This document shows, in pieces, positions 1-64,000 of a stretch of DNA of 64,000 bases. Each line of letters starts with the position of its first letter. Position 1 is the stretch's first letter. The notes under the pieces were generated by a model. It saw nothing but the letters and a program-made list of their open reading frames with translations. It had not been told where the DNA came from and ran no database searches. Origin of the DNA: Parabacteroides sp. FAFU027 (GTDB taxonomy: Bacteria > Bacteroidota > Bacteroidia > Bacteroidales > UBA7332); the NCBI RefSeq assembly GCF_022808675.1, contig NZ_JAKZKV010000001.1, positions 372,001 through 436,000 of the forward strand, written 5' to 3'. The position numbers and the translations under genes are program-made.

Positions 1-50
1 AAAAGAATGAATGAGAAAGATGCTTTTGTATATTTATATTACTTGAAACA

Positions 51-638
51 CTAATCTAAAGTCAGTATCACATTATTTTCCTGAGCAAGGCGGCGCATAT
101 TAATCAGCGCATAACGCATTCTACCCAGAGCCGTATTAATGCTTACGCCTGTAATTTCGGCTATCTCCTTAAAGCTAAGATTCTTATAATAGCGCATAAT
201 CAATACTTCACGTTGGTTATCTGGCAGATTACGGATAATCTTACGGATATCCGAACGAATCTGGAGTTTTACCAACTGATCCTCAATGGTACCTTCGCTA
301 AAACGCGAATTATTCAACACACCACTATCTTCACAAGAGGTCGAATTTTCATCTTTATCCTGACGGAAAAAGTCGATAATCAGGTTGTGTGCAATCCGGG
401 AAATCCAGGCACCAAACTTACCATTCTCGGAATAACGACCCTGTTTAATGGTTATGATAGCCTTCATGAAAGTCTCCTGAAAGATATCTTCTGTCAGTTC
501 CTTATCACGAACGATATAAAAAATGTACGAGTAGATTTTTGACTTATGGCGAGTAAGCAAAATATCAAATGCCTCATTCGTTCCGCTTGCAAACAGAGCA
601 ACCAGTTGCTCATCGGTCTGCTTTACTAATTTTTCCAT
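51..638 (-). CDS. ECF-family RNA polymerase sigma factor (SigW-like)
   Basis: A 195-aa sigma-70 family protein of the extracytoplasmic-function class, which directs RNA polymerase to alternative promoters. Region 2 spans roughly residues 24-92, including DIFQETF at 51-57 and the aromatic-rich promoter-melting helix after FGAWISRIAHN. Region 4, a helix-turn-helix, spans about 136-186 (LPDNQREVLIMRYY, then FKEIAEITG). Length is normal for the class. No anti-sigma gene is adjacent in this window, although the left edge cuts off the downstream side. The 330 bases upstream hold no other gene. The family call is secure; the stimulus it answers is unknown. Confidence 0.93.
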   Translation of the reverse strand: MEKLVKQTDEQLVALFASGTNEAFDILLTRHKSKIYSYIFYIVRDKELTEDIFQETFMKAIITIKQGRYSENGKFGAWISRIAHNLIIDFFRQDKDENSTSCEDSGVLNNSRFSEGTIEDQLVKLQIRSDIRKIIRNLPDNQREVLIMRYYKNLSFKEIAEITGVSINTALGRMRYALINMRRLAQENNVILTLD

Positions 639-969
639 GATGTTAGCTTTAAAAAATCAGTGTAAGCGTCATCTCATAGGCGTTGATATCTTTTTTAGAG
701 GTTTATGATGCAAATAAAAGTCATTTTTCCGAGAAATAAAAACGAATCAGGCAATATTTCTGTCAAATCGTAGTTGAAAATTACATTTTAACACATTAAC
801 ATCCGATATGTAAATACCCAATCTTGTGTTTTGAAGAAAAACCCCATTAAATCAAAGATTTCCACGGGACAACGTAGGGTATTTTACATCTCGCTCGGTG
901 TGCAATCTCATTCTAAACAGATATTATTTTAACAAACAATCCGTCATTAATGTTCGGATGTTCTCCGGT
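639..969. other. Intergenic region, no gene seen
   Basis: A+T-rich spacer between the sigma-factor start and the end of folC, both on the minus strand. It should hold the sigma-factor promoter. I see no open frame with a recognisable product, no RNA gene and no strong hairpin. Confidence 0.6.
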
Positions 970-2271
970 TTATTTAGATTCAGTGGGCTTAAATACCGGA
1001 AGAGCATCTGCCACTACAAATGTACTTCCACCAATATATATCAGATCATTCTCTGCTGCATTTGCTTTAGCTGCGTTCACTGCTTCAGGAACTGACAAAA
1101 ATGACTCCCCTACCAGCTGATATACCAATGCCTTTTGTTGCAGCTCTTTTGCATCCAGGGCACGCGGAATTCCGGCTTTGGTAAAATAATAGCGGGCATT
1201 GCGGGGCAGCATGGAAAGGACTTTGTTTACGTCCTTATCATTTACCATACCAATCACGAAATGCAATGTATCATACTGTTCATTCGCCAGTTGCTGAACA
1301 ATATATTGAATTCCACCTTCATTATGAGCGGTATCACAAATAATCTTAGGGGTATCTCCCAGTTTCTGCCAGCGTCCCTGTAAACCGGTCAATGATGTTA
1401 CTTTTGCAAATCCTTCTATAATGGCTTTCTGAGGAATATTATATCCCTGTTTAATCAGGATCTCCAATGTCAGAAAAACTGTAGTGGCATTTTTATCCTG
1501 ACATAAACCACCCAGCTCTCCCCAGACCTCACCAAACGAACGGGTAGTATAGAGCCATCCACCACTTGTTTGTGATTCCGCTTTTACAATTGGCTTCTCT
1601 TGTTCTGCAAAATAGATCGGTGCGGAAACCTCATTCGCCTTATTTCTAAAAACAGCTTCTGTCTCTTCTACACTTTCGCCAATCACCACCGGCACACCAG
1701 CTTTGATGATTCCGGCTTTTTCAGCAGCTATTTTAGGTAAAGAATCACCTAAAAACTGCACATGGTCAAAGCTGATATTGGTAATTACTGAAACATCCGG
1801 GGTAATGATATTAGTGCTATCCAATCTCCCTCCCAATCCGACTTCAATGATTGCTACATCTACATTCTGCTGTGCAAAATAGTCGAAAGCCATGGTCATG
1901 GTAAGCTCAAAAAAAGAAGGATGAATAGTTTCGGAAAATGCCTTGTGCTTCTCTACGAAATCAATAATGAAATCTTTTTCAATCATCTCTCCATTTACAC
2001 GAATGCGCTCACGAAAATCTACCAGGTGCGGAGAAGTATAAAGCCCCACCTTATAACCTGACTGCTGAAGGATTGCTGCCAAAAGATGAGACGTAGATCC
2101 TTTTCCATTCGTTCCGCCAACGTGAATGGTTCTGTACTTTTTATGCGGATACCTGAGGTAACTATCTAAGGCTAAACTGTTTTCCAAGCCCTCCTTGTAA
2201 GCGCTGGCTCCGGTCCGTTGAAACATTGGCAAACGGGTATAGAGATATTCGAGCGTTTCTTCGTAATTCAT
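970..2271 (-). CDS. folC: Dihydrofolate/folylpolyglutamate synthase
   Basis: A 433-aa cytoplasmic Mur-ligase-type ATP-dependent enzyme. It adds glutamate to dihydropteroate and tetrahydrofolate, making and retaining folate. The P-loop GGTNGKGS lies at residues 52-59, and the family signature TSPHLVDFRERI at 79-90 follows. The central domain ends near residue 300, where the C-terminal Rossmann-like glutamate-ligase domain starts (LQGRWQKLGDTPKIICDTAHNEGG, DTAHN being typical). Full length with a normal N-terminus. It is transcribed divergently from phoH with an 83-base gap. Confidence 0.95.
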   Translation of the reverse strand: MNYEETLEYLYTRLPMFQRTGASAYKEGLENSLALDSYLRYPHKKYRTIHVGGTNGKGSTSHLLAAILQQSGYKVGLYTSPHLVDFRERIRVNGEMIEKDFIIDFVEKHKAFSETIHPSFFELTMTMAFDYFAQQNVDVAIIEVGLGGRLDSTNIITPDVSVITNISFDHVQFLGDSLPKIAAEKAGIIKAGVPVVIGESVEETEAVFRNKANEVSAPIYFAEQEKPIVKAESQTSGGWLYTTRSFGEVWGELGGLCQDKNATTVFLTLEILIKQGYNIPQKAIIEGFAKVTSLTGLQGRWQKLGDTPKIICDTAHNEGGIQYIVQQLANEQYDTLHFVIGMVNDKDVNKVLSMLPRNARYYFTKAGIPRALDAKELQQKALVYQLVGESFLSVPEAVNAAKANAAENDLIYIGGSTFVVADALPVFKPTESK

Positions 2272-2354
2272 TAAAAAATCTGATATGAAAATGAGAATTA
2301 TTCCAATTAATATTGTAATTTGGGTGCAAATATCACCAATTAAATCGATATACT

Positions 2355-3680
2355 ATGGGAACAAAGAAAAATTTTGTGCTGGATACAAACGTTATTCTGC
2401 ACGACTACAAATGTTTGGAGAATTTTCAGGAAAACGATTTATACATTCCCATTGTCGTTTTGGAAGAACTGGATAAATTCAAGAAAGGTTCGGAGCAAAT
2501 CAACTACAACGCAAGGGAATTTGTCCGCCAACTCGATGCCCTGGCTGACAATGATATGTTTAAGAAAGGGGCTGATCTGGGAACCGGTCTTGGGAAGTTA
2601 TTCATTATGGCCACTGACCATATCGAACCGGAAGTTTCGGAGGTTTTTCAGGAACGTATTCCCGACCATAAAATTCTTTCGGCTGCGATCCAACTTATCA
2701 AAGGAAAAAAATCCACGCACACAATACTCATTACCAAAGACATCAATCTGCGGATGAAGGCCCGTGCGCTAGGAATTCCTACCGAAGACTATATTAATGA
2801 TAAAGTTACCAATGTCGATATTTTTGAACGGGAAGAACAGACCTTCAGCAATGTTGATCCCGATTTAATTGATAAGATCTATCACTCCAAAGAAGGTGTG
2901 CCGGTGTCTGAGTTTGAATTTGCCAACTTTATCCAACCCAATGAATGCTTTATCCTGCAAAGCATTCGCTCTTCTGTGTTGGTGAGATACAACCCATTCA
3001 GCCGAATGATCAGAAAGGTTGTAAAAGAAAAAAACTATGGAATCGAACCCCGTAATGCAGAACAAAGCTTTGCATTTGAAGTTCTTAATGATCCAGATAT
3101 TAAGCTTGTAGCATTAACCGGTAAAGCTGGAACGGGTAAAACCCTGCTGGCACTGGCTGCAGCATTGAAACAACATCAGGACTACAAACAAATCCTTTTA
3201 GCACGCCCTATTGTTTCGCTGGCAAATAAAGACATTGGCTTTCTTCCCGGAGATGAGAAACAGAAGGTAGCACCATATATGCAACCTTTATTTGACAACC
3301 TGGCAGTCATCAAACACCAGTTTCATCCATCTTCTGCCGATTTCAAACTACTGGAAGACCTGCAAAGCAGTCAACAGTTGGTAATCGAAGCGTTGGCGTT
3401 TATTCGCGGGAGGAGCCTGAGCGAAACTTACTTCATTATTGATGAAGCGCAGAATCTGACCCCGCATGAAGTCAAAACGATTATCACCCGTGCCGGTGAA
3501 GGGACTAAAATGGTACTGACAGGTGATATTCAACAAATTGACTCCCCCTATCTGGATGCGGAGTCAAACGGACTGGCCTATATGATTGACAAGATGAAAG
3601 GACAGGACCTCTTTGCCCATGTGAACTTGTTGAAAGGAGAACGAAGTAAGTTATCCGAATTAGCTAGCAATTTGCTTTAA
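2355..3680 (+). CDS. phoH: PIN-PhoH fusion ATPase (YlaK/PhoH2-like)
   Basis: A 441-aa two-domain protein. The N-terminal PIN-type nuclease domain (about residues 5-150) begins with the acidic motif FVLDTNVILHD. The C-terminal PhoH ATPase domain has Walker A GKAGTGKT at 256-263 and Walker B YFIIDEAQ followed by a GDIQQID motif. The PIN-PhoH architecture is known from YlaK and mycobacterial PhoH2, reported to be an RNA helicase/RNase. The ATG at 2355 starts directly at the PIN domain. The gene ends at a strong shared terminator facing cobO. Function in this organism is inferred from family only. Confidence 0.92.
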   Translation: MGTKKNFVLDTNVILHDYKCLENFQENDLYIPIVVLEELDKFKKGSEQINYNAREFVRQLDALADNDMFKKGADLGTGLGKLFIMATDHIEPEVSEVFQERIPDHKILSAAIQLIKGKKSTHTILITKDINLRMKARALGIPTEDYINDKVTNVDIFEREEQTFSNVDPDLIDKIYHSKEGVPVSEFEFANFIQPNECFILQSIRSSVLVRYNPFSRMIRKVVKEKNYGIEPRNAEQSFAFEVLNDPDIKLVALTGKAGTGKTLLALAAALKQHQDYKQILLARPIVSLANKDIGFLPGDEKQKVAPYMQPLFDNLAVIKHQFHPSSADFKLLEDLQSSQQLVIEALAFIRGRSLSETYFIIDEAQNLTPHEVKTIITRAGEGTKMVLTGDIQQIDSPYLDAESNGLAYMIDKMKGQDLFAHVNLLKGERSKLSELASNLL

Positions 3681-3746
3681 AAAGAACCGAATCGAATGGA
3701 CAATAGCAGGTCTGAAGTCAGATATTTGTAAATAGCCAGATCATAG

Positions 3747-3781
3747 AAACGCCCCGGAAGAAGACCTTTCGGGGCGTTTTC
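3747..3781. terminator. Bidirectional intrinsic terminator between phoH and cobO
   Basis: Hairpin with arms AAACGCCCCG and CGGGGCGTTT, a 15-base loop, a T-run on the plus side and an A-run partner on the other side. It sits exactly between two convergent genes, so it probably stops both transcripts. Confidence 0.85.
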
Positions 3782-3786
3782 TTCTA

Positions 3787-4311
3787 TTAACTCTCAATAC
3801 CTACCCTTGCCGGAACGCCTTGCTCCATCGGATGTTTGAGACATCTCATCTCCGTCACCAGATCAGCGACATCGATCAACCAGTCCGGAGCGTTGCGCCC
3901 GGTCATCACGATCTCCAGTCCCAATGGTTTGTTTTTGAGGAAACGAATCACATCCTCCTTGGCTACATATCCTTTGACAATGCTGTGGATGAGCTCATCC
4001 AGTATCAGGATATCGTATTGGTTGGATTGAGCAATGCCGACTGCCGTTTTAAAGCCTTCTTTGGTTTCCTTATCAAGAGCTGCAAGCTCTTCGTCATTCA
4101 TCTCCCAGGTAAATTTCTGATTGGTATTTACCCGCTGGAAATGGATATTGGGAATCTTTTTGATGGAGAATAGCTCTCCCGTCACATCCGTCTTGAGAAA
4201 CTGCACAATGGCTACCTTGAAATCACGGCCTGCAGCGCGGATGGCAAGGCCGAATGCGGCGGTGGTTTTACCTTTACCATCGCCGGTGTATAGTTGAATT
4301 AGTCCTTCCAT
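3787..4311 (-). CDS. cobO: Cob(I)yrinic acid a,c-diamide adenosyltransferase
   Basis: A 174-aa CobA/CobO/BtuR-type ATP:corrinoid adenosyltransferase that attaches the 5'-deoxyadenosyl group to cobalt. The P-loop GDGKGKTT lies at residues 10-17, followed by AAFGLAIRAAGR; the later LDELIHSI and MTGRNAPDWLIDVADLVTE are family signatures. Length matches the family. It is the last gene of the cobalamin operon, after a 103-base gap with heptamer repeats, and runs into the shared terminator. It probably acts right after CbiA. Confidence 0.94.
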   Translation of the reverse strand: MEGLIQLYTGDGKGKTTAAFGLAIRAAGRDFKVAIVQFLKTDVTGELFSIKKIPNIHFQRVNTNQKFTWEMNDEELAALDKETKEGFKTAVGIAQSNQYDILILDELIHSIVKGYVAKEDVIRFLKNKPLGLEIVMTGRNAPDWLIDVADLVTEMRCLKHPMEQGVPARVGIES

Positions 4312-4381
4312 GATTTTAAGGATTGAGGGAATGAATAAATGAGGGAATGATGGATTCTGTAAATAATTGACCTTATGCTTT

Positions 4382-4435
4382 TCGCCTTACGCCTTACGCC
4401 TTACGCCTTACGACTTATGACTTATGACTTATGAC
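4382..4435. repeat. Heptamer tandem repeat at the cobK 3' end
   Basis: Seven-base units run head to tail: four of GCCTTAC followed by three of GACTTAT, read on the plus strand. The array covers the stop codon of cobK, so the last residues of the enzyme (VISHKS) are encoded by repeat units. Similar short-period repeats occur at other gene junctions in this window. Confidence 0.85.
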
Positions 4436-5161
4436 CTCCACAATCTCATCATACCCCGAAAAAACCGCCGGATATTCCAATGCCGGACGTCGTATTACAA
4501 CAGCCGTGATGCCGGCTTGTTCAGCCGCTTCGAGCTTTTCAGGAAAACCGCCTTCGTTGCCGCTGTCTTTGGTGACAAGGTAAGCGATGTTATATTGGCG
4601 AATAGTAGCCAAATTGAATTCTGTGGAAAAAGGTCCGATAACTGCAAGGATATGCGACGGAACAATGCCTGCTTTGCTGCAAGCTTCCAGTCCGGCCGGA
4701 ACGGGCAGTACGCGAGGGTACAACCGATCGGCACCCAACGGCACAAAGTCCGTCAGATTCTTGGAGCCGGTGGTCAGCAACACATTTCCGGGCTTATCCA
4801 GGAGGTATTGGCAGGCATCGGCATACGAATCGACATAAATGGCATTTGCCGAAACCTCGTTGGTCTCCCGCTCGAATCGGAGATAGGGCAACCCGGTTTG
4901 CTTTGCCACCGCCATTGCATTTCCCGAAACCACATAGGCAAAGGGGTGACTGGCATCGACAATCATCGAAACCGATTTCTCCCGAATCAAAGCCGTCATA
5001 TCCTCCGGTGTCAATGCTCCTGTGCGCACCTCCACCCCTTCGCACCGGAACAGCGATTCGCCATATCCGGTGGTGACCGTCACCAGCAGAGGCAGACTTT
5101 TATCCGCAATCCGGCTGGTGAGTTCGATAGCGTTCGACGTGCCGCCTATCAGCCAGATCAT
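4415..5161 (-). CDS. cobK: Cobalt-precorrin-6A reductase
   Basis: A 248-aa reductase of the CobK/CbiJ family that reduces the corrin ring of (cobalt-)precorrin-6A with NAD(P)H. The N-terminus MIWLIGGTSNA is the nucleotide-binding start typical of the family, and the conserved VDASHPFA segment lies near residues 68-75. It overlaps the cobJ stop by four bases, indicating translational coupling. Its C-terminus runs into a heptamer repeat, so the final residues may vary between strains. The name cbiJ would fit equally well. Confidence 0.92.
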   Translation of the reverse strand: MIWLIGGTSNAIELTSRIADKSLPLLVTVTTGYGESLFRCEGVEVRTGALTPEDMTALIREKSVSMIVDASHPFAYVVSGNAMAVAKQTGLPYLRFERETNEVSANAIYVDSYADACQYLLDKPGNVLLTTGSKNLTDFVPLGADRLYPRVLPVPAGLEACSKAGIVPSHILAVIGPFSTEFNLATIRQYNIAYLVTKDSGNEGGFPEKLEAAEQAGITAVVIRRPALEYPAVFSGYDEIVEVISHKS

Positions 5162-5892
5162 ATCTTGTAACCGCGCGGGGTGATCATCCGGCCATTATGC
5201 ACAAAGGTCTGCGAGTTTCCGACGATCAGCGTCGTAGTCATATCGATGTGATGAGTCAGCATTTCACCGAGCGTAGTGATTGTCACCTGTTGCTCTTCGC
5301 GCATGGCATCACGCACGATGACAACGGGAGTCTCGGGCTTGCGGTGGCGCAGTACGATTTCACGGAAGATACCGATCTGCTCCACACGCTCCTTGCTTTT
5401 AGGATTGTACAGGGAGATGACAAAATCACCCTCTGCCGCTTTGTCGATGCGGTGGGTAATCACCTCCCACGGAGTCATCAGGTCGCTGAGGCTGATCACG
5501 GCGAAGTCGTTCATCAGCGGCGCTCCGGCCAACGAAGCCGACGATAGCGCAGAGGTAATGCCCGGCACTACTTCCACATCGATATCATCGCCGCTTTGGG
5601 CCAACATCTCCAACAGAATGCCCGCCATGCCATACACCCCGGCATCGCCGCTACTGATGAGGCCAACCACATTGCCCTGTTTAGCCAGATTGATGACTTC
5701 GCCGCAACGGTCCACCTCTTTGCGCATGCCCGATGATACGACGGTTTTGTCGTCGAGCAACGACTGAATGAGGTTGATATAGGTCTTGTAACCTACCACG
5801 ATGTTACACGCTTTGACGGCGTTGATGGCACGCTGACTCATGTATTCGATTGAGCCGGGGCCTGTGCCGATGATGAATATTTTTGATTGCAT
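5158..5892 (-). CDS. cobJ: (Cobalt-)precorrin-3B C17-methyltransferase
   Basis: A 244-aa SAM-dependent tetrapyrrole methylase of the CobJ/CbiH type, which methylates C17 with ring contraction. The N-terminal GTGPGS lies at 9-14 and the SAM-pocket motif SSGDAGVYGMAG at 80-91; YNPKSKER is also characteristic. It overlaps cobK by four bases downstream. Upstream it is separated from cbiG by a 305-base spacer that carries an unusual array of palindromes. In a pathway with CbiD and CbiG the name cbiH is equally appropriate. Confidence 0.93.
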   Translation of the reverse strand: MQSKIFIIGTGPGSIEYMSQRAINAVKACNIVVGYKTYINLIQSLLDDKTVVSSGMRKEVDRCGEVINLAKQGNVVGLISSGDAGVYGMAGILLEMLAQSGDDIDVEVVPGITSALSSASLAGAPLMNDFAVISLSDLMTPWEVITHRIDKAAEGDFVISLYNPKSKERVEQIGIFREIVLRHRKPETPVVIVRDAMREEQQVTITTLGEMLTHHIDMTTTLIVGNSQTFVHNGRMITPRGYKI

Positions 5893-5981
5893 ATTTTTTA
5901 AACGCGAAGGAGCAAAGACGCGAAGGTCTTGCTGCTTCTTTCTATTAAACTATTAAATAGATTACTTATTTCGCTATGGTC

Positions 5982-6165
5982 TGATTAATTCTAATCAGGA
6001 TTAATTCCCGATGGGCATTGGGAATATTTCCCAATTCCCGTCGGGAGAACTTTCCGATGAGTATCGGAGAATGAATCACACGCTCGTGTGATTTATAATC
6101 ATACGCTCGCGTGACTCACAATCACACGCTCGTGTGATTCAAGATCACAGCCTCGTATGAGACCA
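5982..6165. repeat. Array of eight 23-bp palindromic units inside the cobalamin operon
   Basis: Eight consecutive units of exactly 23 bases fill most of the cbiG-cobJ spacer. Each unit is, or resembles, an inverted repeat over its first 18-20 bases, but the sequence changes along the array. Unit 1 pairs TGATTA with TAATCA. Units 2-4 have TTCCCGAT/TTTCCGAT-type arms. Units 5 and 7 are perfect (AATCACACG, two-base loop, CGTGTGATT). Units 6 and 8 are degraded versions. In mRNA this would form a row of small hairpins. No open reading frame covers it. Confidence 0.9.
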
Positions 6166-6197
6166 TTCAATATAAACATCTCTCACGGAGACTTCCC

Positions 6198-7199
6198 TTA
6201 ATTGAAGATCTCAAACAATGCTAATGTGACTCCGTTACCGGCCTGTTTACGCAACAGGAAGCGTCCTTTGCCTCCCCCGACGATGAATGCAGCCGGTTCG
6301 CACACCCCTCCTACTCCGACGGCGCTCTGCACAAACTCCGAACGGGTGAAATCCGTTTCCAGCGCATTGATCTGCTCTTTGGTCACAAAGGACAATGGCA
6401 GATTCCAGTGTCGGGCGGCTTCGAGCAAACCCGCTTCATCCTGCTTCAGGTCAATGCTGGCCAGCGAACGAATGCAGCGCAAATCAAGTCCCAGCTTCTC
6501 CAGTTCCTTTTCTACAAAGGAAATGATCGTCTCAGACGGTACGCCTCTGCGGCAACCGATTCCGGCCACCACATTGGAAGCCAGCAGTCGGGCAAAAGGA
6601 AGTTCGCTCCTCACCTCTTTTTTATGGGTAATATAAATGAGTCCATCAGCGACATCGGGCGAATCATAAGCGGTCAAAGCCAACGATGTCTCATTGATCA
6701 AAGCCAGTTTGCGGCCATTGACCAGCATGGCAGTCAGGCGTTTCACCTCATCGAATGAGGTAATCATCAGCCCGTGCTGTTTGGCAAACATATCCACCGA
6801 AAGCAGCCCCTGTACATCGGTCGCGGTAGTGATCACCGGGATGGCATTGACCCTCTCGGAAATAGTGCGGGTCAGTTCATTGGCACCGCCCAGGTGCCCC
6901 GACAAGAGGCTTATGGCAAATGTGCCCTTTTCGTCCATCACCACCACACCCGGATCGGTCGATTTGTGTTGCAGCCACGGGGCAATGCAACGCATCACAA
7001 TCCCCATCGCCATCACAAAGAGCAGCGAATCGTATTGCTGAAACAACACTCCGGTAAAGCTTTTCAAATCGCCTTCGATCACCTCTCCCCCCTCATAGCC
7101 CAGGACTTTATGGGCAAATATCTTGCTGTCGGGGAAATGGGACTGAATGCGTTTGGCCAGTTCCAGTGCGTTGCGGGTGACGACGACAATGGCTATCAT
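6198..7199 (-). CDS. cbiG: Cobalt-precorrin-5A hydrolase
   Basis: A 333-aa CbiG protein, which opens the delta-lactone of cobalt-precorrin-5A and releases acetaldehyde, a step specific to the early-cobalt (anaerobic-type) route. The N-terminal domain contains LLSGHLGGANELT (GHLGGAN at 101-107). The C-terminal domain begins near GIGCRRG at 213-219, a family hallmark. Both domains are present. It overlaps the cbiF stop by four bases, so translation is probably coupled. The downstream gap to cobJ is the longest in the operon. Confidence 0.94.
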   Translation of the reverse strand: MIAIVVVTRNALELAKRIQSHFPDSKIFAHKVLGYEGGEVIEGDLKSFTGVLFQQYDSLLFVMAMGIVMRCIAPWLQHKSTDPGVVVMDEKGTFAISLLSGHLGGANELTRTISERVNAIPVITTATDVQGLLSVDMFAKQHGLMITSFDEVKRLTAMLVNGRKLALINETSLALTAYDSPDVADGLIYITHKKEVRSELPFARLLASNVVAGIGCRRGVPSETIISFVEKELEKLGLDLRCIRSLASIDLKQDEAGLLEAARHWNLPLSFVTKEQINALETDFTRSEFVQSAVGVGGVCEPAAFIVGGGKGRFLLRKQAGNGVTLALFEIFN

Positions 7200-7960
7200 T
7201 CGTTGGTTCCTTTTCTGTATTCGTGAGTAAATGTGGCATCATAGAGCTTCGAGTAGTTGTACTCTTCACCGAGGAAACGACCCACGAGGATCATCGCCGT
7301 CTTGCGGATACCTGCCTCTTCGATCTTTCCGGCAATGTCAGCTAACGTACCCCGCACGATGCGCTGCTCCGGCCAGGTGGCTTTTTCCACTACAGCAACG
7401 GGAGTGTTGGCAGGATAATGCGTCATCAATCGCTTGCACAGGCTGCCCATCATTTGTACAGATAAGAAAATAGCCATCGACGTCTGATGCGACGCCAGCA
7501 GTTCGATCTGCTCCAGATCGGGCACAGGAGTGCGTCCCTCGAAGCGGGTACAGATCACCGTCTGTGAAATCTCCGGCACGGTAAACTCCTTGCCTAACGC
7601 TGCTGCCGAAGCCACGAACGAACTCACGCCCGGGATCACTTCATAGGTAACTCCCTGTGGCTCGATCACCTCGATCTGCTCACGGATGGAGCCGTAAATC
7701 GAAGGATCACCTGTGTGGACACGAGCTAACAACAGCTTTTTTTCCTTTGCCTCGATCATCAGGTCGGTGATCTCCTGCAAGTTCATTCCGGCACTGTTAT
7801 AGACACGGGCATCCGGTTTGCGATGTGCAATCACCTCGGGATTCACCAACGAACCGGCGTAGATGATGATATCGGCTTCACCGATTATGCGGTGGCCTTT
7901 GAGAGTGAGCAGCTCGGGATCGCCCGGCCCTGCTCCGATGAAATAGACGGTAGTTGTCAT
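7196..7960 (-). CDS. cbiF: Cobalt-precorrin-4 C11-methyltransferase
   Basis: A 254-aa SAM-dependent tetrapyrrole methylase (CbiF/CobM). VYFIGAGPGDPELLTLKG at the N-terminus, HTGDPSIYG, and IPGVSSFVASAAALGKEFT are signatures of the C11 enzyme. An in-frame ATG eight codons upstream (7984) lies in simple-repeat DNA, so I chose 7960, directly before the conserved start of the fold. It overlaps cbiG by four bases. It acts between CbiH/CobJ and CbiG. Confidence 0.93.
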   Translation of the reverse strand: MTTTVYFIGAGPGDPELLTLKGHRIIGEADIIIYAGSLVNPEVIAHRKPDARVYNSAGMNLQEITDLMIEAKEKKLLLARVHTGDPSIYGSIREQIEVIEPQGVTYEVIPGVSSFVASAAALGKEFTVPEISQTVICTRFEGRTPVPDLEQIELLASHQTSMAIFLSVQMMGSLCKRLMTHYPANTPVAVVEKATWPEQRIVRGTLADIAGKIEEAGIRKTAMILVGRFLGEEYNYSKLYDATFTHEYRKGTNE

Positions 7961-8023
7961 TATAATGGAGTTAATGGGAGTCATAAGAAGTAAAAGGGAG
8001 TTAGATGAAAACCCATCGATTCG

Positions 8024-8713
8024 TTATCCCCTCTTCTTTAATATTACGGTTGAAAAATAATGCACACCGTCCTTCAGATCATTAAAATCAAATGATACCA
8101 CTTCAGAAGGTTTACCGGCATTAGTCACCATGCTGAAATCCCAACCGGACGTTTCACTCAGCAACTTGTACAGCAAGGGTGCATAAGCAGAGACCTTCAT
8201 CAGCACCAGTGTGTTGAACGACTGGTAGGTCTGCCAGTTCTCCTCATCAATGGCGCACACTATCGCCATGTTCTCATCACCTTTTACCAGCGGGAGATTG
8301 AGCATATTGCTGATGGCGTTGAAGGAGTAAATACCGGGAATGGAAACCGGTTCCACACCATCCTGCTTCAGGTATTCGAGCAAGTAGAGGTAAGTACTGT
8401 AAAGCATTGGATCGCCCAGAGTCAGGAAAGCGACATGCTTGCCCTGATTGAGTTGCTCGGCTACGCGGTGAGCGTTGTTGCGACGGAATTGCTCCCGTTG
8501 TGCCACATCCCGTATCATCGGAAATTCGAGAGAAAGAATCTCCACATCGTCTTTCAGGTGCGGACGGGCAATGTCGTACGCTGTGCTCCCCGCTTCACGG
8601 GAGCTTTCGGGCACGGCGATGATGTCGGCCTGTGCCAGTGCCTTGACGGCTTTGAGGGTGAGCAGGTCGCAATCTCCGGGACCTACTCCTATTCCATAAA
8701 ATGTTCCTTGCAT
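8024..8713 (-). CDS. cbiL: (Cobalt-)precorrin-2 C20-methyltransferase
   Basis: A 229-aa tetrapyrrole methylase that adds the C20 methyl group to cobalt-factor II/precorrin-2. YGIGVGPGDCDLLTLKAV at the start (GVGPGD at 9-14), LTLGDPMLYSTYLYL and IPGIYSFNAISN fit CbiL/CobI. Length is in the family range. It lies 14 bases after cbiT. It is the first methylation after CbiX inserts cobalt. Confidence 0.93.
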   Translation of the reverse strand: MQGTFYGIGVGPGDCDLLTLKAVKALAQADIIAVPESSREAGSTAYDIARPHLKDDVEILSLEFPMIRDVAQREQFRRNNAHRVAEQLNQGKHVAFLTLGDPMLYSTYLYLLEYLKQDGVEPVSIPGIYSFNAISNMLNLPLVKGDENMAIVCAIDEENWQTYQSFNTLVLMKVSAYAPLLYKLLSETSGWDFSMVTNAGKPSEVVSFDFNDLKDGVHYFSTVILKKRG

Positions 8714-8727
8714 GGGTATGTTGTTTC

Positions 8728-9315
8728 TTATTTCTTTCTCGCTACTAAAATAAATACCGGAGTCAGCGGCTTCATCATCGAATACTTACCAACCGCTTCG
8801 AAACGAGTAACCGCTACCTGGCTCAACTCCGTATCAAAATCCTCCCGATCTGCAAACCAACTCTGCGCTGTCATCAGGGTTTCCAGCGTAATGGCATTCA
8901 CCACAAGAGTAAGATCGGCTTTTACCTGAGCGATGATCCACTCCAGTATCGCAGGGAGATTACCACTTGATCCGCCAATAAATACCTTATTTACTTCCGG
9001 TACATCAGAAAGTACTTCGGGTGCTTTTCCGGCGATTACCTTTATATTATTGACGCCGAACTTTTCGCAGTTTTGCCCGATCAGCGAGACTGCTTCCGGA
9101 TTGTGCTCTACGGCATAAACGGTCTGTTCAGGTAAAAGTAGCGCCGCTTCGATGGAGACCGAACCGGTTCCAGCACCGATATCGAGAAAGTGATCGCCGG
9201 GCTGCAAACGCAGCTTTGCGATGCTGAGTGTACGTATTTCTTCTTTGGTCATCGGCACCTTACCACGGATAAACTCGTCGTCGGGAATGCCGGGGGTACT
9301 ATATTTATTGCTCAT
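8728..9315 (-). CDS. cbiT: Cobalt-precorrin-6B C15-methyltransferase (decarboxylating)
   Basis: A 195-aa class I SAM methyltransferase, unlike the TP-methylase fold of its neighbours. The SAM motif DIGAGTGSVSIE is at 45-56 and VYAVEHNPEAV follows; GIPDDEFIRGKVPMTKEEIR at the N-terminus is diagnostic of CbiT. It methylates C15 and decarboxylates the ring-C acetate, working with CbiE. In many organisms the two are fused (CobL); here they are separate and divided by a spacer with a long hairpin. Confidence 0.94.
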   Translation of the reverse strand: MSNKYSTPGIPDDEFIRGKVPMTKEEIRTLSIAKLRLQPGDHFLDIGAGTGSVSIEAALLLPEQTVYAVEHNPEAVSLIGQNCEKFGVNNIKVIAGKAPEVLSDVPEVNKVFIGGSSGNLPAILEWIIAQVKADLTLVVNAITLETLMTAQSWFADREDFDTELSQVAVTRFEAVGKYSMMKPLTPVFILVARKK

Positions 9316-9365
9316 AGATGTGTCCGATTTACTATTTATTCATTTACCATTTACTATTTAAATCT

Positions 9366-9452
9366 TATCAATCACGCGTCAAGCGGCCTGAAGCCACTGA
9401 TCGCTCGCGCCTCACACCGAACTGCGGCTTCGGGCCGCTTGTCGGATTGACA
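9366..9452 (-). repeat. Long imperfect hairpin between cbiE and cbiT
   Basis: Arms CAAGCGGCCTGAAGCC and GGCTTCGGGCCGCTTG pair over 16 bases with one G-T mismatch around a loop of about 30 bases, and pairing continues outward through TCAATC/GATTGA-like sequence. It is flanked by ATTTACTATTT-type simple repeats. It has no T-run, so it is not a clear terminator; it may be a REP-like element or an mRNA-stability hairpin. Confidence 0.75.
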
Positions 9453-9476
9453 ACAATTTACTATTTAAAACAAGCC

Positions 9477-10121
9477 TCAGGAGTAGAGAATGATCACCGA
9501 GCACAATCCGAATTCATGCTCCTCATTCTCCAATTCCCGAGCCGTTTTCCGTAGAATAGTCTCATCGGGATATGAGAACCGATCCCCCACGATCATCTGA
9601 CAATGCCCCAGTCCGTTATCACACAACAACTGTGCAATATACTTCCAAGAACGGTGGGTATCGGTCAGCAGAAAGAGCTTCGGATGCGTTCTGACCAGAT
9701 TTACCACATCTGCATCCTGCCCATGTACGCTGGCAATGTGTGCGTCATGGTAGCTCATACCCACTTGGGCAAAGAGGTACTGGAACGAACTGATTCCCGG
9801 AATCACCACATAATCTTCGGACGAAAAATAGCGCTCCATCGTTCCAAGCAAACTATGAAATCCGGTATCGCCGGAAACCAGCAAAGTCACCTGCTTCCCA
9901 TCGGGATTGTGCTGCAACAGTTGGCGCAGCCGACACACAATATCGTCGATGTTATTCGACAGCGCTATGGTCTCCTTGCCCGTGCAGTCAAAGAGTGAAA
10001 GGTGGCGTTTGCCCCCGATCAGCAGGTCGCTTTCGGCAACCCGTCGAAACACCGCTGGCAAAATGTAATCAGGATGGCCGGGGCCGATACCGCAGATATA
10101 GATAAATTGAGACTTTGTCAT
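9477..10121 (-). CDS. cbiE: Cobalt-precorrin-7 C5-methyltransferase
   Basis: A 214-aa tetrapyrrole methylase of the CbiE type that methylates C5. GIGPGHPDYILP at 11-22 and the LVSGDTGFHSLLGTM pocket motif with IPGISSFQYLFAQVGMSYHD match the family. It lies 15 bases after cbiD and 161 bases before cbiT. It acts with CbiT late in the ring-methylation series. Confidence 0.92.
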   Translation of the reverse strand: MTKSQFIYICGIGPGHPDYILPAVFRRVAESDLLIGGKRHLSLFDCTGKETIALSNNIDDIVCRLRQLLQHNPDGKQVTLLVSGDTGFHSLLGTMERYFSSEDYVVIPGISSFQYLFAQVGMSYHDAHIASVHGQDADVVNLVRTHPKLFLLTDTHRSWKYIAQLLCDNGLGHCQMIVGDRFSYPDETILRKTARELENEEHEFGLCSVIILYS

Positions 10122-10136
10122 TTACTATTTGTTCAT

Positions 10137-11252
10137 TTACAATTTACTATTGAAATGGTTCTTGAGAGTTATTTCCGCTCCATCGGTCACACCCAATAAT
10201 CCTCTGTCCAAAGCGAATAAAATCACCTCCACCTCCAGTTTTCCCTTGACATGATCAACGCATCGGGTCTGGATTTCCCCACAGAGATAATGGAAAAAGC
10301 TATCGTCGCGCACCGCTTCGATGGCTTCCTCCGTGGTGTTACTCTGCATGATGTGGGCGAATCCGGCTGCATCATTCGTATTGTGGAAATAGTGTGCCGC
10401 CATCACCTCTCGACGACCATCGGCCACGCTGCTATGGGTGTTGAAGATACCGCCCGCCACCTTAATCAGCTTTCCGATATGACCTACGAGTACCACCCGT
10501 TTCATTTGGTAAAACACCGCCTGATGGAGCATGTAACCGATAAAGTTGCTGGTCTTGACAATTCGTTCAGGATCTACCTCAGCAAACTCCGCGATAAAGT
10601 TCTCCCCGTAATTGCCCGGTGAAAAAATCACACTATCGTGACCGGCCTCTTTCTGCATCGAGAGTTCGAGAGCCAATGCCTCTTTGAAGGCTTCGTCCGA
10701 CATCGGGCTTACTATACCGGAGGTTCCCAAAATGGAGATTCCGCCCACAATGCCGAGCTTTTCATTGAAGGTCTTTTTTGCAATCTCCACTCCTTCAGGC
10801 ACGGAGATTTCGATGGTAATGCCGCAATCCTCGCCACACACCTCCGACACTTCTGCCAGGATCATTTTCATCGGTCCGGGATTGATCGCCGCTTCACCGA
10901 CCGATACCTGTAAGCCTCTTTTGGTGACCACTCCGACTCCGATACCGCCTTTGACTATGATCCGGTTTTCCGTATTCCGACTGGCACGGGCATAGACGCG
11001 TATGCCGTGCGTCACATCCGGATCATCTCCGGCGTCCTTGACTACGCAACAGTAGGCAAAGTCGGGTGTACTCTGCTGCTCCAGCACATCGAGTGTCAAC
11101 TCTATGCCTGCGGGAGTCTGGATAATCACCTGCTCTTCCCACTCGGCACACAACAACAATGCCGTGGCGGCTTTGGCAGCCGCAGCAGCGCATGAACCGG
11201 TGGTGTATCCGCACCGGTAGGTTTTCCCGTTGATGTATTTAGTTGCAAGCAT
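10137..11252 (-). CDS. cbiD: Cobalt-precorrin-5B C1-methyltransferase
   Basis: CbiD, about 371 aa, methylates C1 in the early-cobalt route. The conserved N-terminal segment CGYTTGSCAAAAAKAAT follows within about 15 residues of the chosen ATG. An upstream in-frame ATG (11276) lies inside a perfect 16-bp inverted repeat, so 11252 is preferred. GGIGVGVVTKRGL, AINPGPMKMI, GGISILGTSGIV and FSPGNYGE are further family motifs. No SAM motif like that of the TP-methylases is expected. Confidence 0.93.
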   Translation of the reverse strand: MLATKYINGKTYRCGYTTGSCAAAAAKAATALLLCAEWEEQVIIQTPAGIELTLDVLEQQSTPDFAYCCVVKDAGDDPDVTHGIRVYARASRNTENRIIVKGGIGVGVVTKRGLQVSVGEAAINPGPMKMILAEVSEVCGEDCGITIEISVPEGVEIAKKTFNEKLGIVGGISILGTSGIVSPMSDEAFKEALALELSMQKEAGHDSVIFSPGNYGENFIAEFAEVDPERIVKTSNFIGYMLHQAVFYQMKRVVLVGHIGKLIKVAGGIFNTHSSVADGRREVMAAHYFHNTNDAAGFAHIMQSNTTEEAIEAVRDDSFFHYLCGEIQTRCVDHVKGKLEVEVILFALDRGLLGVTDGAEITLKNHFNSKL

Positions 11253-11265
11253 ATGGAGTTGTTTA

Positions 11266-11298
11266 AACTTTTCCAAAGTTTGAAACTTTGGAAAAGTT
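11266..11298. repeat. Perfect 16-bp inverted repeat between cbiC and cbiD
   Basis: AACTTTTCCAAAGTTT, one central base, then its exact reverse complement. It occupies the short cbiC-cbiD gap inside the operon, where a full terminator would silence ten downstream genes. There is no T-run after it. It may be a partial attenuator, an mRNA-processing hairpin or a mobile palindrome. Confidence 0.88.
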
Positions 11299-11311
11299 AT
11301 CGTTGACTATT

Positions 11312-11950
11312 TCAATCTCTTTTCAATCCGTACATGATCGCATTGAGGATCGCCACGGCCACGGTACTACCGCCTTTTCGGCCGTTGGTCACCACATACG
11401 GCACGCCCTTTCTGCGAATCATCTCTTTCGACTCAGCAGCACCGACGAATCCCACCGGCACACCGATCACCAATGCCGGATTGATTTTTCCCAATTCGAT
11501 CAATTCACAGATGCGCACCAAAGCTGTGGGCGCGTTGCCGATTACATAGATGGCCGTTTTTTCATCCGAAGCGGCTTTATTGATTCCTACGATGGAACGG
11601 GTGATACCCGATGCTTTTGCCTCGGCAGCCACTTCGGCATTGTCCACATAGGTAAGGATTTCACATCCGAGGCTTTTCAGTACCCGTTTGTTTGCCCCCG
11701 CCACGATCATGTTGGTATCACAATAGACGATGCAGCCTTTAGCCAAAGCCGCCCGTCCCGATTCGATCGCGTCGGGGTGAATTTCGGTAATACATCCGTA
11801 CTCAAAATCGGCCGTCGTGTGGATGACCCGTTTGACCACGGAAGCCTCCGGTTCAGGCAAGGTAAGGTGTCCGAGCTCCTCGGTAATGATCTCGAAGCTG
11901 CGATCTTCGATCTTGGTTGGATCTAAAATGGTGTATTTTGTTTGGTCCAT
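11312..11950 (-). CDS. cbiC: Cobalt-precorrin-8 methylmutase
   Basis: A 212-aa CbiC/CobH protein that moves the C11 methyl group to C12, giving cobyrinic acid. The motif RVIHTTADFEYG contains the catalytic histidine (His44). DTNMIVAGANK, RSIVGINKAASDEKTAIYVIGNAPTAL and the NGRKGGSTVAVAI tail are all family hallmarks. The start overlaps the end of cbiA by 28 bases, so the pair is likely translationally coupled. Confidence 0.94.
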   Translation of the reverse strand: MDQTKYTILDPTKIEDRSFEIITEELGHLTLPEPEASVVKRVIHTTADFEYGCITEIHPDAIESGRAALAKGCIVYCDTNMIVAGANKRVLKSLGCEILTYVDNAEVAAEAKASGITRSIVGINKAASDEKTAIYVIGNAPTALVRICELIELGKINPALVIGVPVGFVGAAESKEMIRRKGVPYVVTNGRKGGSTVAVAILNAIMYGLKRD

Positions 11951-13284
11951 AAGTCTATGATTTTATGATAAAACGAGGGGCTTGACAGAAACTGCACGTG
12001 AGCATAAGCTGCCAGAACGTTCTTACGGTGCAATCCGCAACTCCATCGGCGACCGTTAGAGGCTTTGGTGACCTGATAGGCCAGTTCAAAATTCGGCTCA
12101 TCGGGTGTCAGCTGTTCGGAGTGGTGAAACTCGTGCGCCCTCGTCTCAGCCCCATCCAGTTGCACACTGCAATATCCAAATCTTTGCAAACGTTTAGTCA
12201 TCGCCGAGGTGCTATTGAAAATACCCGTCATCGGGATGCATTCGCCCGAAAGCAATCTGATATTTTCAGTCAAATACATCAGTCCGCCGCACTCGGCATA
12301 GATGGGTAGCCCTGTTTCAGCAGCCTCTTTCAGGCTATCGAGCATTTTATTGTTAGCCGAAAGCCCGGAAGCATAAACCTCGGGGTAACCGCCCCCGATG
12401 TATAAAGCATTTGCCTTAATGGGAATATTTTTGTCATGCAGCGGACTGAAATAAACCAGTTCCGCACCGTGCAATTCCAACAGCTCCAGGTTGCTTTTAT
12501 AATAAAAGGAAAATGCTTCGTCCTTCGCCACACCAACGCGCAATCCGGCAAGATCACGATGCCATTTGGCAAAAGCATCCTTATTATCAAAAGAAGATAC
12601 TTCCGGCAATCGTGTCACCTTCAATAAAGAGTCATGATCAATGGTCAGCTCAAAAAGCGTCGTAAGATTGTCAATCTTTTCATTGAGCGAGTCCACTTCC
12701 GTAGCCTGAATCAGGCCGAGATGACGGCTCTCGAGCACCACATCCGGACGGGTAGGCAAGTAACCGATACAGACTACTCCGGTCTTACTTTCGATCATTT
12801 TTTTCAGGAAAAGATAATGCTCGTGATTCGGGACATGATTGAGAATTACGCCTGCAATCTTTACCGAAGGATCAAGCGTGGCAAAACCATGCACGGTAGC
12901 CACTACGCTCTGCGAAGCTCCTTTGCAGTTGACCGCCAGGATTACGGGAAGGTTCAGTATCCGAGACAAATCGGCGGCACTGCCTTCACTCTGCTCCCCC
13001 ATACCATCAAACAGCCCCATTACGCCTTCGACCACAGCAATATCTTTCCCCGCTGTTTTCTCTAAAAAATGGGTGCGCAACATATCATGACTAACCAGAT
13101 GGCTATCCAGATTGTAAGAATGCACTCCGGTTGCTTTCTGATGAAAAGCCGGGTCGATAAAGTCAGGTCCTGCCTTGAATGGAGCCACTTTCAATCCCTG
13201 TTTTTTCAGCAACGACATTAAGCCAAGCGTAATGGTCGTTTTACCACATCCGCTATTGGTTCCGGCCAGTATAAATCCGTTCAT
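11923..13284 (-). CDS. cbiA: Cobyrinic acid a,c-diamide synthase
   Basis: A 453-aa ATP-dependent glutamine amidotransferase that amidates the a and c side chains. The N-terminal dethiobiotin-synthetase-like domain carries the P-loop GTNSGCGKTT at 8-17 and KAGPDFIDPAFH. The C-terminal class I glutaminase domain has its nucleophile in YAECGGLMYLTE (about Cys332). Full length. It overlaps cbiC by 28 bases and cbiO by four. Confidence 0.94.
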   Translation of the reverse strand: MNGFILAGTNSGCGKTTITLGLMSLLKKQGLKVAPFKAGPDFIDPAFHQKATGVHSYNLDSHLVSHDMLRTHFLEKTAGKDIAVVEGVMGLFDGMGEQSEGSAADLSRILNLPVILAVNCKGASQSVVATVHGFATLDPSVKIAGVILNHVPNHEHYLFLKKMIESKTGVVCIGYLPTRPDVVLESRHLGLIQATEVDSLNEKIDNLTTLFELTIDHDSLLKVTRLPEVSSFDNKDAFAKWHRDLAGLRVGVAKDEAFSFYYKSNLELLELHGAELVYFSPLHDKNIPIKANALYIGGGYPEVYASGLSANNKMLDSLKEAAETGLPIYAECGGLMYLTENIRLLSGECIPMTGIFNSTSAMTKRLQRFGYCSVQLDGAETRAHEFHHSEQLTPDEPNFELAYQVTKASNGRRWSCGLHRKNVLAAYAHVQFLSSPSFYHKIIDLWTKQNTPF

Positions 13285-14099
13285 AATGCCGTTGTTATCA
13301 GGTTTGACAATTCCTCCACCGAACGGGGATAGTTTCCGGTTTGTAAACGCGGATGAAGACGTTCAAACAGCTCCACCAATACGGGTTGGCGAAGTTTGCA
13401 ACGACTCATCAGCTCTGCATTGACCAATATTTGTTCAGGAGAATCATCGGCTTCCACCTGTCCGTCTTTCATCAGGATAATTTGCTGCGCCCAACTCCAC
13501 GCAAAATCCACACTGTGCGTCGAGACAATCAGCGTCTTTCCTTTTTTATGTAAATCATTCAGAATCGCGGTCATCATCTGTGCCGATTCGGGATCCAGTC
13601 CCGATGAGGGTTCGTCAAACACAAGCACATCGGGATCCATAGCAATGACGGCGGCAATCACCACCCGCTTCTTTTGCCCGTAACTGAGCAGATGCGGCGG
13701 ACGATGCTGCAAATCTTCGAGTTGCAATTGTTTCAGTGTCGCAGCTACCCGTTCACGAACTTCACTTACCGGCAATCCCATATTGGAAAGGCCAAACGCC
13801 ACCTCGTCATACACGCTGGAGGTAAACAATTGATGTTCGGGATCCTGGAAAACAATCCCGACACGCTGGCGCAACATCTGCAGCTCTTTCTTGCTATAAC
13901 CGACCGACGTTCCAGCTAAGAAGTATTCCCCCTTTTGCGGCCTGACAAGTCCAAGTAAGAGCGTAAACAGGGAGGATTTTCCGGCCCCGTTACTACCCAG
14001 CACGGCACATTTCACCCCTTGCCCGACGGTCAGGCTGACGTCTGACAAAGCCTGTGTCCCGTTAGGATAAGCATACGATATGTTATTTAACCTGAGCAA
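13281..14099 (-). CDS. cbiO: Cobalt ECF transporter ATPase
   Basis: A 272-aa ABC ATPase. Walker A GSNGAGKSS is at 35-43, the Q-loop FQDPEHQLF near 84-92, the signature LSYGQKK at 138-144, Walker B LVFDEP at 159-164, and the switch histidine in VSTHSVDFAW. It powers the energy-coupling-factor cobalt importer with CbiM, CbiN and CbiQ encoded just upstream. It overlaps cbiA by four bases; 125 bases separate it from cbiQ. Confidence 0.93.
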   Translation of the reverse strand: MLRLNNISYAYPNGTQALSDVSLTVGQGVKCAVLGSNGAGKSSLFTLLLGLVRPQKGEYFLAGTSVGYSKKELQMLRQRVGIVFQDPEHQLFTSSVYDEVAFGLSNMGLPVSEVRERVAATLKQLQLEDLQHRPPHLLSYGQKKRVVIAAVIAMDPDVLVFDEPSSGLDPESAQMMTAILNDLHKKGKTLIVSTHSVDFAWSWAQQIILMKDGQVEADDSPEQILVNAELMSRCKLRQPVLVELFERLHPRLQTGNYPRSVEELSNLITTAL

Positions 14100-14224
14100 T
14101 GGTTCTATTTTTGTTTTAGCAAACTCATAACACGGAAAGGACGGAAATGCACCAATCTATTCAACATCAGCATTAGTATCAACCACACCAATCGGTGCAA
14201 ATCCGCATCTTTCGTGTAACAATA

Positions 14225-14971
14225 TTATATTAGTATAAATCCTTCGGCAAGGAAAATCAGAAATCCAAACCACAATCCTAAATAGTTCTTTGAAAATTTC
14301 ACCGGCAATACCGATGCCGGCCATTCACCCTGATAGCCCCGGGTCAGGACGCTGTTGTATTGCCGGTCCGCGCGGTAATAAGACAAGACGAAGGTTTGTC
14401 CCATCAACGAAACAAGAGAACGGTAGCCATTTCTGGCATTGTTGTATCCCATCCGGCAAGTTTGTGTCCGGTGAATCTGATTACTGACCCCAAGCAGTAG
14501 AAAGATATTCCGGTAAACCAGCAGCAGCACATCAATAAACAATGCCGGGAGCTTTATTTTCCTGAAAATATAAACCAACTCCTGCACCGATGTCACCAGA
14601 ATAAACCAATACATGGCCGTTGTGAGTGCAAAACTGCGCGACAGAATTAGTTCCGACTGCTGCAATCCGTTAGAGGAAACGCCCCACCCCTTCCATAGTT
14701 TCATTATCAAGTCAGGCTCGCGGGTAATGACCAAAGGCAAAATGCCGAGCAGCACGAATCCGAACGGCAGGAGAAGCATCTTCAGTAAGACTGATTTTGG
14801 CATTTTCACCGAAAACAGAATAAATGCCACAATGGATAAGCCTTGCAAACAAAGAAACCCGACAGACTTTGACAAAAAGGCAAATACGATGAACAACAGA
14901 AAGAACATCACTTTATTTATAGGATGTACATGACTTAATCTGTTGGCTTGTAAATAGCTTTCCGGAAACAT
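14225..14971 (-). CDS. cbiQ: Cobalt ECF transporter transmembrane T component
   Basis: A 248-aa inner-membrane protein with about five to six hydrophobic segments (for example residues 23-60, 66-85 and 115-150). It is the T component that couples the CbiO ATPase to the CbiM/CbiN substrate unit. The coupling-helix motif appears near RTQTCRMGYNNARNGYRSL. The ATG shares one base with the cbiN stop. Confidence 0.9.
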   Translation of the reverse strand: MFPESYLQANRLSHVHPINKVMFFLLFIVFAFLSKSVGFLCLQGLSIVAFILFSVKMPKSVLLKMLLLPFGFVLLGILPLVITREPDLIMKLWKGWGVSSNGLQQSELILSRSFALTTAMYWFILVTSVQELVYIFRKIKLPALFIDVLLLVYRNIFLLLGVSNQIHRTQTCRMGYNNARNGYRSLVSLMGQTFVLSYYRADRQYNSVLTRGYQGEWPASVLPVKFSKNYLGLWFGFLIFLAEGFILI

Positions 14972-15261
14972 TATTTCAGGGTTGTTTTTTGTCCGGATTT
15001 CTTCAAAAAGCGGAAACAGATGGCAAATATTACCACACCGCTCAACATCTGTAATCCGAAAAACAGGGCTTCCATTTCCTTTGTCAGATCAAAGCTAATG
15101 CTTTTGCACCAGGGTTTATAAGCAGGTGCAATTTGACCGATAACGGTCGAAGCATTATCATCGGCGCCGGGCAAATCCTGCCGGAAATTATACATGTAAA
15201 GTCCTGCTACAATCAGCAGAAAAATGGATGCCGACAAGATTCGGATATGATTATTCTTCAT
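14971..15261 (-). CDS. cbiN: Cobalt transport protein CbiN
   Basis: A 96-aa protein with two transmembrane segments (about residues 8-25 and 67-87) flanking a periplasmic loop containing LPGADDNAS and APAYKPWCKSI. This is the usual size and layout of CbiN, the small auxiliary subunit that stimulates CbiM. It lies between cbiM (12-base gap) and cbiQ (one-base overlap). Confidence 0.9.
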   Translation of the reverse strand: MKNNHIRILSASIFLLIVAGLYMYNFRQDLPGADDNASTVIGQIAPAYKPWCKSISFDLTKEMEALFFGLQMLSGVVIFAICFRFLKKSGQKTTLK

Positions 15262-15273
15262 AGGTTCAATTTT

Positions 15274-16005
15274 CTACTCTCCCGTTTTGACAAATGAGAT
15301 TTCGGGAATATGTTTCGATACAAAACGATAGACAAACAACGTCAGGAAACCTTCGATGACCGAAAGCGGCAACTGAGTAACGGCAAACAAAGCGCCGAAC
15401 TTCAGGAATGAAACCCACCATCCTCCAGTCGCATCCGGAAATGAAACCGCCAATTGGAACGAGGTCACCACGTAGGTGAAAAGACTACCAACAAACGAGG
15501 CAAAAAAGATATTCACCGATTCGTTCCAACGAACCTTTTTACCCAGGCAGAACAAACCATAAGCCAGAAACGGTCCGGCTATAGCCATTGAGAAAACATT
15601 CGCCCCGAGCGTCGTCAGTCCGCCATGTGCTAGCAAAAGAGCCTGAAACAAAAGCACCACCACGCCGACAACAGCCATCGCAGCAGGTCCTGTAATCATA
15701 GCCCCCAGGCTCGTGCCCACCAAATGCGAACTACTCCCCGTCACCGACGGCAACTTAATGGCCGACAGCACAAAGACAAATGCCCCGCATATCCCGAGAA
15801 TCAGCTTCGACTTCGGGTCTGCGCTAATGGTTTTCCGTAAACGGTTCAATCCCCAGGCAATAAACGGCAACGATACCAGGTACCACACCAAACACCATTG
15901 AGGGGGCAGAAAGCCTTCCGAAATATGCATCGCCGAAGCGTTCTGAACCGCCAAAAGAGCAATCGAAACAGCAAATAACCGAAGAAACTTAGCGCTTTTC
16001 ATCAT
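15274..16005 (-). CDS. cbiM: Cobalt ECF transporter substrate-specific component CbiM
   Basis: A 243-aa membrane protein with an N-terminal signal peptide ending NASA, directly before MHISEGFLPPQW. In CbiM the mature N-terminal Met-His (Met26-His27 here) binds cobalt, so cleavage at this point fits a working transporter. Further hydrophobic segments and GSSSHLVGTSLGAMITGP match the family. It overlaps the cbiX stop by one base. Confidence 0.93.
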   Translation of the reverse strand: MMKSAKFLRLFAVSIALLAVQNASAMHISEGFLPPQWCLVWYLVSLPFIAWGLNRLRKTISADPKSKLILGICGAFVFVLSAIKLPSVTGSSSHLVGTSLGAMITGPAAMAVVGVVVLLFQALLLAHGGLTTLGANVFSMAIAGPFLAYGLFCLGKKVRWNESVNIFFASFVGSLFTYVVTSFQLAVSFPDATGGWWVSFLKFGALFAVTQLPLSVIEGFLTLFVYRFVSKHIPEISFVKTGE

Positions 16006-16379
16006 CAGATTTCTACCACTTCATGAGCTTTTGCCAACAAAATATCGGCAATACGCGGGTCAAAGCCCAATGCTTTTCCGAAACTGAATTTCACCGCAGG
16101 ATAGTTTTCTTTCACATCGGCAAGGATTTCCGGGATATCCTGCTTGATGTGGTTGCCGGTGTAGAGAAAATAAGGCAATACACGGATGTCAGTCACACCG
16201 CCGGCTACCAAAGCTTCCACAGTATCGGGAATATTGGGTTCAGCCAACTCCATGTGCGCACCTTTTACAATAAACTCGTCAGTCTGGAGGCTGGTATAAG
16301 CCACCATCTGCTCAAATTCCCTGACTGCATCGGATGACTTACTGCCATGACCGACAATCAGGATTCCTTTACGTTTCAT
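16005..16379 (-). CDS. cbiX: Sirohydrochlorin cobaltochelatase, short form
   Basis: A 124-aa single-domain chelatase (CbiX-short type), expected to work as a homodimer and insert cobalt into sirohydrochlorin. The first catalytic histidine is in ILIVGHGSKSSDAV (His11) and the second in LPYFLYTGNHIKQDIP. I use the ATG at 16379; an upstream in-frame extension would run into the riboswitch and has no homology. It is the first gene of the operon, about 100 bases downstream of the B12 box. Confidence 0.92.
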   Translation of the reverse strand: MKRKGILIVGHGSKSSDAVREFEQMVAYTSLQTDEFIVKGAHMELAEPNIPDTVEALVAGGVTDIRVLPYFLYTGNHIKQDIPEILADVKENYPAVKFSFGKALGFDPRIADILLAKAHEVVEI

Positions 16380-16482
16380 AAAGCAATCTGTTAGGTAAAT
16401 AAAATGTAAAACTTGGAACAAGAAAATCTTGAATGAGATGTGATTCGTGGCCCTTAGTTCCCGAAGGCGACGAAAAAACATT

Positions 16483-16660
16483 TACGGGCAGGTCTTCTGG
16501 CTTGTCCCGTTCCGGCGCCTTCCCGTTTCAATCAGAAACAGTGGCAAAAGTGTGCCGAAACGTTTTTTGCGGACTTTACAGCTACGGGGATAGCTCACGA
16601 ATTGCACGTGATTCCCTTTTAATCCGTCTTCGAGAGATCGAATCCGGAACCGGTAAATTG
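16483..16660 (-). promoter_or_regulatory. Cobalamin riboswitch
   Basis: On the minus strand the conserved B12 box GCCAGAAGACCTGCC occupies 16501 down to 16487. Going 5', the core elements are present: AAAAGGGAA, a GTGC...GAGCTATCCCCGTAGCTGTAA-like block, GCCACTG, and GGGAAGG before the B12 box. The order and spacing fit an AdoCbl/Cbl aptamer. It sits upstream of cbiX and should repress the whole 12.6-kb operon when cobalamin is plentiful. Boundaries are approximate. Confidence 0.92.
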
Positions 16661-16758
16661 CGGGGCAAAGGTAGGGAAATATTTTACACGACAAATCCCG
16701 AAGAAAAAACTTTTCCCGATTCTGCCTCTTTTGAAAGACAAAAAACCGGGAAAGGAAG

Positions 16759-18174
16759 TTAATACGGGTAATCTTTATACTTGTAGCGATAAGGAGGTTT
16801 ATTCAGGAAAAGAGGAATTGCAATGCCGGTCTGCACATTAAAGGTAAAAGCGTTTTTAGGCAGGTAATCACTGTTTAACCGGGGCAAAAGAAAATCAGAT
16901 GCGATGAAGAAATTAATCCATTTGGGTGAAAAGTTCATAGCCAATCCAAATCGATTCGGGTTCTTGTGTAAGAATGCGCATGTTCCTGTAAGACAAAACC
17001 AACTATTAGGTCTGAGATTTACAGACCCAACAGTTTCAAAATCGGAATCATACTCTCCGTAATAGATCGTATTCAAAAGGCCCAGACTGATTCTCTTATT
17101 GCCATTTTTCAGAACATCATATTCAAGACCAGTTCTGAGAGTGGCAGTTAACATATCAGTGTACCGTCGTTTCGTTGTCAAACGTTTGTACGCCAATATC
17201 TGTTTTCCATTCTCTCCGAGCCACCAGATCTGATTATTCCAGGTTCCGTAAGAGTATGTTGCCGAATCACTAACGCCACTAATATCATATTCATTTTTAG
17301 CTTCCCCTATTTTTACAGCAGAAGGATTCCAGGAAATGAAGCCTAAATCGGTCAAACTGGACGAAAGGGTAAGATCGGGAGTTATCCGATAGGAAAAGCC
17401 GAGGTCAATAGCAGCTCCAAATCCCGCAGGTTTGATATTATGCTTGTTAAACGTGTAATCCTGAAAGGTAAAATGATTCGTCGAATCAACCTTATACGAA
17501 AGGAAATTGGACGCGATGAAAGTCTGTCCGGAAGCATTCACATGCCACTGATCCCCAACGCGATTCAAATCCAGCTTACTGTATTTGATGATCTCCTCAG
17601 ACATACCGGTGAGCAACTTTACCTTAAAACCAACCCTTAAACGTTCGTTGATCTCTTTTGAACAACCTAAAGAAGCCTCCAACCAGCAAACACTCTTTGC
17701 CCGCAAATCGGAAAGATCGTAATAGTTTTTCGTTGAATCTTTTGCAAATTCAAAAAGGGATTTGGGAAGAACTGCCGACGTGTTCTCTTTCAATGATAAA
17801 CCGATTGTCCAGAAATCGTTATTTGAGGTAAAAAAGCCGCAAGAAAAAAGATCTGTGCTCAAACTTTGTTTTATCCTGTTTCGCGGCTGAAGTTTATTCA
17901 GGAAATCGGAGGTATTCACCGAAGGATGCAAAAATAACACCTGCTTATTATTATACGGAAAAAGAAAATTCAGAATCCCCACATCAGAGGTCGCTCCAAC
18001 CTGCGTATTACCAATAACCGGCAGGGCAAAATAACCGTATTCAGGCACAAATGCCGGATTATACTCATGCCGCTGGCTCATTTCATTGATAAAATATAGC
18101 GAATACGCATACTGGGCGTTTACACACAACAACGACGTAAAAAACAGAATGACCGCAATCAGGGTTTTCTTCAT
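16759..18174 (-). CDS. DUF5723-family outer-membrane protein
   Basis: A 471-aa secreted protein. The signal peptide (residues 1-20, ending VNAQ) is followed by YSLYFINEMSQRHEYNPAFVPEYGYFALPVIGN, the start typical of DUF5723 proteins of Bacteroidota. The rest is rich in aromatic, alternating segments that fit an outer-membrane beta-barrel, distantly like PorV/FadL-type proteins. It is convergent with nothing and lies upstream of the cobalamin operon on the same strand. No catalytic motif is seen; function unknown. Confidence 0.8.
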   Translation of the reverse strand: MKKTLIAVILFFTSLLCVNAQYAYSLYFINEMSQRHEYNPAFVPEYGYFALPVIGNTQVGATSDVGILNFLFPYNNKQVLFLHPSVNTSDFLNKLQPRNRIKQSLSTDLFSCGFFTSNNDFWTIGLSLKENTSAVLPKSLFEFAKDSTKNYYDLSDLRAKSVCWLEASLGCSKEINERLRVGFKVKLLTGMSEEIIKYSKLDLNRVGDQWHVNASGQTFIASNFLSYKVDSTNHFTFQDYTFNKHNIKPAGFGAAIDLGFSYRITPDLTLSSSLTDLGFISWNPSAVKIGEAKNEYDISGVSDSATYSYGTWNNQIWWLGENGKQILAYKRLTTKRRYTDMLTATLRTGLEYDVLKNGNKRISLGLLNTIYYGEYDSDFETVGSVNLRPNSWFCLTGTCAFLHKNPNRFGLAMNFSPKWINFFIASDFLLPRLNSDYLPKNAFTFNVQTGIAIPLFLNKPPYRYKYKDYPY

Positions 18175-18561
18175 GTCTAAATTTGAAATTTAAGGTATTC
18201 ATTTGCAATAATGCGCCATTAATCCGTCCGGGGCACTATATATCAGGTAGTTGCCGGACAAATCAGACAAAACAGGTCGGGCTATTTAAATAACAAATTC
18301 CGGCACTAAAGATATTACAGATAAAGCAACAAAATATGGATTCAAGAGAGATTAATAGTATTATTAATTTTCTCTATACTAGCCCACTAAACGGAATTGA
18401 ATAATTCACCGCACTATACCGAGCGAAAGGATTTTAACCCTAATCAGGCTGCAATTCTTAACACAATAACAACATTCGGGCAAAAGACTCTAAAAGATCG
18501 GGCTGAACCATCAGGATACAGGCATGAAAGAGACCTTATCCGGCATTTCCAACAAGAATTT

Positions 18562-18594
18562 ATTGCTGCAAAACCAATAAAAGGATTAATTTTG
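18562..18594 (+). promoter_or_regulatory. Predicted Bacteroidota promoter of the PBP1A gene
   Basis: A -7 box TAATTTTG at 18587-18594 matches TAnnTTTG. An ATTG at 18562-18565, 21 bases upstream, is close to the -33 TTTG box. The start codon at 18618 is 24 bases downstream. Confidence 0.6.
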
Positions 18595-18617
18595 CAGGGT
18601 TTAAAACTTTTCGATCA

Positions 18618-20960
18618 ATGACGACCAAACAAAAACGCTTTATCCGCTTCTTTTGGATTTCATTTACCTTGTTTATTCTATCCATCGTTACCATATTTTC
18701 CCTGATCGCTTTTGGTAAAATCGGTTACATGCCACCCATCGCCGAGTTGGAGAACCCGAAGAACAAATTCGCGTCCGAAGTCTATTCTTCCGACATGCAG
18801 GTGCTCGGGCGATTCTACCAAAGCAAAGAGAACCGTGTATTTGTCACCTACAAACAGCTCTCCAAGCATTTGGTAGAAGCGCTGATCGCCACAGAGGACG
18901 CCCGTTTTGAAAACCATTCTGGTGTGGACATCTGGGCATTGCTCCGTTCGTTTGTGAAACGCGGCATATTCATGCAGAAAAGCGCCGGTGGTGGTAGTAC
19001 CATTACCCAACAGCTTGCCAAACAGCTCTATTCGCCCACGGCTGAAGACATTTTCCAACGTATGCTGCAAAAACCGATCGAATGGGTAATTGCAGTGCAG
19101 TTGGAGCGCTTCTATACTAAGGAAGAGATCGTCAATATGTACTTCAACAAGTTTGACTTCTTAAATAATGCAGTGGGAATACAATCGGCTGCGTTGGTTT
19201 ATTTTGGAAAATCGCCCGATCAGCTGAGTATCGAGGAGTCAGCTACATTGGTGGGGATGTGTAAAAACCCGGCAATGTTTAATCCGCTACGATTCAACGA
19301 AAGAACACGCGATCGCCGCAACGTGGTACTCGACCAGATGCGTAAATCAGACTATATTACAGCCGAGCAATGTGATTCGTTGCAAAAATTACCACTGGTA
19401 GTCCATTACAATAAAGCCGACCACAAGGAAGGTCCTGCCCCCTACTTCCGTGAATTCCTGCGTAAAATCATGATGGCCAGGAAACCGGAACGTAGCGAGT
19501 ACGGTGAAGACCAGCAACAAAAATACAGCGAAGATTCTTTATCGTGGGAAACCAATCCGCTTTACGGTTGGTGTAATAAAAACAAAAAAGCGGACGGCTC
19601 ACACTACAACCTCTACGTGGATGGATTGAAAATCTACACCACAGTGGATTCCCGTATGCAGCAATATGCCGAACAGGCGGTTACCGAACACATCGGAAAA
19701 TTCCTGCAACCAAAATTCTTCGCAGAAAAACGCGGAAGAGACTACGCGCCGTTCTCCAATAAAATCAGTCCGGAAGAACGTGAAATGATCATGCAGCGTG
19801 CGATAAAGCAAACAGACCGCTATCGCATCATGAAAAAAGCAGGTGCTTCTGACAGTGAGATCCATCGCGTTTTCAATACGCCGGTTCCGATGCAGGTATT
19901 TACCTGGAGCGGCATGAAAGATACCGTGATGACGCCAATGGACTCGATCCGTTACCACAAATATTTCATCCGTTCGGGATTTATGGCAATGGATCCGCGC
20001 ACAGGCTACGTGAAAGCTTACGTGGGAGGCATTGACTTCAAACAATTCCAGTATGACATGGTGACAAATGGTCGCCGTCAGGTCGGATCTACGATTAAAC
20101 CGTACCTATATACCCTGGCGATGGAGGAAGGATTCACGCCATGTAACCAAATGATGCACGTAGCGCAACGTCTCTTCACGGAAGACGGAAAAGTGTGGGT
20201 GCCGCGTAATGCAAACAAGAAGTGCATCGGACAAATGGTGACGCTCAAATGGGGATTGGCAAATTCCGACAACTGGGTTTCGGCTTACCTGATGAGTAAG
20301 CTTTCGCCTTACGCATTTGTGCGCCTGCTCCGTTCATTTGGTATCAAGTCCAAGCTCGACCCTGTGGTTTCCCTTTGCCTTGGTCCATGTGAAGTGACCG
20401 TGGAGGAGATGGTTTCGGCCTATACCGCATTTGCCAATAAAGGAGTTCGTGCTGAACCGATATACGTTACCCGAATCGAAGACAGTTATGGAAACGTACT
20501 GGCCAATTTCACCCCGAAAATGTCGGAAGTATTCAGCGAAGAGACCGGATACAAAATGCTAACCATGATGAAAGGGGTAATCAATGAAGGAACCGGGGTT
20601 CGCCTGCGTTACAAATACGGTATTACTGCACCAATGGCCGGTAAAACCGGTACTACCAACCAAAACTCTGACGGTTGGTTCATGGGAGTTACGCCAAGAC
20701 TGGTTGCGGGTATGTGGGTAGGCTGTGAAGACCGTGCCATCCACTTCGATATGACGGCCGATGGACAGGGGGCCAACATGGCATTGCCAATTTATGCCAA
20801 CTTTATCAAGAAGGTGTACGCCGATCCCCGATTGGGCTACACCCAAACCGAAGATTTCCCGCCGTCACCGAAATATACCGACCCTTGTGCGGAGTCTTCA
20901 TTTATCCAAAACTATCAAACAGAGCCGGCAGAAGAGAGCATCGACGAATCATTTCAGTAA
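18618..20960 (+). CDS. mrcA: Penicillin-binding protein 1A (bifunctional transglycosylase/transpeptidase)
   Basis: A 780-aa class A PBP that polymerises and cross-links peptidoglycan in the periplasm. One N-terminal membrane anchor (about 9-33). The GT51 domain has EDARFENHSG at 93-102 (catalytic Glu93) and GGSTITQQLAKQ at 125-136. The transpeptidase domain has Ser491-T-I-K494, the SDN triad at 550-552 and KTGTT from Lys676. An acidic tail follows. All active-site motifs are intact. It stands alone with its own promoter. Confidence 0.94.
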   Translation: MTTKQKRFIRFFWISFTLFILSIVTIFSLIAFGKIGYMPPIAELENPKNKFASEVYSSDMQVLGRFYQSKENRVFVTYKQLSKHLVEALIATEDARFENHSGVDIWALLRSFVKRGIFMQKSAGGGSTITQQLAKQLYSPTAEDIFQRMLQKPIEWVIAVQLERFYTKEEIVNMYFNKFDFLNNAVGIQSAALVYFGKSPDQLSIEESATLVGMCKNPAMFNPLRFNERTRDRRNVVLDQMRKSDYITAEQCDSLQKLPLVVHYNKADHKEGPAPYFREFLRKIMMARKPERSEYGEDQQQKYSEDSLSWETNPLYGWCNKNKKADGSHYNLYVDGLKIYTTVDSRMQQYAEQAVTEHIGKFLQPKFFAEKRGRDYAPFSNKISPEEREMIMQRAIKQTDRYRIMKKAGASDSEIHRVFNTPVPMQVFTWSGMKDTVMTPMDSIRYHKYFIRSGFMAMDPRTGYVKAYVGGIDFKQFQYDMVTNGRRQVGSTIKPYLYTLAMEEGFTPCNQMMHVAQRLFTEDGKVWVPRNANKKCIGQMVTLKWGLANSDNWVSAYLMSKLSPYAFVRLLRSFGIKSKLDPVVSLCLGPCEVTVEEMVSAYTAFANKGVRAEPIYVTRIEDSYGNVLANFTPKMSEVFSEETGYKMLTMMKGVINEGTGVRLRYKYGITAPMAGKTGTTNQNSDGWFMGVTPRLVAGMWVGCEDRAIHFDMTADGQGANMALPIYANFIKKVYADPRLGYTQTEDFPPSPKYTDPCAESSFIQNYQTEPAEESIDESFQ

Positions 20961-21076
20961 AAATGCCTATTTTTGCATCCCGAATTGAGGGTAATAAGCA
21001 ATTAATCGGATATCAGCCTTGATTGGATGCTTATTTTAGTCAGGTGAATAGACTAAAAAGCTTCTATTAAACTGTT

Positions 21077-21215
21077 CCGACCCCCAACCCCCAAAATGGG
21101 GGCTTTAAGAGCAGTTACAACAACGGCTTCTTTCGGAATAATAAAAGAGTAAACCATCAAAGTGTAATGTATTGCACGCGTTCCTCCCCACTTTGGGGAG
21201 GTTAGGAGGGGTCGG
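21077..21215. repeat. MITE-like element with inverted CCGACCCC ends
   Basis: The left end CCGACCCCCAACCCCCAAAA and the right end reading GGTTAGGAGGGGTCGG are imperfect inverted repeats, each also containing its own small palindrome. The interior shows no coding potential. It occupies the PBP1A-pheT spacer. A partial relative (CCCCCGACCTCTCC) occurs at about 24904. Confidence 0.75.
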
Positions 21216-21299
21216 CAAATAAAGATTTGGACACCTTTCTCCTTTGTTTAATCGAAGGTCAAATATCTTACTAATAACACGTAACTAACTTACTGTACA

Positions 21300-23762
21300 A
21301 TGAATATTTCATACAACTGGCTGAAAGAATACTTAAACTTTGACCTGCAACCCGAAGAAGTTGCGGCAGCGCTCACCTCTATCGGTCTCGAAACCGGAGG
21401 TATTGAAGAATTTCAGACCATCAAAGGTGGATTGGAAGGATTGGTAATCGGACATGTATTGACATGCGAAGATCATCCCAACTCCGATCATCTGCATATC
21501 ACCACCGTCGATCTCGGAAACGGCGAACCACAGCAAATCGTGTGTGGAGCAGCTAACGTTGCAGCCGGACAAAAAGTGGTAGTTGCCACATTAGGTGCAA
21601 AACTTTACGACGGTGACGATGTATTTACCATCAAGAAATCAAAAATCCGTGGCATTGAGTCAAACGGAATGATCTGTGCCGAAGATGAAATCGGTGTTGG
21701 TACCAGCCATCATGGCATCATCGAATTGCCACAGGACGCGGTAGTAGGTACATTGGCCAAAGACTATTACAATGTAAAATCGGACTTCATCCTTGAAGTC
21801 GATATCACTCCAAACCGCGTGGATGCGGCTTCACATTACGGTGTGGCACGCGACCTGGCGGCATATCTGACCCAGCAGGGACAACAAATTAAACTGGAAA
21901 AACCGTCAATCGACAGCTTTAAAACAGTTGCCGACAGCGATGCGGTAAAAGTGACTGTGGAAAATCAGGCTGCTTGTCCCCGCTATTCTGGCGTTACCAT
22001 CAAGGGAGTTACTGTGAAGGAGAGTCCGGAGTGGTTGCAAAACCGACTGAAATCCATCGGCCTTCGCCCTATCAATAATGTAGTGGACGTAACCAACTAC
22101 GTCCTTCACGAAATGGGTCATCCGCTTCATGCATTTGACAAAAACCAGATCAAAGGCAACCAGGTCATCGTAAAAACCACACCGGAAGGCAGCAAATTCG
22201 TTACACTCGATGAGTTGGAGCGCAAGATGTCGGAAAACGACCTCATGATCTGCAACGCTGAAGAGGGAATGTGTATCGCAGGTGTGTTCGGCGGACTGAA
22301 ATCAGGCGTAACCGAAGCAACTACCGATATATTCCTTGAAAGTGCATACTTCAACCCGATGTGGGTGCGCAAGACTGCCCGTCGTCACGGATTGAATACC
22401 GACTCATCTTTCCGCTTCGAGCGTGGTGCAGACCCTAACAATACCGTATATGTATTGAAGCGTGCGGCAACGCTCATCCAGGAGCTGGCCGGAGGAACCA
22501 TCGCTGGTGATGTGGTGGACATTTACCCTGAACCGATCGAGAACTGCAAGGTAGAATTGACCTATGCCAAAGTCAACAGCCTGATTGGCAAAGAAATTCC
22601 GAAGGAGACCGTAAAAAATATCCTGAAAAGCCTCGAAAAAGAGATCGTGGCCGAATACGAAACTACATTGATCGTAAGCATTCCTACCTATCGTGTGGAT
22701 GTACAGCGTGATGTGGACGTGATCGAAGACATTCTCCGCATCTATGGTTATAATAATGTAGAAATCGGTCAACAGGTAAATGCTACACTCTCTTATAAAA
22801 CCGACACCGACAAGAGCAACCGTCTCCAAAACCTGGCTGCGGAGCAATTGATTGGATCAGGCTTCAACGAAATCCTCAACAACTCGCTGACAAAATCGGC
22901 ATACTACAATGATCTGGTTTCGTTCCCGGGTGCAAACTGCGTGATGCTGCTCAATCCATTGAGTAACGACCTCAACGCAATGCGTCAAACCTTGTTGTTT
23001 GGTGGACTCGAAAGCGTTGCATACAACCGTAACCGCAGAAACAACGACCTTTCCCTGTTCGAATTCGGTAACTGCTACCGTTTCGAAGCTGAGAAACAAA
23101 AAGAGGGTGAATCACTCTCTCCGTACAGCGAAGACCAACACCTCGGATTGTGGTTGTGCGGCAGCAAAGTCAGCAACAGTTGGGCGCACGGTGACGAAGA
23201 AACTTCTGTTTACCTGCTGAAAGCCTATGTAGAAAACATCTTCACCCGCTTAGGAGTAAACAGCAACCGCTATTCGACCTTGCAAGTGAGCGATGATATC
23301 TTTGCAGCGGCCCTCACCTACTCAACCAAAGGTGGAAAACAACTGGCTATCGCCGGTATCGTAAACCGCAGCCTGACCAAGCAGTTCGACATCGACACAC
23401 CGGTGTTCTACGCTGACGTCAACTGGAACGTACTGATGCGCGAGATCCGCAACCAGAAAGTAACCTTCAGTGAGATCTCAAAATTCCCGGCAGTGAAACG
23501 CGACCTTGCCCTGTTGCTTGACAAAGCGGTTACATTCGCCGAAATCGAAAAGATCGCATTCGAAAGCGAGCGTAAACTGTTGAAGAAAGTGGAGCTATTC
23601 GATGTGTATGAAGGCAAAAACCTCGAAGCAGGCAAGAAATCATACGCGGTCAGCTTCCACATCCAGGACGAAACCAAAACCCTGACCGATAAACAAATCG
23701 AGTCTATCATGGGTAAAATCCAGAATAACCTGGAACAAAAACTCAACGCGAAATTAAGATAA
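21300..23762 (+). CDS. pheT: Phenylalanine--tRNA ligase beta subunit
   Basis: An 820-aa beta subunit of the (alpha-beta)2 PheRS. Domains in order: MNISYNWLKEYL N-terminus, tRNA-binding EMAP-like domain (about 40-150), B3/4 editing domain, B5, catalytic-like core and the C-terminal FDX-ACB anticodon-binding domain (about 725-818, starting SKFPAVKRDLALLLDK). Length is normal. The alpha subunit gene is not adjacent, as is common in this phylum. Confidence 0.96.
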   Translation: MNISYNWLKEYLNFDLQPEEVAAALTSIGLETGGIEEFQTIKGGLEGLVIGHVLTCEDHPNSDHLHITTVDLGNGEPQQIVCGAANVAAGQKVVVATLGAKLYDGDDVFTIKKSKIRGIESNGMICAEDEIGVGTSHHGIIELPQDAVVGTLAKDYYNVKSDFILEVDITPNRVDAASHYGVARDLAAYLTQQGQQIKLEKPSIDSFKTVADSDAVKVTVENQAACPRYSGVTIKGVTVKESPEWLQNRLKSIGLRPINNVVDVTNYVLHEMGHPLHAFDKNQIKGNQVIVKTTPEGSKFVTLDELERKMSENDLMICNAEEGMCIAGVFGGLKSGVTEATTDIFLESAYFNPMWVRKTARRHGLNTDSSFRFERGADPNNTVYVLKRAATLIQELAGGTIAGDVVDIYPEPIENCKVELTYAKVNSLIGKEIPKETVKNILKSLEKEIVAEYETTLIVSIPTYRVDVQRDVDVIEDILRIYGYNNVEIGQQVNATLSYKTDTDKSNRLQNLAAEQLIGSGFNEILNNSLTKSAYYNDLVSFPGANCVMLLNPLSNDLNAMRQTLLFGGLESVAYNRNRRNNDLSLFEFGNCYRFEAEKQKEGESLSPYSEDQHLGLWLCGSKVSNSWAHGDEETSVYLLKAYVENIFTRLGVNSNRYSTLQVSDDIFAAALTYSTKGGKQLAIAGIVNRSLTKQFDIDTPVFYADVNWNVLMREIRNQKVTFSEISKFPAVKRDLALLLDKAVTFAEIEKIAFESERKLLKKVELFDVYEGKNLEAGKKSYAVSFHIQDETKTLTDKQIESIMGKIQNNLEQKLNAKLR

Positions 23763-23878
23763 GTATAATATAAACCAGAACGGAGTTCAAAGAAGAGAAA
23801 AAGAGAGGCTCTCTTAATAGTCAGGAAAGATCGGAAAGATAACATTTTAGATTCAGATATGGATTGCTTTATATACCG

Positions 23879-24009
23879 CCCCTAAATCCCCTAAAGGAGA
23901 CTTAAAGAGCGTGCAAGACATCCACAGAATCCTATAAATATATCCCTTTTAAGCACAGCATATTCCTAATTGCACTGCTGCAAAAGTCCCCTTTAGGGGA
24001 TTTAGGGGT
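23879..24009. repeat. MITE-like element with CCCCTAAATCCCC inverted ends
   Basis: About 131 bases. Left end CCCCTAAATCCCCTAAAGG and right end AAGTCCCCTTTAGGGGATTT then AGGGG are inverted repeats. Subterminal sequence (ACTTAAAGAGCGTGCAAGACAT and CACTGCTGCAAA) is shared with the element at 60671-60799, while the middle differs. No coding potential. It lies between pheT and the YebC gene. Confidence 0.85.
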
Positions 24010-24100
24010 AATATAAGGAGTAAGAATTATAAAACTTCTTCCGATGAAATGATACTAACTATTTTCTCAACTACCTTACTCCACTAACTTCTAAAAACCA

Positions 24101-24838
24101 ATGGGAAGAGCGTTTGAATACCGCAAAGCAAGAAAAATGAAACGTTGGGGCAACATGGCCCGCACGTTTACCAAACTGGGAAAAGAAATTTCGATCTGTG
24201 TAAAAGGCGGAGGTCCGGATCCGGATTCCAACCCACGCCTGCGTGCGCTTTTGCAGAATGCCAAAGCAGCCAACATGCCTAAAGAAACCATTGAACGCGC
24301 CATCAAAAAAGCGACATCGAAAGACGAAGCTGATTACAAAGAGATGGTATATGAAGGATACGGCCCCTTCGGTATCGCCGTGGTAGTGGAAACAGCTACC
24401 GACAATACCACCCGTACCGTTGGTAACGTGCGCAGCTACTTCAATCACTGCGGAGGTTCATTGGGTACTACCGGTAGCCTTACCTTCCTGTTCGACCGTA
24501 AATGTGTGTTCAAAGTAACCAAGAAAGACGGAATCGAGCTGGAAGACCTCGAACTTGAATTGATCGACTTCGGTGCCGATGAATTGGTGGAAGAAGAAAA
24601 CGAAATCACCATCTACGGTGAATTCGAGTCTTTCAACGCGATCCAGAAATACTTCGAAGAAAACGGATTTGAGATCATCAGCGCAGAATTCGAGCGTATC
24701 CCTAACGATACCAAAGAACTGACTCCTGAGCAACGCAAACAGATCAACAAACTGATCGACAAGCTGGAAGATGATGAAGACGTGCAAAACGTTTTCCACA
24801 ACATGGCTGAGTCGGAAGAGGACGAAGACGAAGAGTAA
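24101..24838 (+). CDS. YebC/PmpR-family DNA-binding or translation regulator
   Basis: A 245-aa member of the YebC family, annotated as transcriptional regulators and more recently linked to relief of ribosome stalling. MGRAFEYRKARKMKRWGNMARTFTKLGKEI at the start, the NMPKETIERAIKKA helix and YEGYGPFGIAVVVE are diagnostic. The acidic C-terminal tail is common in Bacteroidota versions. A strong terminator follows at once, so it is a single-gene unit. Confidence 0.93.
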   Translation: MGRAFEYRKARKMKRWGNMARTFTKLGKEISICVKGGGPDPDSNPRLRALLQNAKAANMPKETIERAIKKATSKDEADYKEMVYEGYGPFGIAVVVETATDNTTRTVGNVRSYFNHCGGSLGTTGSLTFLFDRKCVFKVTKKDGIELEDLELELIDFGADELVEEENEITIYGEFESFNAIQKYFEENGFEIISAEFERIPNDTKELTPEQRKQINKLIDKLEDDEDVQNVFHNMAESEEDEDEE

Positions 24839-24860
24839 TCTCTATCTTACACGATAATGA

Positions 24861-24894
24861 AACGGGCGGTAATCTGATTATCGCCCGTTTTTTT
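24861..24894 (+). terminator. Intrinsic terminator after the YebC gene
   Basis: Arms ACGGGCG and CGCCCGT with a loop of about 14 bases, then a run of seven T. It lies 22 bases after the stop codon. Confidence 0.9.
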
Positions 24895-25911
24895 GCTTAA
24901 AACCTCCCCCGACCTCTCCGAAAGATGGGTGAATCTGGCTGATTAGACTGAAATCAGCTCTATTTACCCCAAAAACTACACTTATTATATCAAAGTACAG
25001 GGAATACAAAGACCGATTACAATAGTAACAAAGGTAAAATACACTTAAACATAGACTGATTACAGCAAAACATAAGCAAAGAACAAGAAAACATAAACCG
25101 ATTACAGTAGTAACAAGGGCAAAGTACACGAAAACATAGACTGATTACAGCAAAACATAGGTAAAGTACACGAAAACATAGACCGATTACAGTCAATACA
25201 AAGGCAAAGTACACGAAAACATAGACTGATTACAGTCAATACAAAGGCAAAGTACATGAAAACATAGACCGATTACAGTCAATACAAAGGCAAAGTACAC
25301 GAAAACATAGACTGATTACAATCAATACAAAGGTAAAGTACACGAAAACATAGACCGATTACAGTCAATACAAAGGCAAAGTACACGAAAACATAGACTG
25401 ATTACAGTCAATACAAAGGCAAAGTACATAAAAACATAGACCGATTACATTAAAGCATATTGATCAAATAGGGATATATTCATCACAACATAGAATTAAT
25501 CCCTCTAATTAACTAAAACTACCAGAAAAACAGACAACCAGTAGGATTAATAAGTAAAACACAAAAAAAAACAGCACATATAAACCTGGCAATAAATACA
25601 TTAAACAGACACAACCCAATTTACACTATCAAATATTATGTATTAATCTAATTACATCTGGTTAAAACAAGCCACAAATTAGCCCATTAACAAAGGGATT
25701 GCAGCCAACATTAAACTTATTAAAGCTAACAGGTCTATTTATAACCTAACTAAATTAGCTCTTCTACCTGCATTATGTGTGTTTATTTTTGCTATTTCAA
25801 AACAGTATTCATACTTTAGCACAACCGATTCATTAAATATCATTAAGAGTAGTTTATCAAACACCCATCATACCATAAAAATTAAATACTAATCTTTTAA
25901 ACTGATGTATC
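24895..25911. other. One-kilobase noncoding region
   Basis: No convincing gene. The first part holds a fragment related to the CCGACCCC-type repeat. The centre (25001-25450) is a tandem array described separately. From about 25451 to 25911 the sequence is very A+T-rich and probably contains the promoter of the next gene. The minus strand has leaky open frames created by the repeat, which I do not regard as genes. Confidence 0.7.
25001..25450. repeat. Tandem array of 43-bp units alternating in two versions
   Basis: Eleven GATTAC landmarks occur at 25015, 25058, 25100, 25143, 25185, 25228, 25271, 25314, 25357, 25400 and 25443, so spacing is 43 bases (42 twice). The two bases before each landmark alternate without exception between CC and CT, giving an 86-bp higher-order unit. 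Within each unit a half-repeat (AAAACATAG versus AATACAAAG) points to a basic module of about 21-22 bases. Units are contiguous, so this is not a CRISPR array. Confidence 0.93.
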
Positions 25912-26832
25912 ATGAAAGGAAGACTTCAAGCCAAATTAAACATGTATCTGGCATTATGTGATTTTTTGAAAAAGAATCCTGAAATTACAGCTAAAATCCC
26001 CGGCTTTACTGATTTTATGGCTGATCTTGATGCGGCAATCCTGTTGATTCAGGCACAAATCAATGAACAGAACCATAATCCTGCCGGAAAAATTGTCAAT
26101 AGCCAGGTAATTAAGGAATCTGTAGTTGACATTACGCAGGAAAATGCCGATAAGATTTATGCTTATGCTAAAATCAGCAACAACGCCACTTTGCTGGCAG
26201 AAACGAAATTTACAGTTTCAGACCTGAGAAGACTTTCCATCCCGGAATTAATCAATGTATCAAATAATCTCTATAATCACATTGATGAGCATCTGGAGTA
26301 TGTCGGGCCCTTTTTTCTGAATAGTAATACGCAAAGTGCCTTTAAAGCGACAATCAATTCACTGTTTGTCACAATCCCCGGTAATCTGAATGCCAATACT
26401 CAAACGAAAGAGTATCAGTTTATCGCCAATCAGGGATTTGAAGCCGCCGAAACCGCCATAGAAAATATGGATACCGTAATAAAAATAATCAGAACCACTG
26501 AGCCGGTCTTCTATAATAGCTATCTGAATGCGCGCAAAATTAAAGAACCGGCAATTTCGTCACTCAGCGCACAAGGTACCGTGACGGACGTTGCCACCGG
26601 CAAGCCGGTCATCGGCGCAACACTCACTTTCCGCCTTCAAGGTACAACCGACATCGTCCTGCAGAAAGAGAGCGCAGCCAAAGGCGGCTTTATGATCAAA
26701 TCACTTGATGATGGCATCTATGAAGTCACCATTGAGAAGGTGGGCTTCAAAACAAAAACAATCATCGTCACCGTAAGCTGGGACGAATTGTGCAATATTA
26801 ATGTGGAATTGGAAAAGATAGTGCAGGGGTAA
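25912..26832 (+). CDS. Helical protein with C-terminal carboxypeptidase-regulatory-like domain
   Basis: A 306-aa protein with two parts. Residues 1 to about 215 are helical and match nothing I recognise. Residues about 220-304 form a carboxypeptidase-regulatory-like beta-sandwich (AQGTVTDVATGKPVIGATLTF, then GIYEVTIEKVGFKTKTIIV). That domain usually sits in secreted or outer-membrane proteins, but no signal peptide is visible here, so the location is unclear. It is followed directly by the first module of the repeat-separated array. Confidence 0.75.
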   Translation: MKGRLQAKLNMYLALCDFLKKNPEITAKIPGFTDFMADLDAAILLIQAQINEQNHNPAGKIVNSQVIKESVVDITQENADKIYAYAKISNNATLLAETKFTVSDLRRLSIPELINVSNNLYNHIDEHLEYVGPFFLNSNTQSAFKATINSLFVTIPGNLNANTQTKEYQFIANQGFEAAETAIENMDTVIKIIRTTEPVFYNSYLNARKIKEPAISSLSAQGTVTDVATGKPVIGATLTFRLQGTTDIVLQKESAAKGGFMIKSLDDGIYEVTIEKVGFKTKTIIVTVSWDELCNINVELEKIVQG

Positions 26833-26848
26833 AACCCTGTGCTACAAA

Positions 26849-26912
26849 CTTTGGCGCGAGGTCAGCGATAGCGGATCTCGCGCTAATAGGTACTAAACTC
26901 GCTAGAGGAAGG
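26849..26912. repeat. Short RAYT-type module A
   Basis: A 64-base shortened version of the array module: GGCGCGAGGTCAGCGATAGC on the left and TACTAAACTCGCTAGAGG on the right, lacking the interior. It marks the left end of the repeat-separated gene array. Confidence 0.75.
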
Positions 26913-26921
26913 ACATTATAA

Positions 26922-27446
26922 ATGAAAACACTATATAAAATATTAGGACTTACGATTATTGACTTTGGACTGATTTGGCTATGGGTGTATCGAATGGACC
27001 CAGACCCAAGTGTTTCAATAGAAATCATTCTTCTGGTTCCTTTTGTTTTTGTTCTTAATCTTATAATAGCAGGAGTTCTATTATTTGCTAAAAAGAAGGA
27101 GTATTCGAGTGTATTTCTTGTAAACTCAGTCCTTTCTTCAATTATAATGTTTTACCTGTTTGGAAGGGGTATCGACAGACACCAAAACAAACAATTAGAA
27201 GAATGGACATTTCAGAAAGCCGACACTACTTTTTCATTGATAAGGTTGAAAGAAACAAACGAATTTAGTCTCACTTACAGTTTAAATCCTGGTTCATCCT
27301 GTGGGTTCTTAGACGGACATTATGAGAACGAAAATGGGAATTGGATTTTAAAAGCGGACTCTATGACAATGAAAATTAGCAAAGACAATTTGATTGGTTT
27401 CAGAAATCCAACTGACACCATAAGAATGAAAAAAATAGAAAGATAA
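26922..27446 (+). CDS. Membrane protein of unknown function
   Basis: A 174-aa protein not recognised. Three hydrophobic segments in the first 90 residues (about 5-24, 33-55 and 63-82) are followed by a soluble domain with ETNEFSLTYSLNPGSSCGF and NGNWILKADSMTMKIS, which looks like a small beta-sheet domain. The ATG lies 10 bases after module A, and the stop is directly followed by the left end of the RAYT element. First gene of the accessory array. Confidence 0.65.
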   Translation: MKTLYKILGLTIIDFGLIWLWVYRMDPDPSVSIEIILLVPFVFVLNLIIAGVLLFAKKKEYSSVFLVNSVLSSIIMFYLFGRGIDRHQNKQLEEWTFQKADTTFSLIRLKETNEFSLTYSLNPGSSCGFLDGHYENENGNWILKADSMTMKISKDNLIGFRNPTDTIRMKKIER

Positions 27447-27448
27447 AA

Positions 27449-28160
27449 AGTAACTCTTGGCGCGAGTTTAGCGATAGCGTAACTCGTGTCCAAAACAAAG
27501 ACAGCTTGTAGCTGTCGCATAAATAAAAGCAGAAATTCTATGAGTAGAAAATACAAATTCCGAAACCCGGAAGCGATCTATTTTGCCACATTCGCGACTG
27601 TAAACTGGATTGATGTTTTCACAAGACCATTATACAAAGATATAGTGGTCGATAGCCTGAATTATTGCATTAAGGAGAAAGGATTAGTGATATATGCATG
27701 GGTGATAATGAGTAATCATGTGCATCTGGTCATCGAGCAAAGGGAAATTCCGTTGGAAGATATCCTAAGAGATTTAAAAAGACACACTTCAAAAGCGATA
27801 ACCAAAGCGATTGAAGAAAATCCACAGGAAAGTCGGAAAGAATGGATGCTTTGGATGTTTGAGCGTGCCGGAAAACGAAATTCTCATAATAGTAAGTATC
27901 AATTCTGGCAGCAACATAATCAACCGATAGAGCTTTCAACTCAAGCTTTTGCGATAGATAATACGATTGACTACATACATGAGAATCCGGTAAGAGCTGG
28001 TTTTGTGGACAGACCGGAAAACTATCCATACAGTAGCGCAATAGATTTTGCAGGTGGCAAAGGAAGAGTAAATATTGAACCTTGTTAAACAAAACCGCAG
28101 CTACAAGCTGCTCAAATTTCCAGCACGAGTTACGCTGCGCTAAACTCGCGCTAGAGGGAG
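27449..28160 (+). mobile_element. Intact REP-associated tyrosine transposase element
   Basis: A single-gene element bounded by inverted palindromic ends. The left end has TGGCGCGAGTTTAGCGATAG then CGTAACTCGTG, followed by the small hairpin GACAGCTTGTAGCTGTC. The right end has the partner hairpin GCAGCTACAAGCTGC and CACGAGTTACGCTGCGCTAA then ACTCGCGCTAG. The transposase gene fills the interior. The ends are shared with at least five shorter modules between 28.8 and 37.4 kb, for which this is the evident parent. Confidence 0.88.
27540..28088 (+). CDS. REP-associated tyrosine transposase (RAYT, Y1/IS200-like)
   Basis: A 182-aa HUH-type single-strand transposase. The HUH metal-binding motif is in IYAWVIMSNHVHLVIEQ, and the probable catalytic tyrosine is in the helix TIDYIHENPVRAGFV; YPYSSAIDFAGGKGRVNIEPC ends the protein in RAYT fashion. 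RAYTs process REP hairpins by strand cleavage. I start at 27540 because the upstream in-frame ATG lies in the terminal repeat. The last residues (KGRVNI) are recognisable in the deleted modules. Confidence 0.92.
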   Translation: MSRKYKFRNPEAIYFATFATVNWIDVFTRPLYKDIVVDSLNYCIKEKGLVIYAWVIMSNHVHLVIEQREIPLEDILRDLKRHTSKAITKAIEENPQESRKEWMLWMFERAGKRNSHNSKYQFWQQHNQPIELSTQAFAIDNTIDYIHENPVRAGFVDRPENYPYSSAIDFAGGKGRVNIEPC

Positions 28161-28172
28161 TAGAAAAAACAT

Positions 28173-28865
28173 ATGACACCTGACAATTTAAAAACTGACT
28201 TCGACGAGATTTTTAAGGGAATAATTATTCCTTTCTTCAAAGACCTTGGATTTAGACGAAAAGCACAACATTTTTCACGACAAACGAATGACATAACACA
28301 GTGCTTTACTGTTCAGAAAAGTCAATGGAACTCGTATAACGACAGTTTGAGTTTTACGTTTAATTTGGGATTTTACAATGAGGAAATAAGGACACTTTCG
28401 TTGGGTAGAGAGTTGCCAACTAACTTTCCTAAAACTACAGACTGTTTTATATATGACAGACTTGGATCTTATTCTCACAAATGTGACCATTGGTATGAAC
28501 TAAGTAAACGTGTTGACAGAACCAAAGTTGCAGGACAAGTAAAGAGTGATCTTGAGAAATATTTAAAACCATTATTTGAAGAGTATAAATCGCTTGACGA
28601 CCTCAAAAGATATTCGGAAAGAAATACAGGCTTTCTTTTGTCTCCATACGGAAAAATAGTATTTCTAATGATGACAGATCAAATGGAAAGGGGTAAACAA
28701 CTCATAAAAGAACAACACAAACTTGCTTTGACACCTCAAATGACGACTCAAATTATAAATTATCCAGACGGTCGAAAAGAAGAAAAAAAGTCTAAACCAT
28801 ACATAAATCAATATTATGTTGATCATATAGAAAGACTTGCAAGACATTACGATATTGAACTATGA
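28173..28865 (+). CDS. DUF4304-family protein
   Basis: A 230-aa soluble protein. LKTDFDEIFKGIIIPFFKDLGFRRKAQHFSR, then FTVQKSQWNSYNDSLSFTFNLGFY, is the characteristic DUF4304 pattern (a GF-[RK]-[RK] turn, then a strand ending in F-x-VQ-K-S). The family has no established activity; it is scattered in mobile regions and has been suspected of roles in conflict systems. It starts 13 bases after the RAYT element and is followed five bases later by module C. Confidence 0.8.
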   Translation: MTPDNLKTDFDEIFKGIIIPFFKDLGFRRKAQHFSRQTNDITQCFTVQKSQWNSYNDSLSFTFNLGFYNEEIRTLSLGRELPTNFPKTTDCFIYDRLGSYSHKCDHWYELSKRVDRTKVAGQVKSDLEKYLKPLFEEYKSLDDLKRYSERNTGFLLSPYGKIVFLMMTDQMERGKQLIKEQHKLALTPQMTTQIINYPDGRKEEKKSKPYINQYYVDHIERLARHYDIEL

Positions 28866-28870
28866 AAAAC

Positions 28871-29113
28871 CCTCTTTCGCGCGAGTATGAAAAGTAACTC
28901 CTGGCGCGAGTTTAGCGATAGAATAACTCGTGTCCAAAACAAAGACAGCTTGTAGCTGTCGCATATTAATAATACGAATATGATAAATAGTCGACTGGCA
29001 TTGTTAGAGATTAAAGACAGAGTTAATATTGCAGCTTGTAGGACTATGCCGCAGCTACAAGCTGCTCGTATTTCCAGCACGAGTTACGCTGCGCTAAACT
29101 CGCGCTAGAGGGG
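28871..29113. repeat. RAYT-derived module C
   Basis: About 243 bases. Order: CTCTTTCGCGCGAG leader, GGCGCGAGTTTAGCGATAGA, ACTCGTG, hairpin GACAGCTTGTAGCTGTC, a remnant interior, hairpin GCAGCTACAAGCTGC, and CACGAGTTACGCTGCGC then TAAACTCGCGCTAG. The remnant (from ATG at 28980) matches the 3' end of the RAYT gene in sequence and frame (IKDRVNI versus GKGRVNI), so the module is an internally deleted copy. Confidence 0.88.
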
Positions 29114-29136
29114 TGTGTAATTGAAAAAAAGCTCTT

Positions 29137-29604
29137 ATGAAAGTGGATTTGCTGAACGAAAAGCTTAGGATTTTAAAAAAGAAAATGGAAGGATTTAATT
29201 ACGAAGTGTCCTTACATTTTGACTTATTTGAACAAGTTATTGATTTGGGTTTAATTAAAGATAAGATCAAAACTCTTTATCCAAAAGCTTATCCAGACTT
29301 TGACTCTTTGACTTTAACTGATTACGGAGACTTAAAAATAGTTGTTAGTGACTGTTTTGATTATCGCGTAGATAGCGGCGCTGGACTTGAATTAAATGAG
29401 AAAGAAGAAAAGGAATTAAAACTAGAAACACTTGAATTCTGGAATGCTTTTGATGGTTTCATTGCAAAGGATAATACTGATTTCTATATTTATCCAAATG
29501 AAACAGGATTGTCAATTTATCCAGTATGGTGGGATTTCGAATATTTAATTATCGATAATAAAAATCAGAACTCAGTATTATTTTATGGTGCAGCGTCTGA
29601 TTAA
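29137..29604 (+). CDS. Small acidic protein of unknown function
   Basis: A 155-aa soluble protein, not recognised. The N-terminus is a lysine-rich helix (LLNEKLRILKKKMEG); the rest is acidic with many aromatics, ending GLSIYPVWWDFEYLIIDNKNQNSVLFYGAASD. Size and composition recall small immunity-type proteins, but I see no diagnostic motif. It starts 24 bases after module C and ends 20 bases before module D. Confidence 0.65.
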   Translation: MKVDLLNEKLRILKKKMEGFNYEVSLHFDLFEQVIDLGLIKDKIKTLYPKAYPDFDSLTLTDYGDLKIVVSDCFDYRVDSGAGLELNEKEEKELKLETLEFWNAFDGFIAKDNTDFYIYPNETGLSIYPVWWDFEYLIIDNKNQNSVLFYGAASD

Positions 29605-29623
29605 TGATAAAAATCAACTACCC

Positions 29624-29868
29624 CCTCTTTCGCGCGAGTTTGAAAAGTAACTCTTGGCGCGAGTTTAGCGATAGCGTAACTCGTGTCCAAAACAAAGACA
29701 GCTTGTAGCTGTCGCATATTAATGATATGAATATGAGAAATAGTCGACTGGCATTGTTAGAGATCAAAGGCAGAGTTAATATTGCAACTTGCCGGACTAT
29801 CACGCAGCTACAAGCTGCTCGTATTTCCAGCACGAGGTACACTGCGCTAAACTTGCGCTAGAGGGGGG
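29624..29868. repeat. RAYT-derived module D
   Basis: About 245 bases, same order as module C. The remnant interior starts at 29733 and encodes KGRVNI, identical to the RAYT C-terminus. The right end has small changes (CACGAGGTACACTGCGC). Confidence 0.88.
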
Positions 29869-29881
29869 ACTTATTGAATAG

Positions 29882-29977
29882 TTTGACAAAAGTAAAATTA
29901 CCGACAAAACAAGAGTAAAACAAATACTACGTTCGTTGCTCGTTGACGAACAATCAATTGAACTAATAGTTGAATGA
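29882..29977 (+). pseudogene. C-terminal remnant of an unknown gene cut by module D
   Basis: An open frame without a start codon, just right of module D. It reads FDKSKITDKTRVKQILRSLL and then VDEQSIELIVE before a TGA. The amphipathic pattern looks like a real protein C-terminus. The rest of the gene appears to have been removed where the module sits. Too short to assign. Confidence 0.4.
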
Positions 29978-30033
29978 GGAAATTATATAGAAAATAAAAA
30001 CTACCCGTTGGGTGCTATATAAAAAAGAAAATT

Positions 30034-30717
30034 ATGATAACATCGAATGATATAAAAAAATATGCTTTTGATCAAGGAGCAGATTTGTGTGGAATAGCTT
30101 CAATAGATAGATTTGATGATTTTCCGAAAGGTTTTCATCCTAAAGATGTATACAAAGAAACACAATCTGTCATATCGATAGTATGTAAAATTCCTGAAAT
30201 GCCATTGTATATAGATACTCCATCACCATATACAGCGATTGAAGAAATAGCTCTAACAAAAGTAAGTCAAATAGCATTTGCAATTACAAACTATATTGAG
30301 AAGAAAGGATATTCAGCAATATTGATACCTTCAGTTCCATATGATTATTGGGATGCAGATACTTTAACTGGAAAGGGAATACTCTCATTAAAACACATAG
30401 GATATAAGGCTGGAATCGGAAGAATAGGAAAAAATGCATTGTTATGTAATGAAAAGTATGGTAATTTGATAAAACTTGGAGCCATAATAACCAATGCTGT
30501 TTTAGAATCTGATGACTTAATCGATAAAGAGTATTGTAATGAAAAGTGTAGATTGTGTATCGATAGTTGTCCGGTAAATGCAATAGATGAAAATTATCAT
30601 GTATCACAAAAGAAATGTCGAGAGTATTCAGAAATTAAAAATAAAAGGGGTGTTGAGATTTATTCTTGTAAAGAATGTCGAAAAGTTTGCCCAAATGGAA
30701 GTAGATTGAGAAAATAA
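30034..30717 (+). CDS. 4Fe-4S protein related to epoxyqueuosine reductase
   Basis: A 227-aa protein. The N-terminal part resembles the QueG/DUF1730 region (FDQGADLCGIASIDRF, LSLKHIGYKAGIGRIGKNALL). The C-terminus carries ferredoxin-like cysteine clusters: EKCRLCIDSCPVNAI and later SCKECRKVCPNG. It is shorter than true QueG (about 310-380 aa), so it may be a related iron-sulphur oxidoreductase rather than the queuosine enzyme. The gene is A+T-rich like its neighbours. Confidence 0.8.
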   Translation: MITSNDIKKYAFDQGADLCGIASIDRFDDFPKGFHPKDVYKETQSVISIVCKIPEMPLYIDTPSPYTAIEEIALTKVSQIAFAITNYIEKKGYSAILIPSVPYDYWDADTLTGKGILSLKHIGYKAGIGRIGKNALLCNEKYGNLIKLGAIITNAVLESDDLIDKEYCNEKCRLCIDSCPVNAIDENYHVSQKKCREYSEIKNKRGVEIYSCKECRKVCPNGSRLRK

Positions 30718-30726
30718 ATAATACAG

Positions 30727-30982
30727 CTCCTCTTTCGCGCGAGTTTGAAAAGTAACTCCTGGTGCGAGTTTAGCGATAGCGCAACTCGTACCCAAAACTA
30801 AGACAGCTTGTAGCTGTCGAATGTAAAGAAATAAATAAGCTGAAAGCAGTGAATCTATATTATCAAACAGGAACTCCTAAACTCGCACTAGTGAGGATAG
30901 CATAAAGGATTTGAAAGCAGTGAATCTATATTATCAAACAGGAACTCCTAAACTCGCACTAGTGAGGATAGCATAAAGGATT
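30727..30982. repeat. Degenerate RAYT-derived module E with a 71-bp duplication
   Basis: The left end (CTCTTTCGCGCGAG, GGTGCGAGTTTAGCGATAGC, hairpin AGACAGCTTGTAGCTGTC) is intact. The right half is altered: a 71-base segment at 30841-30911, ending with the module's terminal ACTCGCACTAGTGAGG, is perfectly duplicated at 30912-30982. Confidence 0.85.
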
Positions 30983-31023
30983 TGAATGTTATATAGAGGG
31001 ATGCTAGGGCAGTTGAAAAAAAC

Positions 31024-31647
31024 ATGAGACAACAAAAGACAGACGATATAATCAAGTTCCTTAAGGACAATATTGAACCACTGCAAGACAGCGTATATGG
31101 ACTTGGCTACCGTGCTTCTGTTTATTTAACAGACGGTACATTTTTACCATGCGTTATTTTCAGAAATCCGAAAACGATTGTGGATTTAGCGATAGGGCGG
31201 TTTAAAGAAGAACAACCGGAAAAAGGAATTTTTAAAAGAAAATCCGGAGTTAGTTATTACGACTTAGTGAAAAACTTCGTGACAACTGGTAATTGTATAA
31301 ACGAATATGACATTGACAGAGTTGAGAAAAGTAAATTTGCTTTTCCACTAAAAATACAAAAGCAAATACAAGGTGAAACAACTATGGGTTGGACAGGTTT
31401 TGCAGCAAAAATGAAAGATGGAAAGTACGTAGGATTTGGAACGAATTTTCATTGGGAGTTTTTCAATATGCCTGACAATTATTCGGTTGACGACATTGAA
31501 GAAATAATTAATCATAGCTATGTTCTTAAGACTGGAGAGCTACGGTCACACAGGCAAGGACCATTAACAAGACCAGAAGAATATAAAAATGCTGTTGTTT
31601 ATAGAGAACGACCATATTTTGAATGTTACTTAGACAACTTATTATGA
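31024..31647 (+). CDS. Protein of unknown function
   Basis: A 207-aa soluble protein without signal peptide, not recognised. Notable segments are YGLGYRASVYLTDGTFLPCVIF, a central GWTGFAAKMKDGKYVGFGTNF-type beta region, and an acidic helix YSVDDIEEIINHSYV. It lies between modules E and F and starts three codons into MRQQKTDDIIKFLKDN with no upstream alternative. Confidence 0.6.
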   Translation: MRQQKTDDIIKFLKDNIEPLQDSVYGLGYRASVYLTDGTFLPCVIFRNPKTIVDLAIGRFKEEQPEKGIFKRKSGVSYYDLVKNFVTTGNCINEYDIDRVEKSKFAFPLKIQKQIQGETTMGWTGFAAKMKDGKYVGFGTNFHWEFFNMPDNYSVDDIEEIINHSYVLKTGELRSHRQGPLTRPEEYKNAVVYRERPYFECYLDNLL

Positions 31648-31670
31648 GACAACACGAGTAATTTAAAAAC

Positions 31671-31910
31671 GAAAAGTAACTCCTGGCGCGAGTTTAGCGA
31701 TAGCGTAACTCGTGTCCAAAACAAAGACAGCTTGTAGCTGTCGCATATTAATGATATGAATATGATAAATAGTCGACTGGCATTGAAAGAGATCAAAGAC
31801 AGAATTAATAATGCAACTTGCCGGACTATCCCGCAGCTACAAGCTGCTCGTATTTCCAGCACGATCCCGATAGAATTCGGGAATGCTGCGCTAAACTCGC
31901 GCTAGAGGGA
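31671..31910. repeat. RAYT-derived module F with an inserted palindrome
   Basis: About 240 bases in the same order as module C, but near the right end the normal GAGTTACGC is replaced by an insert containing TCCCGATAGAATTCGGGA, itself a palindrome (31864-31883). The frame through the remnant (ATG at 31762) stays open across the insert. Confidence 0.87.
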
Positions 31911-31970
31911 GGATGTTATGTGCAACCGTAAAAAAACATAATCCGAAACTACTACAACACAATACTAATC

Positions 31971-32714
31971 ATGAAAAGAAAATTATTTATTGCGCTCATT
32001 TGCTATCCATTAGTTTTAACTGCACAGCAAACAGTAAAAGTGAAAAAGAGTATGAAAAATTCATGCAGAACTGAGAATTATGAAGTTCTTAAATCAGATC
32101 GTAAAATTCGACATGGTCATTATCAACAGATATTAAACGGTCATATTTTGGAAGATGGTTATTACAAAAATGGTTTGAAAGATAGTCTTTGGCAAGACTA
32201 TAATCTCAATGGATCTTTAATCTCAACTGGAATGTACAAGGAAGATCAACAGGTTGGTAACTGGAACTTCTACAATGCAATGGGCTTACTTGAGCAAACA
32301 TATGATTTCACAAATCAGAAACTATTATATTACCTTCCCGAAAAGCAAGGAGAAGAACAAAAATATAATATTTTGATTAATAACGAAAATCAAGAGGTCA
32401 TATTGGATAGACCTCCTTTATATATAGAAGGTACCGAAGCAGTAAGAAAGAAATTTACTTTTAACATGAAAATCCCTTTTGAGGTTTATGAATCAGGGAA
32501 AAGTGGGAAAGTAGTTATTCGACTTAGCATCAACGAAAAAGGAGAAGTTACCGATTATGAAATCAAACAAAGCTTTGGATATGGCTTAGACGAAGAAGTG
32601 CTGCGTGTTGTAAAAACCCTAACACATTGGCTACCTGCCATTTATCAAGGGAAAGAAATCGCGACAAAAATAAACATACCATTTAACTTTATGATGTCCA
32701 CAGGAACACATTGA
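31971..32714 (+). CDS. Secreted MORN-repeat protein with C-terminal TonB domain
   Basis: A 247-aa protein with an N-terminal signal peptide (residues 1-18). Residues about 45-105 hold MORN/YwqK-like repeats (EDGYYKNGLKDSLWQDYNLN, STGMYKEDQQVGNWNFYN). Residues about 165-244 form a TonB C-terminal domain (GKVVIRLSINEKGEVTDYEI, LPAIYQGKEIATKINIPFNF). Such proteins are common in Bacteroidota. Upstream is GTTATGTGCAA (31915), the sequence that also ends the attC-like site at 36.6 kb. Confidence 0.82.
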   Translation: MKRKLFIALICYPLVLTAQQTVKVKKSMKNSCRTENYEVLKSDRKIRHGHYQQILNGHILEDGYYKNGLKDSLWQDYNLNGSLISTGMYKEDQQVGNWNFYNAMGLLEQTYDFTNQKLLYYLPEKQGEEQKYNILINNENQEVILDRPPLYIEGTEAVRKKFTFNMKIPFEVYESGKSGKVVIRLSINEKGEVTDYEIKQSFGYGLDEEVLRVVKTLTHWLPAIYQGKEIATKINIPFNFMMSTGTH

Positions 32715-32745
32715 CAATCATAAACAAAAAAGAATTCTAAAACGG

Positions 32746-32852
32746 CTAGCACATAATACATAGCCTTTCGTGCGGTCGGCAAGACCCAGCATGAAAGGCA
32801 GGTTGAACTATATTCCCGATTCACTGTCGGTCATGTACGGAAGAAAGAAGTC
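32746..32852. repeat. Dispersed 107-bp repeat, copy 1
   Basis: Begins AGCACATAATACATAG and ends GTACGGAAGAAAGAAGTC. It contains an internal hairpin (CTTTCGTGCGGTC, GACCCAGCATGAAAG) and ATTCCCGATTCACTGTCGG. About 90 percent identical by eye to 34485-34591. Both copies directly follow a coding gene of the array. Confidence 0.85.
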
Positions 32853-32929
32853 CCCTCTTTTGTGCGAGTTTTAAAGGTAACTCCTGCCGCGAGTTTAGCG
32901 ATAGCGTTCCCGCTATCGGGAACGCTACC
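32852..32929. repeat. Truncated RAYT-type module G'
   Basis: The left end only (TCTTTTGTGCGAG, CCGCGAGTTTAGCGATAGCG), ending in the palindrome GTTCCCGCTATCGGGAAC, and abutting a complete module. Confidence 0.8.
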
Positions 32930-33173
32930 CCTCTTTCGCGCGAGTTTGAAAGGTAACCTCTGGCGCGAGTTTAGCGATAACGTAACTCGTGTCCAAAAAC
33001 AAAGACAGCTTGTAGCTGTCGCATATTAATGATACGAATATGATAAATAGTCGACTGGCATTGTTAGAGATCAAAGACAGAGTTAATATTGCAGCCTGCA
33101 GGACTATCACGCAGCTACAAGCTGCTCGTATTTCCAGCACGAGTACGCTGCGCTAAACTCGCGCTAGAGGGAG
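32930..33173. repeat. RAYT-derived module G
   Basis: About 244 bases in the standard order. Compared with module C one base is missing in the right terminal repeat (GAGTACGC for GAGTTACGC), which breaks the open frame running through the other copies. Confidence 0.88.
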
Positions 33174-33263
33174 TCGCATACAGGATTTGAGTGTCATATA
33201 GAGGGATGTTGGCACCAATGTTAGAGGAGGACACTGAAGCAATTGGATTATAAAATTACAAAG

Positions 33264-33857
33264 ATGACTAAAAAGGTACTTTTATTTTTATCGCAAGGAT
33301 TTGAAGCTTATGAAGCCAGCGCATTTACTGATGTGGTTGGATGGAGTCGTGAAGTCGGATTTAATGCTGTAGACTTAATTACAACAGGATTACGACCAGA
33401 ATATACATGCTATTGGAATTTAATAGTAAAACCAGAAATATCATTTGACCAAATAAAAGTAGAAGATTTTGACGCACTTGCAATTCCAGGAGGAGCACCT
33501 GTTGCGGGATTTTTAGAAGATGTATACGATGAAAGATTCCAAAACTTAATCAGAGAATTTGATAAACAGAACAAAATAATTGCATCAATCTGTGTCGGTG
33601 CACTACCAATCGGGAAATCAGGGGTCTTGGCAAATCGAAAAGCAACTACTTGGGACTTGAACAATGGTAAACGACGAAAAGAATTAGCAGATTTTGGAGT
33701 AACTGTATTAGACAAACGACTTGTAATTGATAAAAATATTATCACATCAACAGGTCCTGCTACATCACTAGATGTTGCATTTACTTTGCTTGAAATGTTG
33801 ACGAATATTGAAAATGTCAATGAGGTTAAAAAGAACATGCGATTTAATCTGGATTAA
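33264..33857 (+). CDS. DJ-1/PfpI-family protein
   Basis: A 197-aa cytoplasmic protein of the DJ-1/ThiJ/PfpI superfamily. VLLFLSQGFEAYEASAFTDVVGW is the standard start, DALAIPGGAPVAGFLED follows, and the nucleophile-elbow cysteine is in IIASICVGALPIGKSGVLANRKATT. STGPATSLDVAFTLLEML closes the fold. The ATG at 33264 is preferred over an upstream TTG. Substrate unknown; family members are deglycase-like or stress proteins. Confidence 0.88.
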   Translation: MTKKVLLFLSQGFEAYEASAFTDVVGWSREVGFNAVDLITTGLRPEYTCYWNLIVKPEISFDQIKVEDFDALAIPGGAPVAGFLEDVYDERFQNLIREFDKQNKIIASICVGALPIGKSGVLANRKATTWDLNNGKRRKELADFGVTVLDKRLVIDKNIITSTGPATSLDVAFTLLEMLTNIENVNEVKKNMRFNLD

Positions 33858-34005
33858 ATCCATAGAATCACTGGAAAACTATAAATGCCCAGAATGTGAG
33901 ACTTTAAATTCAGGTTGGGATTTATCTTGTCGAAAATGCGGAAACACACCGAGTTGTAAGTACGTAGAGAACAACCAAACAGAAATACAAGAACGAATAA
34001 AATAA
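33808..34005 (+). CDS. Possible small zinc-ribbon protein overlapping the DJ-1 gene
   Basis: A 65-codon frame starting inside the DJ-1 gene and ending 15 bases before the next gene. Its second half encodes YKCPECETLNSGWDLSCRKC, a clear CxxC...CxxC zinc-ribbon pattern. The first half is probably only a shadow of the DJ-1 frame. It may be a short real protein with a later start, or a tail once fused to the DJ-1 protein and separated by a frameshift. Confidence 0.4.
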   Translation: MKMSMRLKRTCDLIWIKSIESLENYKCPECETLNSGWDLSCRKCGNTPSCKYVENNQTEIQERIK

Positions 34006-34019
34006 AAGACAACTGGAAT

Positions 34020-34472
34020 ATGATAAGAATTAGAGAAGCGGTAGAAAAAGACTCAGTAATAATTTATGACTGTATTTGTGGACTGGCGGAACATGTTAAT
34101 CAACTAGACATGGTTTCGGCAACAGAACAAGACATAAAAGAATCAATTTTCAGTTCAGACAGTCATGTTAAAGTGTTTGTAGCCGAGAACGAAGAGAATA
34201 AGATTTGTGGCTTTGCGTTGATTTTAAAAACATTTTCAACGTTTAAGGCGAAGACGAATTATTACATTGAAGACTTATTCGTTTTTCCTGAGTATAGAAA
34301 TTTAGGAATTGGGAAACAGCTTTTTGATTACATAAAAGACTATGCGCAAGTTCATGGAGCGAATAAAGTGGAATGGTATGTGAACAACGCAAATCATGGA
34401 GCGATTGACTTTTATAAAAAGATTGGGGCTAAAGAACTTGATTATAAGTCGATTTACTACTTGACTGTTTGA
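34020..34472 (+). CDS. GNAT-family N-acetyltransferase
   Basis: A 150-aa acetyl-CoA-dependent acetyltransferase. IRIREAVEKDSVIIYDCI at the start, ICGFALILKTF, and the acetyl-CoA motif VFPEYRNLGIGKQLFDYIKD are typical; NNANHGAIDFYKKIGAKELD is the usual ending. The substrate cannot be told; the sequence resembles diamine/aminoglycoside-type GNATs only in general. It is followed by copy 2 of the dispersed 107-bp repeat. Confidence 0.9.
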   Translation: MIRIREAVEKDSVIIYDCICGLAEHVNQLDMVSATEQDIKESIFSSDSHVKVFVAENEENKICGFALILKTFSTFKAKTNYYIEDLFVFPEYRNLGIGKQLFDYIKDYAQVHGANKVEWYVNNANHGAIDFYKKIGAKELDYKSIYYLTV

Positions 34473-34484
34473 CAAACCAAGCAC

Positions 34485-34591
34485 CTAGCCCATAATACAT
34501 AGATCTTCGTGCGGTCGGCACGACCCAGCATGAAGAGCAGGTTGAATTACATTCCCGATTCACTGTCGGTCATGTATGGAAGAAAGAAGTC
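34485..34591. repeat. Dispersed 107-bp repeat, copy 2
   Basis: Begins CCCATAATACATAGAT and ends GTATGGAAGAAAGAAGTC, matching the copy at 32746-32852 across its length with a few substitutions. Lies 12 bases after the GNAT stop codon. Confidence 0.85.
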
Positions 34592-34710
34592 ATATGATTA
34601 TGGAGAAAGCAGCAGGTTTTAAGAGCACCGCGGTGTCAGGGAAAGAGAGAAATCGCTTGCTTCAAAGAGGCATTGACTGATACAAACACCAAAAGCAACG
34701 CAGCCATGAG

Positions 34711-34752
34711 TCTCTCTTTCGCGCGAGTTTGAACGGTAACTCCTGGCGCTAA
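34711..34752. repeat. RAYT-type module fragment
   Basis: CTCTTTCGCGCGAGTTTGAA and CTCCTGGCGCTAATAGGTAA: a left-end fragment of the array module, with the interior and right end lost. Confidence 0.7.
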
Positions 34753-34956
34753 TAGGTAATTCTGTACAAGACACAAAAGATTCAATTCGAAAAACATTAA
34801 ACAACTGAAATCCAACAATCAATCTATTAAGACATTAGTGTCGCATAAAGGATTTGATTGTCATATAGAGGGAAGTTAGTGGCAATTATAAAAAACAGAC
34901 GAGAATCCTGGAATTAATAGAAATCGGTATAAAATGAAATTTAAATATCTAATAGA

Positions 34957-35688
34957 ATGAGAATCGCAATAGCCCAAACAAAGGCAATTAAAGGAAATAT
35001 TGAGAAGAATATAGAAAACCATTTAACGTGGATTAAAGAGGCAGTCCGGAATAAAGCGGAAATGATAGTTTTTCCAGAGTTGTCTGTAACAGGATACGAA
35101 CCAGAGATAGCAGCGAGTCTTGCAACCAATCAAAACGATATAAGATTAAATGAGTTACAGGATTTAAGTGATAGAAATGGAATCACGATTGGCGTTGGAT
35201 TGCCAACAAAAGACGAGAATGACACATTTGTAAGCATGATTATTTTCCAACCCAATAAGGAGCGAACGACCTATTCCAAACAGTATTTATATCCACCAGA
35301 AGAAACAATCTTTAAAGCTGGCAAAAATCCACTTGTTTTAAATTTTGAATCAGAAGTTGTATCTCCAGCTATTTGCTATGAGACGACTAATAAAGCACAT
35401 TGTGAATTTGCAAAACAAAACAAGGCAACAGTTTATGTCGCAAGTGTATTAAGTTCTATAAACGGAATTGATGCTGAATTAAAATTACTTTCAGACATAG
35501 CTAAAAACAACAATCTGATAACATTTATGGCAAATTATGTCGGAAAATCAGGAGGATATGAATGCGCAGGAAAATCATCGGTTTGGAATGAGAAAGGAGA
35601 ATTAATCTGGCAACTTGGGGATAAGGAAGAAGGTTTAATTGTTTACGACACGAAATCCAAAGAAATAATAACTGCCACTAATACATAG
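34957..35688 (+). CDS. Carbon-nitrogen hydrolase (nitrilase superfamily)
   Basis: A 243-aa cytoplasmic amidase-like enzyme. The Glu-Lys-Cys catalytic triad is visible: Glu in IVFPELSVTGYEP, Lys in TYSKQYLYPPEE, Cys in VSPAICYETTNKAH. MRIAIAQTKAIKGNIEKNI is a standard start. Length fits single-domain nitrilase-family members. Substrate unknown. A copy of the ATAAAGGATTTGA...GAGGGAAGTTAGTGGCA sequence precedes it. Confidence 0.88.
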   Translation: MRIAIAQTKAIKGNIEKNIENHLTWIKEAVRNKAEMIVFPELSVTGYEPEIAASLATNQNDIRLNELQDLSDRNGITIGVGLPTKDENDTFVSMIIFQPNKERTTYSKQYLYPPEETIFKAGKNPLVLNFESEVVSPAICYETTNKAHCEFAKQNKATVYVASVLSSINGIDAELKLLSDIAKNNNLITFMANYVGKSGGYECAGKSSVWNEKGELIWQLGDKEEGLIVYDTKSKEIITATNT

Positions 35689-35690
35689 GA

Positions 35691-35950
35691 CCCTGTTTCG
35701 CGCGAGTTTGAAAGGTAACTCCTCTTTCGCGCAAGAATGAACAATTGCAGTCAGGACCTAGCGCAAGTCTTGAGCGCAGCGGGGACTTGTGCTGAATTGA
35801 AAATCAGCGAAGCTAAAATCAAAGCTGTCTGCGACTGCAACAAGGAGTAAGCTCCTCTTTCGCGCAAGTTTGAAAAGTAACTCCTGGCGCGAGTTGAGCG
35901 ATAGCGTAATTCGCAATAAAGAGGGAATAGCATAACTCGCGCTAAAGGGG
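35691..35950. repeat. Compound of two REP-type modules
   Basis: A patchwork: a left-end fragment of the main module, then a second-family sequence (AGTCTTGAGCGCAGCGGGGA, CTTGTGCTG) as also found at about 38.7 kb, then another main-family left end with a short right end (ACTCGCGCTAAAGG). No coding potential. Confidence 0.75.
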
Positions 35951-35998
35951 GCTTTTTGGATAATTCAATTTGATTAAAAGAGAGAGATTAGAAATTAT

Positions 35999-36484
35999 AT
36001 GCAAAAATATCATTTACATAATAGACCAAATCGAGAGATTAAAGCAAATTCAGATATTTATGAGATACTTAAAAACGGTAAATATTCAGTGATTTCAATG
36101 TGTCGTGATAATGAGCCTTATATTGTAACTTTAAGTTATGGATTTGATTCTGAAAACAAGACTTTATATTTTCACTGTGCACCTCAAGGATTAAAACTTG
36201 ATTTTATTGGTGCAAACTCACAAGTATGTGCTACTGTAATTGAAGACGGTGGTTATGTTATAAATGAATGTGGACATAATTATAGAACAGTTGTATTCTG
36301 GGGGATTATGACAATTGCTACTGATTTAGAAGAAAAGATTCATGGAATGAGTGTATTATTGAATCATCTTGAGAGTGATAGTATGGTGATTAAGGATAAG
36401 TTATTTAAATCGAACGATTATCACTCAAAAATGGTTGTCTTAAAGCTTGATATTACTCAAATACATGGAAAGGAAGGAAGATAA
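35999..36484 (+). CDS. Pyridoxamine 5'-phosphate oxidase-fold flavin-binding protein
   Basis: A 161-aa PPOX-superfamily split-barrel protein. IYEILKNGKYSVISMCRDNEPYIVTLSYGFD and LYFHCAPQGLKLDFIGANSQVCATVIED fit the FMN-binding subgroup related to NimA/5-nitroimidazole-reductase-like proteins. The closing region YHSKMVVLKLDITQIHGKEG is also typical. Activity not determined. The attC-like site follows five bases after the stop. Confidence 0.85.
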   Translation: MQKYHLHNRPNREIKANSDIYEILKNGKYSVISMCRDNEPYIVTLSYGFDSENKTLYFHCAPQGLKLDFIGANSQVCATVIEDGGYVINECGHNYRTVVFWGIMTIATDLEEKIHGMSVLLNHLESDSMVIKDKLFKSNDYHSKMVVLKLDITQIHGKEGR

Positions 36485-36489
36485 AAAAT

Positions 36490-36643
36490 AAAAACGGCTT
36501 ACAACAACGTATATAAAATAAAGCAGTAGCAGTGGGTTTTCGGGCAATTTGTCCTGCATCATCGTTTGTCACAGGGGATACAGACGCAGCTCCACAATCC
36601 GCTTCATTTCATATACGCAAACCGTTATGTGCAAGTTTATAAA
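36490..36643. other. attC-like recombination site (integron cassette type)
   Basis: Left half GGCTTACAACAACGTATATA then AAATAAAGC; right half GCTTCATTTCATATACGCAA then ACCGTTATGTGC. The outer boxes TTACAAC and GTTATGT pair, then a short unpaired spacer (AA versus GGTTTG), then a second paired arm (CGTATATaAAATaAAGC). Outer box, unpaired spacer, inner box and variable middle is the architecture of integron attC sites. No integrase is in the window. Confidence 0.55.
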
Positions 36644-36655
36644 AAAAGAATGACC

Positions 36656-37075
36656 ATGAGTAATTTTAAAATATCTACGGATAAAGACAAGTTGGATTTA
36701 AATGTGATACATGATTTTCTAACAAATCGTTCATATTGGGCTATTGGTAGAAGTTATGAGACAGTTAAACGCTCCATTGAGAATTCTATTTGCTTTGGAG
36801 TATATGATAATTCAGACAAACTAGTCGGATTTGCAAGAGTTCTCACAGATTATGCTGTGTTTGCTTATATTATGGACGTTTTTATCTTAGAAGAATACAG
36901 AAAACAAGGATTGGGGAAACAACTTATGAATGCAATAATGCAGCACTCTGATTTGCAAGGTTTGCAACGCTTTATGCTTGCGACTAATGATGCCCACAAA
37001 TTATATGAGCAGTATGGTTTTAGACAGACTGTAATTCCAGACAAGATAATGGAAATTGTAAATAAACCTCAGTAA
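36656..37075 (+). CDS. GNAT-family N-acetyltransferase
   Basis: A 139-aa acetyltransferase. CFGVYDNSDKLVGFARVLTD, MDVFILEEYRKQGLGKQLMNAIMQH and KLYEQYGFRQTV are standard GNAT core motifs. I start at 36656 (MSNFKI) rather than the longer frame upstream because that extension lies inside the attC-like site. The gene begins 13 bases after this site, as a cassette gene would. Confidence 0.88.
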   Translation: MSNFKISTDKDKLDLNVIHDFLTNRSYWAIGRSYETVKRSIENSICFGVYDNSDKLVGFARVLTDYAVFAYIMDVFILEEYRKQGLGKQLMNAIMQHSDLQGLQRFMLATNDAHKLYEQYGFRQTVIPDKIMEIVNKPQ

Positions 37076-37096
37076 AGACAATAATATTTATGCCTA

Positions 37097-37334
37097 TATC
37101 GCGCGAGTTTGAAAGGTAACTTCTGGCGCGAGTTTAGCGATAGCGTAACTCGTGTCCAAAACTAAGACAGCTTGTAGCTGTCGCATATTAATGATACGAA
37201 TATGATAAATAGTCGACTGGCATTGAAAGAGATCAAAGACAGAATTAATATTGCAACTTGCCGGACTATCACGCAGCTACAAGTTGCTCGTATTTCCAAT
37301 ACGAGTTACGCTGCGCTAAGCTCGCGCTAAAGAG
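37097..37334. repeat. RAYT-derived module H
   Basis: About 238 bases in the standard order; the remnant interior starts at ATG 37202 and stays open. The next gene starts six bases after its end, so the module right end could supply or contain translation signals. Confidence 0.88.
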
Positions 37335-37340
37335 GAATCT

Positions 37341-38126
37341 ATGAAGAATCAAGCACTTAAACGGTTGACTATTTTATTATTTGGATTATTCATATTGACA
37401 GGTTTAATCGCACAAAAGCCTGATAATAAGTATAAACCCAAGAATTTAGATGAAGCTATTTCTCAGTTAGACATTTTGCTAACAGAAAAAGACAAGAAGG
37501 ATATTTACGACATGACTGAAAAAGATTACACAACTAACAGTCATTTTTCGACTGGAATGTGGATAAGAAACAATTGGGGCTTATGGGGTGGACAAGAATT
37601 AGCGAAATACTTTAACGGACTAGGTATTTATCATCCAGACGATATGTCTGGAATTATTTTGTGCAGTTATTATCGCCACATACACAATCAAGACTACAAA
37701 CTAGAAGAACAAATAAAATACTATCAAGATTACTGGAAGAAATCTCAAGAACTTGGACAACGATTAAAAACCGACACTGCATTTGCAAGACAAGAAAGAA
37801 TCAAATTCGAAGAATCTATGAGAGAGAAAAAGGAAAAACAAAAACAATCATTTCCAATAGGCTCAAAAATAAAAGCATGGGTTGAGTATAATTCCGTTGG
37901 TAACAGAACTGAAATTATTGGAACCGTCATTGAATGGCGATATGTTGACGAAAAAGGCAAACGACTTTCTACAGACGGAACATATTTTAAGTTGAAGGAC
38001 GTCGAAGCGAAAATCAAAGTTATTGAATTTATCGACAAGAAAAAGAAGAATCAAGTTGAGAAACAAAACCAAATGACAACTGACGAATTGTGGGTAAACA
38101 TTGGTCAACTCGAAAAACAAGAATGA
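37341..38126 (+). CDS. Secreted DUF6794-family protein
   Basis: A 261-aa protein with a signal peptide (about 1-25, ending LIAQ). KPKNLDEAISQLDILLTEKDKKDI, HFSTGMWIRNNWGLWGGQELAKYF and GIYHPDDMSGIILCSYYRHI match DUF6794. A charged helical stretch follows, then a small beta domain (IGSKIKAWVEYNSVGNRTEI). Function unknown. It starts six bases downstream of module H. Confidence 0.75.
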   Translation: MKNQALKRLTILLFGLFILTGLIAQKPDNKYKPKNLDEAISQLDILLTEKDKKDIYDMTEKDYTTNSHFSTGMWIRNNWGLWGGQELAKYFNGLGIYHPDDMSGIILCSYYRHIHNQDYKLEEQIKYYQDYWKKSQELGQRLKTDTAFARQERIKFEESMREKKEKQKQSFPIGSKIKAWVEYNSVGNRTEIIGTVIEWRYVDEKGKRLSTDGTYFKLKDVEAKIKVIEFIDKKKKNQVEKQNQMTTDELWVNIGQLEKQE

Positions 38127-38139
38127 ACAATGGCAGTCA

Positions 38140-38185
38140 GTCTCCTCATTCGCGCGAGTATGAAAAGTAACTCCTGGCGCTAAGG
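38140..38185. repeat. RAYT-type module fragment
   Basis: CTCATTCGCGCGAGTATGAA and ACTCCTGGCGCTAAGGAGCA: a left-end fragment like the one at 34711. Confidence 0.65.
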
Positions 38186-38229
38186 AGCAACATCAAAAAT
38201 ACAAGAAAGTAACATTATAAGTTAATAAT

Positions 38230-38646
38230 ATGGGATTATACTATCGGATTTGGGTCGATTGCATCATAAGATTGAAGTTGATTGATTCCAAAAAAACTGA
38301 TTGGAAGCTTAAAAGTATGATTACTATGTCTATTGCTATGGTTTTCAATCTAGTATTAGTATTAGTTATTTTACAGAAAAATGTATTTGGATACTTTTAT
38401 GAGATTAATATAGAATCTCTTTCTGGATTTGAGAATTACATTCTAACTATATTGGGTTTGTATTTGACACCTGTCATTGTGCTGAATTATTTATTGATAT
38501 TTCGACATAATAGATATGAAATACTTTTAGAAAGATATCCATATAAAAACGGCAAAGTTATTGTGACATATATTCTGATTTCTATGTTCTTACCAATTAT
38601 TCTTCTATGGGGTGGAATTATATTGGCAAAATTGAATGTCCTCTAA
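38230..38646 (+). CDS. Small membrane protein of unknown function
   Basis: A 138-aa protein with three hydrophobic helices (about 32-52, 68-92 and 110-133), separated by short charged loops (FRHNRYEILLERYPYKNGK). No signal peptide cleavage site and no known motif. Last array gene before the second REP-type element and the IS110 transposase. Confidence 0.6.
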   Translation: MGLYYRIWVDCIIRLKLIDSKKTDWKLKSMITMSIAMVFNLVLVLVILQKNVFGYFYEINIESLSGFENYILTILGLYLTPVIVLNYLLIFRHNRYEILLERYPYKNGKVIVTYILISMFLPIILLWGGIILAKLNVL

Positions 38647-38699
38647 CTATCTTGATTTAAAGATGAATGATAATGAGCAACTCTCGGCTCCTCTTTCGC

Positions 38700-38873
38700 A
38701 CAAGAATGAACAATTGCAGTCAGGACCTAGCGCGAGTCTTGAGCGCAGCGGGGACTTGTGCTGGATATCAAAGCAGTCTGTGACTGTGATAAGAACAAAA
38801 TATATGTCCGTTTAGAAACCATTCAGTTTGAAAACTGAAACAATTTGGAGTCCAAGTCTCCGCTGCGCTCAAG
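38700..38873. repeat. Second-family REP-type element
   Basis: Inverted ends AGTCTTGAGCGCAGCGGGGA then CTTG on the left and CAAGTCTCCGCTGCGCTCAA then GACT on the right, with a small GCAGTCTGTGACTGTG hairpin inside. The ends differ from the main module but the layout is the same. A left-end copy also occurs at about 35760. Confidence 0.8.
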
Positions 38874-38945
38874 ACTCATATCTTTACGACATATAAACAT
38901 ACAGCTAATACTTAGAAGAAACTTCATTGTTATAGAAGAAATGGC

Positions 38946-39018
38946 CTCTAATAGTGTAAAACAGCTAAGACTAAACACGAGACATCGATGTAGCGTTCAA
39001 GGAATCACACTATTAGAG
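38946..39018 (+). ncRNA. Candidate bridge-RNA stem-loop in the IS110 left end
   Basis: CTCTAATAGTGT (38946-38957) and ACACTATTAGAG (39007-39018) form a perfect 12-bp stem closing a 49-base internal region that has its own ACATCGATGT palindrome. IS110-group elements encode their bridge RNA in this left noncoding end. The structure fits one loop of such an RNA; full extent and the guide loops are not established. Confidence 0.5.
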
Positions 39019-39151
39019 CTTCTTCAAGAGTTTGAACAGTACTTAAGGATATGCGCATTGTTGCATAATCCAGCATAAAATATGAGTAAAGACGAAAAGA
39101 AGAGGAACCATTTAAAGCTCTAATTTATTATCAACTTAAAGCTAATTACTT

Positions 39152-40270
39152 ATGGTAACTCCAGTAAAGTATTCGGTAGGAATAGATTGCTCTAAAGAAG
39201 AGTTTGTAGCTGCAATGTCGTTGTTTACCAGTGATCAAAAGATTACAGTCAAAGCGACTCGAAAGTTTAAAAATACAGCAAAAGGATTTAGTGATTGTGG
39301 TCATTGGATCTGCCAACACAAGAAAGTAGATGTTGCAATTGTATTGACAATGGAGGCTACAGGTAATTACCATGAGAATCTAGCTTATTACTTCTATAAC
39401 CAAGGGTATATAGTAAGTATTGTGTTGCCGAATAAGGCTAAGAAATACATGCAAAGCCTGGGGTTAAAGAGTAAAAACGATACAATTGATGCAAAGGGGC
39501 TTTCTCAAATGGGAGCAGAGCAAAGACTTTCTAGATGGGAACCATTTTCACCATCAGTTTATGAGCTAAGAACCCTAACCCGTTTTTGTGAGCAACTGTC
39601 AATGAACCGTACACAACTCATGAATCAACTTTCAAGTATGGAGTATGGCATGTTTCAGGTTGAAGAGGTTAAGAATAGCTTGCGATCTCTTATTCAACTT
39701 ATAGATACTCAGATTGCAGAAACAAAGGTTCAAATAGAAGAACTGATCAATAAAGATGAAAAGATTCATGAGCGATATGAAAAGATCAGTCCTATAAAAG
39801 GGCTTGGGCTTCTTACCTTTGCTACAATTATAGCAGAAACAAATGGATTTAAACTCTTTGAAAATGAACGTCAATTAACCAGCTATGCCGGTTATGATAT
39901 TGTAGAGAATCAATCCGGAAAGAGAGTCGGAAAGACTAAAATATCGAAGAAAGGAAATAGCCATATTCGCCGTATAATGCATATGGCATCTTTGAATGTA
40001 GTCAAGTATGGAGAACCTAAATTCGTGAATCTATACAATCGGATTATGAGTAAAACGACAATAAAAATGAAAGCCTATGTCGCTATTCAAAGAAAACTTT
40101 TATGCTTAACATATATCCTGTGGAAAAGAAATGAAGCGTATGATGCAAATTACGAAGCTAAACAAAGCAATCCAGGTATAGATAAAAAAGTAGGTGGAAT
40201 AAATCCACCTACACAAGATGAACTGTCTAGCATTGCTGCTGATAGTCCTCTTTCAATTCCACAAATATAG
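39152..40270 (+). CDS. IS110-family transposase
   Basis: A 372-aa DEDD recombinase. The acidic residues of the RuvC-like domain are visible: Asp12 in YSVGIDCSKEEF, Glu68 in LTMEATGNYH, Asp110 and Asp113 in KNDTIDAKGLSQMGAEQRL. The C-terminal Tnp20 domain has SPIKGLGLLTFATIIAETNGF and the conserved serine in KKGNSHIRRIMH (about Ser270). Full length, so the element may be active. It recombines DNA under guidance of a bridge RNA in characterised relatives. Confidence 0.95.
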   Translation: MVTPVKYSVGIDCSKEEFVAAMSLFTSDQKITVKATRKFKNTAKGFSDCGHWICQHKKVDVAIVLTMEATGNYHENLAYYFYNQGYIVSIVLPNKAKKYMQSLGLKSKNDTIDAKGLSQMGAEQRLSRWEPFSPSVYELRTLTRFCEQLSMNRTQLMNQLSSMEYGMFQVEEVKNSLRSLIQLIDTQIAETKVQIEELINKDEKIHERYEKISPIKGLGLLTFATIIAETNGFKLFENERQLTSYAGYDIVENQSGKRVGKTKISKKGNSHIRRIMHMASLNVVKYGEPKFVNLYNRIMSKTTIKMKAYVAIQRKLLCLTYILWKRNEAYDANYEAKQSNPGIDKKVGGINPPTQDELSSIAADSPLSIPQI

Positions 40271-40388
40271 GAAAAATAATTGCGATTTTATTTGGAGATT
40301 AAGACAGTACCTTGAACTAAGTGCAGAGTGCAAAATAAAAACATGGAAGGAAATAAGAAAAAAATCAAAATAGAAATAACGATAAACA

Positions 40389-40940
40389 ATGAAACAACTA
40401 TTACTAGTTCTAGCCTTAATAGGGCTAAGTGTAAATGGGAAATGTCAGAATAATCCCGAATTCTTACTCTGGAATACAAATCATAGATTGACTGTTGATG
40501 ATTTTGGTATAAAGAAAGGCCATACAACCTCACAATATTGCTTTGCTCAATTCAGCATTGAATATAACGTCAAAGGATTTGACTTTTTCACGAGCAACTT
40601 TAATAAGAAAGTAAAGAATTGTCTTATCAAATCAGCGTCCTGGATCGATACAACTCAATACACAGCACAGTCATTGAGATATCAGCAAACATTATTCGAT
40701 ATGGCAGAAATATATGTGCGACGCTTTCGCAAGGAACTACGGGAAAACAAAAAGAAGCTATTTGCAGGACTCTCAATCGTTGACCAGTTAAATGCAAAAA
40801 ACTCGGCAGATTTCACCAAACGCAGATTACAATATGATTCGGAAACTAAATCCGGTACAATTGAAGAACAACAAAAAATTTGGAAACAAACAATTCAAGC
40901 CGAACTCAATGAATTGAGTGAATTTGCATACGATAAATAA
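40389..40940 (+). CDS. Secreted protein, possibly a degenerate DUF922 member
   Basis: A 183-aa protein with a signal peptide (about 1-20, ending GKCQ). PEFLLWNTNHRLTVDDFGIKKG and the helix QQTLFDMAEIYVRRFRKELRENKKKL recall DUF922 proteins, in which this helix normally reads HEQxHFDIAE and looks like a metal site. Here the histidines and glutamate are replaced (RYQQTLFDMAE), so any metal-dependent activity would be lost. Assignment is tentative. Confidence 0.6.
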   Translation: MKQLLLVLALIGLSVNGKCQNNPEFLLWNTNHRLTVDDFGIKKGHTTSQYCFAQFSIEYNVKGFDFFTSNFNKKVKNCLIKSASWIDTTQYTAQSLRYQQTLFDMAEIYVRRFRKELRENKKKLFAGLSIVDQLNAKNSADFTKRRLQYDSETKSGTIEEQQKIWKQTIQAELNELSEFAYDK

Positions 40941-41054
40941 CGCCGAGAAGCACTGTCAACCGCTCGTGCACGCTTAATAAACACGAAAAAGATATATCCT
41001 GTATCACCAAAAAATTCATTCAAAAATCAATTACATAACCCCAAAAACAATCTT

Positions 41055-41357
41055 ATGAAAAAGTTAATGCTTATCCTGGTTTCAATTTTAATGTTAGGAA
41101 TTACATCTTGCAGTAAAGATGATGATGCAGCAAGTAATGTAAAACAAGACTGGACTATTACAATCACAACTACAATCTCTGTCGTACCGGCAATGGATGG
41201 TTACCCATTGACTCAAACCATTACAGTAGACGAAACCAATCTGACGGAATCTGAGGTTAAAACCATTGCCGATAAATATAAATCGACAATAACGCAAAGC
41301 ATGGCGGGATATAGTTATACAACTACAATGTCTGCAACCTACACGGTGAAGAAATAA
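41055..41357 (+). CDS. Small lipoprotein of unknown function
   Basis: A 100-aa protein with a lipoprotein signal (LMLGITSCSKDDD; lipidated Cys19, acidic residues after it fit Bacteroidota surface export). The rest is a threonine-rich beta-type region (DWTITITTTISVVPAMDGYP). No known domain. Confidence 0.7.
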   Translation: MKKLMLILVSILMLGITSCSKDDDAASNVKQDWTITITTTISVVPAMDGYPLTQTITVDETNLTESEVKTIADKYKSTITQSMAGYSYTTTMSATYTVKK

Positions 41358-41465
41358 TCCACTCTTACTCCGAGTCTAATCATTAGCAGTAAGGATCTGG
41401 TTCTAAACGCAACGATGACTTGGGCTCAAAACCAAATCAGTCTCCCTCTGTGATAAAACGCCACT

Positions 41466-41496
41466 AAACCTAACAGGTCTTTGAGACCTGTTAGGC
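41466..41496. repeat. Palindrome CCTAACAGGTCT
   Basis: CCTAACAGGTCT, three-base loop, AGACCTGTTAGG: a perfect 12-bp inverted repeat. A diverged copy (AAACAGGTTTCAAAGACCGG then TTAGG) is at about 43257-43284. It may act as a terminator of the lipoprotein gene, though no long T-run follows. Confidence 0.75.
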
Positions 41497-41553
41497 TTCC
41501 CAAAAAGGAACAGCAGCAACACAAAAAGCAAATAACCATAAAACAACAACACA

Positions 41554-42492
41554 ATGACTGAAATCGAAGTAGTACTATTCGAAAAGAATATATTATGGTA
41601 TGAAATATATTCTGCCGAGTGCCCCGATACAGAGATTGATCTCGAAACAATGGAAGATCAGGACAGTGAAAATCCCATGATGAAACTCGGTAGTATGTAC
41701 GACTACGCCATCCTGGAGGATAATAGCCGTGAGTTTTATACCGATATCATAGTAAAACTGCCTCATACGGCTGCAATGATGATGCGTTCGCAATATTCCA
41801 TAAAGGCGGATGGATTTGAATGGGAATATCTCTTCTATCCGGAGAGGCTTAAACCGATTGTATATGATGCATTGATGAATTCAATGATAGAATTCAGGGC
41901 ATTTTGTGCAGACAAAGGAGTAAAGCTTCCAGCGGAAATGTTAGCGCAAGAGCCCGAACTGACCGATGAAATGGTAGATGGTGTTTGCTATAACTTCGTA
42001 GAGGATTACAATAGCTACCGCAAAATCTATGATGCAGCAAATGCGGATGCGCAGAAAGAGATAGAGCTCAATTGTCCGAGATCAAACGGCGCAATCGTGA
42101 CATTAAACCTGACATTCCTGGTGATGGAGCAAATATTGTTCTATAACAGACGGTTTAACCGGGCGCATAACCGGGAAGCATTCTTCAATGTCGTACCCGA
42201 AATGAAGTTCAACACCTTACGCATGAAGTGCATCCAGATCGGGCAACACCCGGTCGCATTAACGGTGGAGGATATTCACTATTTTCTGATCTGTATGGAT
42301 TGCGCACTCCAAATGATACTGGGAGATAAAGCAGATTATTTAACTCCGGTGTTGCAACAACGTGGCGTAACCGAAGAGGTGCAGCAAATGTGGTTTAAGA
42401 ATGCCTCGCAGTTATTAAATGCATGCCGCAAATCAGTCGAAGATTCAACCCGGAAAGGAGAAAAATTTGACTGGAGTGGCATGATCAGATAA
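41554..42492 (+). CDS. Acidic cytoplasmic protein of unknown function
   Basis: A 312-aa protein, not recognised. No signal peptide. The first half is beta-rich and acidic (VVLFEKNILWYEIYSAECPD); the second is helical (RFNRAHNREAFFNVVPEMKFNTLRMKCIQIGQHPVALTVEDIHYFLICMDCALQMIL). It is G+C-richer than the genes around it and may belong to a different stratum of acquired DNA. Confidence 0.6.
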   Translation: MTEIEVVLFEKNILWYEIYSAECPDTEIDLETMEDQDSENPMMKLGSMYDYAILEDNSREFYTDIIVKLPHTAAMMMRSQYSIKADGFEWEYLFYPERLKPIVYDALMNSMIEFRAFCADKGVKLPAEMLAQEPELTDEMVDGVCYNFVEDYNSYRKIYDAANADAQKEIELNCPRSNGAIVTLNLTFLVMEQILFYNRRFNRAHNREAFFNVVPEMKFNTLRMKCIQIGQHPVALTVEDIHYFLICMDCALQMILGDKADYLTPVLQQRGVTEEVQQMWFKNASQLLNACRKSVEDSTRKGEKFDWSGMIR

Positions 42493-42538
42493 ATAAAAAG
42501 AGAGAGAATCTCCATGTCTAACAAAATCAAACAAATAG

Positions 42539-43159
42539 ATGAAACGAACCACAGAAATATTAGCGGGATTGACCGGATTGGGAATAATTATTAGCTTTCT
42601 GGTTCTTCCATTCGGTAAACTATTGTCAGTAATATCTATCGTAACTCTTACTGCAATAGCTATAACTCGGCTAATTAAGGAAGTGATTAAGAAAGAACCG
42701 TCTGTAATACAACGACTTTATGAATTAACCTGCATACTTTGGTTATTGGTTTTAATTTCCCGGATAATGTTTTGGGAAATCGGGAAACCAATCTATTATA
42801 TCTCAATATTGATGAGTATCGGTACGTTGACAACTCTGATTTCGAAAAATGAAAGGCTGGAAATTAAAGGAATTATTATATCGTCCTTGCTAATCTTTGG
42901 AGGAGCCAGTGGATGGCTCCATTCTTATACCTTCTTTAAATACTCAAACATCCATATCTTGACCGGGGAAGACATCAGAGCCAAAGAACATGACCGTTAC
43001 AGCTATTACCTCTTTCTGGGAGAGAAAACAGAAGAAGGGATTATCGAAGGAGAAAAAGCATTACAGCAATCTATAAAAGAAACCGGAGAGAATAGCCAGG
43101 AGACAAATTACTTCAGAAATTGTCTGGAACAACGGAAAAGAGGTAATATAGTCTATTAA
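42539..43159 (+). CDS. Membrane protein of unknown function
   Basis: A 206-aa protein with four to five hydrophobic helices in the first 130 residues (about 8-28, 30-48, 64-84, 87-104, 113-132), followed by a charged helical tail (EGIIEGEKALQQSIKETGENSQETNYF) that resembles a single TPR-like helical pair. No specific family recognised. It follows the previous gene by 46 bases. Confidence 0.6.
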   Translation: MKRTTEILAGLTGLGIIISFLVLPFGKLLSVISIVTLTAIAITRLIKEVIKKEPSVIQRLYELTCILWLLVLISRIMFWEIGKPIYYISILMSIGTLTTLISKNERLEIKGIIISSLLIFGGASGWLHSYTFFKYSNIHILTGEDIRAKEHDRYSYYLFLGEKTEEGIIEGEKALQQSIKETGENSQETNYFRNCLEQRKRGNIVY

Positions 43160-43350
43160 AAGACAACTGGACAAATGTATCCAATTCTAATGGAGATTGA
43201 GCACAACGGAAATCCGGATTCAAAACCAAAGCAATCTCAAACTAAGCAAAGTACCATTAAACAGGTTTCAAAGACCGGTTAGGTTTTCCGAAAATAGAAA
43301 CACATCGTTTAAGAGATAAGAAATAGTAAACTACCTACACAAAAAAGCAC

Positions 43351-43998
43351 ATGACACGCATCACCAAAACATTAATTCTGCTCCTGATCGTATTGGTAAC
43401 AAACGCCAATGCACAGGAGAAAAGAGAATATACCACCGATATCTTTGGATATAAAGTTTACAAATGCAACGGCTACGAAGAAAAATTCGGTAAGGATATC
43501 ATGGGAAATTACGAGTATGAAAACAACCGCAGAGAAAAAGCCTCATTAGAGAAAGATGTTTTCGGAGGTATGACCTACAGCGATAGTAACGGCAATGAAA
43601 TAAAGTATGGAAAGATCCAGTGGGCCGAATTAATTCGGAAATGGAACAATGACGAAGAAGGATTCTTTATGAATATGGTGGACAAGTATATGAAGAGTCG
43701 AAAAAAACAGTTCAGAGAAGAAGAAGAAGAAGAGCTCCCCGGCCACGACATTCATATGGGGAACATCGACAGGGAAGAGTTTAGACAGGATATAACCGGA
43801 GACTGGCAATACCGAAATAGCGAAGGACAAACAGCATCACTTCACATAGATGTGATGGGAGATATCAACTATTCGGACAGCGATGGAAATAAAGCAGTCA
43901 TTTCGAAAAAAACTATGCATTCACAGCGTAAATTTCGCCACAGGAATCCCGAAGAAATCTTCAGGCATCTCGTCAAAAGCATCTTACTGGATTTATGA
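43351..43998 (+). CDS. Secreted protein with internal repeats, unknown function
   Basis: A 215-aa protein with a signal peptide (about 1-21, ending NANAQ). A short motif recurs four to five times: D-[IV]-[FMT]-G-x-x-x-Y-x-x-x-[ND]-G, seen in DIFGYKVYKCNG, DIMGNYEYENN, DVFGGMTYSDSNG, DITGDWQYRNSEG and DVMGDINYSDSDG. A glutamate-rich stretch interrupts the series. The repeat suggests a small beta-propeller or solenoid-like fold, but I know no matching family. Confidence 0.65.
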   Translation: MTRITKTLILLLIVLVTNANAQEKREYTTDIFGYKVYKCNGYEEKFGKDIMGNYEYENNRREKASLEKDVFGGMTYSDSNGNEIKYGKIQWAELIRKWNNDEEGFFMNMVDKYMKSRKKQFREEEEEELPGHDIHMGNIDREEFRQDITGDWQYRNSEGQTASLHIDVMGDINYSDSDGNKAVISKKTMHSQRKFRHRNPEEIFRHLVKSILLDL

Positions 43999-44072
43999 TG
44001 ACAACGCTTGGTGACACACAACTCATAAAACTATCAGAAACGACTTAATAAACAGAGATAACAAACAATAAT

Positions 44073-45104
44073 ATGAGGCTAAAGACATATCTGAGAACAA
44101 CATTTATATTGCTATACATGAGTCTGTTTGTGATGGAACTCCCGGCTCAGAAAACAAATACAGATAAAAGAAAAGAGTCGGGTAACATCAGCAAGGGATC
44201 TTTTGAATATTACCAGGATTTACTTACGAAGAAGATCACCTTTGAAGAATCAATGCCCTACAGAGCCAATTATCTGTACTCAAGCCAGAATATAAAACCA
44301 GATTTAAAATCCAGAATAATCCAGATCCTACAAAAATCTGCAAAACCATCTATAAAGATAACCGGTGACAGCACGTACTTCTGTATCAATTATAATTTTG
44401 ACACCCTCGATACTGAATCGGGCAAAATAATCAAAATCGATCATCTAAATATCGATAATACTTATTTTACACTAGCAGATGGCAAGTTAGTTCGAAGTAA
44501 AAGTATTTTAGGTCATAGCTATTCTAGTGTCAGAACAGTGAAAAGGGCGAATAAAAAAACTACCGGTATTATCATGACAGGAGAATCAGAATATTTAATC
44601 AATGACGCTATCTCAAAGAAAATAAAAAGTGGCAAAGCTAATCTGGTATTACAGACAATCGATTCCTATGATTCAGTAAGAATACAAAATCCGAAAGTAA
44701 ATCAGCAAATTAAAATCGGTAATTACATGTTCGTTATTAAAGCGACGGTGAATAATAAGCTGATACTTGTATCAAATTCTAATTCCGGATTTCCAAACGG
44801 CTGTAATTATAGTTGCTTTGATAGCACAGGACAGGTTATCAAATTGGAAGAAAGCTTCCCCAGAGACCCTAATCCCCTATTTTATAAAAAAGAGATAATA
44901 CAAGTAAGCCAGCCGTGCTATGACTTTATCTCAAAATACCCCGAAGGAAGTTATGAAGATTATCTGAACAGTCACCCCAACTCAGAAAACGAGAAGAAAT
45001 ACTACTATATTCTTAACGGATTCTGCCCGGAGACGAAATCATATTTAATATGTATCCCTCATTACAATAAAAGTCTGGCAATTAATCTTACATTCAAGAG
45101 GTAA
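44073..45104 (+). CDS. Secreted protein of unknown function
   Basis: A 343-aa protein with a signal peptide (about 1-26, ending LPAQ). No recognised domain. It contains TGIIMTGESEYLINDAISKKIKSGKANLVLQTID and a C-terminal region with paired cysteines (SQPCYDFI, NGFCPETKSY). It is one of a run of unassigned exported proteins on this strand. Confidence 0.6.
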   Translation: MRLKTYLRTTFILLYMSLFVMELPAQKTNTDKRKESGNISKGSFEYYQDLLTKKITFEESMPYRANYLYSSQNIKPDLKSRIIQILQKSAKPSIKITGDSTYFCINYNFDTLDTESGKIIKIDHLNIDNTYFTLADGKLVRSKSILGHSYSSVRTVKRANKKTTGIIMTGESEYLINDAISKKIKSGKANLVLQTIDSYDSVRIQNPKVNQQIKIGNYMFVIKATVNNKLILVSNSNSGFPNGCNYSCFDSTGQVIKLEESFPRDPNPLFYKKEIIQVSQPCYDFISKYPEGSYEDYLNSHPNSENEKKYYYILNGFCPETKSYLICIPHYNKSLAINLTFKR

Positions 45105-45172
45105 TCTGAATGAACATATCTGTTCTTCTGATTGAATCGAGGATACATATTTAAAACAACCATTACAGCAAA

Positions 45173-45775
45173 ATGAAAAGATTTTTCATAATCCCGGCTA
45201 TACTCCTATTTACTATTACATCATGTAACAAGCTCAGAATTAAAAAGCATGAGAATGTAGAAACGCCAAAAGCTTTACAAAAAGAAAGCTCATTGGATAT
45301 TGTTTCCAAATGTAGATACGATGATATGGCAACAAGCTTATATAACGAGCAAGTTGAAAAAAGTCCAGAATTGAAGAAACTTGAAACTAAATTGGAGATG
45401 CTGTCAACCGCCAAGGGTGACTCGACCAGTGCATATAACATCTATAATAGATCAAATCAATCGTATTACAATTCAGCAAAAAATCATCTCAATTTAATCC
45501 AGGATTCACTTCTGAGAAAAAAGATAGAATCGTTGATTAATAAAAGCTTATCCGGATACAACACAAGAATATCCAGACATAACGCTTTACTCAAATCAAT
45601 TGAAGCAAAAGAATCATATTTAAATGACTTACACCAAATACTAATCATTACAACGACATTACCTCTTATTGAAAAGTTCCAGAAAGATAATCAGCCATCG
45701 ACTCAACCGATAGAGGGGTATTCAAAACAGATCGATAAAGTATTAAACTACGAAAAGGCTCTTATCAAAAAATAG
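45173..45775 (+). CDS. Lipoprotein of unknown function, coiled-coil rich
   Basis: A 200-aa protein with a lipoprotein signal (LLFTITSCNKLR, Cys18). Most of the mature protein is predicted helical with heptad-like patterns (SPELKKLETKLEMLSTAKGD, LNLIQDSLLRKKIESLINKS). No known domain. It is followed 55 bases later by another lipoprotein gene. Confidence 0.65.
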   Translation: MKRFFIIPAILLFTITSCNKLRIKKHENVETPKALQKESSLDIVSKCRYDDMATSLYNEQVEKSPELKKLETKLEMLSTAKGDSTSAYNIYNRSNQSYYNSAKNHLNLIQDSLLRKKIESLINKSLSGYNTRISRHNALLKSIEAKESYLNDLHQILIITTTLPLIEKFQKDNQPSTQPIEGYSKQIDKVLNYEKALIKK

Positions 45776-45830
45776 AGGGAGGAATTTAGAAGAAATAAAG
45801 GGAAATCAATATGAAGATTAAAGACTTGGT

Positions 45831-46574
45831 ATGAAACTGATTAAAATCCTCGAATTTATTGCAATTTCAATCTTCTGCTTGACAAGTTGTCAAAAGAAAG
45901 CAGATAAAGCATTAAGCAAGAAGCGATATTCATTGACTATTATGTGTGATAGTTGTATGAATAAGAGATTTTACAATAACATATATCTTACTTCAGAAAA
46001 TGACACGATTAATCCTGAAAAGATAAATCGAAATAGAATAAACAGAACCATATCGTTTAAATGGGATAGTCTAAATATGGGGAAATATAAATTCCATATC
46101 AAAACAGTCTTCCAAAAAGAATACTCTACTTCATTTGCCTTATCTGGAGATACGACAATTATCATCAATTACAATACGATATATAGGCCAGCCTGTTTTA
46201 TCACAAAAACAGAAATGGAGAAGGCTGATACTATTGAATTTGCATATCGAAGCACAGGTTGCTCATATCATCTTGAAAACTTTATGCTTGTAAAGGAAGG
46301 AAACCTATATCATTTGACAGGATCATATAAACGCAATGGAGAACTAATAGTCATTGACAAGATCATATTCCACAATATTATTGATGCTCTGAATAATATT
46401 GAAACGCAATACAGAATAAAAAGACAAGATATTCCTCGATCTACAATGAATCACGAATTCTTTTTGCTGGTAAAAAGCAAATTGTTCTATTTTGATGAAA
46501 ACTATTCCTCTGACTACTATATGTATGGAACTCTTAAAGAACGGTATATTTTAAACACTAATGAAAGCAATTAG
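45831..46574 (+). CDS. Lipoprotein of unknown function
   Basis: A 247-aa protein with a lipoprotein signal (ISIFCLTSCQKKADK, Cys20). The mature part is beta-rich with a central cysteine pair region (TIMCDSCMNKRFYNN). No recognised domain. Possibly co-transcribed with the preceding lipoprotein. Confidence 0.65.
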   Translation: MKLIKILEFIAISIFCLTSCQKKADKALSKKRYSLTIMCDSCMNKRFYNNIYLTSENDTINPEKINRNRINRTISFKWDSLNMGKYKFHIKTVFQKEYSTSFALSGDTTIIINYNTIYRPACFITKTEMEKADTIEFAYRSTGCSYHLENFMLVKEGNLYHLTGSYKRNGELIVIDKIIFHNIIDALNNIETQYRIKRQDIPRSTMNHEFFLLVKSKLFYFDENYSSDYYMYGTLKERYILNTNESN

Positions 46575-46783
46575 AGTCATAAGCAATTACAGTAAACTCT
46601 TTAATATGCTAATCGCGGATAGAAATAAAAAAACGCCATCTTATAGAAAGCATTGAAGTAAACTTCTGATTTCCAAAAACCTGAATCACATCAAGAAGCA
46701 ACCCCTAACTGCTGTAAGATTATATTGAAAGCAAAAAACATCTATTTTACTCTACACCTCCCCTTCATAAAAAGGATATTGAG

Positions 46784-46791
46784 TAACTTTG
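46784..46791 (+). promoter_or_regulatory. Predicted -7 promoter box for the DUF2293 gene
   Basis: TAACTTTG matches TAnnTTTG exactly, 45 bases before the start codon. The -33 box is not clear. Confidence 0.5.
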
Positions 46792-46835
46792 AATCGTTGA
46801 AAGCCTGAAATTACGGGCTACAAACAGATAAATCA

Positions 46836-47525
46836 ATGAAAGATCCACAAACAGAAAAAGGTATTCGCATTGTAAGACCAGCCAACGGAGGAAAACTAAC
46901 CGGAGAAAATGGTGCACCACTCTCTCCTCCTCAGGGTTGGACATTTCTACCGGCCGGTGATGCCGGAGTCACCCGTAAAGTAACATCGAAGGGTAAATAT
47001 TGGAGAGTAGAAGTCAGGAAAGGCCGGCGAACGATTTCGTTAGGTATCTGGGCTCCGGGGGATACGATATTGCAGGCGCAACAGGAGGTTCAGGCCATGC
47101 GCTCCACCGAAGAATACAAGAAAAAGAAAATATACACAGCCGAACGACGTGAAAAAAAACAAGCGGAATATGATGCCGAATTCTGCCAGGCCATTGAACG
47201 CTATCTTAATTTCCATAGCAATCACAAAGAGCTGGAGCATAAATTAGCAAGAGTGGTGACGGCTCATGCTATTCCTATCGGGAGCGGCACAGTTGCCCGC
47301 ACCCAACTCATTCCGATTGAAGAACGAGCCGCTCATGCAGTCATTGCCTGGATGCGCCATCAAACTACTTTCTACGACGACATGAAGATTGCGCGGATAA
47401 AAGGTGAACGGAGGTCAATCAGACGACAATTAGCCCAGATATCGGTGAATCTACTTGCAGGATATCGTGAAGGAAAAGATATTGACAGAGATTGTCCGCT
47501 ACAAAAAGCTTTAGATAACTTATAA
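46836..47525 (+). CDS. DUF2293-domain protein
   Basis: A 229-aa protein. The C-terminal half (about 130-215) matches DUF2293: VTAHAIPIGSGTVARTQLIP, EERAAHAVIAWMRHQTTFYD then DMKIARIKGERRSIRRQLAQ. The N-terminal half has a glycine-rich start and GWTFLPAGDAGVTRKVTSKG. The domain is highly basic and may bind nucleic acid, but no activity is established. It is followed 10 bases later by the ychJ-like gene. Confidence 0.85.
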   Translation: MKDPQTEKGIRIVRPANGGKLTGENGAPLSPPQGWTFLPAGDAGVTRKVTSKGKYWRVEVRKGRRTISLGIWAPGDTILQAQQEVQAMRSTEEYKKKKIYTAERREKKQAEYDAEFCQAIERYLNFHSNHKELEHKLARVVTAHAIPIGSGTVARTQLIPIEERAAHAVIAWMRHQTTFYDDMKIARIKGERRSIRRQLAQISVNLLAGYREGKDIDRDCPLQKALDNL

Positions 47526-47535
47526 TCAACCTATC

Positions 47536-47931
47536 ATGCCCAATAATTGCCCATGCGGTTCAGGTCGCCCCTATGCATTATGCTGCGAACCCATCATCAA
47601 CGGAAAATCAGACGCCATCACTGCACAGGAACTTATGCGCTCGCGCTATACCGCCTTTACCCTGGCCAATGTCAATTACCTGATGCGTAGTCACCACTCC
47701 TCAACCCGCCCAAATAAAGAGCGAAAAAGTATCGAGAAATGGGCAAAATCAGTCAGATGGATTGGATTGAACGTGCTGAATTCTCAAGCAGGAGAAGCAA
47801 CCGACGAAACAGGTTATGTGGAGTTTAAAGCGCTTTTCATGGAAAACGGACAGTTACAACAGCTTCACGAGCGCTCTTTTTTCCAACGGGAGAATGGGAA
47901 GTGGGTGTATGTATCGGGGACGATGTATTAG
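47536..47931 (+). CDS. YchJ-family SEC-C motif protein
   Basis: A 131-aa protein. The N-terminal SEC-C zinc motif CPCGSGRPYALCC (residues 5-17) is followed by AQELMRSRYTAFTLANVNYLMRSHH, the YchJ NTF2-like domain start; FKALFMENGQLQQLHERSFFQRENGKWVYVSG completes it. Zinc binding is likely; cellular role unknown. Confidence 0.88.
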   Translation: MPNNCPCGSGRPYALCCEPIINGKSDAITAQELMRSRYTAFTLANVNYLMRSHHSSTRPNKERKSIEKWAKSVRWIGLNVLNSQAGEATDETGYVEFKALFMENGQLQQLHERSFFQRENGKWVYVSGTMY

Positions 47932-47976
47932 TTCTGATTATCTGCAATCCCCCGACTAATGACTAGAAAAATAAAA

Positions 47977-48001
47977 ACCGGTTCGAGCCAATCGAACCGG
48001 T
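47977..48001 (-). terminator. Intrinsic terminator after the small outer-membrane protein gene
   Basis: ACCGGTTCGA, five-base loop, TCGAACCGGT; on the minus strand it is followed by a T-rich run (TTTTTATTTTT). It lies 26 bases after the stop of the minus-strand gene and may also serve the convergent ychJ-like gene. Confidence 0.85.
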
Positions 48002-48026
48002 CTATATTCATAATGCATTATTACCA

Positions 48027-48485
48027 TTAAAAGGTGTATCTGATGCCTAAGCCAAGGCTGCTTCCGCTAAAATTGGAAAAGCCAAAAGATGGACGGACAT
48101 CCAGAGAGATTTGAATCGGCACATCAAGTTGGTATTCCAGTCCGACGTTTCCAACCGCATCAAGGATAAGTTCATTGCTTCCACTGTTATTGGATTGGTG
48201 ACCTACACAAGCACCCAATCCCGCATACCAGCCAAGATTTCCCTGAATGGGCCAAATCCATTGATGTAGGCCGGTAATTCTCACTCTGTTTTTATCACTG
48301 CTGTTGAAAAAACCTAAATCACCCTCAAAACGGGTCGATGACGTCAAGCTACGTTGATAAGAGATCTCTGTCAGGAAACCATCACCACCACCTAAGCGTA
48401 AACCAAGCGCATTTGAATTTGATTGTGCCATTGCCCCTAATGTTGCTAATACGACTACAATCAAGACTGCAATTACTTTCTTCAT
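48027..48485 (-). CDS. Small outer-membrane beta-barrel-like protein
   Basis: A 152-aa protein with a signal peptide (about 1-21, ending AMAQ). The mature part alternates hydrophobic and polar residues in about eight strands and ends GSSLGLGIRYTF, a terminal-aromatic signal for outer-membrane insertion. It resembles OmpW/OmpX-like barrels in size. Single-gene unit with its own terminator. Confidence 0.75.
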   Translation of the reverse strand: MKKVIAVLIVVVLATLGAMAQSNSNALGLRLGGGDGFLTEISYQRSLTSSTRFEGDLGFFNSSDKNRVRITGLHQWIWPIQGNLGWYAGLGACVGHQSNNSGSNELILDAVGNVGLEYQLDVPIQISLDVRPSFGFSNFSGSSLGLGIRYTF

Positions 48486-48574
48486 AACCTTATTCTTTTA
48501 AGTTAAAAAACAAAATTCGCTGCAAATATAGGCCTTTCGCTGTTATCACGATGTTACAAATGCAAAATAATCCA

Positions 48575-49270
48575 CTAACTGAGAGCAATCAGCTCTTCCG
48601 ACAGAATTTTTACGCCTTCTGATGCACCCTGACGAATCACTTTTACATTATAGCCTCCCGAAACGCTGACGTCATTGGGGTCAATCAGATAAACCGGAAC
48701 ATCTCTCGAAACATAATGAATCAGTCCGGCTGCCGGATATACATTCATAGAAGTACCGATAATCACGAAGATATCCGCTTCTTCCGCTATTTTTGCTGCC
48801 TGCTCAATCATGGGAACAGCCTCTCCGAACCAAACAATATGCGGACGCAACTGGTACCCTTTTTCACAAGTATCGCCCAAATGAACTTCCGCATTTTCCG
48901 GCGACAATTCATAAATCAGCTCTTCGTATCGTTCTGAACGCACTTTCATCAATTCTCCATGCAAATGAAGCACATGGCTGCTACCGGCTCGCTCATGCAG
49001 ATTATCAATGTTCTGGGTAATGATGCGAACGTCGAAGAATTTTTCCAAACCTGCCAAACCCCTATGTCCGTCATTGGGTTCAGAATTTATCAACTGTACC
49101 CTCCGCTGATTGTAGAAGTCTAAGACAAGCCCCGGGTTGCGTTGCCAGGCTTCCGGAGTAGCGACCTCTTCAATACGGTATTGATCCCACAAACCACCTG
49201 CTTCCCGAAAGGTAGAAATACCGCTTTCTTTACTCATTCCGGCACCGGATAAAACCACTAATTTTTTCAT
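48575..49270 (-). CDS. cobB: NAD-dependent protein deacylase, sirtuin class III
   Basis: A 231-aa Sir2 enzyme that removes acyl groups from lysines using NAD. GAGMSKESGISTFR at 9-22, TQNIDNLHERAG near 86-95, and the catalytic histidine in LHGEL (His104) are intact. Tyr53 and Arg56 (YNQRR) give the desuccinylase/demalonylase pattern. Three of the four usual zinc cysteines are missing: only Cys135 remains in the zinc-finger region (KVRSERYEELIYELSPENAE...GDTCEKG). Confidence 0.92.
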   Translation of the reverse strand: MKKLVVLSGAGMSKESGISTFREAGGLWDQYRIEEVATPEAWQRNPGLVLDFYNQRRVQLINSEPNDGHRGLAGLEKFFDVRIITQNIDNLHERAGSSHVLHLHGELMKVRSERYEELIYELSPENAEVHLGDTCEKGYQLRPHIVWFGEAVPMIEQAAKIAEEADIFVIIGTSMNVYPAAGLIHYVSRDVPVYLIDPNDVSVSGGYNVKVIRQGASEGVKILSEELIALS

Positions 49271-49348
49271 AACTCTATGATTAAGCGTTTTTTACTAAGC
49301 TATCCCTACAAAAATAGAGTTTTTCAATGTGTGAATCAATAAAAAGTT

Positions 49349-49356
49349 TACTTTTG
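49349..49356 (+). promoter_or_regulatory. Predicted -7 promoter box of the FKBP cluster
   Basis: TACTTTTG matches TAnnTTTG, 25 bases before the first FKBP start. A T-rich -33 region precedes it but no perfect TTTG. Confidence 0.55.
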
Positions 49357-49380
49357 CAGCCGAAAACTTTAATACTGACA

Positions 49381-49965
49381 ATGGATAAAATCAGCTACGC
49401 CCTTGGACTAAGCATGGGCCAAAACTTCCTGAACACAGGAATCAAAACTTTAAATATTGAAGACTTCACCCGCGCTATTCAGGCTGTGTATGCCGACGAA
49501 AAACCGGAGATTTCTTACGATGAGGCTAAACAGGTGATTAATACTTACTTTGAAAAGCTGCAAAATGAAGCTTTAGAGGCAAATACAAAAGCCGGTGAAG
49601 CCTTTTTGACAGAAAACGCTAAAAACGAAGGTGTGGTAACCTTGCCTAGCGGTCTTCAGTATGAAATAATCAAAGAAGGAGATGGTGAAAAACCAAAAGC
49701 AACAGATCGTGTGAAATGTCACTACCACGGTACTCTTATCGACGGTCGTGTATTCGACAGCTCTGTAAGCCGTGGCGAGCCTGCTGTGTTTGGTGTTAAT
49801 CAGGTAATTCCGGGATGGGTGGAAGCTCTTCAGCTGATGCCTAAAGGTTCTACCTGGAAGCTGTACATTCCTTCTCAACTGGCTTATGGCCAACGTGGAG
49901 CCGGTGAAATGATTGCTCCAAACTCAACCCTTATCTTTGAAGTGGAACTGATTGATATCGTTTAA
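49381..49965 (+). CDS. FKBP-type peptidyl-prolyl isomerase, cytoplasmic
   Basis: A 194-aa Mip-like FKBP without signal peptide. An N-terminal dimerisation-type helical region (MDKISYALGLSMGQN) leads to the FKBP domain (about 95-194): VKCHYHGTLIDGRVFDSSVSRGEPAVF, QVIPGWVEALQLMPKGSTWKL, PSQLAYGQRGAGEMIAPNSTLIFEVEL. I start at 49381 because upstream frame lies over the promoter. First of three tandem FKBP genes with different destinations. Confidence 0.93.
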   Translation: MDKISYALGLSMGQNFLNTGIKTLNIEDFTRAIQAVYADEKPEISYDEAKQVINTYFEKLQNEALEANTKAGEAFLTENAKNEGVVTLPSGLQYEIIKEGDGEKPKATDRVKCHYHGTLIDGRVFDSSVSRGEPAVFGVNQVIPGWVEALQLMPKGSTWKLYIPSQLAYGQRGAGEMIAPNSTLIFEVELIDIV

Positions 49966-50012
49966 TTCAGTTAGAATTGACAGAAATCTAAATAATGAAC
50001 ACACAACAAACT

Positions 50013-50807
50013 ATGAAACGTAATTTAATTGTACTGGCTGCCCTTTCATTTTTGGCAATGCCTTCTCAGGCAAAAAAGAAACAACCGGTAAAAGTTGCGC
50101 CGGCTGCTCCTGTTTTCCAAAACAATGTGGACTCTATGAGTTATGCTTTAGGTGTAAATATCGGTACTGATTTGGGTAGTAACCTGAAAAAAATCCCGGG
50201 AGGAAAATACAATCTTGATTTGTTCCTCAAAGCATTTACAACTGCTATTAAAGGTGATTCAGCAATGATGACCCCTCAGGCTGCTAATGAGTATTTCAGA
50301 AACTATATGATGAAAGCTCAGGAAAAAGAGGCAAATGAGAAAAAAGCTGTAGGAGAAAAATTCCTTGCTGACAACAAAACCAAGCCGGGTGTGATGACTA
50401 CTGCTAGTGGTCTTCAGTATCAGGTAATCAAAGCAGCTGAAGGTGTAAAACCTAAAGCAATTGACTCTGTAACTGTTCACTACACAGGTACCTTAGTTGA
50501 CGGAACTAAATTCGACAGCTCTGTTGACAGAGGCGAACCAGTAACCTTCCCATTGAATCAGGTTATTCCGGGATGGACTGAAGGTGTTCAGTTGATGTCT
50601 GTAGGTTCTAAATACAAATTCTTCATTCCTTACACCCTGGGTTATGGAGAAAGAGGCGCAGGACAAAGCATTCCTCCTTATTCAACTTTGATCTTCGAAG
50701 TAGAATTATTGAAAGTTAGCCCGGCTGTTGAAAAACCGGCTGCAAAAGCTGACGATAAGGCTGTAAAAAAAGCTCCGGCAGCAAAGACAGCATCTAAAAA
50801 GAAATAA
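50013..50807 (+). CDS. FKBP-type peptidyl-prolyl isomerase, periplasmic
   Basis: About 264 aa, with a signal peptide (MKRNLIVLAALSFLAMPSQA from the ATG at 50013; an ATG six codons upstream is possible). FKBP_N helical domain, then the FKBP domain (VTVHYTGTLVDGTKFDSSVD, GWTEGVQLMSVGSKYKFFIP). A lysine/alanine-rich tail (KAPAAKTASKKK) is unusual. It lies 47 bases after the cytoplasmic paralogue. Confidence 0.92.
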   Translation: MKRNLIVLAALSFLAMPSQAKKKQPVKVAPAAPVFQNNVDSMSYALGVNIGTDLGSNLKKIPGGKYNLDLFLKAFTTAIKGDSAMMTPQAANEYFRNYMMKAQEKEANEKKAVGEKFLADNKTKPGVMTTASGLQYQVIKAAEGVKPKAIDSVTVHYTGTLVDGTKFDSSVDRGEPVTFPLNQVIPGWTEGVQLMSVGSKYKFFIPYTLGYGERGAGQSIPPYSTLIFEVELLKVSPAVEKPAAKADDKAVKKAPAAKTASKKK

Positions 50808-50849
50808 TACAGGTATCTCAAGTAATTACGAATCAAAAAATCAATAGAA

Positions 50850-51752
50850 ATGAAAAAATCAATTTCTTTAATTGCAGCAGCGCTCATCATCGCTGTTTCT
50901 TTCACCTCTTGCAGCAAAAAGTCTGCTAAAATGAAAAATGAGACAGACTCTTTGAGCTACGCCTTGGGTATCAATCTGGGTAACATGTTCAAAGAAAATG
51001 CTGCTCAAATCCCTGGTGGTAAAAACAAAGTTGACTCTGTAATCGCTGGTTTCAAAGCTGGTTTGGGTGAATCAGAGCAATCTTATATCCTTGGTCTTTC
51101 TTACGCTTCAAACATCTCTAACCAGTTCAAACAAATGACTGAAGGTCAGAAAGTAAACAAAGACCTAGTATTGAAAGCTTTCATCGCTGCATTGAAAGGT
51201 GATAGCGCTACTGCTATGAACAACGAAGCAGCTAACATGTACCTGAGAAGCTACGTTCCGAAATCAAAAAAAGTAGAAAATACTAAAGCTAAAGTTGCTA
51301 ATGAGCAATTCCTTGTTGCTAACAAAGCAAAAGCAGGTGTTGTTACTACCGCTAGCGGTCTTCAGTACGAAGTAGTTGCTATGGGTAAAGGACCAAAACC
51401 AACAATTAACGACAAAGTAAAAGTTAAATACCGTGGTACTACAATTGACGGTAAAGAATTTGACAAAAACGAACAAGGTGTATCATTCCCTCTGAATGGT
51501 GTAATCAAAGGCTGGAGCGAAGGTATCCAACTGATGCCTGTTGGTTCTAAATTCAAATTGTACATTCCTTACCAGTTGGCTTACGGCGAAACCGGCAACC
51601 AGGCTATCAAACCTTTCTCTACTTTGATTTTCGAAGTTGAATTGGTAGCTATCGAAAAAGGTGATGCTGCATCTGCACAGGCTGATCAAGCAGCTCAAAT
51701 GCAAGCAGCTCAGGCTGCTGCTGCACAAGCTCAAGCTGCACAAGCTCGTTAA
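50850..51752 (+). CDS. FKBP-type peptidyl-prolyl isomerase, lipoprotein
   Basis: A 300-aa Mip-like lipoprotein (signal VSFTSCSKKSAK, Cys22). FKBP_N domain, then FKBP domain (VKVKYRGTTIDGKEFDKNEQ, KGWSEGIQLMPVGSKFKLYI). The tail is a low-complexity run of Gln and Ala (from about residue 272) built from repeats of CAAGCT/GCAGCT-like codons, so its length may vary. Third gene of the FKBP cluster; a terminator follows. Confidence 0.92.
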   Translation: MKKSISLIAAALIIAVSFTSCSKKSAKMKNETDSLSYALGINLGNMFKENAAQIPGGKNKVDSVIAGFKAGLGESEQSYILGLSYASNISNQFKQMTEGQKVNKDLVLKAFIAALKGDSATAMNNEAANMYLRSYVPKSKKVENTKAKVANEQFLVANKAKAGVVTTASGLQYEVVAMGKGPKPTINDKVKVKYRGTTIDGKEFDKNEQGVSFPLNGVIKGWSEGIQLMPVGSKFKLYIPYQLAYGETGNQAIKPFSTLIFEVELVAIEKGDAASAQADQAAQMQAAQAAAAQAQAAQAR

Positions 51753-51776
51753 TCCATTCCTTATAAATAATCAAAG

Positions 51777-51808
51777 AAACCTGAGACTTAAAAGTTTCAG
51801 GTTTTTTT
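51777..51808 (+). terminator. Intrinsic terminator after the FKBP cluster
   Basis: AAACCTGA, 11-base loop, TTCAGGTTT and a T-run of seven. Lies 25 bases after the last FKBP stop codon. Confidence 0.9.
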
Positions 51809-51828
51809 ATGCTCAATATTAAATCCCG

Positions 51829-51860
51829 TTTGCCCGAAAGGGGATTTTTAGATACTTTTG
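51829..51860 (+). promoter_or_regulatory. Bacteroidota promoter of rfbC
   Basis: TTTG at 51829-51832, exactly 20 bases, then TACTTTTG at 51853-51860. This is the full consensus for the phylum's main sigma factor. The start codon is 37 bases downstream. Confidence 0.85.
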
Positions 51861-51896
51861 CCCTTCGGAAAATCTAAAGACTAAATTATATACCAC

Positions 51897-52451
51897 ATGA
51901 ATGTGATTCAAACAGAAATACCTGAGGTTTTGATATTCGAGCCAAAGGTATTTGGTGACCATCGAGGCTACTTTTTCGAATCATTCCGACAGGATGTCTT
52001 TGACAAAGCTGTCGGACGAAAAATCGAATTTATACAGGACAATCAATCCAAATCATCTTACGGCGTGCTCCGCGGACTGCACTTTCAGCGCCAACCTCAT
52101 ACACAAAGCAAACTGGTACGTTGTATTGAAGGAGAAGTACTCGATGTGGCTGTTGATATGAGAGTCGGTTCACCGACCTACGGTAAACACGTCGCAGTTC
52201 GTTTGTCTGCTGAAAATCATCGTCAGTTGTGGGTTCCACAGGGATTTGCACACGGTTTTGCCGTATTGAGCGAAACCGCTGTTTTTGCCTATAAATGCGA
52301 CAACTACTATTGTCCGGAATATGATGGCGGGGTTCTTTGGAACGACCCTGCACTAAATATTGACTGGTTGATTCCGAATAAAGATGTGAAACTGTCGGAA
52401 AAAGATAAAGTCCAGCCGCTATTTGAAACAGTAAAATGCTTCCAATATTAA
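51897..52451 (+). CDS. rfbC: dTDP-4-dehydrorhamnose 3,5-epimerase
   Basis: A 184-aa cupin-fold epimerase for dTDP-L-rhamnose synthesis. PEVLIFEPKVFGDHRGYFFESF at the start, the catalytic-histidine motif GVLRGLHFQRQPH, KLVRCIEGEVLDVAVD, and LWVPQGFAHGF are intact. Other rhamnose genes (rfbA, rfbB, rfbD) are not in the window. It has its own promoter and terminator. Confidence 0.95.
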   Translation: MNVIQTEIPEVLIFEPKVFGDHRGYFFESFRQDVFDKAVGRKIEFIQDNQSKSSYGVLRGLHFQRQPHTQSKLVRCIEGEVLDVAVDMRVGSPTYGKHVAVRLSAENHRQLWVPQGFAHGFAVLSETAVFAYKCDNYYCPEYDGGVLWNDPALNIDWLIPNKDVKLSEKDKVQPLFETVKCFQY

Positions 52452-52460
52452 GATATAAGA

Positions 52461-52492
52461 AATGCCCTCCGGTGATAATTCCGAAGGGCATT
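52461..52492. terminator. Bidirectional terminator between rfbC and the LysR gene
   Basis: AATGCCCTCCGG, eight-base loop, CCGAAGGGCATT with one mismatch. It lies between two convergent genes, 10 bases from rfbC and six from the LysR stop. Confidence 0.8.
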
Positions 52493-52497
52493 GTTGT

Positions 52498-53388
52498 TTA
52501 TAGTGACTGACGTCTGACAAAGCGTATAAAGTCCTCAATCACTCCCCCGCTCTTCCCTTGCAATTCAATGAACTGAAAGGTACGAAAGATATCAAAATCC
52601 TTTATCTCAATCACCTTAAACCGACCATTAAAGATATCCTTGTTTACCGAACGGATGGAGACTATTCCAATACTATCCGAATTTTCAAGAAAAAGCTTGA
52701 TACTTTCCGTACTGCCAAGTTGCATCAGGACGGACATATCCGAAAGCTTCAGGTGATGCTTCTTCAACTCCTCATCGAATACCTCGAGCGTACCGGAACC
52801 ATGTTCCCGTAACACCAGTGGCAGATGCCTTAATTCATCCAGCGTAACTTCGTCATGTTGAGCCAGGATACTTTTTACAGAAGTAATAGCCACCAACACA
52901 TCTTTCATGTAAAGGCTATATCGCAGATTAGGATTACGACTCTGACCTTCAATGATCCCCAGGTCGATTTTTTTATCGAGCAAGGCTTTTTCAATCTGCG
53001 CAGTATTTCCACTTAACACGGTAAGTTTAAGTTCTGGAAATTTCTTCAGAAAAGCCGCCAATACTGGAGGTAACACATACTGAGAAATGGTAGAGCTTGC
53101 TCCGATGCGTAATTCACCGGTAAAACGGGCTGTAAGCAAGTTCATTTCATAATCAAGCTGACGGAAAGCCTCCACGATACGGTCAGCATGGGAAAGCAGC
53201 AATTCTCCCTCCGGAGTAATACGGATATGGGTACCGATCGTGCGCTCGAAAAGACGAACCTTGTATTGCGACTCCAATTCCTGGATATGCTTGGTTACAG
53301 CAGGTTGAGAGATCAACATCTCTTTAGCCGCCCTGGAAAAGCTTTGATTACGAGCTACACTCTGGAACACTTTTAATCGGAAATCCAT
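52498..53388 (-). CDS. LysR-family transcriptional regulator
   Basis: A 296-aa LTTR. The winged HTH covers residues 1-60 (FRLKVFQSVARNQSFSRAAKEMLISQPAVTKHIQELE). The effector domain starts near residue 90 (GELRIGASSTISQYVLPPVLAAF) and resembles CysB/CbbR/CysL-type sensors. Target and effector unknown. The neighbouring TrpB2-type gene on the same strand, separated by a terminator, could be a target but nothing in the sequence proves it. Confidence 0.9.
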   Translation of the reverse strand: MDFRLKVFQSVARNQSFSRAAKEMLISQPAVTKHIQELESQYKVRLFERTIGTHIRITPEGELLLSHADRIVEAFRQLDYEMNLLTARFTGELRIGASSTISQYVLPPVLAAFLKKFPELKLTVLSGNTAQIEKALLDKKIDLGIIEGQSRNPNLRYSLYMKDVLVAITSVKSILAQHDEVTLDELRHLPLVLREHGSGTLEVFDEELKKHHLKLSDMSVLMQLGSTESIKLFLENSDSIGIVSIRSVNKDIFNGRFKVIEIKDFDIFRTFQFIELQGKSGGVIEDFIRFVRRQSL

Positions 53389-53436
53389 ATTATTCTACGT
53401 TTAGTGATTCAAACAAAGATAAGGGATAAAAAAAGA

Positions 53437-53473
53437 AAAGGCACGAAAAACTGTTCATTTTTCGTGCCTTTTT
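53437..53473 (-). terminator. Intrinsic terminator after the TrpB2-type gene
   Basis: AAAAGGCACGAAAA, short loop, TTTTCGTGCCTTTT; on the minus strand a T-run follows. It lies 18 bases after the stop of the TrpB2-type gene. Confidence 0.9.
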
Positions 53474-53490
53474 ATGATTCTGGTTATTTA

Positions 53491-54858
53491 TCAGAACTTC
53501 TCAGCCAAATGCTCCAGCTTGGAAACATTATCGGCAATTGTCTCGGCTGAAACGCTGTAGTTCTGCAACTTACCTGCAAAATACTGATCGTATGAAGCCA
53601 TATCAATCAGACCATGACCAGAAAGGTTGAACAAGATGGTTTTCTCAACACCTTCCTCTTTCGCACGCAAGGCCTCACGAATAGCCACAGCAATAGCGTG
53701 AGTCGATTCCGGCGCAGGAATAATACCTTCTGTCCGGGCAAAGAGCGTTCCTGCCTCGAAGGTTTCCAACTGAGGAACATCTTCAGCAACCACAAAGTGA
53801 TCTTTTACCAACTGGCTCACAATAGAACCTGCACCGTGATAACGAAGCCCACCAGCGTGAATATCAGCAGGCTGGAAATTGTGTCCAAGTGTGTACATCG
53901 GCAACAGCGGAGTCAATCCTACCGTATCTCCAAAGTCATACTGGAATACACCGCGTGTCAGTTTAGGACAAGATGAAGGCTCTGCTGCAATAACCTTGAG
54001 TTTTTTACCTTCTTCCAACGTATGACGCAGGAATGGAAAAGCAATACCTGAGAAGTTGGAACCGCCACCGAAACAACCAATCACCACATCAGGGAAGTCA
54101 CCCGCCATCTCCATCTGCTTTTCAGCTTCAAGGCCGATGATAGTCTGGTGAAGAATCACGTGGTTAAGCACGCTACCTAAAGCATAACGGGTATCAGGGT
54201 CTTTAGCCGCCATTTCAACAGCCTCAGAAATAGCAATACCCAGGCTGCCTGATGAATTCGGGTTCTCGGCAAGGATTTTGCGGCCACTCTCTGTCAATGT
54301 ACTTGGAGAAGCCACAACCTGTGCTCCCCAGGTGTTCATCATTGATTTGCGGTAAGGTTTTTGCTCGTAACTCACCTTAACCATGAAGATACTTAAATCA
54401 ATTCCGAACAATTTGCAGGCAAAGCTCAACGCTGTCCCCCACTGACCGGCTCCGGTTTCAGTGGTAATGCGTTTGATGCCCTCCATTTTATTGTAATAAG
54501 CCTGAGGAATAGCAGAGTTCAGTTTATGTGAGCCAACCGGGCTTACGCTTTCGTTTTTAAAGTAAATCTTTGCCGGCGTATCCAGTGCTTTTTCCAGGCC
54601 GTAAGCACGTACCAACGGCGTCGGGCGGTATATTTTATAAAGGTCTTGCACTTCTTCAGGAATCTCAATCCATTTCTCCTGGGAAATTTCCTGTTGAATC
54701 AGCCCTTTTGCAAAAATCGGCTCCAAGTCAGCAGGATTCAACGGTTCTTTCGTTGCAGGATTCAACGGAGGAAGTGGTTTGTTTTTCATATCAGCCACAA
54801 TGTTGTACCATTGTGTTGGCATTTCATTTTCAGTCAATACGAACTTTTTCTGTTTCAT
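53491..54858 (-). CDS. TrpB2-type tryptophan synthase beta-like enzyme
   Basis: A 455-aa PLP enzyme. The cofactor lysine is in [12 protein letters not shown] (Lys112), followed by [14 protein letters not shown] and a [12 protein letters not shown] phosphate-binding loop. The long N-terminal extension (about 90 residues) and length identify TrpB2 rather than canonical TrpB. TrpB2 enzymes convert indole and serine to tryptophan without a fixed TrpA partner. No trpA or other trp gene is adjacent. Confidence 0.92.
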
Positions 54859-54903
54859 TTTCAGTTTATATTAGAAATTGTATTATGAACATTGAGGGTA
54901 AGG

Positions 54904-54911
54904 CAAAAGTA
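54904..54911 (-). promoter_or_regulatory. Predicted -7 promoter box of the TrpB2-type gene
   Basis: On the minus strand TACTTTTG matches TAnnTTTG, 45 bases before the start codon. The -33 box is not clear. Confidence 0.55.
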
Positions 54912-54955
54912 TAAATTTCGGTTTAATAACCTTTGTCTTTTCCCGATTATATTCA

Positions 54956-54990
54956 AAAAAACCGCCTCAACAAACTGTTGAAGCGGTTTT
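54956..54990 (-). terminator. Intrinsic terminator after the SPOR gene
   Basis: AAAACCGCTTCAACA, loop, TGTTGAGGCGGTTTT on the minus strand, then T-rich sequence. It lies 20 bases after the SPOR stop codon. Confidence 0.9.
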
Positions 54991-55010
54991 CCCTGAATAT
55001 CTTCAGAATT

Positions 55011-55502
55011 CTATTCCTGACGTTCGAGCAACCAAATATCCTGGAAGTCAGGAGCATATTTAGCTTTAAAGCTGTCTCTTTCAGATGCAGCTGCCTCTTT
55101 TGTATCAAAGCTGGATACAATCACGCGAAACATCTGCTTTTCGTTCTGAGCAATAATTACTTTATACCCGTTTTTCTCCATTTTGTCCTTCAGCACATTT
55201 GCATTTGTCTGATTCACAAAGCTACCAATCACAACGCTGAATTTGCGTAAGCCTGATGCATCAGCAGCAAGTACCGGAGTGATCTTTTCTTTGCGGACAG
55301 CAACCTGTGCGTTGGTTGAGCGGGTTACAGTTACATTAGGTTGAGTAGCCTGTTCTGCAGCATTGGTGTTAACTTCAGGAGCTACAACCTCTTTCTCTTT
55401 CGCTCTGTCAAAAGCATTTTTGTAAGCAGTCTTTTTGGTTTTACAAGACGTAGCACCGACAGCTAGAAGTACTACAAAAGAATAAAATATCAGCTTTTTC
55501 AT
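55011..55502 (-). CDS. SPOR-domain lipoprotein
   Basis: A 163-aa protein with a lipoprotein signal (LAVGATSCKTKK, Cys20). The C-terminal SPOR domain (about 88-160: KFSVVIGSFVNQTNANVLKD, GYKVIIAQNEKQMFRVIVSS) binds glycan strands lacking stem peptides, typically at division sites. Residues between form a short linker. Single-gene unit. Confidence 0.9.
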   Translation of the reverse strand: MKKLIFYSFVVLLAVGATSCKTKKTAYKNAFDRAKEKEVVAPEVNTNAAEQATQPNVTVTRSTNAQVAVRKEKITPVLAADASGLRKFSVVIGSFVNQTNANVLKDKMEKNGYKVIIAQNEKQMFRVIVSSFDTKEAAASERDSFKAKYAPDFQDIWLLERQE

Positions 55503-55627
55503 AGTCCGTGTGATTTTAATGATTACAAATATAAGAAAAATACAAAACCGACATCAATAAACAGCTATAAATTAAGGTCTGAACCCAATTTATGCTGCAA
55601 ATTGAGCAAGGTCATTTTAGATTACAA

Positions 55628-56761
55628 TTACAACACCCCCTTGGTGGAAGGCAATTCGTAGTTAAAGATATCCCTTCTTACAGCCATTTTAATTGCTCTG
55701 GCCAATGCTTTGAAGATACCTTCGATTTTATGATGCTCATTCTGACCTTCTGCTTTGATGTTCAGGTTCATTTTGGCTGCATCACTGAGTGATTTGAAGA
55801 AATGCAGAAACATTTCGGTAGGCATATCCCCTACTTTTTCGCGATTAAACACGGCATCCCACACCAGCCAAGGGCGTCCGCCGAAATCAAGAGCTACACT
55901 ACAGAGACAGTCATCCATCGGCAGACAGTAACCATAGCGTTCAATGCCCCGTTTATTGCCTAAAGCCTGAAAAAGGGCATCACCCAGAGCAATCGCTGTA
56001 TCTTCGATGGTGTGATGTTCATCCACATGAAGGTCTCCTTTTACTTTGATAGTCAAATCCATTCCGGAGTGTTTGCCAATCTGCTCCAGCATGTGGTCGA
56101 AAAAGCCAAGTCCGGTTTCGATATCGCAACGACCTTTTCCATCCAGATTGATTTCTACCAGAATATTGGTTTCGTGGGTAACGCGCTGCACTTTAGCCCG
56201 GCGTTCACCGGCAAAGAGGAATTCGGTAATCTCATCCCAGTCAGTTGAAATCAATACGCAAGACTCCTCCAGATTATTTTCGGCAATCAAAGGCTCCGCC
56301 ACCTCAGCAGGCTGCATAAAGATAGCCTTACATCCGAGATTTTGCGCCAGCATCACATCTGTGACACGGTCTCCAATCACATAGCAGGAAGACAAATCAT
56401 ATTCATCGGTCAGGTATTTGGGAAACATGCCAATACCGGGCTTCCGGGTCGGCTTATTTTCATGTGGGAAAGATTTATCAATCAGAACATCATCAAATGT
56501 AACCCCCTCGTTTTCGAACGCCTGCAAAAACATATTATGAGGCGGATGGAAGGTATGCTCGGGGAATGATTCCGTACCTAAACCGTCCTGATTGGTCACA
56601 ATCACCAATTCGAAATCGAGGTTTTTGCGGATAAAATAGAGATTGCGGAAAACCTTGGGTACGAACTCCAGTTTTTCCAGACTATCGAGTTGATAATCAA
56701 CGGGTGGTTCTACCACTAATGTTCCGTCACGATCGATAAATAATGCTTTCTTTTTCATCAT
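55628..56761 (-). CDS. hisB: Bifunctional histidinol-phosphatase/imidazoleglycerol-phosphate dehydratase
   Basis: A 377-aa fusion. The N-terminal HAD phosphatase (about 1-170) starts [13 protein letters not shown] with the Asp10/Asp12 pair. The C-terminal IGP dehydratase (about 185-377) has metal-binding histidines in [22 protein letters not shown] and GQNEHHKIE. It catalyses steps 7 and 9 of histidine synthesis. Last gene of the operon here, 81 bases after hisC. Confidence 0.96.
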
Positions 56762-56842
56762 TCAAAGTAATATGTGCATACTGACAACTCAGTTGCAACA
56801 GATTGACACTGATATTTTCTTTAAGTTCTTAACCAGGTACGG

Positions 56843-57871
56843 TTAAATAGCTTTCATCGCATCCAGCAGAGTCTTGTTCTCCTCCGGAGTTCCTACCGTG
56901 ATACGCAGACAGCCTTCACAAAGCGTTACCGAATGACGGTTGCGCACGATGATTCCCTGCTCTACCAACTTATTGTAAATACCGTTGGCATCTCCTACTT
57001 TCACCAAAACGAAGTTGGCATCTGTTGGATAAATCTTCTGCACGTAAGGTAACTGATTCAACTGTTCCACCAGATTCTGACGCTCGTTGAGCAAAACATT
57101 CACCCAGTCCTTCACCTGATCAGCATTAGCCAATACTTTCAGCGCCTGCTCCTGAGTCAGTTGATTGACGTTGTAAGGATATTTAATCTTATTGAGTACC
57201 GAGATGATTTCTTTGCTGGCAAATGCCATTCCCAGACGGATAGCTGCACTTCCCCATGCTTTAGAGAATGTCTGCAACACAATCAGGTTCGGGAAATTAT
57301 CCAGATCAGAAAGGAAAGTACCTTTATCTGAGAAATCGATGTAGGCTTCATCCACGATAACGATACCGCCGAATCCGTTCAAAACACGGATGATTTCTTC
57401 TTTTGGAAAAGCATTTCCGGTCGGATTGTTGGGAGAACAAAGGAAAATTATTTTGGTTTTGGCATCCACAGCTTTCATCAAAGCATCCACATCGAGTTGG
57501 AAGTCTTCGGTCAGGCGGACTTTCCGGTATTCGATATTATTGATATCGGCGCAAACCTGATACATGCCGTAAGTCGGATCAATAGCGACCACGTTTTCCA
57601 CTCCGGGCTCGCAGAATGCACGGAAGACCAAATCAATCGGCTCATCGCTGCCATTACCCAACAGGATATTCTCGCGTGACACACCTTTCACCTTTTCAAT
57701 TTGCTCTTTTACCACCCATTGCAAAGGATCCGGGTAGCGGTTATAGGGCGCGTTATAGGGATTTTCGTTCGCATCGAGGTAAACAGAAGCCTCTCCTTTA
57801 AATTCATCACGCGCTGATGAGTAAGGCTTCAGACTCCAGATGTTTGGACGAACAAGTTCTTGTAAATTCAT
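56843..57871 (-). CDS. hisC: Histidinol-phosphate aminotransferase
   Basis: A 342-aa fold-type-I PLP aminotransferase. DANENPYN near residues 33-40, [34 protein letters not shown] and the cofactor lysine in QTFSKAWG (Lys204) are typical of HisC. The upstream gap to hisD carries GGAGTTA-type simple repeats. Confidence 0.95.
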
Positions 57872-57978
57872 TTCTTTTAGGAGTTAGAGGGAGTTAGAAG
57901 GAGTTATAGGAGAACTACAAACTCAACAAACATCTAACTCTCTAAATTTATATTTCTACAAAATTATTCTCACTCTGA

Positions 57979-59259
57979 TTATAGCGTTTTCAAGCGAACC
58001 GTTACCGCATTCTTATGCGCATCCAGCAACTCGGCAGCAGCCATCGTTTCGATAACAGGCCCGAGCTGCTTCAACCCTTCGGCTGTAATCTCCTGGAATG
58101 TAATTTTCTTGATAAAACTATCCAGATTCACACCGCTATAGGCTGTAGCATAACCGTTTGTAGGCAAGGTATGATTGGTTCCTGACGCATAATCACCTGC
58201 ACTTTCAGGCGTGTAATGCCCCATAAATACCGAACCGGCATTGATGATTTGCCCTGAAAGCTCACGGTAGTTTTCGGTTTCGATAATCAGGTGCTCCGGT
58301 GCGTATTGGTTTGTCAGACGCACTACCTCATCCCAATCTTTTACCACGATAATTTTGCTATGGTTCAATGACTTTTCAGCCAGTTCACGACGGGGAAGAA
58401 CGGACAACTGAGCTTCAATCTCTGCCAACACCGGTTCAACTACTGATTCGTCGCAAGTCACCAGAATAGACTGGCTGTCAGCTCCGTGCTCAGCCTGAGA
58501 CAAGAAATCAGACGCTACAAATGCCGGATTTGCAGTAGCATCGGCAATCACCTGTACTTCTGAAGGACCGGCAGGCATGTCAATCGCCACATCTTTGAGG
58601 CTGACCAATTGCTTAGCTGCTGTCACATATTGATTACCCGGACCAAATATCTTATAAGTTTTAGGCACACTTTCCGTGCCGTAAGCCATTGAACCGATAG
58701 CCTGGATACCACCGATTTTAAAGACCTTGCTCACTCCTGCTGATTTCGCAGCAAACAGAATCGCCGGGTGAATCTTTCCTTCGCGGTTAGGAGGCGTACA
58801 AAGTACAATCTCGCTACAGCCCGCGATGCGTGCCGGGACTGCCAGCATGAGCACCGTAGAGAATAGCGGAGCTGTACCGCCCGGTACATAGAGACCGACT
58901 TTCTCAATAGCCACAGCTTTCTGCCAACAGGTTACACCGTTCATGGTCACCACCAGCTTGCCTTCAAAACGTTGTGAAGCATGGAAAGTCTCGATATTCT
59001 TCATCGCAGTCAGGATAGCCGATTTGAGCTCAGAAGAAACCATCGTTTCCGCTTCTGCTATTTCATCGGCTGTAACCTGCAAAGAGGTCAGTTCTACCTT
59101 ATCGAACTTCAGCTCGTACTCCTTCACGGCTTCATCTCCGCGTGAACGAATATCGTTAAGTACCCCTTGAACGGTACCAAATAACGATGTCGTGTCCATT
59201 GCCGGACGGGCAAGTAATGCTGCCCATTCGCTTTGGGTTGGATATTTGACGATTTTCAT
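57979..59259 (-). CDS. hisD: Histidinol dehydrogenase
   Basis: A 426-aa NAD- and zinc-dependent enzyme for the last two steps of histidine synthesis. VGLYVPGGTAPLFSTVLMLA, GPGNQYVTAAKQ, DMPAGPSEVQVIAD, SQAEHGADSQSILVT and GHYTPESAGDYASGTNH are signatures. The chosen ATG at 59259 is three codons inside a longer frame that extends into tandem repeats. 63 bases separate it from the pseudogene upstream. Confidence 0.95.
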   Translation of the reverse strand: MKIVKYPTQSEWAALLARPAMDTTSLFGTVQGVLNDIRSRGDEAVKEYELKFDKVELTSLQVTADEIAEAETMVSSELKSAILTAMKNIETFHASQRFEGKLVVTMNGVTCWQKAVAIEKVGLYVPGGTAPLFSTVLMLAVPARIAGCSEIVLCTPPNREGKIHPAILFAAKSAGVSKVFKIGGIQAIGSMAYGTESVPKTYKIFGPGNQYVTAAKQLVSLKDVAIDMPAGPSEVQVIADATANPAFVASDFLSQAEHGADSQSILVTCDESVVEPVLAEIEAQLSVLPRRELAEKSLNHSKIIVVKDWDEVVRLTNQYAPEHLIIETENYRELSGQIINAGSVFMGHYTPESAGDYASGTNHTLPTNGYATAYSGVNLDSFIKKITFQEITAEGLKQLGPVIETMAAAELLDAHKNAVTVRLKTL

Positions 59260-59296
59260 AATTAGCAAATTAGCAAATTAGCAAATTAGCAAATGA
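59260..59296. repeat. Tandem AAATTAGC repeat upstream of hisD
   Basis: Five head-to-tail units of about 9 bases (ATTAGCAA), immediately before hisD. Related units (TTCGCAAATTAGC, TTTGCTAATTTGCG) lie at 59692-59745 on the other side of the pseudogene, so the pseudogene is bracketed by the same short repeat. Confidence 0.8.
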
Positions 59297-59321
59297 ATAC
59301 ACCCCTAATTGCTGAATCGCA

Positions 59322-59674
59322 TTATTTATTATTCGATTTTGATGAACCAATGATTTTATTCAGTATCCGAATTATAACTGCATTTTTCTCTTGAAGCTCA
59401 ATACAATCCGGATATTGTTTAGAACGGTTGCATAACACCAACCAGAAATCCGTCTCATCGGCTTCTTTCGCTGCTATCTTCATTTTATGAATAAAATCAA
59501 TTTTGCTTTCTGCATTTTGAGCTTCTCTGACATTGGCTCCGATAGATGTTCCACTCTTTAATACCTGTTTAGCAATGACGAACTTCCATTTTCTTCCAAA
59601 AGCTCAGCATATTGGATAATATCCAATGCAAAATCAAGGCTCAAATTAAGAATCACATTCCCTTTATTTTCCAT
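59322..59674 (-). pseudogene. Frameshifted four-helix-bundle (S23/IVS-type) protein gene inside the his operon
   Basis: The first frame reads MENKGNVILNLSLDFALDII then QYAELLEENG before running to a stop. The second frame picks up at KFVIAKQVLKSGTSIGANVR and continues EAQNAESKIDFIHKMKIAAK, EADETDFWLVLCNRSKQYPD, to SKSNNK and a stop at 59322. Together they make a complete protein of the four-helix-bundle family named after the 23S rRNA intervening-sequence protein. One base gained or lost near 59600 breaks it. It may be a pseudogene or a sequencing error. Confidence 0.85.
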
Positions 59675-59744
59675 AAGTCAAAGAATTTCAATTCGCAAAT
59701 TAGCTTCAGTCATTTGCTAATTTGCGAATCCTCAAATTTGCAAA

Positions 59745-60596
59745 TTAAAGAATCATCTTCTCAATCGGCACGACCAAAATACCCTGAGCTCCAAGACCTT
59801 TAATCTTGTTGATTACATCCCAGAATTGTTTGTCGTCGATTACCGAATGAACAGAGCTCCAACCCTCTTCTGCCAATGGCATAATGGTAGGGCTTTTCAT
59901 TCCCGGAAGAGTATTGATAATCTCTTTCAGGTTTTCGTTAGGAGCGTTAAGCAGGATGTATTTTTTGCCTTCTGCTTTCTGTACAGAGTCGAAACGGAAC
60001 ATCAGTTCATCCAGAATCTCTTTCTTCTCTTCTGACAATGCGTTGTGGCCAATCAGAACAGCTTCAGATTGCATTACAATCTCCACCTCTTTCAGGTGAT
60101 TGCTTACCAATGTGCTTCCGGAGCTAACGATATCAAAAATTGCATCTGACAAACCGATACCCGGAGCGATTTCCACCGAACCGGTAATCACATGAATATC
60201 CGCTTTGATATTGTTTGCATTCAGGAAGTTTTGCAGAATTACCGGATAAGAGGTTGCAATTTTTTTACCATTGAACCAGTTTACCCCCTGATAATCCACA
60301 TCTTTAGGAATAGCCAGGGAAATACGGCATTTGCTGAAACCGAGGCGTTTTACGATTTGTGCATCTTCTTCTTTTTCCACAAATTCGTTTTCGCCCACGA
60401 TACCTACATCGGCAACACCCGATGCCACTGACTGTGGAATATCGTCATCACGAAGGAAAAGTACTTCGATAGGGAAATTCTTTGAAGGAATCAGAAGGGT
60501 ACGTTTAGCATTCGAGAGTTTGATGCCTGCTTCTTTCATCAACTCCATAGTTTCTTCGTAAAGACGGCCTTTAGCCTGCACTGCGATTCGTAACAT
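59745..60596 (-). CDS. hisG: ATP phosphoribosyltransferase (long form)
   Basis: A 283-aa long-form HisG, the committed and feedback-controlled step of histidine synthesis. MLRIAVQAKGRLYEETMELM at the start, ASGVADVGIVGENEFVE, FDIVSSGSTLVSNHLKEVE and the C-terminal ACT-like regulatory domain (about 205-283, MKSPTIMPLAEEGWSSVHSV) are present. Having the C-terminal domain it needs no HisZ. First structural gene of the operon, behind the attenuator. Confidence 0.95.
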   Translation of the reverse strand: MLRIAVQAKGRLYEETMELMKEAGIKLSNAKRTLLIPSKNFPIEVLFLRDDDIPQSVASGVADVGIVGENEFVEKEEDAQIVKRLGFSKCRISLAIPKDVDYQGVNWFNGKKIATSYPVILQNFLNANNIKADIHVITGSVEIAPGIGLSDAIFDIVSSGSTLVSNHLKEVEIVMQSEAVLIGHNALSEEKKEILDELMFRFDSVQKAEGKKYILLNAPNENLKEIINTLPGMKSPTIMPLAEEGWSSVHSVIDDKQFWDVINKIKGLGAQGILVVPIEKMIL

Positions 60597-60670
60597 AGCT
60601 TTGTTGTTTGTATAGTTATTGTTATTCGTTTATATCATTTGTCAACTACCCGGAGGTATTATTTCTCCTA

Positions 60671-60799
60671 CCCCTAAATCCCCTGAAGGGGACTTGAAGA
60701 GAGTGCAAAACATTAAGATTATCACACACCACTGCTTCTCTAAACGCAGAAAAACTGGTATTTTCACTGCTGCAAAGTCCCCTTCAGGGGATTTAGGGG
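60671..60799. repeat. MITE-like element with CCCCTAAATCCCC inverted ends, copy 2
   Basis: About 129 bases. Left end CCCCTAAATCCCCTGAAGG and right end CCTTCAGGGGATTTAGGGG are a near-perfect inverted repeat. Subterminal GACTTGAAGAGAGTGCAAAA and CACTGCTGCAAAG match the copy at 23879-24009. It sits in the his leader region, between the attenuator and hisG. Confidence 0.87.
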
Positions 60800-60823
60800 T
60801 TATAGAGAGTGATTGGAAATAAT

Positions 60824-60854
60824 AAAAAAGGCTCACCGGAAACGGCAAGCCTTT
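60824..60854 (-). terminator. Histidine operon attenuator (intrinsic terminator)
   Basis: On the minus strand AAAGGCTTGCCG, TTT loop, CCGGTGAGCCTTTTTT: a hairpin followed by a T-run. It lies 49 bases beyond the stop of the histidine-rich leader peptide and 228 bases before hisG, the place expected for a transcription attenuator. Confidence 0.85.
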
Positions 60855-60902
60855 GCATAAATATCGTTTGTAAACATACATGACAAAACAGCCCACCGAG
60901 TA

Positions 60903-60950
60903 TTACTGCTGGAAATGGTGATGACCGTGATGAAATGTTGTTGCGTACAT
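60903..60950 (-). CDS. hisL: Histidine operon leader peptide
   Basis: A 15-residue open frame, MYATTFHHGHHHFQQ, with five histidines among six consecutive positions. It lies upstream of an intrinsic terminator and hisG. Ribosome stalling at the histidine codons when charged tRNA-His is scarce should favour read-through into the operon. Too short for gene finders; composition and context make it convincing. Confidence 0.88.
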   Translation of the reverse strand: MYATTFHHGHHHFQQ

Positions 60951-60967
60951 ATTCTTTTAATTTGTCG

Positions 60968-60975
60968 CAAATATA
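60968..60975 (-). promoter_or_regulatory. Predicted -7 promoter box of the his operon
   Basis: On the minus strand TATATTTG matches TAnnTTTG, 17 bases before the leader ATG. The -33 box is not clear. Confidence 0.6.
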
Positions 60976-61153
60976 GACCAAAATATTGGAACCGCTATAA
61001 TATTCACTGTACAAATTCTGTTTTCAGGGATTTTTTTCTGTCCTAAAACAGTTTTTATTACCGACTCGCTCCTATTGCCCCATGTTATTTCGGGAAAATC
61101 GTTTTTCTTTGTAAGACAATTCCCAATGACCACATAAACTTTGAATTAAAAAA

Positions 61154-62161
61154 ATGGATTTACATCAGGTGTTTACTTACGCATTCTGGATTATTTTCCT
61201 GATTGCATTTGTTATTGATTTTCGATTTACCGGTACCAAAGACCGAACGATGAGTGTAAAAAAAGCCATCGGCTGGACACTTTTCTGGATTGCGATTGCC
61301 TTTGCTTACGATGCATTTATCTATCTTTATTATCCGCAAAATCCGGAAACGACCGTTTCCACAGCGCACACCATGGGACTAAAATTCTTGTCAGGGTTCC
61401 TCATGGAAAAATCGCTTTCGGTGGACAACCTCTTTGTGTTTATCGTAATTTTCTCTTCCATGGGCATCCGTGAAGAGAAACAAGCCAAACTACTAAAACT
61501 CGGAATCCTTCTTTCCATTATACTGAGAATCATCTTTATCCTTGCCGGTATGAGCCTGGTACACCAGTTTGAATGGTTGTTCTATGTATTCGGAGGTATC
61601 CTTGTATTTACCGCTATTAAGATGCTGGTCAAAAAGGAGGAACTGGAAGAGGTTCACCCAGAAAAGAATATGATGTACAAATGGGCCTCTAAGATCTTTC
61701 CGATAGATGCTCATTCCGACAAACTGATTCTCTTCAAAGAGGGCAAAATCACCGTGAGTTACCTGTTTCTGGCACTGCTCGTGATTGCATCCTCCGACGT
61801 ATTGTTTGCAGTCGACTCCATCCCTGCCATCATCGGTATTATCCGCGAAGGCGCCCAGGGGATATTGACCAGCAGTCAGGAAAACTTTATTGCGATTTCT
61901 TCCAATATGTTTGCCGTGATGGGATTGGCCTCCCTATATTTTGCACTAAAGAGTGTGATGAATTCATTCCACTATCTAAAGGTGGGGGTAGCTGTCATCC
62001 TGGCCTTTATCGGATTCAAAATGTTGGTTGCCGATGCCGCATTCTTCAAAGCGATATTCGAAGAAAACCACTGGATCTCTTTCGCTGTAATTGTTACAAC
62101 CATTTTCATTTCTATCATTGCCTCTATTGTCAAAAATAAGATTGAAGAGAAAAAAGGCTGA
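61154..62161 (+). CDS. TerC/Alx-family membrane protein
   Basis: A 335-aa inner-membrane protein with about eight to nine hydrophobic helices. The family signatures SLSVDNLFVFIVIFSSMGI (acidic residue in the membrane) and ASSDVLFAVDSIPAIIGI are present, as is FLLALLV-type packing. Members include Alx and TerC, linked to manganese export or tellurite resistance. No manganese riboswitch is apparent upstream. A long hairpin follows at 62193-62233. A paralogue lies 458 bases downstream. Confidence 0.92.
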   Translation: MDLHQVFTYAFWIIFLIAFVIDFRFTGTKDRTMSVKKAIGWTLFWIAIAFAYDAFIYLYYPQNPETTVSTAHTMGLKFLSGFLMEKSLSVDNLFVFIVIFSSMGIREEKQAKLLKLGILLSIILRIIFILAGMSLVHQFEWLFYVFGGILVFTAIKMLVKKEELEEVHPEKNMMYKWASKIFPIDAHSDKLILFKEGKITVSYLFLALLVIASSDVLFAVDSIPAIIGIIREGAQGILTSSQENFIAISSNMFAVMGLASLYFALKSVMNSFHYLKVGVAVILAFIGFKMLVADAAFFKAIFEENHWISFAVIVTTIFISIIASIVKNKIEEKKG

Positions 62162-62192
62162 AACACAATCTGGAAGCTACATATTTATTAGA

Positions 62193-62233
62193 ATATCAAC
62201 AAATGGACCTCATGTTGGTCCATTTGCTGATAT
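62193..62233 (+). terminator. Hairpin after the first TerC-family gene
   Basis: ATATCAACAAATGGACC, seven-base loop, GGTCCATTTGCTGATAT: 17-base arms with one mismatch. There is no T-run, so it may be a weak terminator or a stabilising 3' hairpin. Confidence 0.6.
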
Positions 62234-62324
62234 ATACCCAATTGTTGATATTACAGAGCCTCTTGATTTGCTCTTTAATGGCCTCTATTTTGTCTTTTCA
62301 CCCCTGTAAATCTCACCATCATCT

Positions 62325-62534
62325 ATATATTTTGCTTCGGTGAAGCTTTAATTCGCATCAGAACTACTTTATTTTGCTTCGCGGTCTCTATAATTTGCGT
62401 CTGAGCCGCTTTATGTTACCCCGAGGTTTCTTTATTTTGCGTTGGTGCTGCTATAATTTGCTCCGGAGTTGATTTATTTTACATTGGGGCGCCTTTAATT
62501 GACTTTGGGGGAGCTTGAATTTGCATCGGGGCAA
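62325..62534. repeat. Degenerate array of ten 21-bp units between the TerC paralogues
   Basis: Ten consecutive units, each exactly 21 bases, without a single insertion or deletion. The first eleven bases are conserved (CTTTAATTTGC with variants such as CTTTATTTTGC and CTATAATTTGC), while the last ten are G-rich but variable (TTCGCGGTCT, GTCTGAGCCG, CTCCGGAGTTG). No open frame with a plausible product. Confidence 0.92.
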
Positions 62535-62619
62535 ATAGACTTGACAGACTCCCCAATCAAACCATCCCCCACCCCGTTTGTTTTAACCCTGAAACAAGAT
62601 CCTCCCAACACCTTACGCC

Positions 62620-63633
62620 ATGAACTCAGAGCTCATATTCACCCTCTCTTTCTGGTTGATTTTTATCCTCGGTTTCACCATCGATTTCCGCATAACCGGT
62701 AAAAAGCATTTTCATATCACATTCAAAAAGGCGGTGGGATGGACTCTGTTCTGGATTAGCTCTGCCCTGCTCTATTGCGCGTCAATCTACTTTTTCTATC
62801 CGCAAAACCCGGGCAGCACCTACCCCACCGCCCAGCTCATGAGCCTGAAATTTATCTCCGGATACATCACCGAATATTCACTATCGGTGGACAATCTGTT
62901 TGTCTTTATCCTTATCTTCTCCTCAATGCACGTAGCTGAAGACCGCCAGGTCAAGCTACTCAAGCTAGGCATCCTTATCTCTATCGCGCTGCGAATACTG
63001 TTTATCGTGGTAGGCATGGAGCTTGTAAACCGCTTCCACTGGATGTTCTATATTTTCGGAGGAATCCTGATTTATACCGCCGTGAAGATGCTTTATGAAA
63101 AGGAAGACAATACACCCAAAGACCCTGCTCACAACATCGTCTGCCGGATAGCTTCCAAAGTCGTCCCGGTAGATGTGCACACGCGACATTTCTTCTCCCG
63201 GAAGGATGGGCAGTTTCACTTAGGCTACCCCTTCCTGGCACTCTTAGTGATAGGCAGCACCGATGTCATGTTTGCCACCGATTCTATTCCGGCTATTATT
63301 GGGGTTATTCGCGAAGGTTCCGCCAACATCCTTACCCAAAGCCAGAATAATTTCCTGGCCATTTCTTCCAATGCCTTTGCCGTTATGGGACTTACCTGCC
63401 TTTTTTTCATGATAAAAAGCATTATCACCAAATTTCGCTATATAAAAACAGCAGTATTCTTTATCCTGTCTTTTATCGGGGTAAAAATGCTGCTATTTGA
63501 TTTCACACTCGTTGCTCAATGGATTGAAAAGCGACAGTGGTTTTCTTTTGTGGTGATCATCTCTACGTTAGTGATTGCGGTATTAGCATCGGTCTGGATA
63601 CCTCATAAAGGGAATGAGGGAATGAGGGAATGA
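62620..63633 (+). CDS. TerC/Alx-family membrane protein, paralogue
   Basis: A 337-aa paralogue of the gene at 61154, alike along its whole length (SLSVDNLFVFILIFSSMHV, GSTDVMFATDSIPAIIGVI). The membrane acidic residues are kept. The C-terminus ends in repeat-like GGGAATGAGGGAATGAG DNA, so the last residues (GNEGMRE) come from the repeat. Tandem paralogy suggests duplication with later divergence; whether both transport the same ion is unknown. Confidence 0.92.
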   Translation: MNSELIFTLSFWLIFILGFTIDFRITGKKHFHITFKKAVGWTLFWISSALLYCASIYFFYPQNPGSTYPTAQLMSLKFISGYITEYSLSVDNLFVFILIFSSMHVAEDRQVKLLKLGILISIALRILFIVVGMELVNRFHWMFYIFGGILIYTAVKMLYEKEDNTPKDPAHNIVCRIASKVVPVDVHTRHFFSRKDGQFHLGYPFLALLVIGSTDVMFATDSIPAIIGVIREGSANILTQSQNNFLAISSNAFAVMGLTCLFFMIKSIITKFRYIKTAVFFILSFIGVKMLLFDFTLVAQWIEKRQWFSFVVIISTLVIAVLASVWIPHKGNEGMRE

Positions 63634-64000
63634 GGGACTGAGGGGGTGAGGGAAGGACGAAAATTGAAGGAATTTTGCCTGCTCAGAAAATTTATTTCTG
63701 GTATATTTCTTATTTCCACCCGAAACATTACAGAACCCCAAATAGAACCGAGGGTTTGTAGACATATGGACAATGCCACTCAGCATTAGGTGCAGCACAC
63801 CGTAATATGTAATTCGAAAAATGGGTTAGGTGAATATCCGGATACTCAAAGGTACAGATCACTGTGCTCTGTACCTTTGAATCTTGAGTTAAACACCTTT
63901 TCTATAACTTCACAGCCCCCGACTCATGGCTTAAATTGAGTTGTGTTATTATATCACCCTTTAACTCTTAAGGCAATCTCTGCGACAAATATTTTGACTA
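63634..64000. other. Intergenic region to the window edge
   Basis: No gene seen. It starts with GAGGGAATGA-type simple repeats. At 63844-63890 there is a hairpin (CTCAAAGGTACAGA, nine-base loop, TCTGTACCTTTGA then TTGAG). The rest is A+T-rich without recognised features. Confidence 0.6.

Follow-up and report, generated by a model that had tools for sequence, protein, structure and literature searches.

Origin of the gene array

Which system gathered the small plus-strand genes that, within the 64,000-nt stretch of DNA analysed here (the window), alternate with copies of the ends of a REP-associated tyrosine transposase (RAYT) element? The original prediction described the region as a cassette array with RAYT ends as its spacers. 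The cassette-array reading holds, since units bearing the cassette hallmark (a unit start complementary to the unit's own end box) as well as attC-like and attI-like sites are present, but the surviving hallmark boxes belong to attC-like sites and not to RAYT ends. We therefore consider it likely (about 80%) that an integron-like system found across Bacteroidota built the region as a cassette array, which has since decayed and in which the RAYT modules are later settlers. No description of this integron-like kind was found in the literature searched.

Besides that of the RAYT, the ORF list of the window contains 12 main plus-strand ORFs spanning 26922-38126 (Table 1), close to the eleven or so small genes announced, and their supposed A+T richness is reflected in a G+C content of 36.1% for the array versus 41.9% for the entire window. 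Several spacers hold DNA other than modules, namely the attC-like site, attI-like pieces (30971, 33173 and 34755) and element D10 (32746 and 34485).

Table 1. Features of the array and its immediate borders (positions in the window).
Feature	Position	Strand	Basis or remark
Conserved flanking gene, carboxypeptidase-regulatory domain	25912..26832	+	array starts at stop codon
REP-like remnant	26846..26925	+	repeat families D7, D14
Unit 1, protein without assigned function	26922..27446	+	adjoins PfpI unit in sister species G002
RAYT element, REP-like ends, ORF 27486-28088	27449..28160	+	NF047646
Unit: DUF4304 protein	28173..28865	+	domain match
RAYT-derived module, REPIN-like	28867..29121	+	repeat comparison, RAYT-end matches
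Unit: protein without assigned function	29137..29604	+	ORF list
RAYT-derived module	29620..29878	+	repeat comparison, RAYT-end matches
Unit: 4Fe-4S protein	30034..30717	+	domain match
Shortened module, 71-bp tandem duplication	30725..30972	+	repeat comparison, RAYT-end matches
attI-like remnant	30971..31023	+	85% to element E
Unit: protein without assigned function	31024..31647	+	ORF list
RAYT-derived module	31671..31913	+	repeat comparison, RAYT-end matches
Cassette-start box GTTATGTGC, TonB_C unit	31915..31923	+	six outer bases all complementary to box 32749
Unit: TonB C-terminal domain protein	31971..32714	+	domain match
Cassette-end box GCACATAAT, TonB_C unit	32749..32757	+	pairs with start box 31915..31923
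Element D10, first half	32746..32852	+	repeat comparison
RAYT-derived module, a breakpoint versus G002	32927..33172	+	repeat and G002 comparison
attI-like remnant, terminal box GTTGGCACC	33173..33218	+	element E comparison
Unit: DJ-1/PfpI protein	33243..33857	+	domain match
GNAT acetyltransferase, assigned to DJ-1/PfpI unit	34020..34472	+	domain match
Element D10, longest copy	34485..34720	+	repeat comparison
Module fragment	34709..34750	+	repeat comparison
attI-like element E, cassette-start box GTTAGTGGC at 34875-34883	34755..34897	+	relatives in C5, G002
Unit: carbon-nitrogen hydrolase	34957..35688	+	domain match
Cassette-end box GCCACTAAT, hydrolase unit	35674..35682	+	six outer bases all complementary to 34875-34883
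Compound module	35695..35940	+	repeat comparison, RAYT-end matches
Unit: pyridoxamine-phosphate-oxidase-like protein	35999..36484	+	domain match
attC-like site, complete	36494..36635	+	98 bits versus model R1
Unit: GNAT acetyltransferase, likely start 36653	36566..37075	+	ORF list, domain match
RAYT-derived module	37092..37347	+	repeat comparison, RAYT-end matches
Unit: DUF6794 protein	37341..38126	+	not at corresponding place in G002
REP fragment	38140..38203	+	repeat comparison

The RAYT element and its modules

The single intact RAYT expected in the array is indeed there, its ORF matching NCBIfam NF047646 (REP-associated tyrosine transposase) at 99.8 bits, for a cut-off of 80, as well as Pfam Y1_Tnp. 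Its motifs NHVH, WQ and YIHENP are near those given for subclass 2.6, a Bacteroidetes group with atypical flanking structures and copies elsewhere in the genome according to excerpts of PMC6006769. The family match and the close motifs are shared with that subclass, an assignment made by eye without a tree, whereas the derivatives of about 240 nt crowding cassette arrays set the present element apart.

Five near-full-length modules in gene orientation had been proposed, and we find five 256-nt copies (starts 28870, 29623, 31652, 32930 and 37092), the last four agreeing with the first at 66-92% in ungapped comparison and at 87-94% by BLAST. The modules match the first ~73 and the last ~100 bases of the RAYT element. 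The RAYT itself aside, eight left-end and five right-end matches occur in the array, all on the plus strand; weaker minus-strand matches are due to the similarity of each end to the reverse complement of the other. This mutual match in reverse complement and the many genomic copies are features of REPINs. Correcting an earlier observation, the modules are not restricted to the array: 74 pieces were detected in the genome by BLAST (array and reverse matches counted), including about 12 places beyond the array.

attC-like sites

In an alignment of 24 attC-like sites, all 17 predicted pairs are kept with both sides changed in some sequences, the pair structure being predicted from that same alignment. 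Covariation thus indicates folded attC sites as in integrons. Model R1, trained on these 24 sites, finds a single strong site in the window, itself one of the training sites, besides box remnants. Before the model existed, the stretch 36485-36655 had matches, some of them short, in 11 of 149 genomes, its own included. The predicted single-strand DNA fold of 36494-36635 is no better than that of shuffled sequences (z -0.8 and +1.0). A first detector based solely on box complementarity was little above background (462 sites versus 308 in shuffles); with an inner-stem score added (cut >=12), shuffles gave 0 sites in one run and 19 in another.

At E<=0.01, attC-like sites were detected in at least 98 of the 149 sampled genomes of the order, and in at least 86 of 137 once the 12 genomes contributing training sites are removed; these are lower bounds because the 21 candidates per genome were scored with stricter filters. 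Sites are present in 51 of the 56 genomes encoding the recombinase described below (about 188 bits or more) versus 47 of the 93 genomes below this threshold (Fisher p=1.3e-7, ignoring kinship and including the training genomes). For two of the window units, homologues were examined elsewhere, and their flanks of about 1.5 kb in those other genomes contained no attC-like site (0/9 loci).

A tyrosine recombinase linked to the sites

An intact tyrosine recombinase is encoded elsewhere in the host genome (C1:228471-230135), where it accompanies a short array. Linkage between this family and the attC-like sites was assessed at the loci of the best 80 of 592 relatives, a sample and not a census, of which 46 are titled Bacteroidota. 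Outside the model, 72 sites were found in 22 of these 80 loci, 69 of them located downstream of the recombinase gene and oriented in the same direction. All 22 site-bearing loci are titled Bacteroidota, out of 34 Bacteroidota loci with at least ~700 bases downstream; no site was found in the 33 loci of other phyla, nor in the one titled only "bacterium", which is among the 13 of 35 loci having a recombinase and 700 bases downstream yet no site. One locus, L211, holds a near-copy of a training site (98% over 129 nt), the other matches to training sites being 69-84% identical. The recombinase probably acts on attC-like sites.

The recombinase scores 217.3 bits against TIGR02249 (IntI), under the cut-off of 265, and is thus not a canonical IntI; since TIGR02249 at E<=0.001 matches all 14 control genomes, presence of the recombinase was judged by bit scores against the family's own protein. 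True IntI proteins above the cut-off occur in 2 of the 149 genomes (G009 and G085), and a rough pattern scan of 12 kb beside the G009 gene revealed no convincing site. The closest solved structure is VchIntIA (2a3v), and the alignment to it leaves a gap matching an IntI insertion of about 42 residues, present in the two true IntI proteins and absent from 19 family members. In a phylogenetic tree, the family together with IntI splits from Xer and a fourth group (support 89/84), the family itself not being resolved as a single clade.

The N-terminus of the integrase carries repeats, whose profile matches PDB entry 4o66 (E=0.0017). Against Pfam, single repeats match HARP in 2 of 18 cases (best 9e-4) and DUF5710 in 4 of 18, and the complete N-terminus has no match. 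For the modelled N-terminus, structure comparison gave 4o66 a Z of 4.3 over 46 residues and XPB a Z of 6.0, all under 8, the top row being an unrelated eIF1-type chain (Z 6.2); Foldseek returned nothing at E<=0.001 and ranked 4o66 41st. These profile and model comparisons tentatively hint that the repeats may resemble the HARP DNA-binding domain.

Cassette hallmark and attI-like elements

The integron hallmark is found in loci outside the model: among the best 80 of 592 relatives, all six outer bases match in 36 of 47 consecutive site pairs, and at least five in 41 of 47. Boxes taken from other loci match at six in 0.5% of cases, and two boxes within one site in 2 of 65. In the window, two of 12 tested units retain the hallmark (P ~0.01), those encoding the TonB_C protein and the carbon-nitrogen hydrolase. 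In a first test with narrower search windows, the hallmark was detected in 3 of all 22 units examined and in 1 of the 13 from the window, against 0.4% in the control; the search windows were widened after end boxes were seen to overlap ORF ends or to lie farther away.

In the host genome, locus L121 comprises an integrase, cassettes and two sites with the exact hallmark, and genome G001 of the same genus has an integrase, an attI-like box and a first cassette with the exact hallmark. On host contig C5, the remnant of an integrase C-terminus (28 aa, 86%) precedes an attI-like element and then a cassette with the exact hallmark. By position and hallmark, these three loci have an attI beside an integrase. 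The C5 attI-like element has three relatives in the window, where they precede three units; one of these, element E, was set aside as a candidate part of attC because in C5 it follows the integrase remnant. Since the window locus has attI-like pieces but no adjacent integrase, it would now be a cassette cluster without integrase. Contig C5 and contig C145 of sister species G002, which are 80-82% similar in the DNA preceding and surrounding the attI-like element, may represent one ancestral locus.

Comparison with a sister species

In G002, contig C235 matches the window as far as 26832 and continues with attI-like sequence and other cassettes. What follows the conserved gene at this locus is an attI-like element, a cassette whose hallmark is exact and a clean site scoring 90 bits, itself a training site. 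Unit 1 joins directly to the module preceding the PfpI gene in G002, so that 5.5 kb and six genes, including the RAYT, are missing from this place. The DUF6794/IS110 stretch is also missing from the G002 locus, the other units being present. As the G002 assembly consists of 830 contigs and is 89% complete, units absent from this place might be located on further contigs; a search of the whole assembly did not recover the 4Fe-4S gene. Host and G002 share a 4.2-kb block at 97.3% identity with modules at the same places, and modules coincide with three of four breakpoints between them.

Gain or loss of genes between close relatives, which the original prediction had looked to, is thus seen as differences by blocks, and single modules inserting between fixed genes, its refuting case, are not seen in the 4.2-kb block. 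As the breakpoints lie mostly in modules, homologous recombination between modules, one of the two routes of reshuffling it had envisaged, is likely and explains the block differences. The other route, movement of gene-plus-module units by the RAYT, left no sign that we could find.

Alternatives to a decayed cassette array

In that second route, two modules in the same orientation would form the ends of a composite transposon. Their uniform orientation in the array and their presence at three of four breakpoints are in agreement with it. Yet the unit borders can be recognised from hallmark boxes and attC- and attI-like sites irrespective of RAYT ends, and modules keep their positions in the block shared with G002. 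A search of 21 genomes detected the module in 3, and the 80 recombinase loci (best 80 of 592 relatives) contained none, compared with attC-like sites in 98 of 149 genomes, so the arrays do not need modules. RAYT-type genes are moreover, according to excerpts of PMC6006769, generally single full-length copies beside REPs. RAYT-driven movement of units is accordingly very unlikely. Alternatively, REP hairpins of the modules might serve the same integrase as substitute attC sites, gene-plus-module units still being mobile. The modules do sit in joints in gene orientation, and on contig C11 one starts directly after an apparent end box with one base missing (L032 ~7797-7805, by eye), but this single junction may be due to chance, and starts and ends of the module-bounded window units are not complementary. 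Such a role is also very unlikely.

The region could also be an ordinary hotspot, in which chance brought accessory genes together, REPs entered the gaps and the presence of an attC-like site is a coincidence. Ten of the 12 window units lack the hallmark, and modules are found at many other genomic places, as such a hotspot would have it. Against this, a single stretch of 11 kb contains two units with the hallmark, three attI-like pieces and an attC-like site, and in G002 the same place opens with attI-like sequence, a cassette with the exact hallmark and a clean site; we regard a mere hotspot as unlikely. Also in favour of the decayed array, three of five strong attC-like sites in the host genome and three of three in G002, two of the latter being at the window locus, have a module no more than 1.5 kb away. 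The estimate for this association (P=8e-4, 2/3 loci) was computed after the loci had been seen and is descriptive only, with module positions entered by hand from the BLAST listing and the size of one contig guessed.

Proposed mechanism and relation to integrons

For a decayed cassette array, the tyrosine recombinase would insert circular, mostly single-gene cassettes at an adjacent attI site, using folded attC-like sites of ~135 nt and crossing over at the GTT within the R' box. The RAYT and its REPIN-like derivatives would then have settled in the joints, where most attC sites are gone and modules appear to have replaced them. Repeated modules would permit homologous recombination, by which cassette blocks are deleted or swapped. 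This order of events is the one that the locus suggests.

As in integrons and CALINs, the arrays are one-directional and made mostly of single genes, with R''/R' boxes, covarying stems and exact start-end complementarity of cassettes; an attI-like box beside a tyrosine recombinase is likewise shared with integrons. CALINs are recognised by at least two attC sites without nearby integrase, and the window has one strong model match plus box remnants. Classical attC boxes read GTTRRRY, from which boxes such as GTTATGGGC depart. Classical intI genes are usually divergent from their arrays, whereas this recombinase mostly points toward its array, lacks some 42 IntI residues and carries N-terminal repeats. 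Complete integrons are reported to be very rare in Bacteroidetes, an earlier survey having listed In0 only, followed by a single complete element in Salinibacter (excerpts of PMC9024848). The IntI-specific domain is said, in excerpts of PMC8138268 and PMC9668308, to be necessary for folded-site recombination.

The integron-like kind described here seems widespread in Bacteroidota. If the linkage holds, 98 of the 149 sampled genomes carry cassette-type sites, there is a second way of recombining folded sites, which dispenses with the IntI domain, and the question of how integrons arose from Xer-like recombinases can be asked directly; a cassette pool is also opened whose integrase scores under the usual threshold of the IntI profile. 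As the window illustrates, such an array may age by REP elements taking over its joints. We lean slightly towards a broader proposal, namely that Bacteroidota possess their own phylum-wide integron class, whose recombinase lacks the IntI-specific domain and usually faces its array. HARP-like repeats, binding DNA in a structure-specific manner, would read the folded attC sites, and RAYTs, which also use folded single strands, would live as parasites in the joints and convert old arrays into clusters shuffled by recombination, such as the present one.

Group IIC introns are mobile elements tied to integrons, and here a RAYT-family element is the settler instead. Their association with integrons is reported in excerpts of PMC7923331. 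Element D10, which also occurs on contig C5, was considered as the 5' end of a group II intron and discarded, its longest copy having no match to a group II intron in Rfam; an Rfam search at gathering level detected no group II intron in five loci. D10 occurs in 5 of the 149 genomes and the 4Fe-4S gene has matches in 7, the host being included in both counts.

Content of the window array

The window (C1:372001-436000 in the 4.9-Mb genome G000 of the source strain) contains an array of 12 main plus-strand ORFs between the conserved gene ending at 26832 and position 38126, with one more ORF at 38230 (see table). A single RAYT gene, scoring over its family cut-off, is accompanied by five near-full-length RAYT-derived modules and shorter ones, all in the same orientation, which bears out the gene/module array with one RAYT described in the original prediction. 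About a dozen further module places are found elsewhere in the genome. Two module pairs, C7:69136-70557 and C1:723932-725353, have the same scores and spacing, reflecting either a genomic duplication or a stretch entered twice in the assembly. A second RAYT-like sequence on C1 (L034, 5857-6403) exhibits 73% DNA identity to the window RAYT. A 43-bp unit, tandemly repeated nine times (25023-25497), precedes the gene flanking the array on the left; the sister species G002 has a related run. The IS110-family transposase at the right end (39152-40270) is not at this place in G002. A Cobalamin riboswitch (105 bits) was detected on the minus strand at 16470-16669.

Features of the window array and of the G000 recombinase (hallmark, complementarity of a cassette's first bases to its own end box)
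Feature	Position	Strand	Details
Left boundary of array	ends at 26832		conserved gene
12 main ORFs		+	DUF4304, 4Fe-4S, TonB_C, PfpI, two GNATs, carbon-nitrogen hydrolase, pyridoxamine-oxidase-like, DUF6794, three unknown proteins
TonB_C unit	31915 and 32749		hallmark boxes
Element E, attI-like	34755-34897		pieces at 30971 and 33173
Hydrolase unit	34875 and 35674		hallmark boxes
Right boundary of array	39152		IS110-type gene
Recombinase copy in G000	C1:228471-230135		554 aa

attC-like sites downstream of a tyrosine recombinase

The larger finding is an integron-like system behind this array. One array spacer, 36485-36655, carries no module; it was matched in 11 of the 149 genomes of the order (its own included, some matches being short), as was a pattern from its end (11/149). 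Reading the neighbours of these matches revealed arrays downstream of a tyrosine recombinase, in which genes are separated by sites of ~135 nt whose first box is, for example, GCCCATAAC and which close with GTTATGGGC. Integron crossover occurs at GTT, so that each cassette's first bases are complementary to its own end box; this complementarity was first noticed by eye in several arrays and tested afterwards. The structure predicted from an alignment of 24 sites comprises 17 pairs, each with sequences changed on both sides and pairing retained.

A model built from these 24 sites, R1, found matches in 98 of the 149 genomes, 12 of which were the sources of the training sites. Sites are present in 51/56 recombinase-bearing genomes versus 47/93 without the recombinase (p=1.3e-7, uncorrected for kinship). 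Linkage was then assessed in 80 loci around recombinase relatives from named genomes, none of which contributed to model building. R1 detected 72 sites in 22 loci, 69 of them downstream of the recombinase on the same strand; the exceptions, two sites in L219 and a weak one in L231, are all upstream on the opposite strand. The stretch of L219 holding these two sites (uncultured Flavobacteriaceae, 79-1696) is unlike the other arrays. All 22 site-bearing loci are titled Bacteroidota, out of 34 such loci with at least about 700 bases downstream; no match was obtained in the remaining 12, in one locus titled only 'bacterium', or in any of 33 loci from other phyla. One of the 72 sites, in L211, is almost the same as a site used for training.

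Both boxes were readable in 65 of the 72 sites, and 47 consecutive site pairs were readable. The six outer bases of the start box all fit the end box in 36 pairs, and five or more do so in 41, compared with six-base agreement of 0.5% for boxes from different loci and 2/65 for the two boxes within one site. Covarying pairs, placement downstream of the recombinase and agreement of start and end boxes are together regarded as strong evidence for integron-type cassettes.

A run of unusually short sites (~77 nt), several with exact hallmarks, occurs in L199 (Rufibacter sp., 9845-16079). Another observation concerns L135 (8714-8876) and L211 (11567-11729), where an attC-like site and ~30 preceding bases are 91% identical, the site alone reaching 98% over 129 nt. 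L135 belongs to G026, a genome of this order, and L211 to Algoriphagus ornithinivorans. The recombinases of the two are much less similar (66% in DNA), and a cassette end was possibly transferred between these distant hosts.

An integrase-related recombinase lacking IntI residues

Downstream of the G000 recombinase lie, in order, two ORFs, a site, a third ORF and another site; the hallmarks are exact. Bit scores of this protein are 217 for the IntI profile (cut-off 265) and 213 for the XerA profile (cut-off 220), and its nearest solved structure is VchIntIA, both by sequence and by fold search with the full-length model. Unlike two true IntI from this order, the 19 aligned family members lack ~42 residues. 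The catalytic residues R, H, R, H and Y are invariant or nearly so across the aligned recombinases.

The N-terminal part contains up to three repeats. A profile from 18 single repeats has the SMARCAL1 HARP domain as its top solved match (E=0.0017), and Pfam searches per repeat matched HARP in 2/18 (best 9e-4) and DUF5710 in 4/18; the whole N-terminus gave no Pfam match. Its predicted model (mean pLDDT 76.8) consists of three strand-strand-helix-strand-strand-helix units. Structure matches, all below the safe level, include an eIF1-type chain (top, Z 6.2), the XPB N-terminal domain (Z 6.0), MutS N-terminal domains, and SMARCAL1 HARP (Z 4.3, 46 residues superposed at rmsd 1.7). Fusing the HARP domain to other SNF2 proteins is described as conferring annealing activity (PMC4035279). 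The repeats may be involved in reading folded attC.

Bacteroidota are listed among integron-bearing phyla (PMC8618304) and intI genes for the Bacteroidetes/Chlorobi group (PMC2426708). For Bacteroidetes, only In0 and, later, one complete integron, in Salinibacter, have been reported (PMC9024848). The IntI-specific domain has been termed necessary (PMC9668308). An 'integron-like' recombinase subgroup is reported in which the insertion is not fully conserved, yet is called essential for integron function (PMC8138268); given this incomplete conservation, relatives of our recombinase may already be in that subgroup, their arrays overlooked. Full-text searches covering few subscription journals and preprints returned no description of Bacteroidota integrons without the IntI domain, nor of RAYT elements in cassette arrays.

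Probable decay and rearrangement of the window array

Element E is called attI-like because its relative in contig C5 of G000 sits between a remnant of the recombinase C-terminus (28 aa, 86%) and a cassette with an exact hallmark. In G002, a full attI-like element directly follows the conserved gene that bounds the window array on the left; next come cassette A, whose hallmark is exact, a clean site that scores 90 bits against R1 and is itself a training site, cassette B and a module. Within the window, the hallmark is kept in 2/12 units tested, counting PfpI and the first GNAT as one unit and including the ORF at 38230; both units, TonB_C and hydrolase, have end boxes with AAT instead of AAC. 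Over G000 and G002 it is found in 6/20 units (control pairs, 5/380); an earlier, narrower test gave 3/22 overall and 1/13 in the window. Given the attI-like elements, the G002 counterpart and these residual hallmarks, the window array probably arose from cassettes and later decayed. A further element, D10 (32746-32852, 34485-34720 and L035 8911-9132), begins at cassette-end boxes; it shows hairpin-like stretches by eye and is matched in 5/149 genomes, its own included.

G000 and G002 share 32927-37152 at 97.3% identity, with modules at the same places. In the fragmented G002 assembly, 27455-32926 is not at this place, unit 1 adjoining the module that precedes PfpI, and 37153-40367 is likewise missing; at least three other units are present there. 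Three of the four breakpoints are within module or RAYT sequence or at its margin, and homologous recombination between modules, as G002 loss or G000 gain, would explain the differing blocks.

Most joints of the window array are now occupied by modules. The interpretation given in the original prediction is supported in part; the RAYT modules appear to have settled in a cassette array rather than made it. A module is present within 1.5 kb of 3/5 strong sites in G000 and of 3/3 in G002, which together represent three or four distinct places, suggesting that modules may prefer such arrays. Bacteroidetes RAYT-type genes of subclass 2.6 are described as having atypical flanking structures, with copies elsewhere (PMC6006769). 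In the same-genus genome G001, the one stretch examined for REP-like matches (L086) also contains a site.
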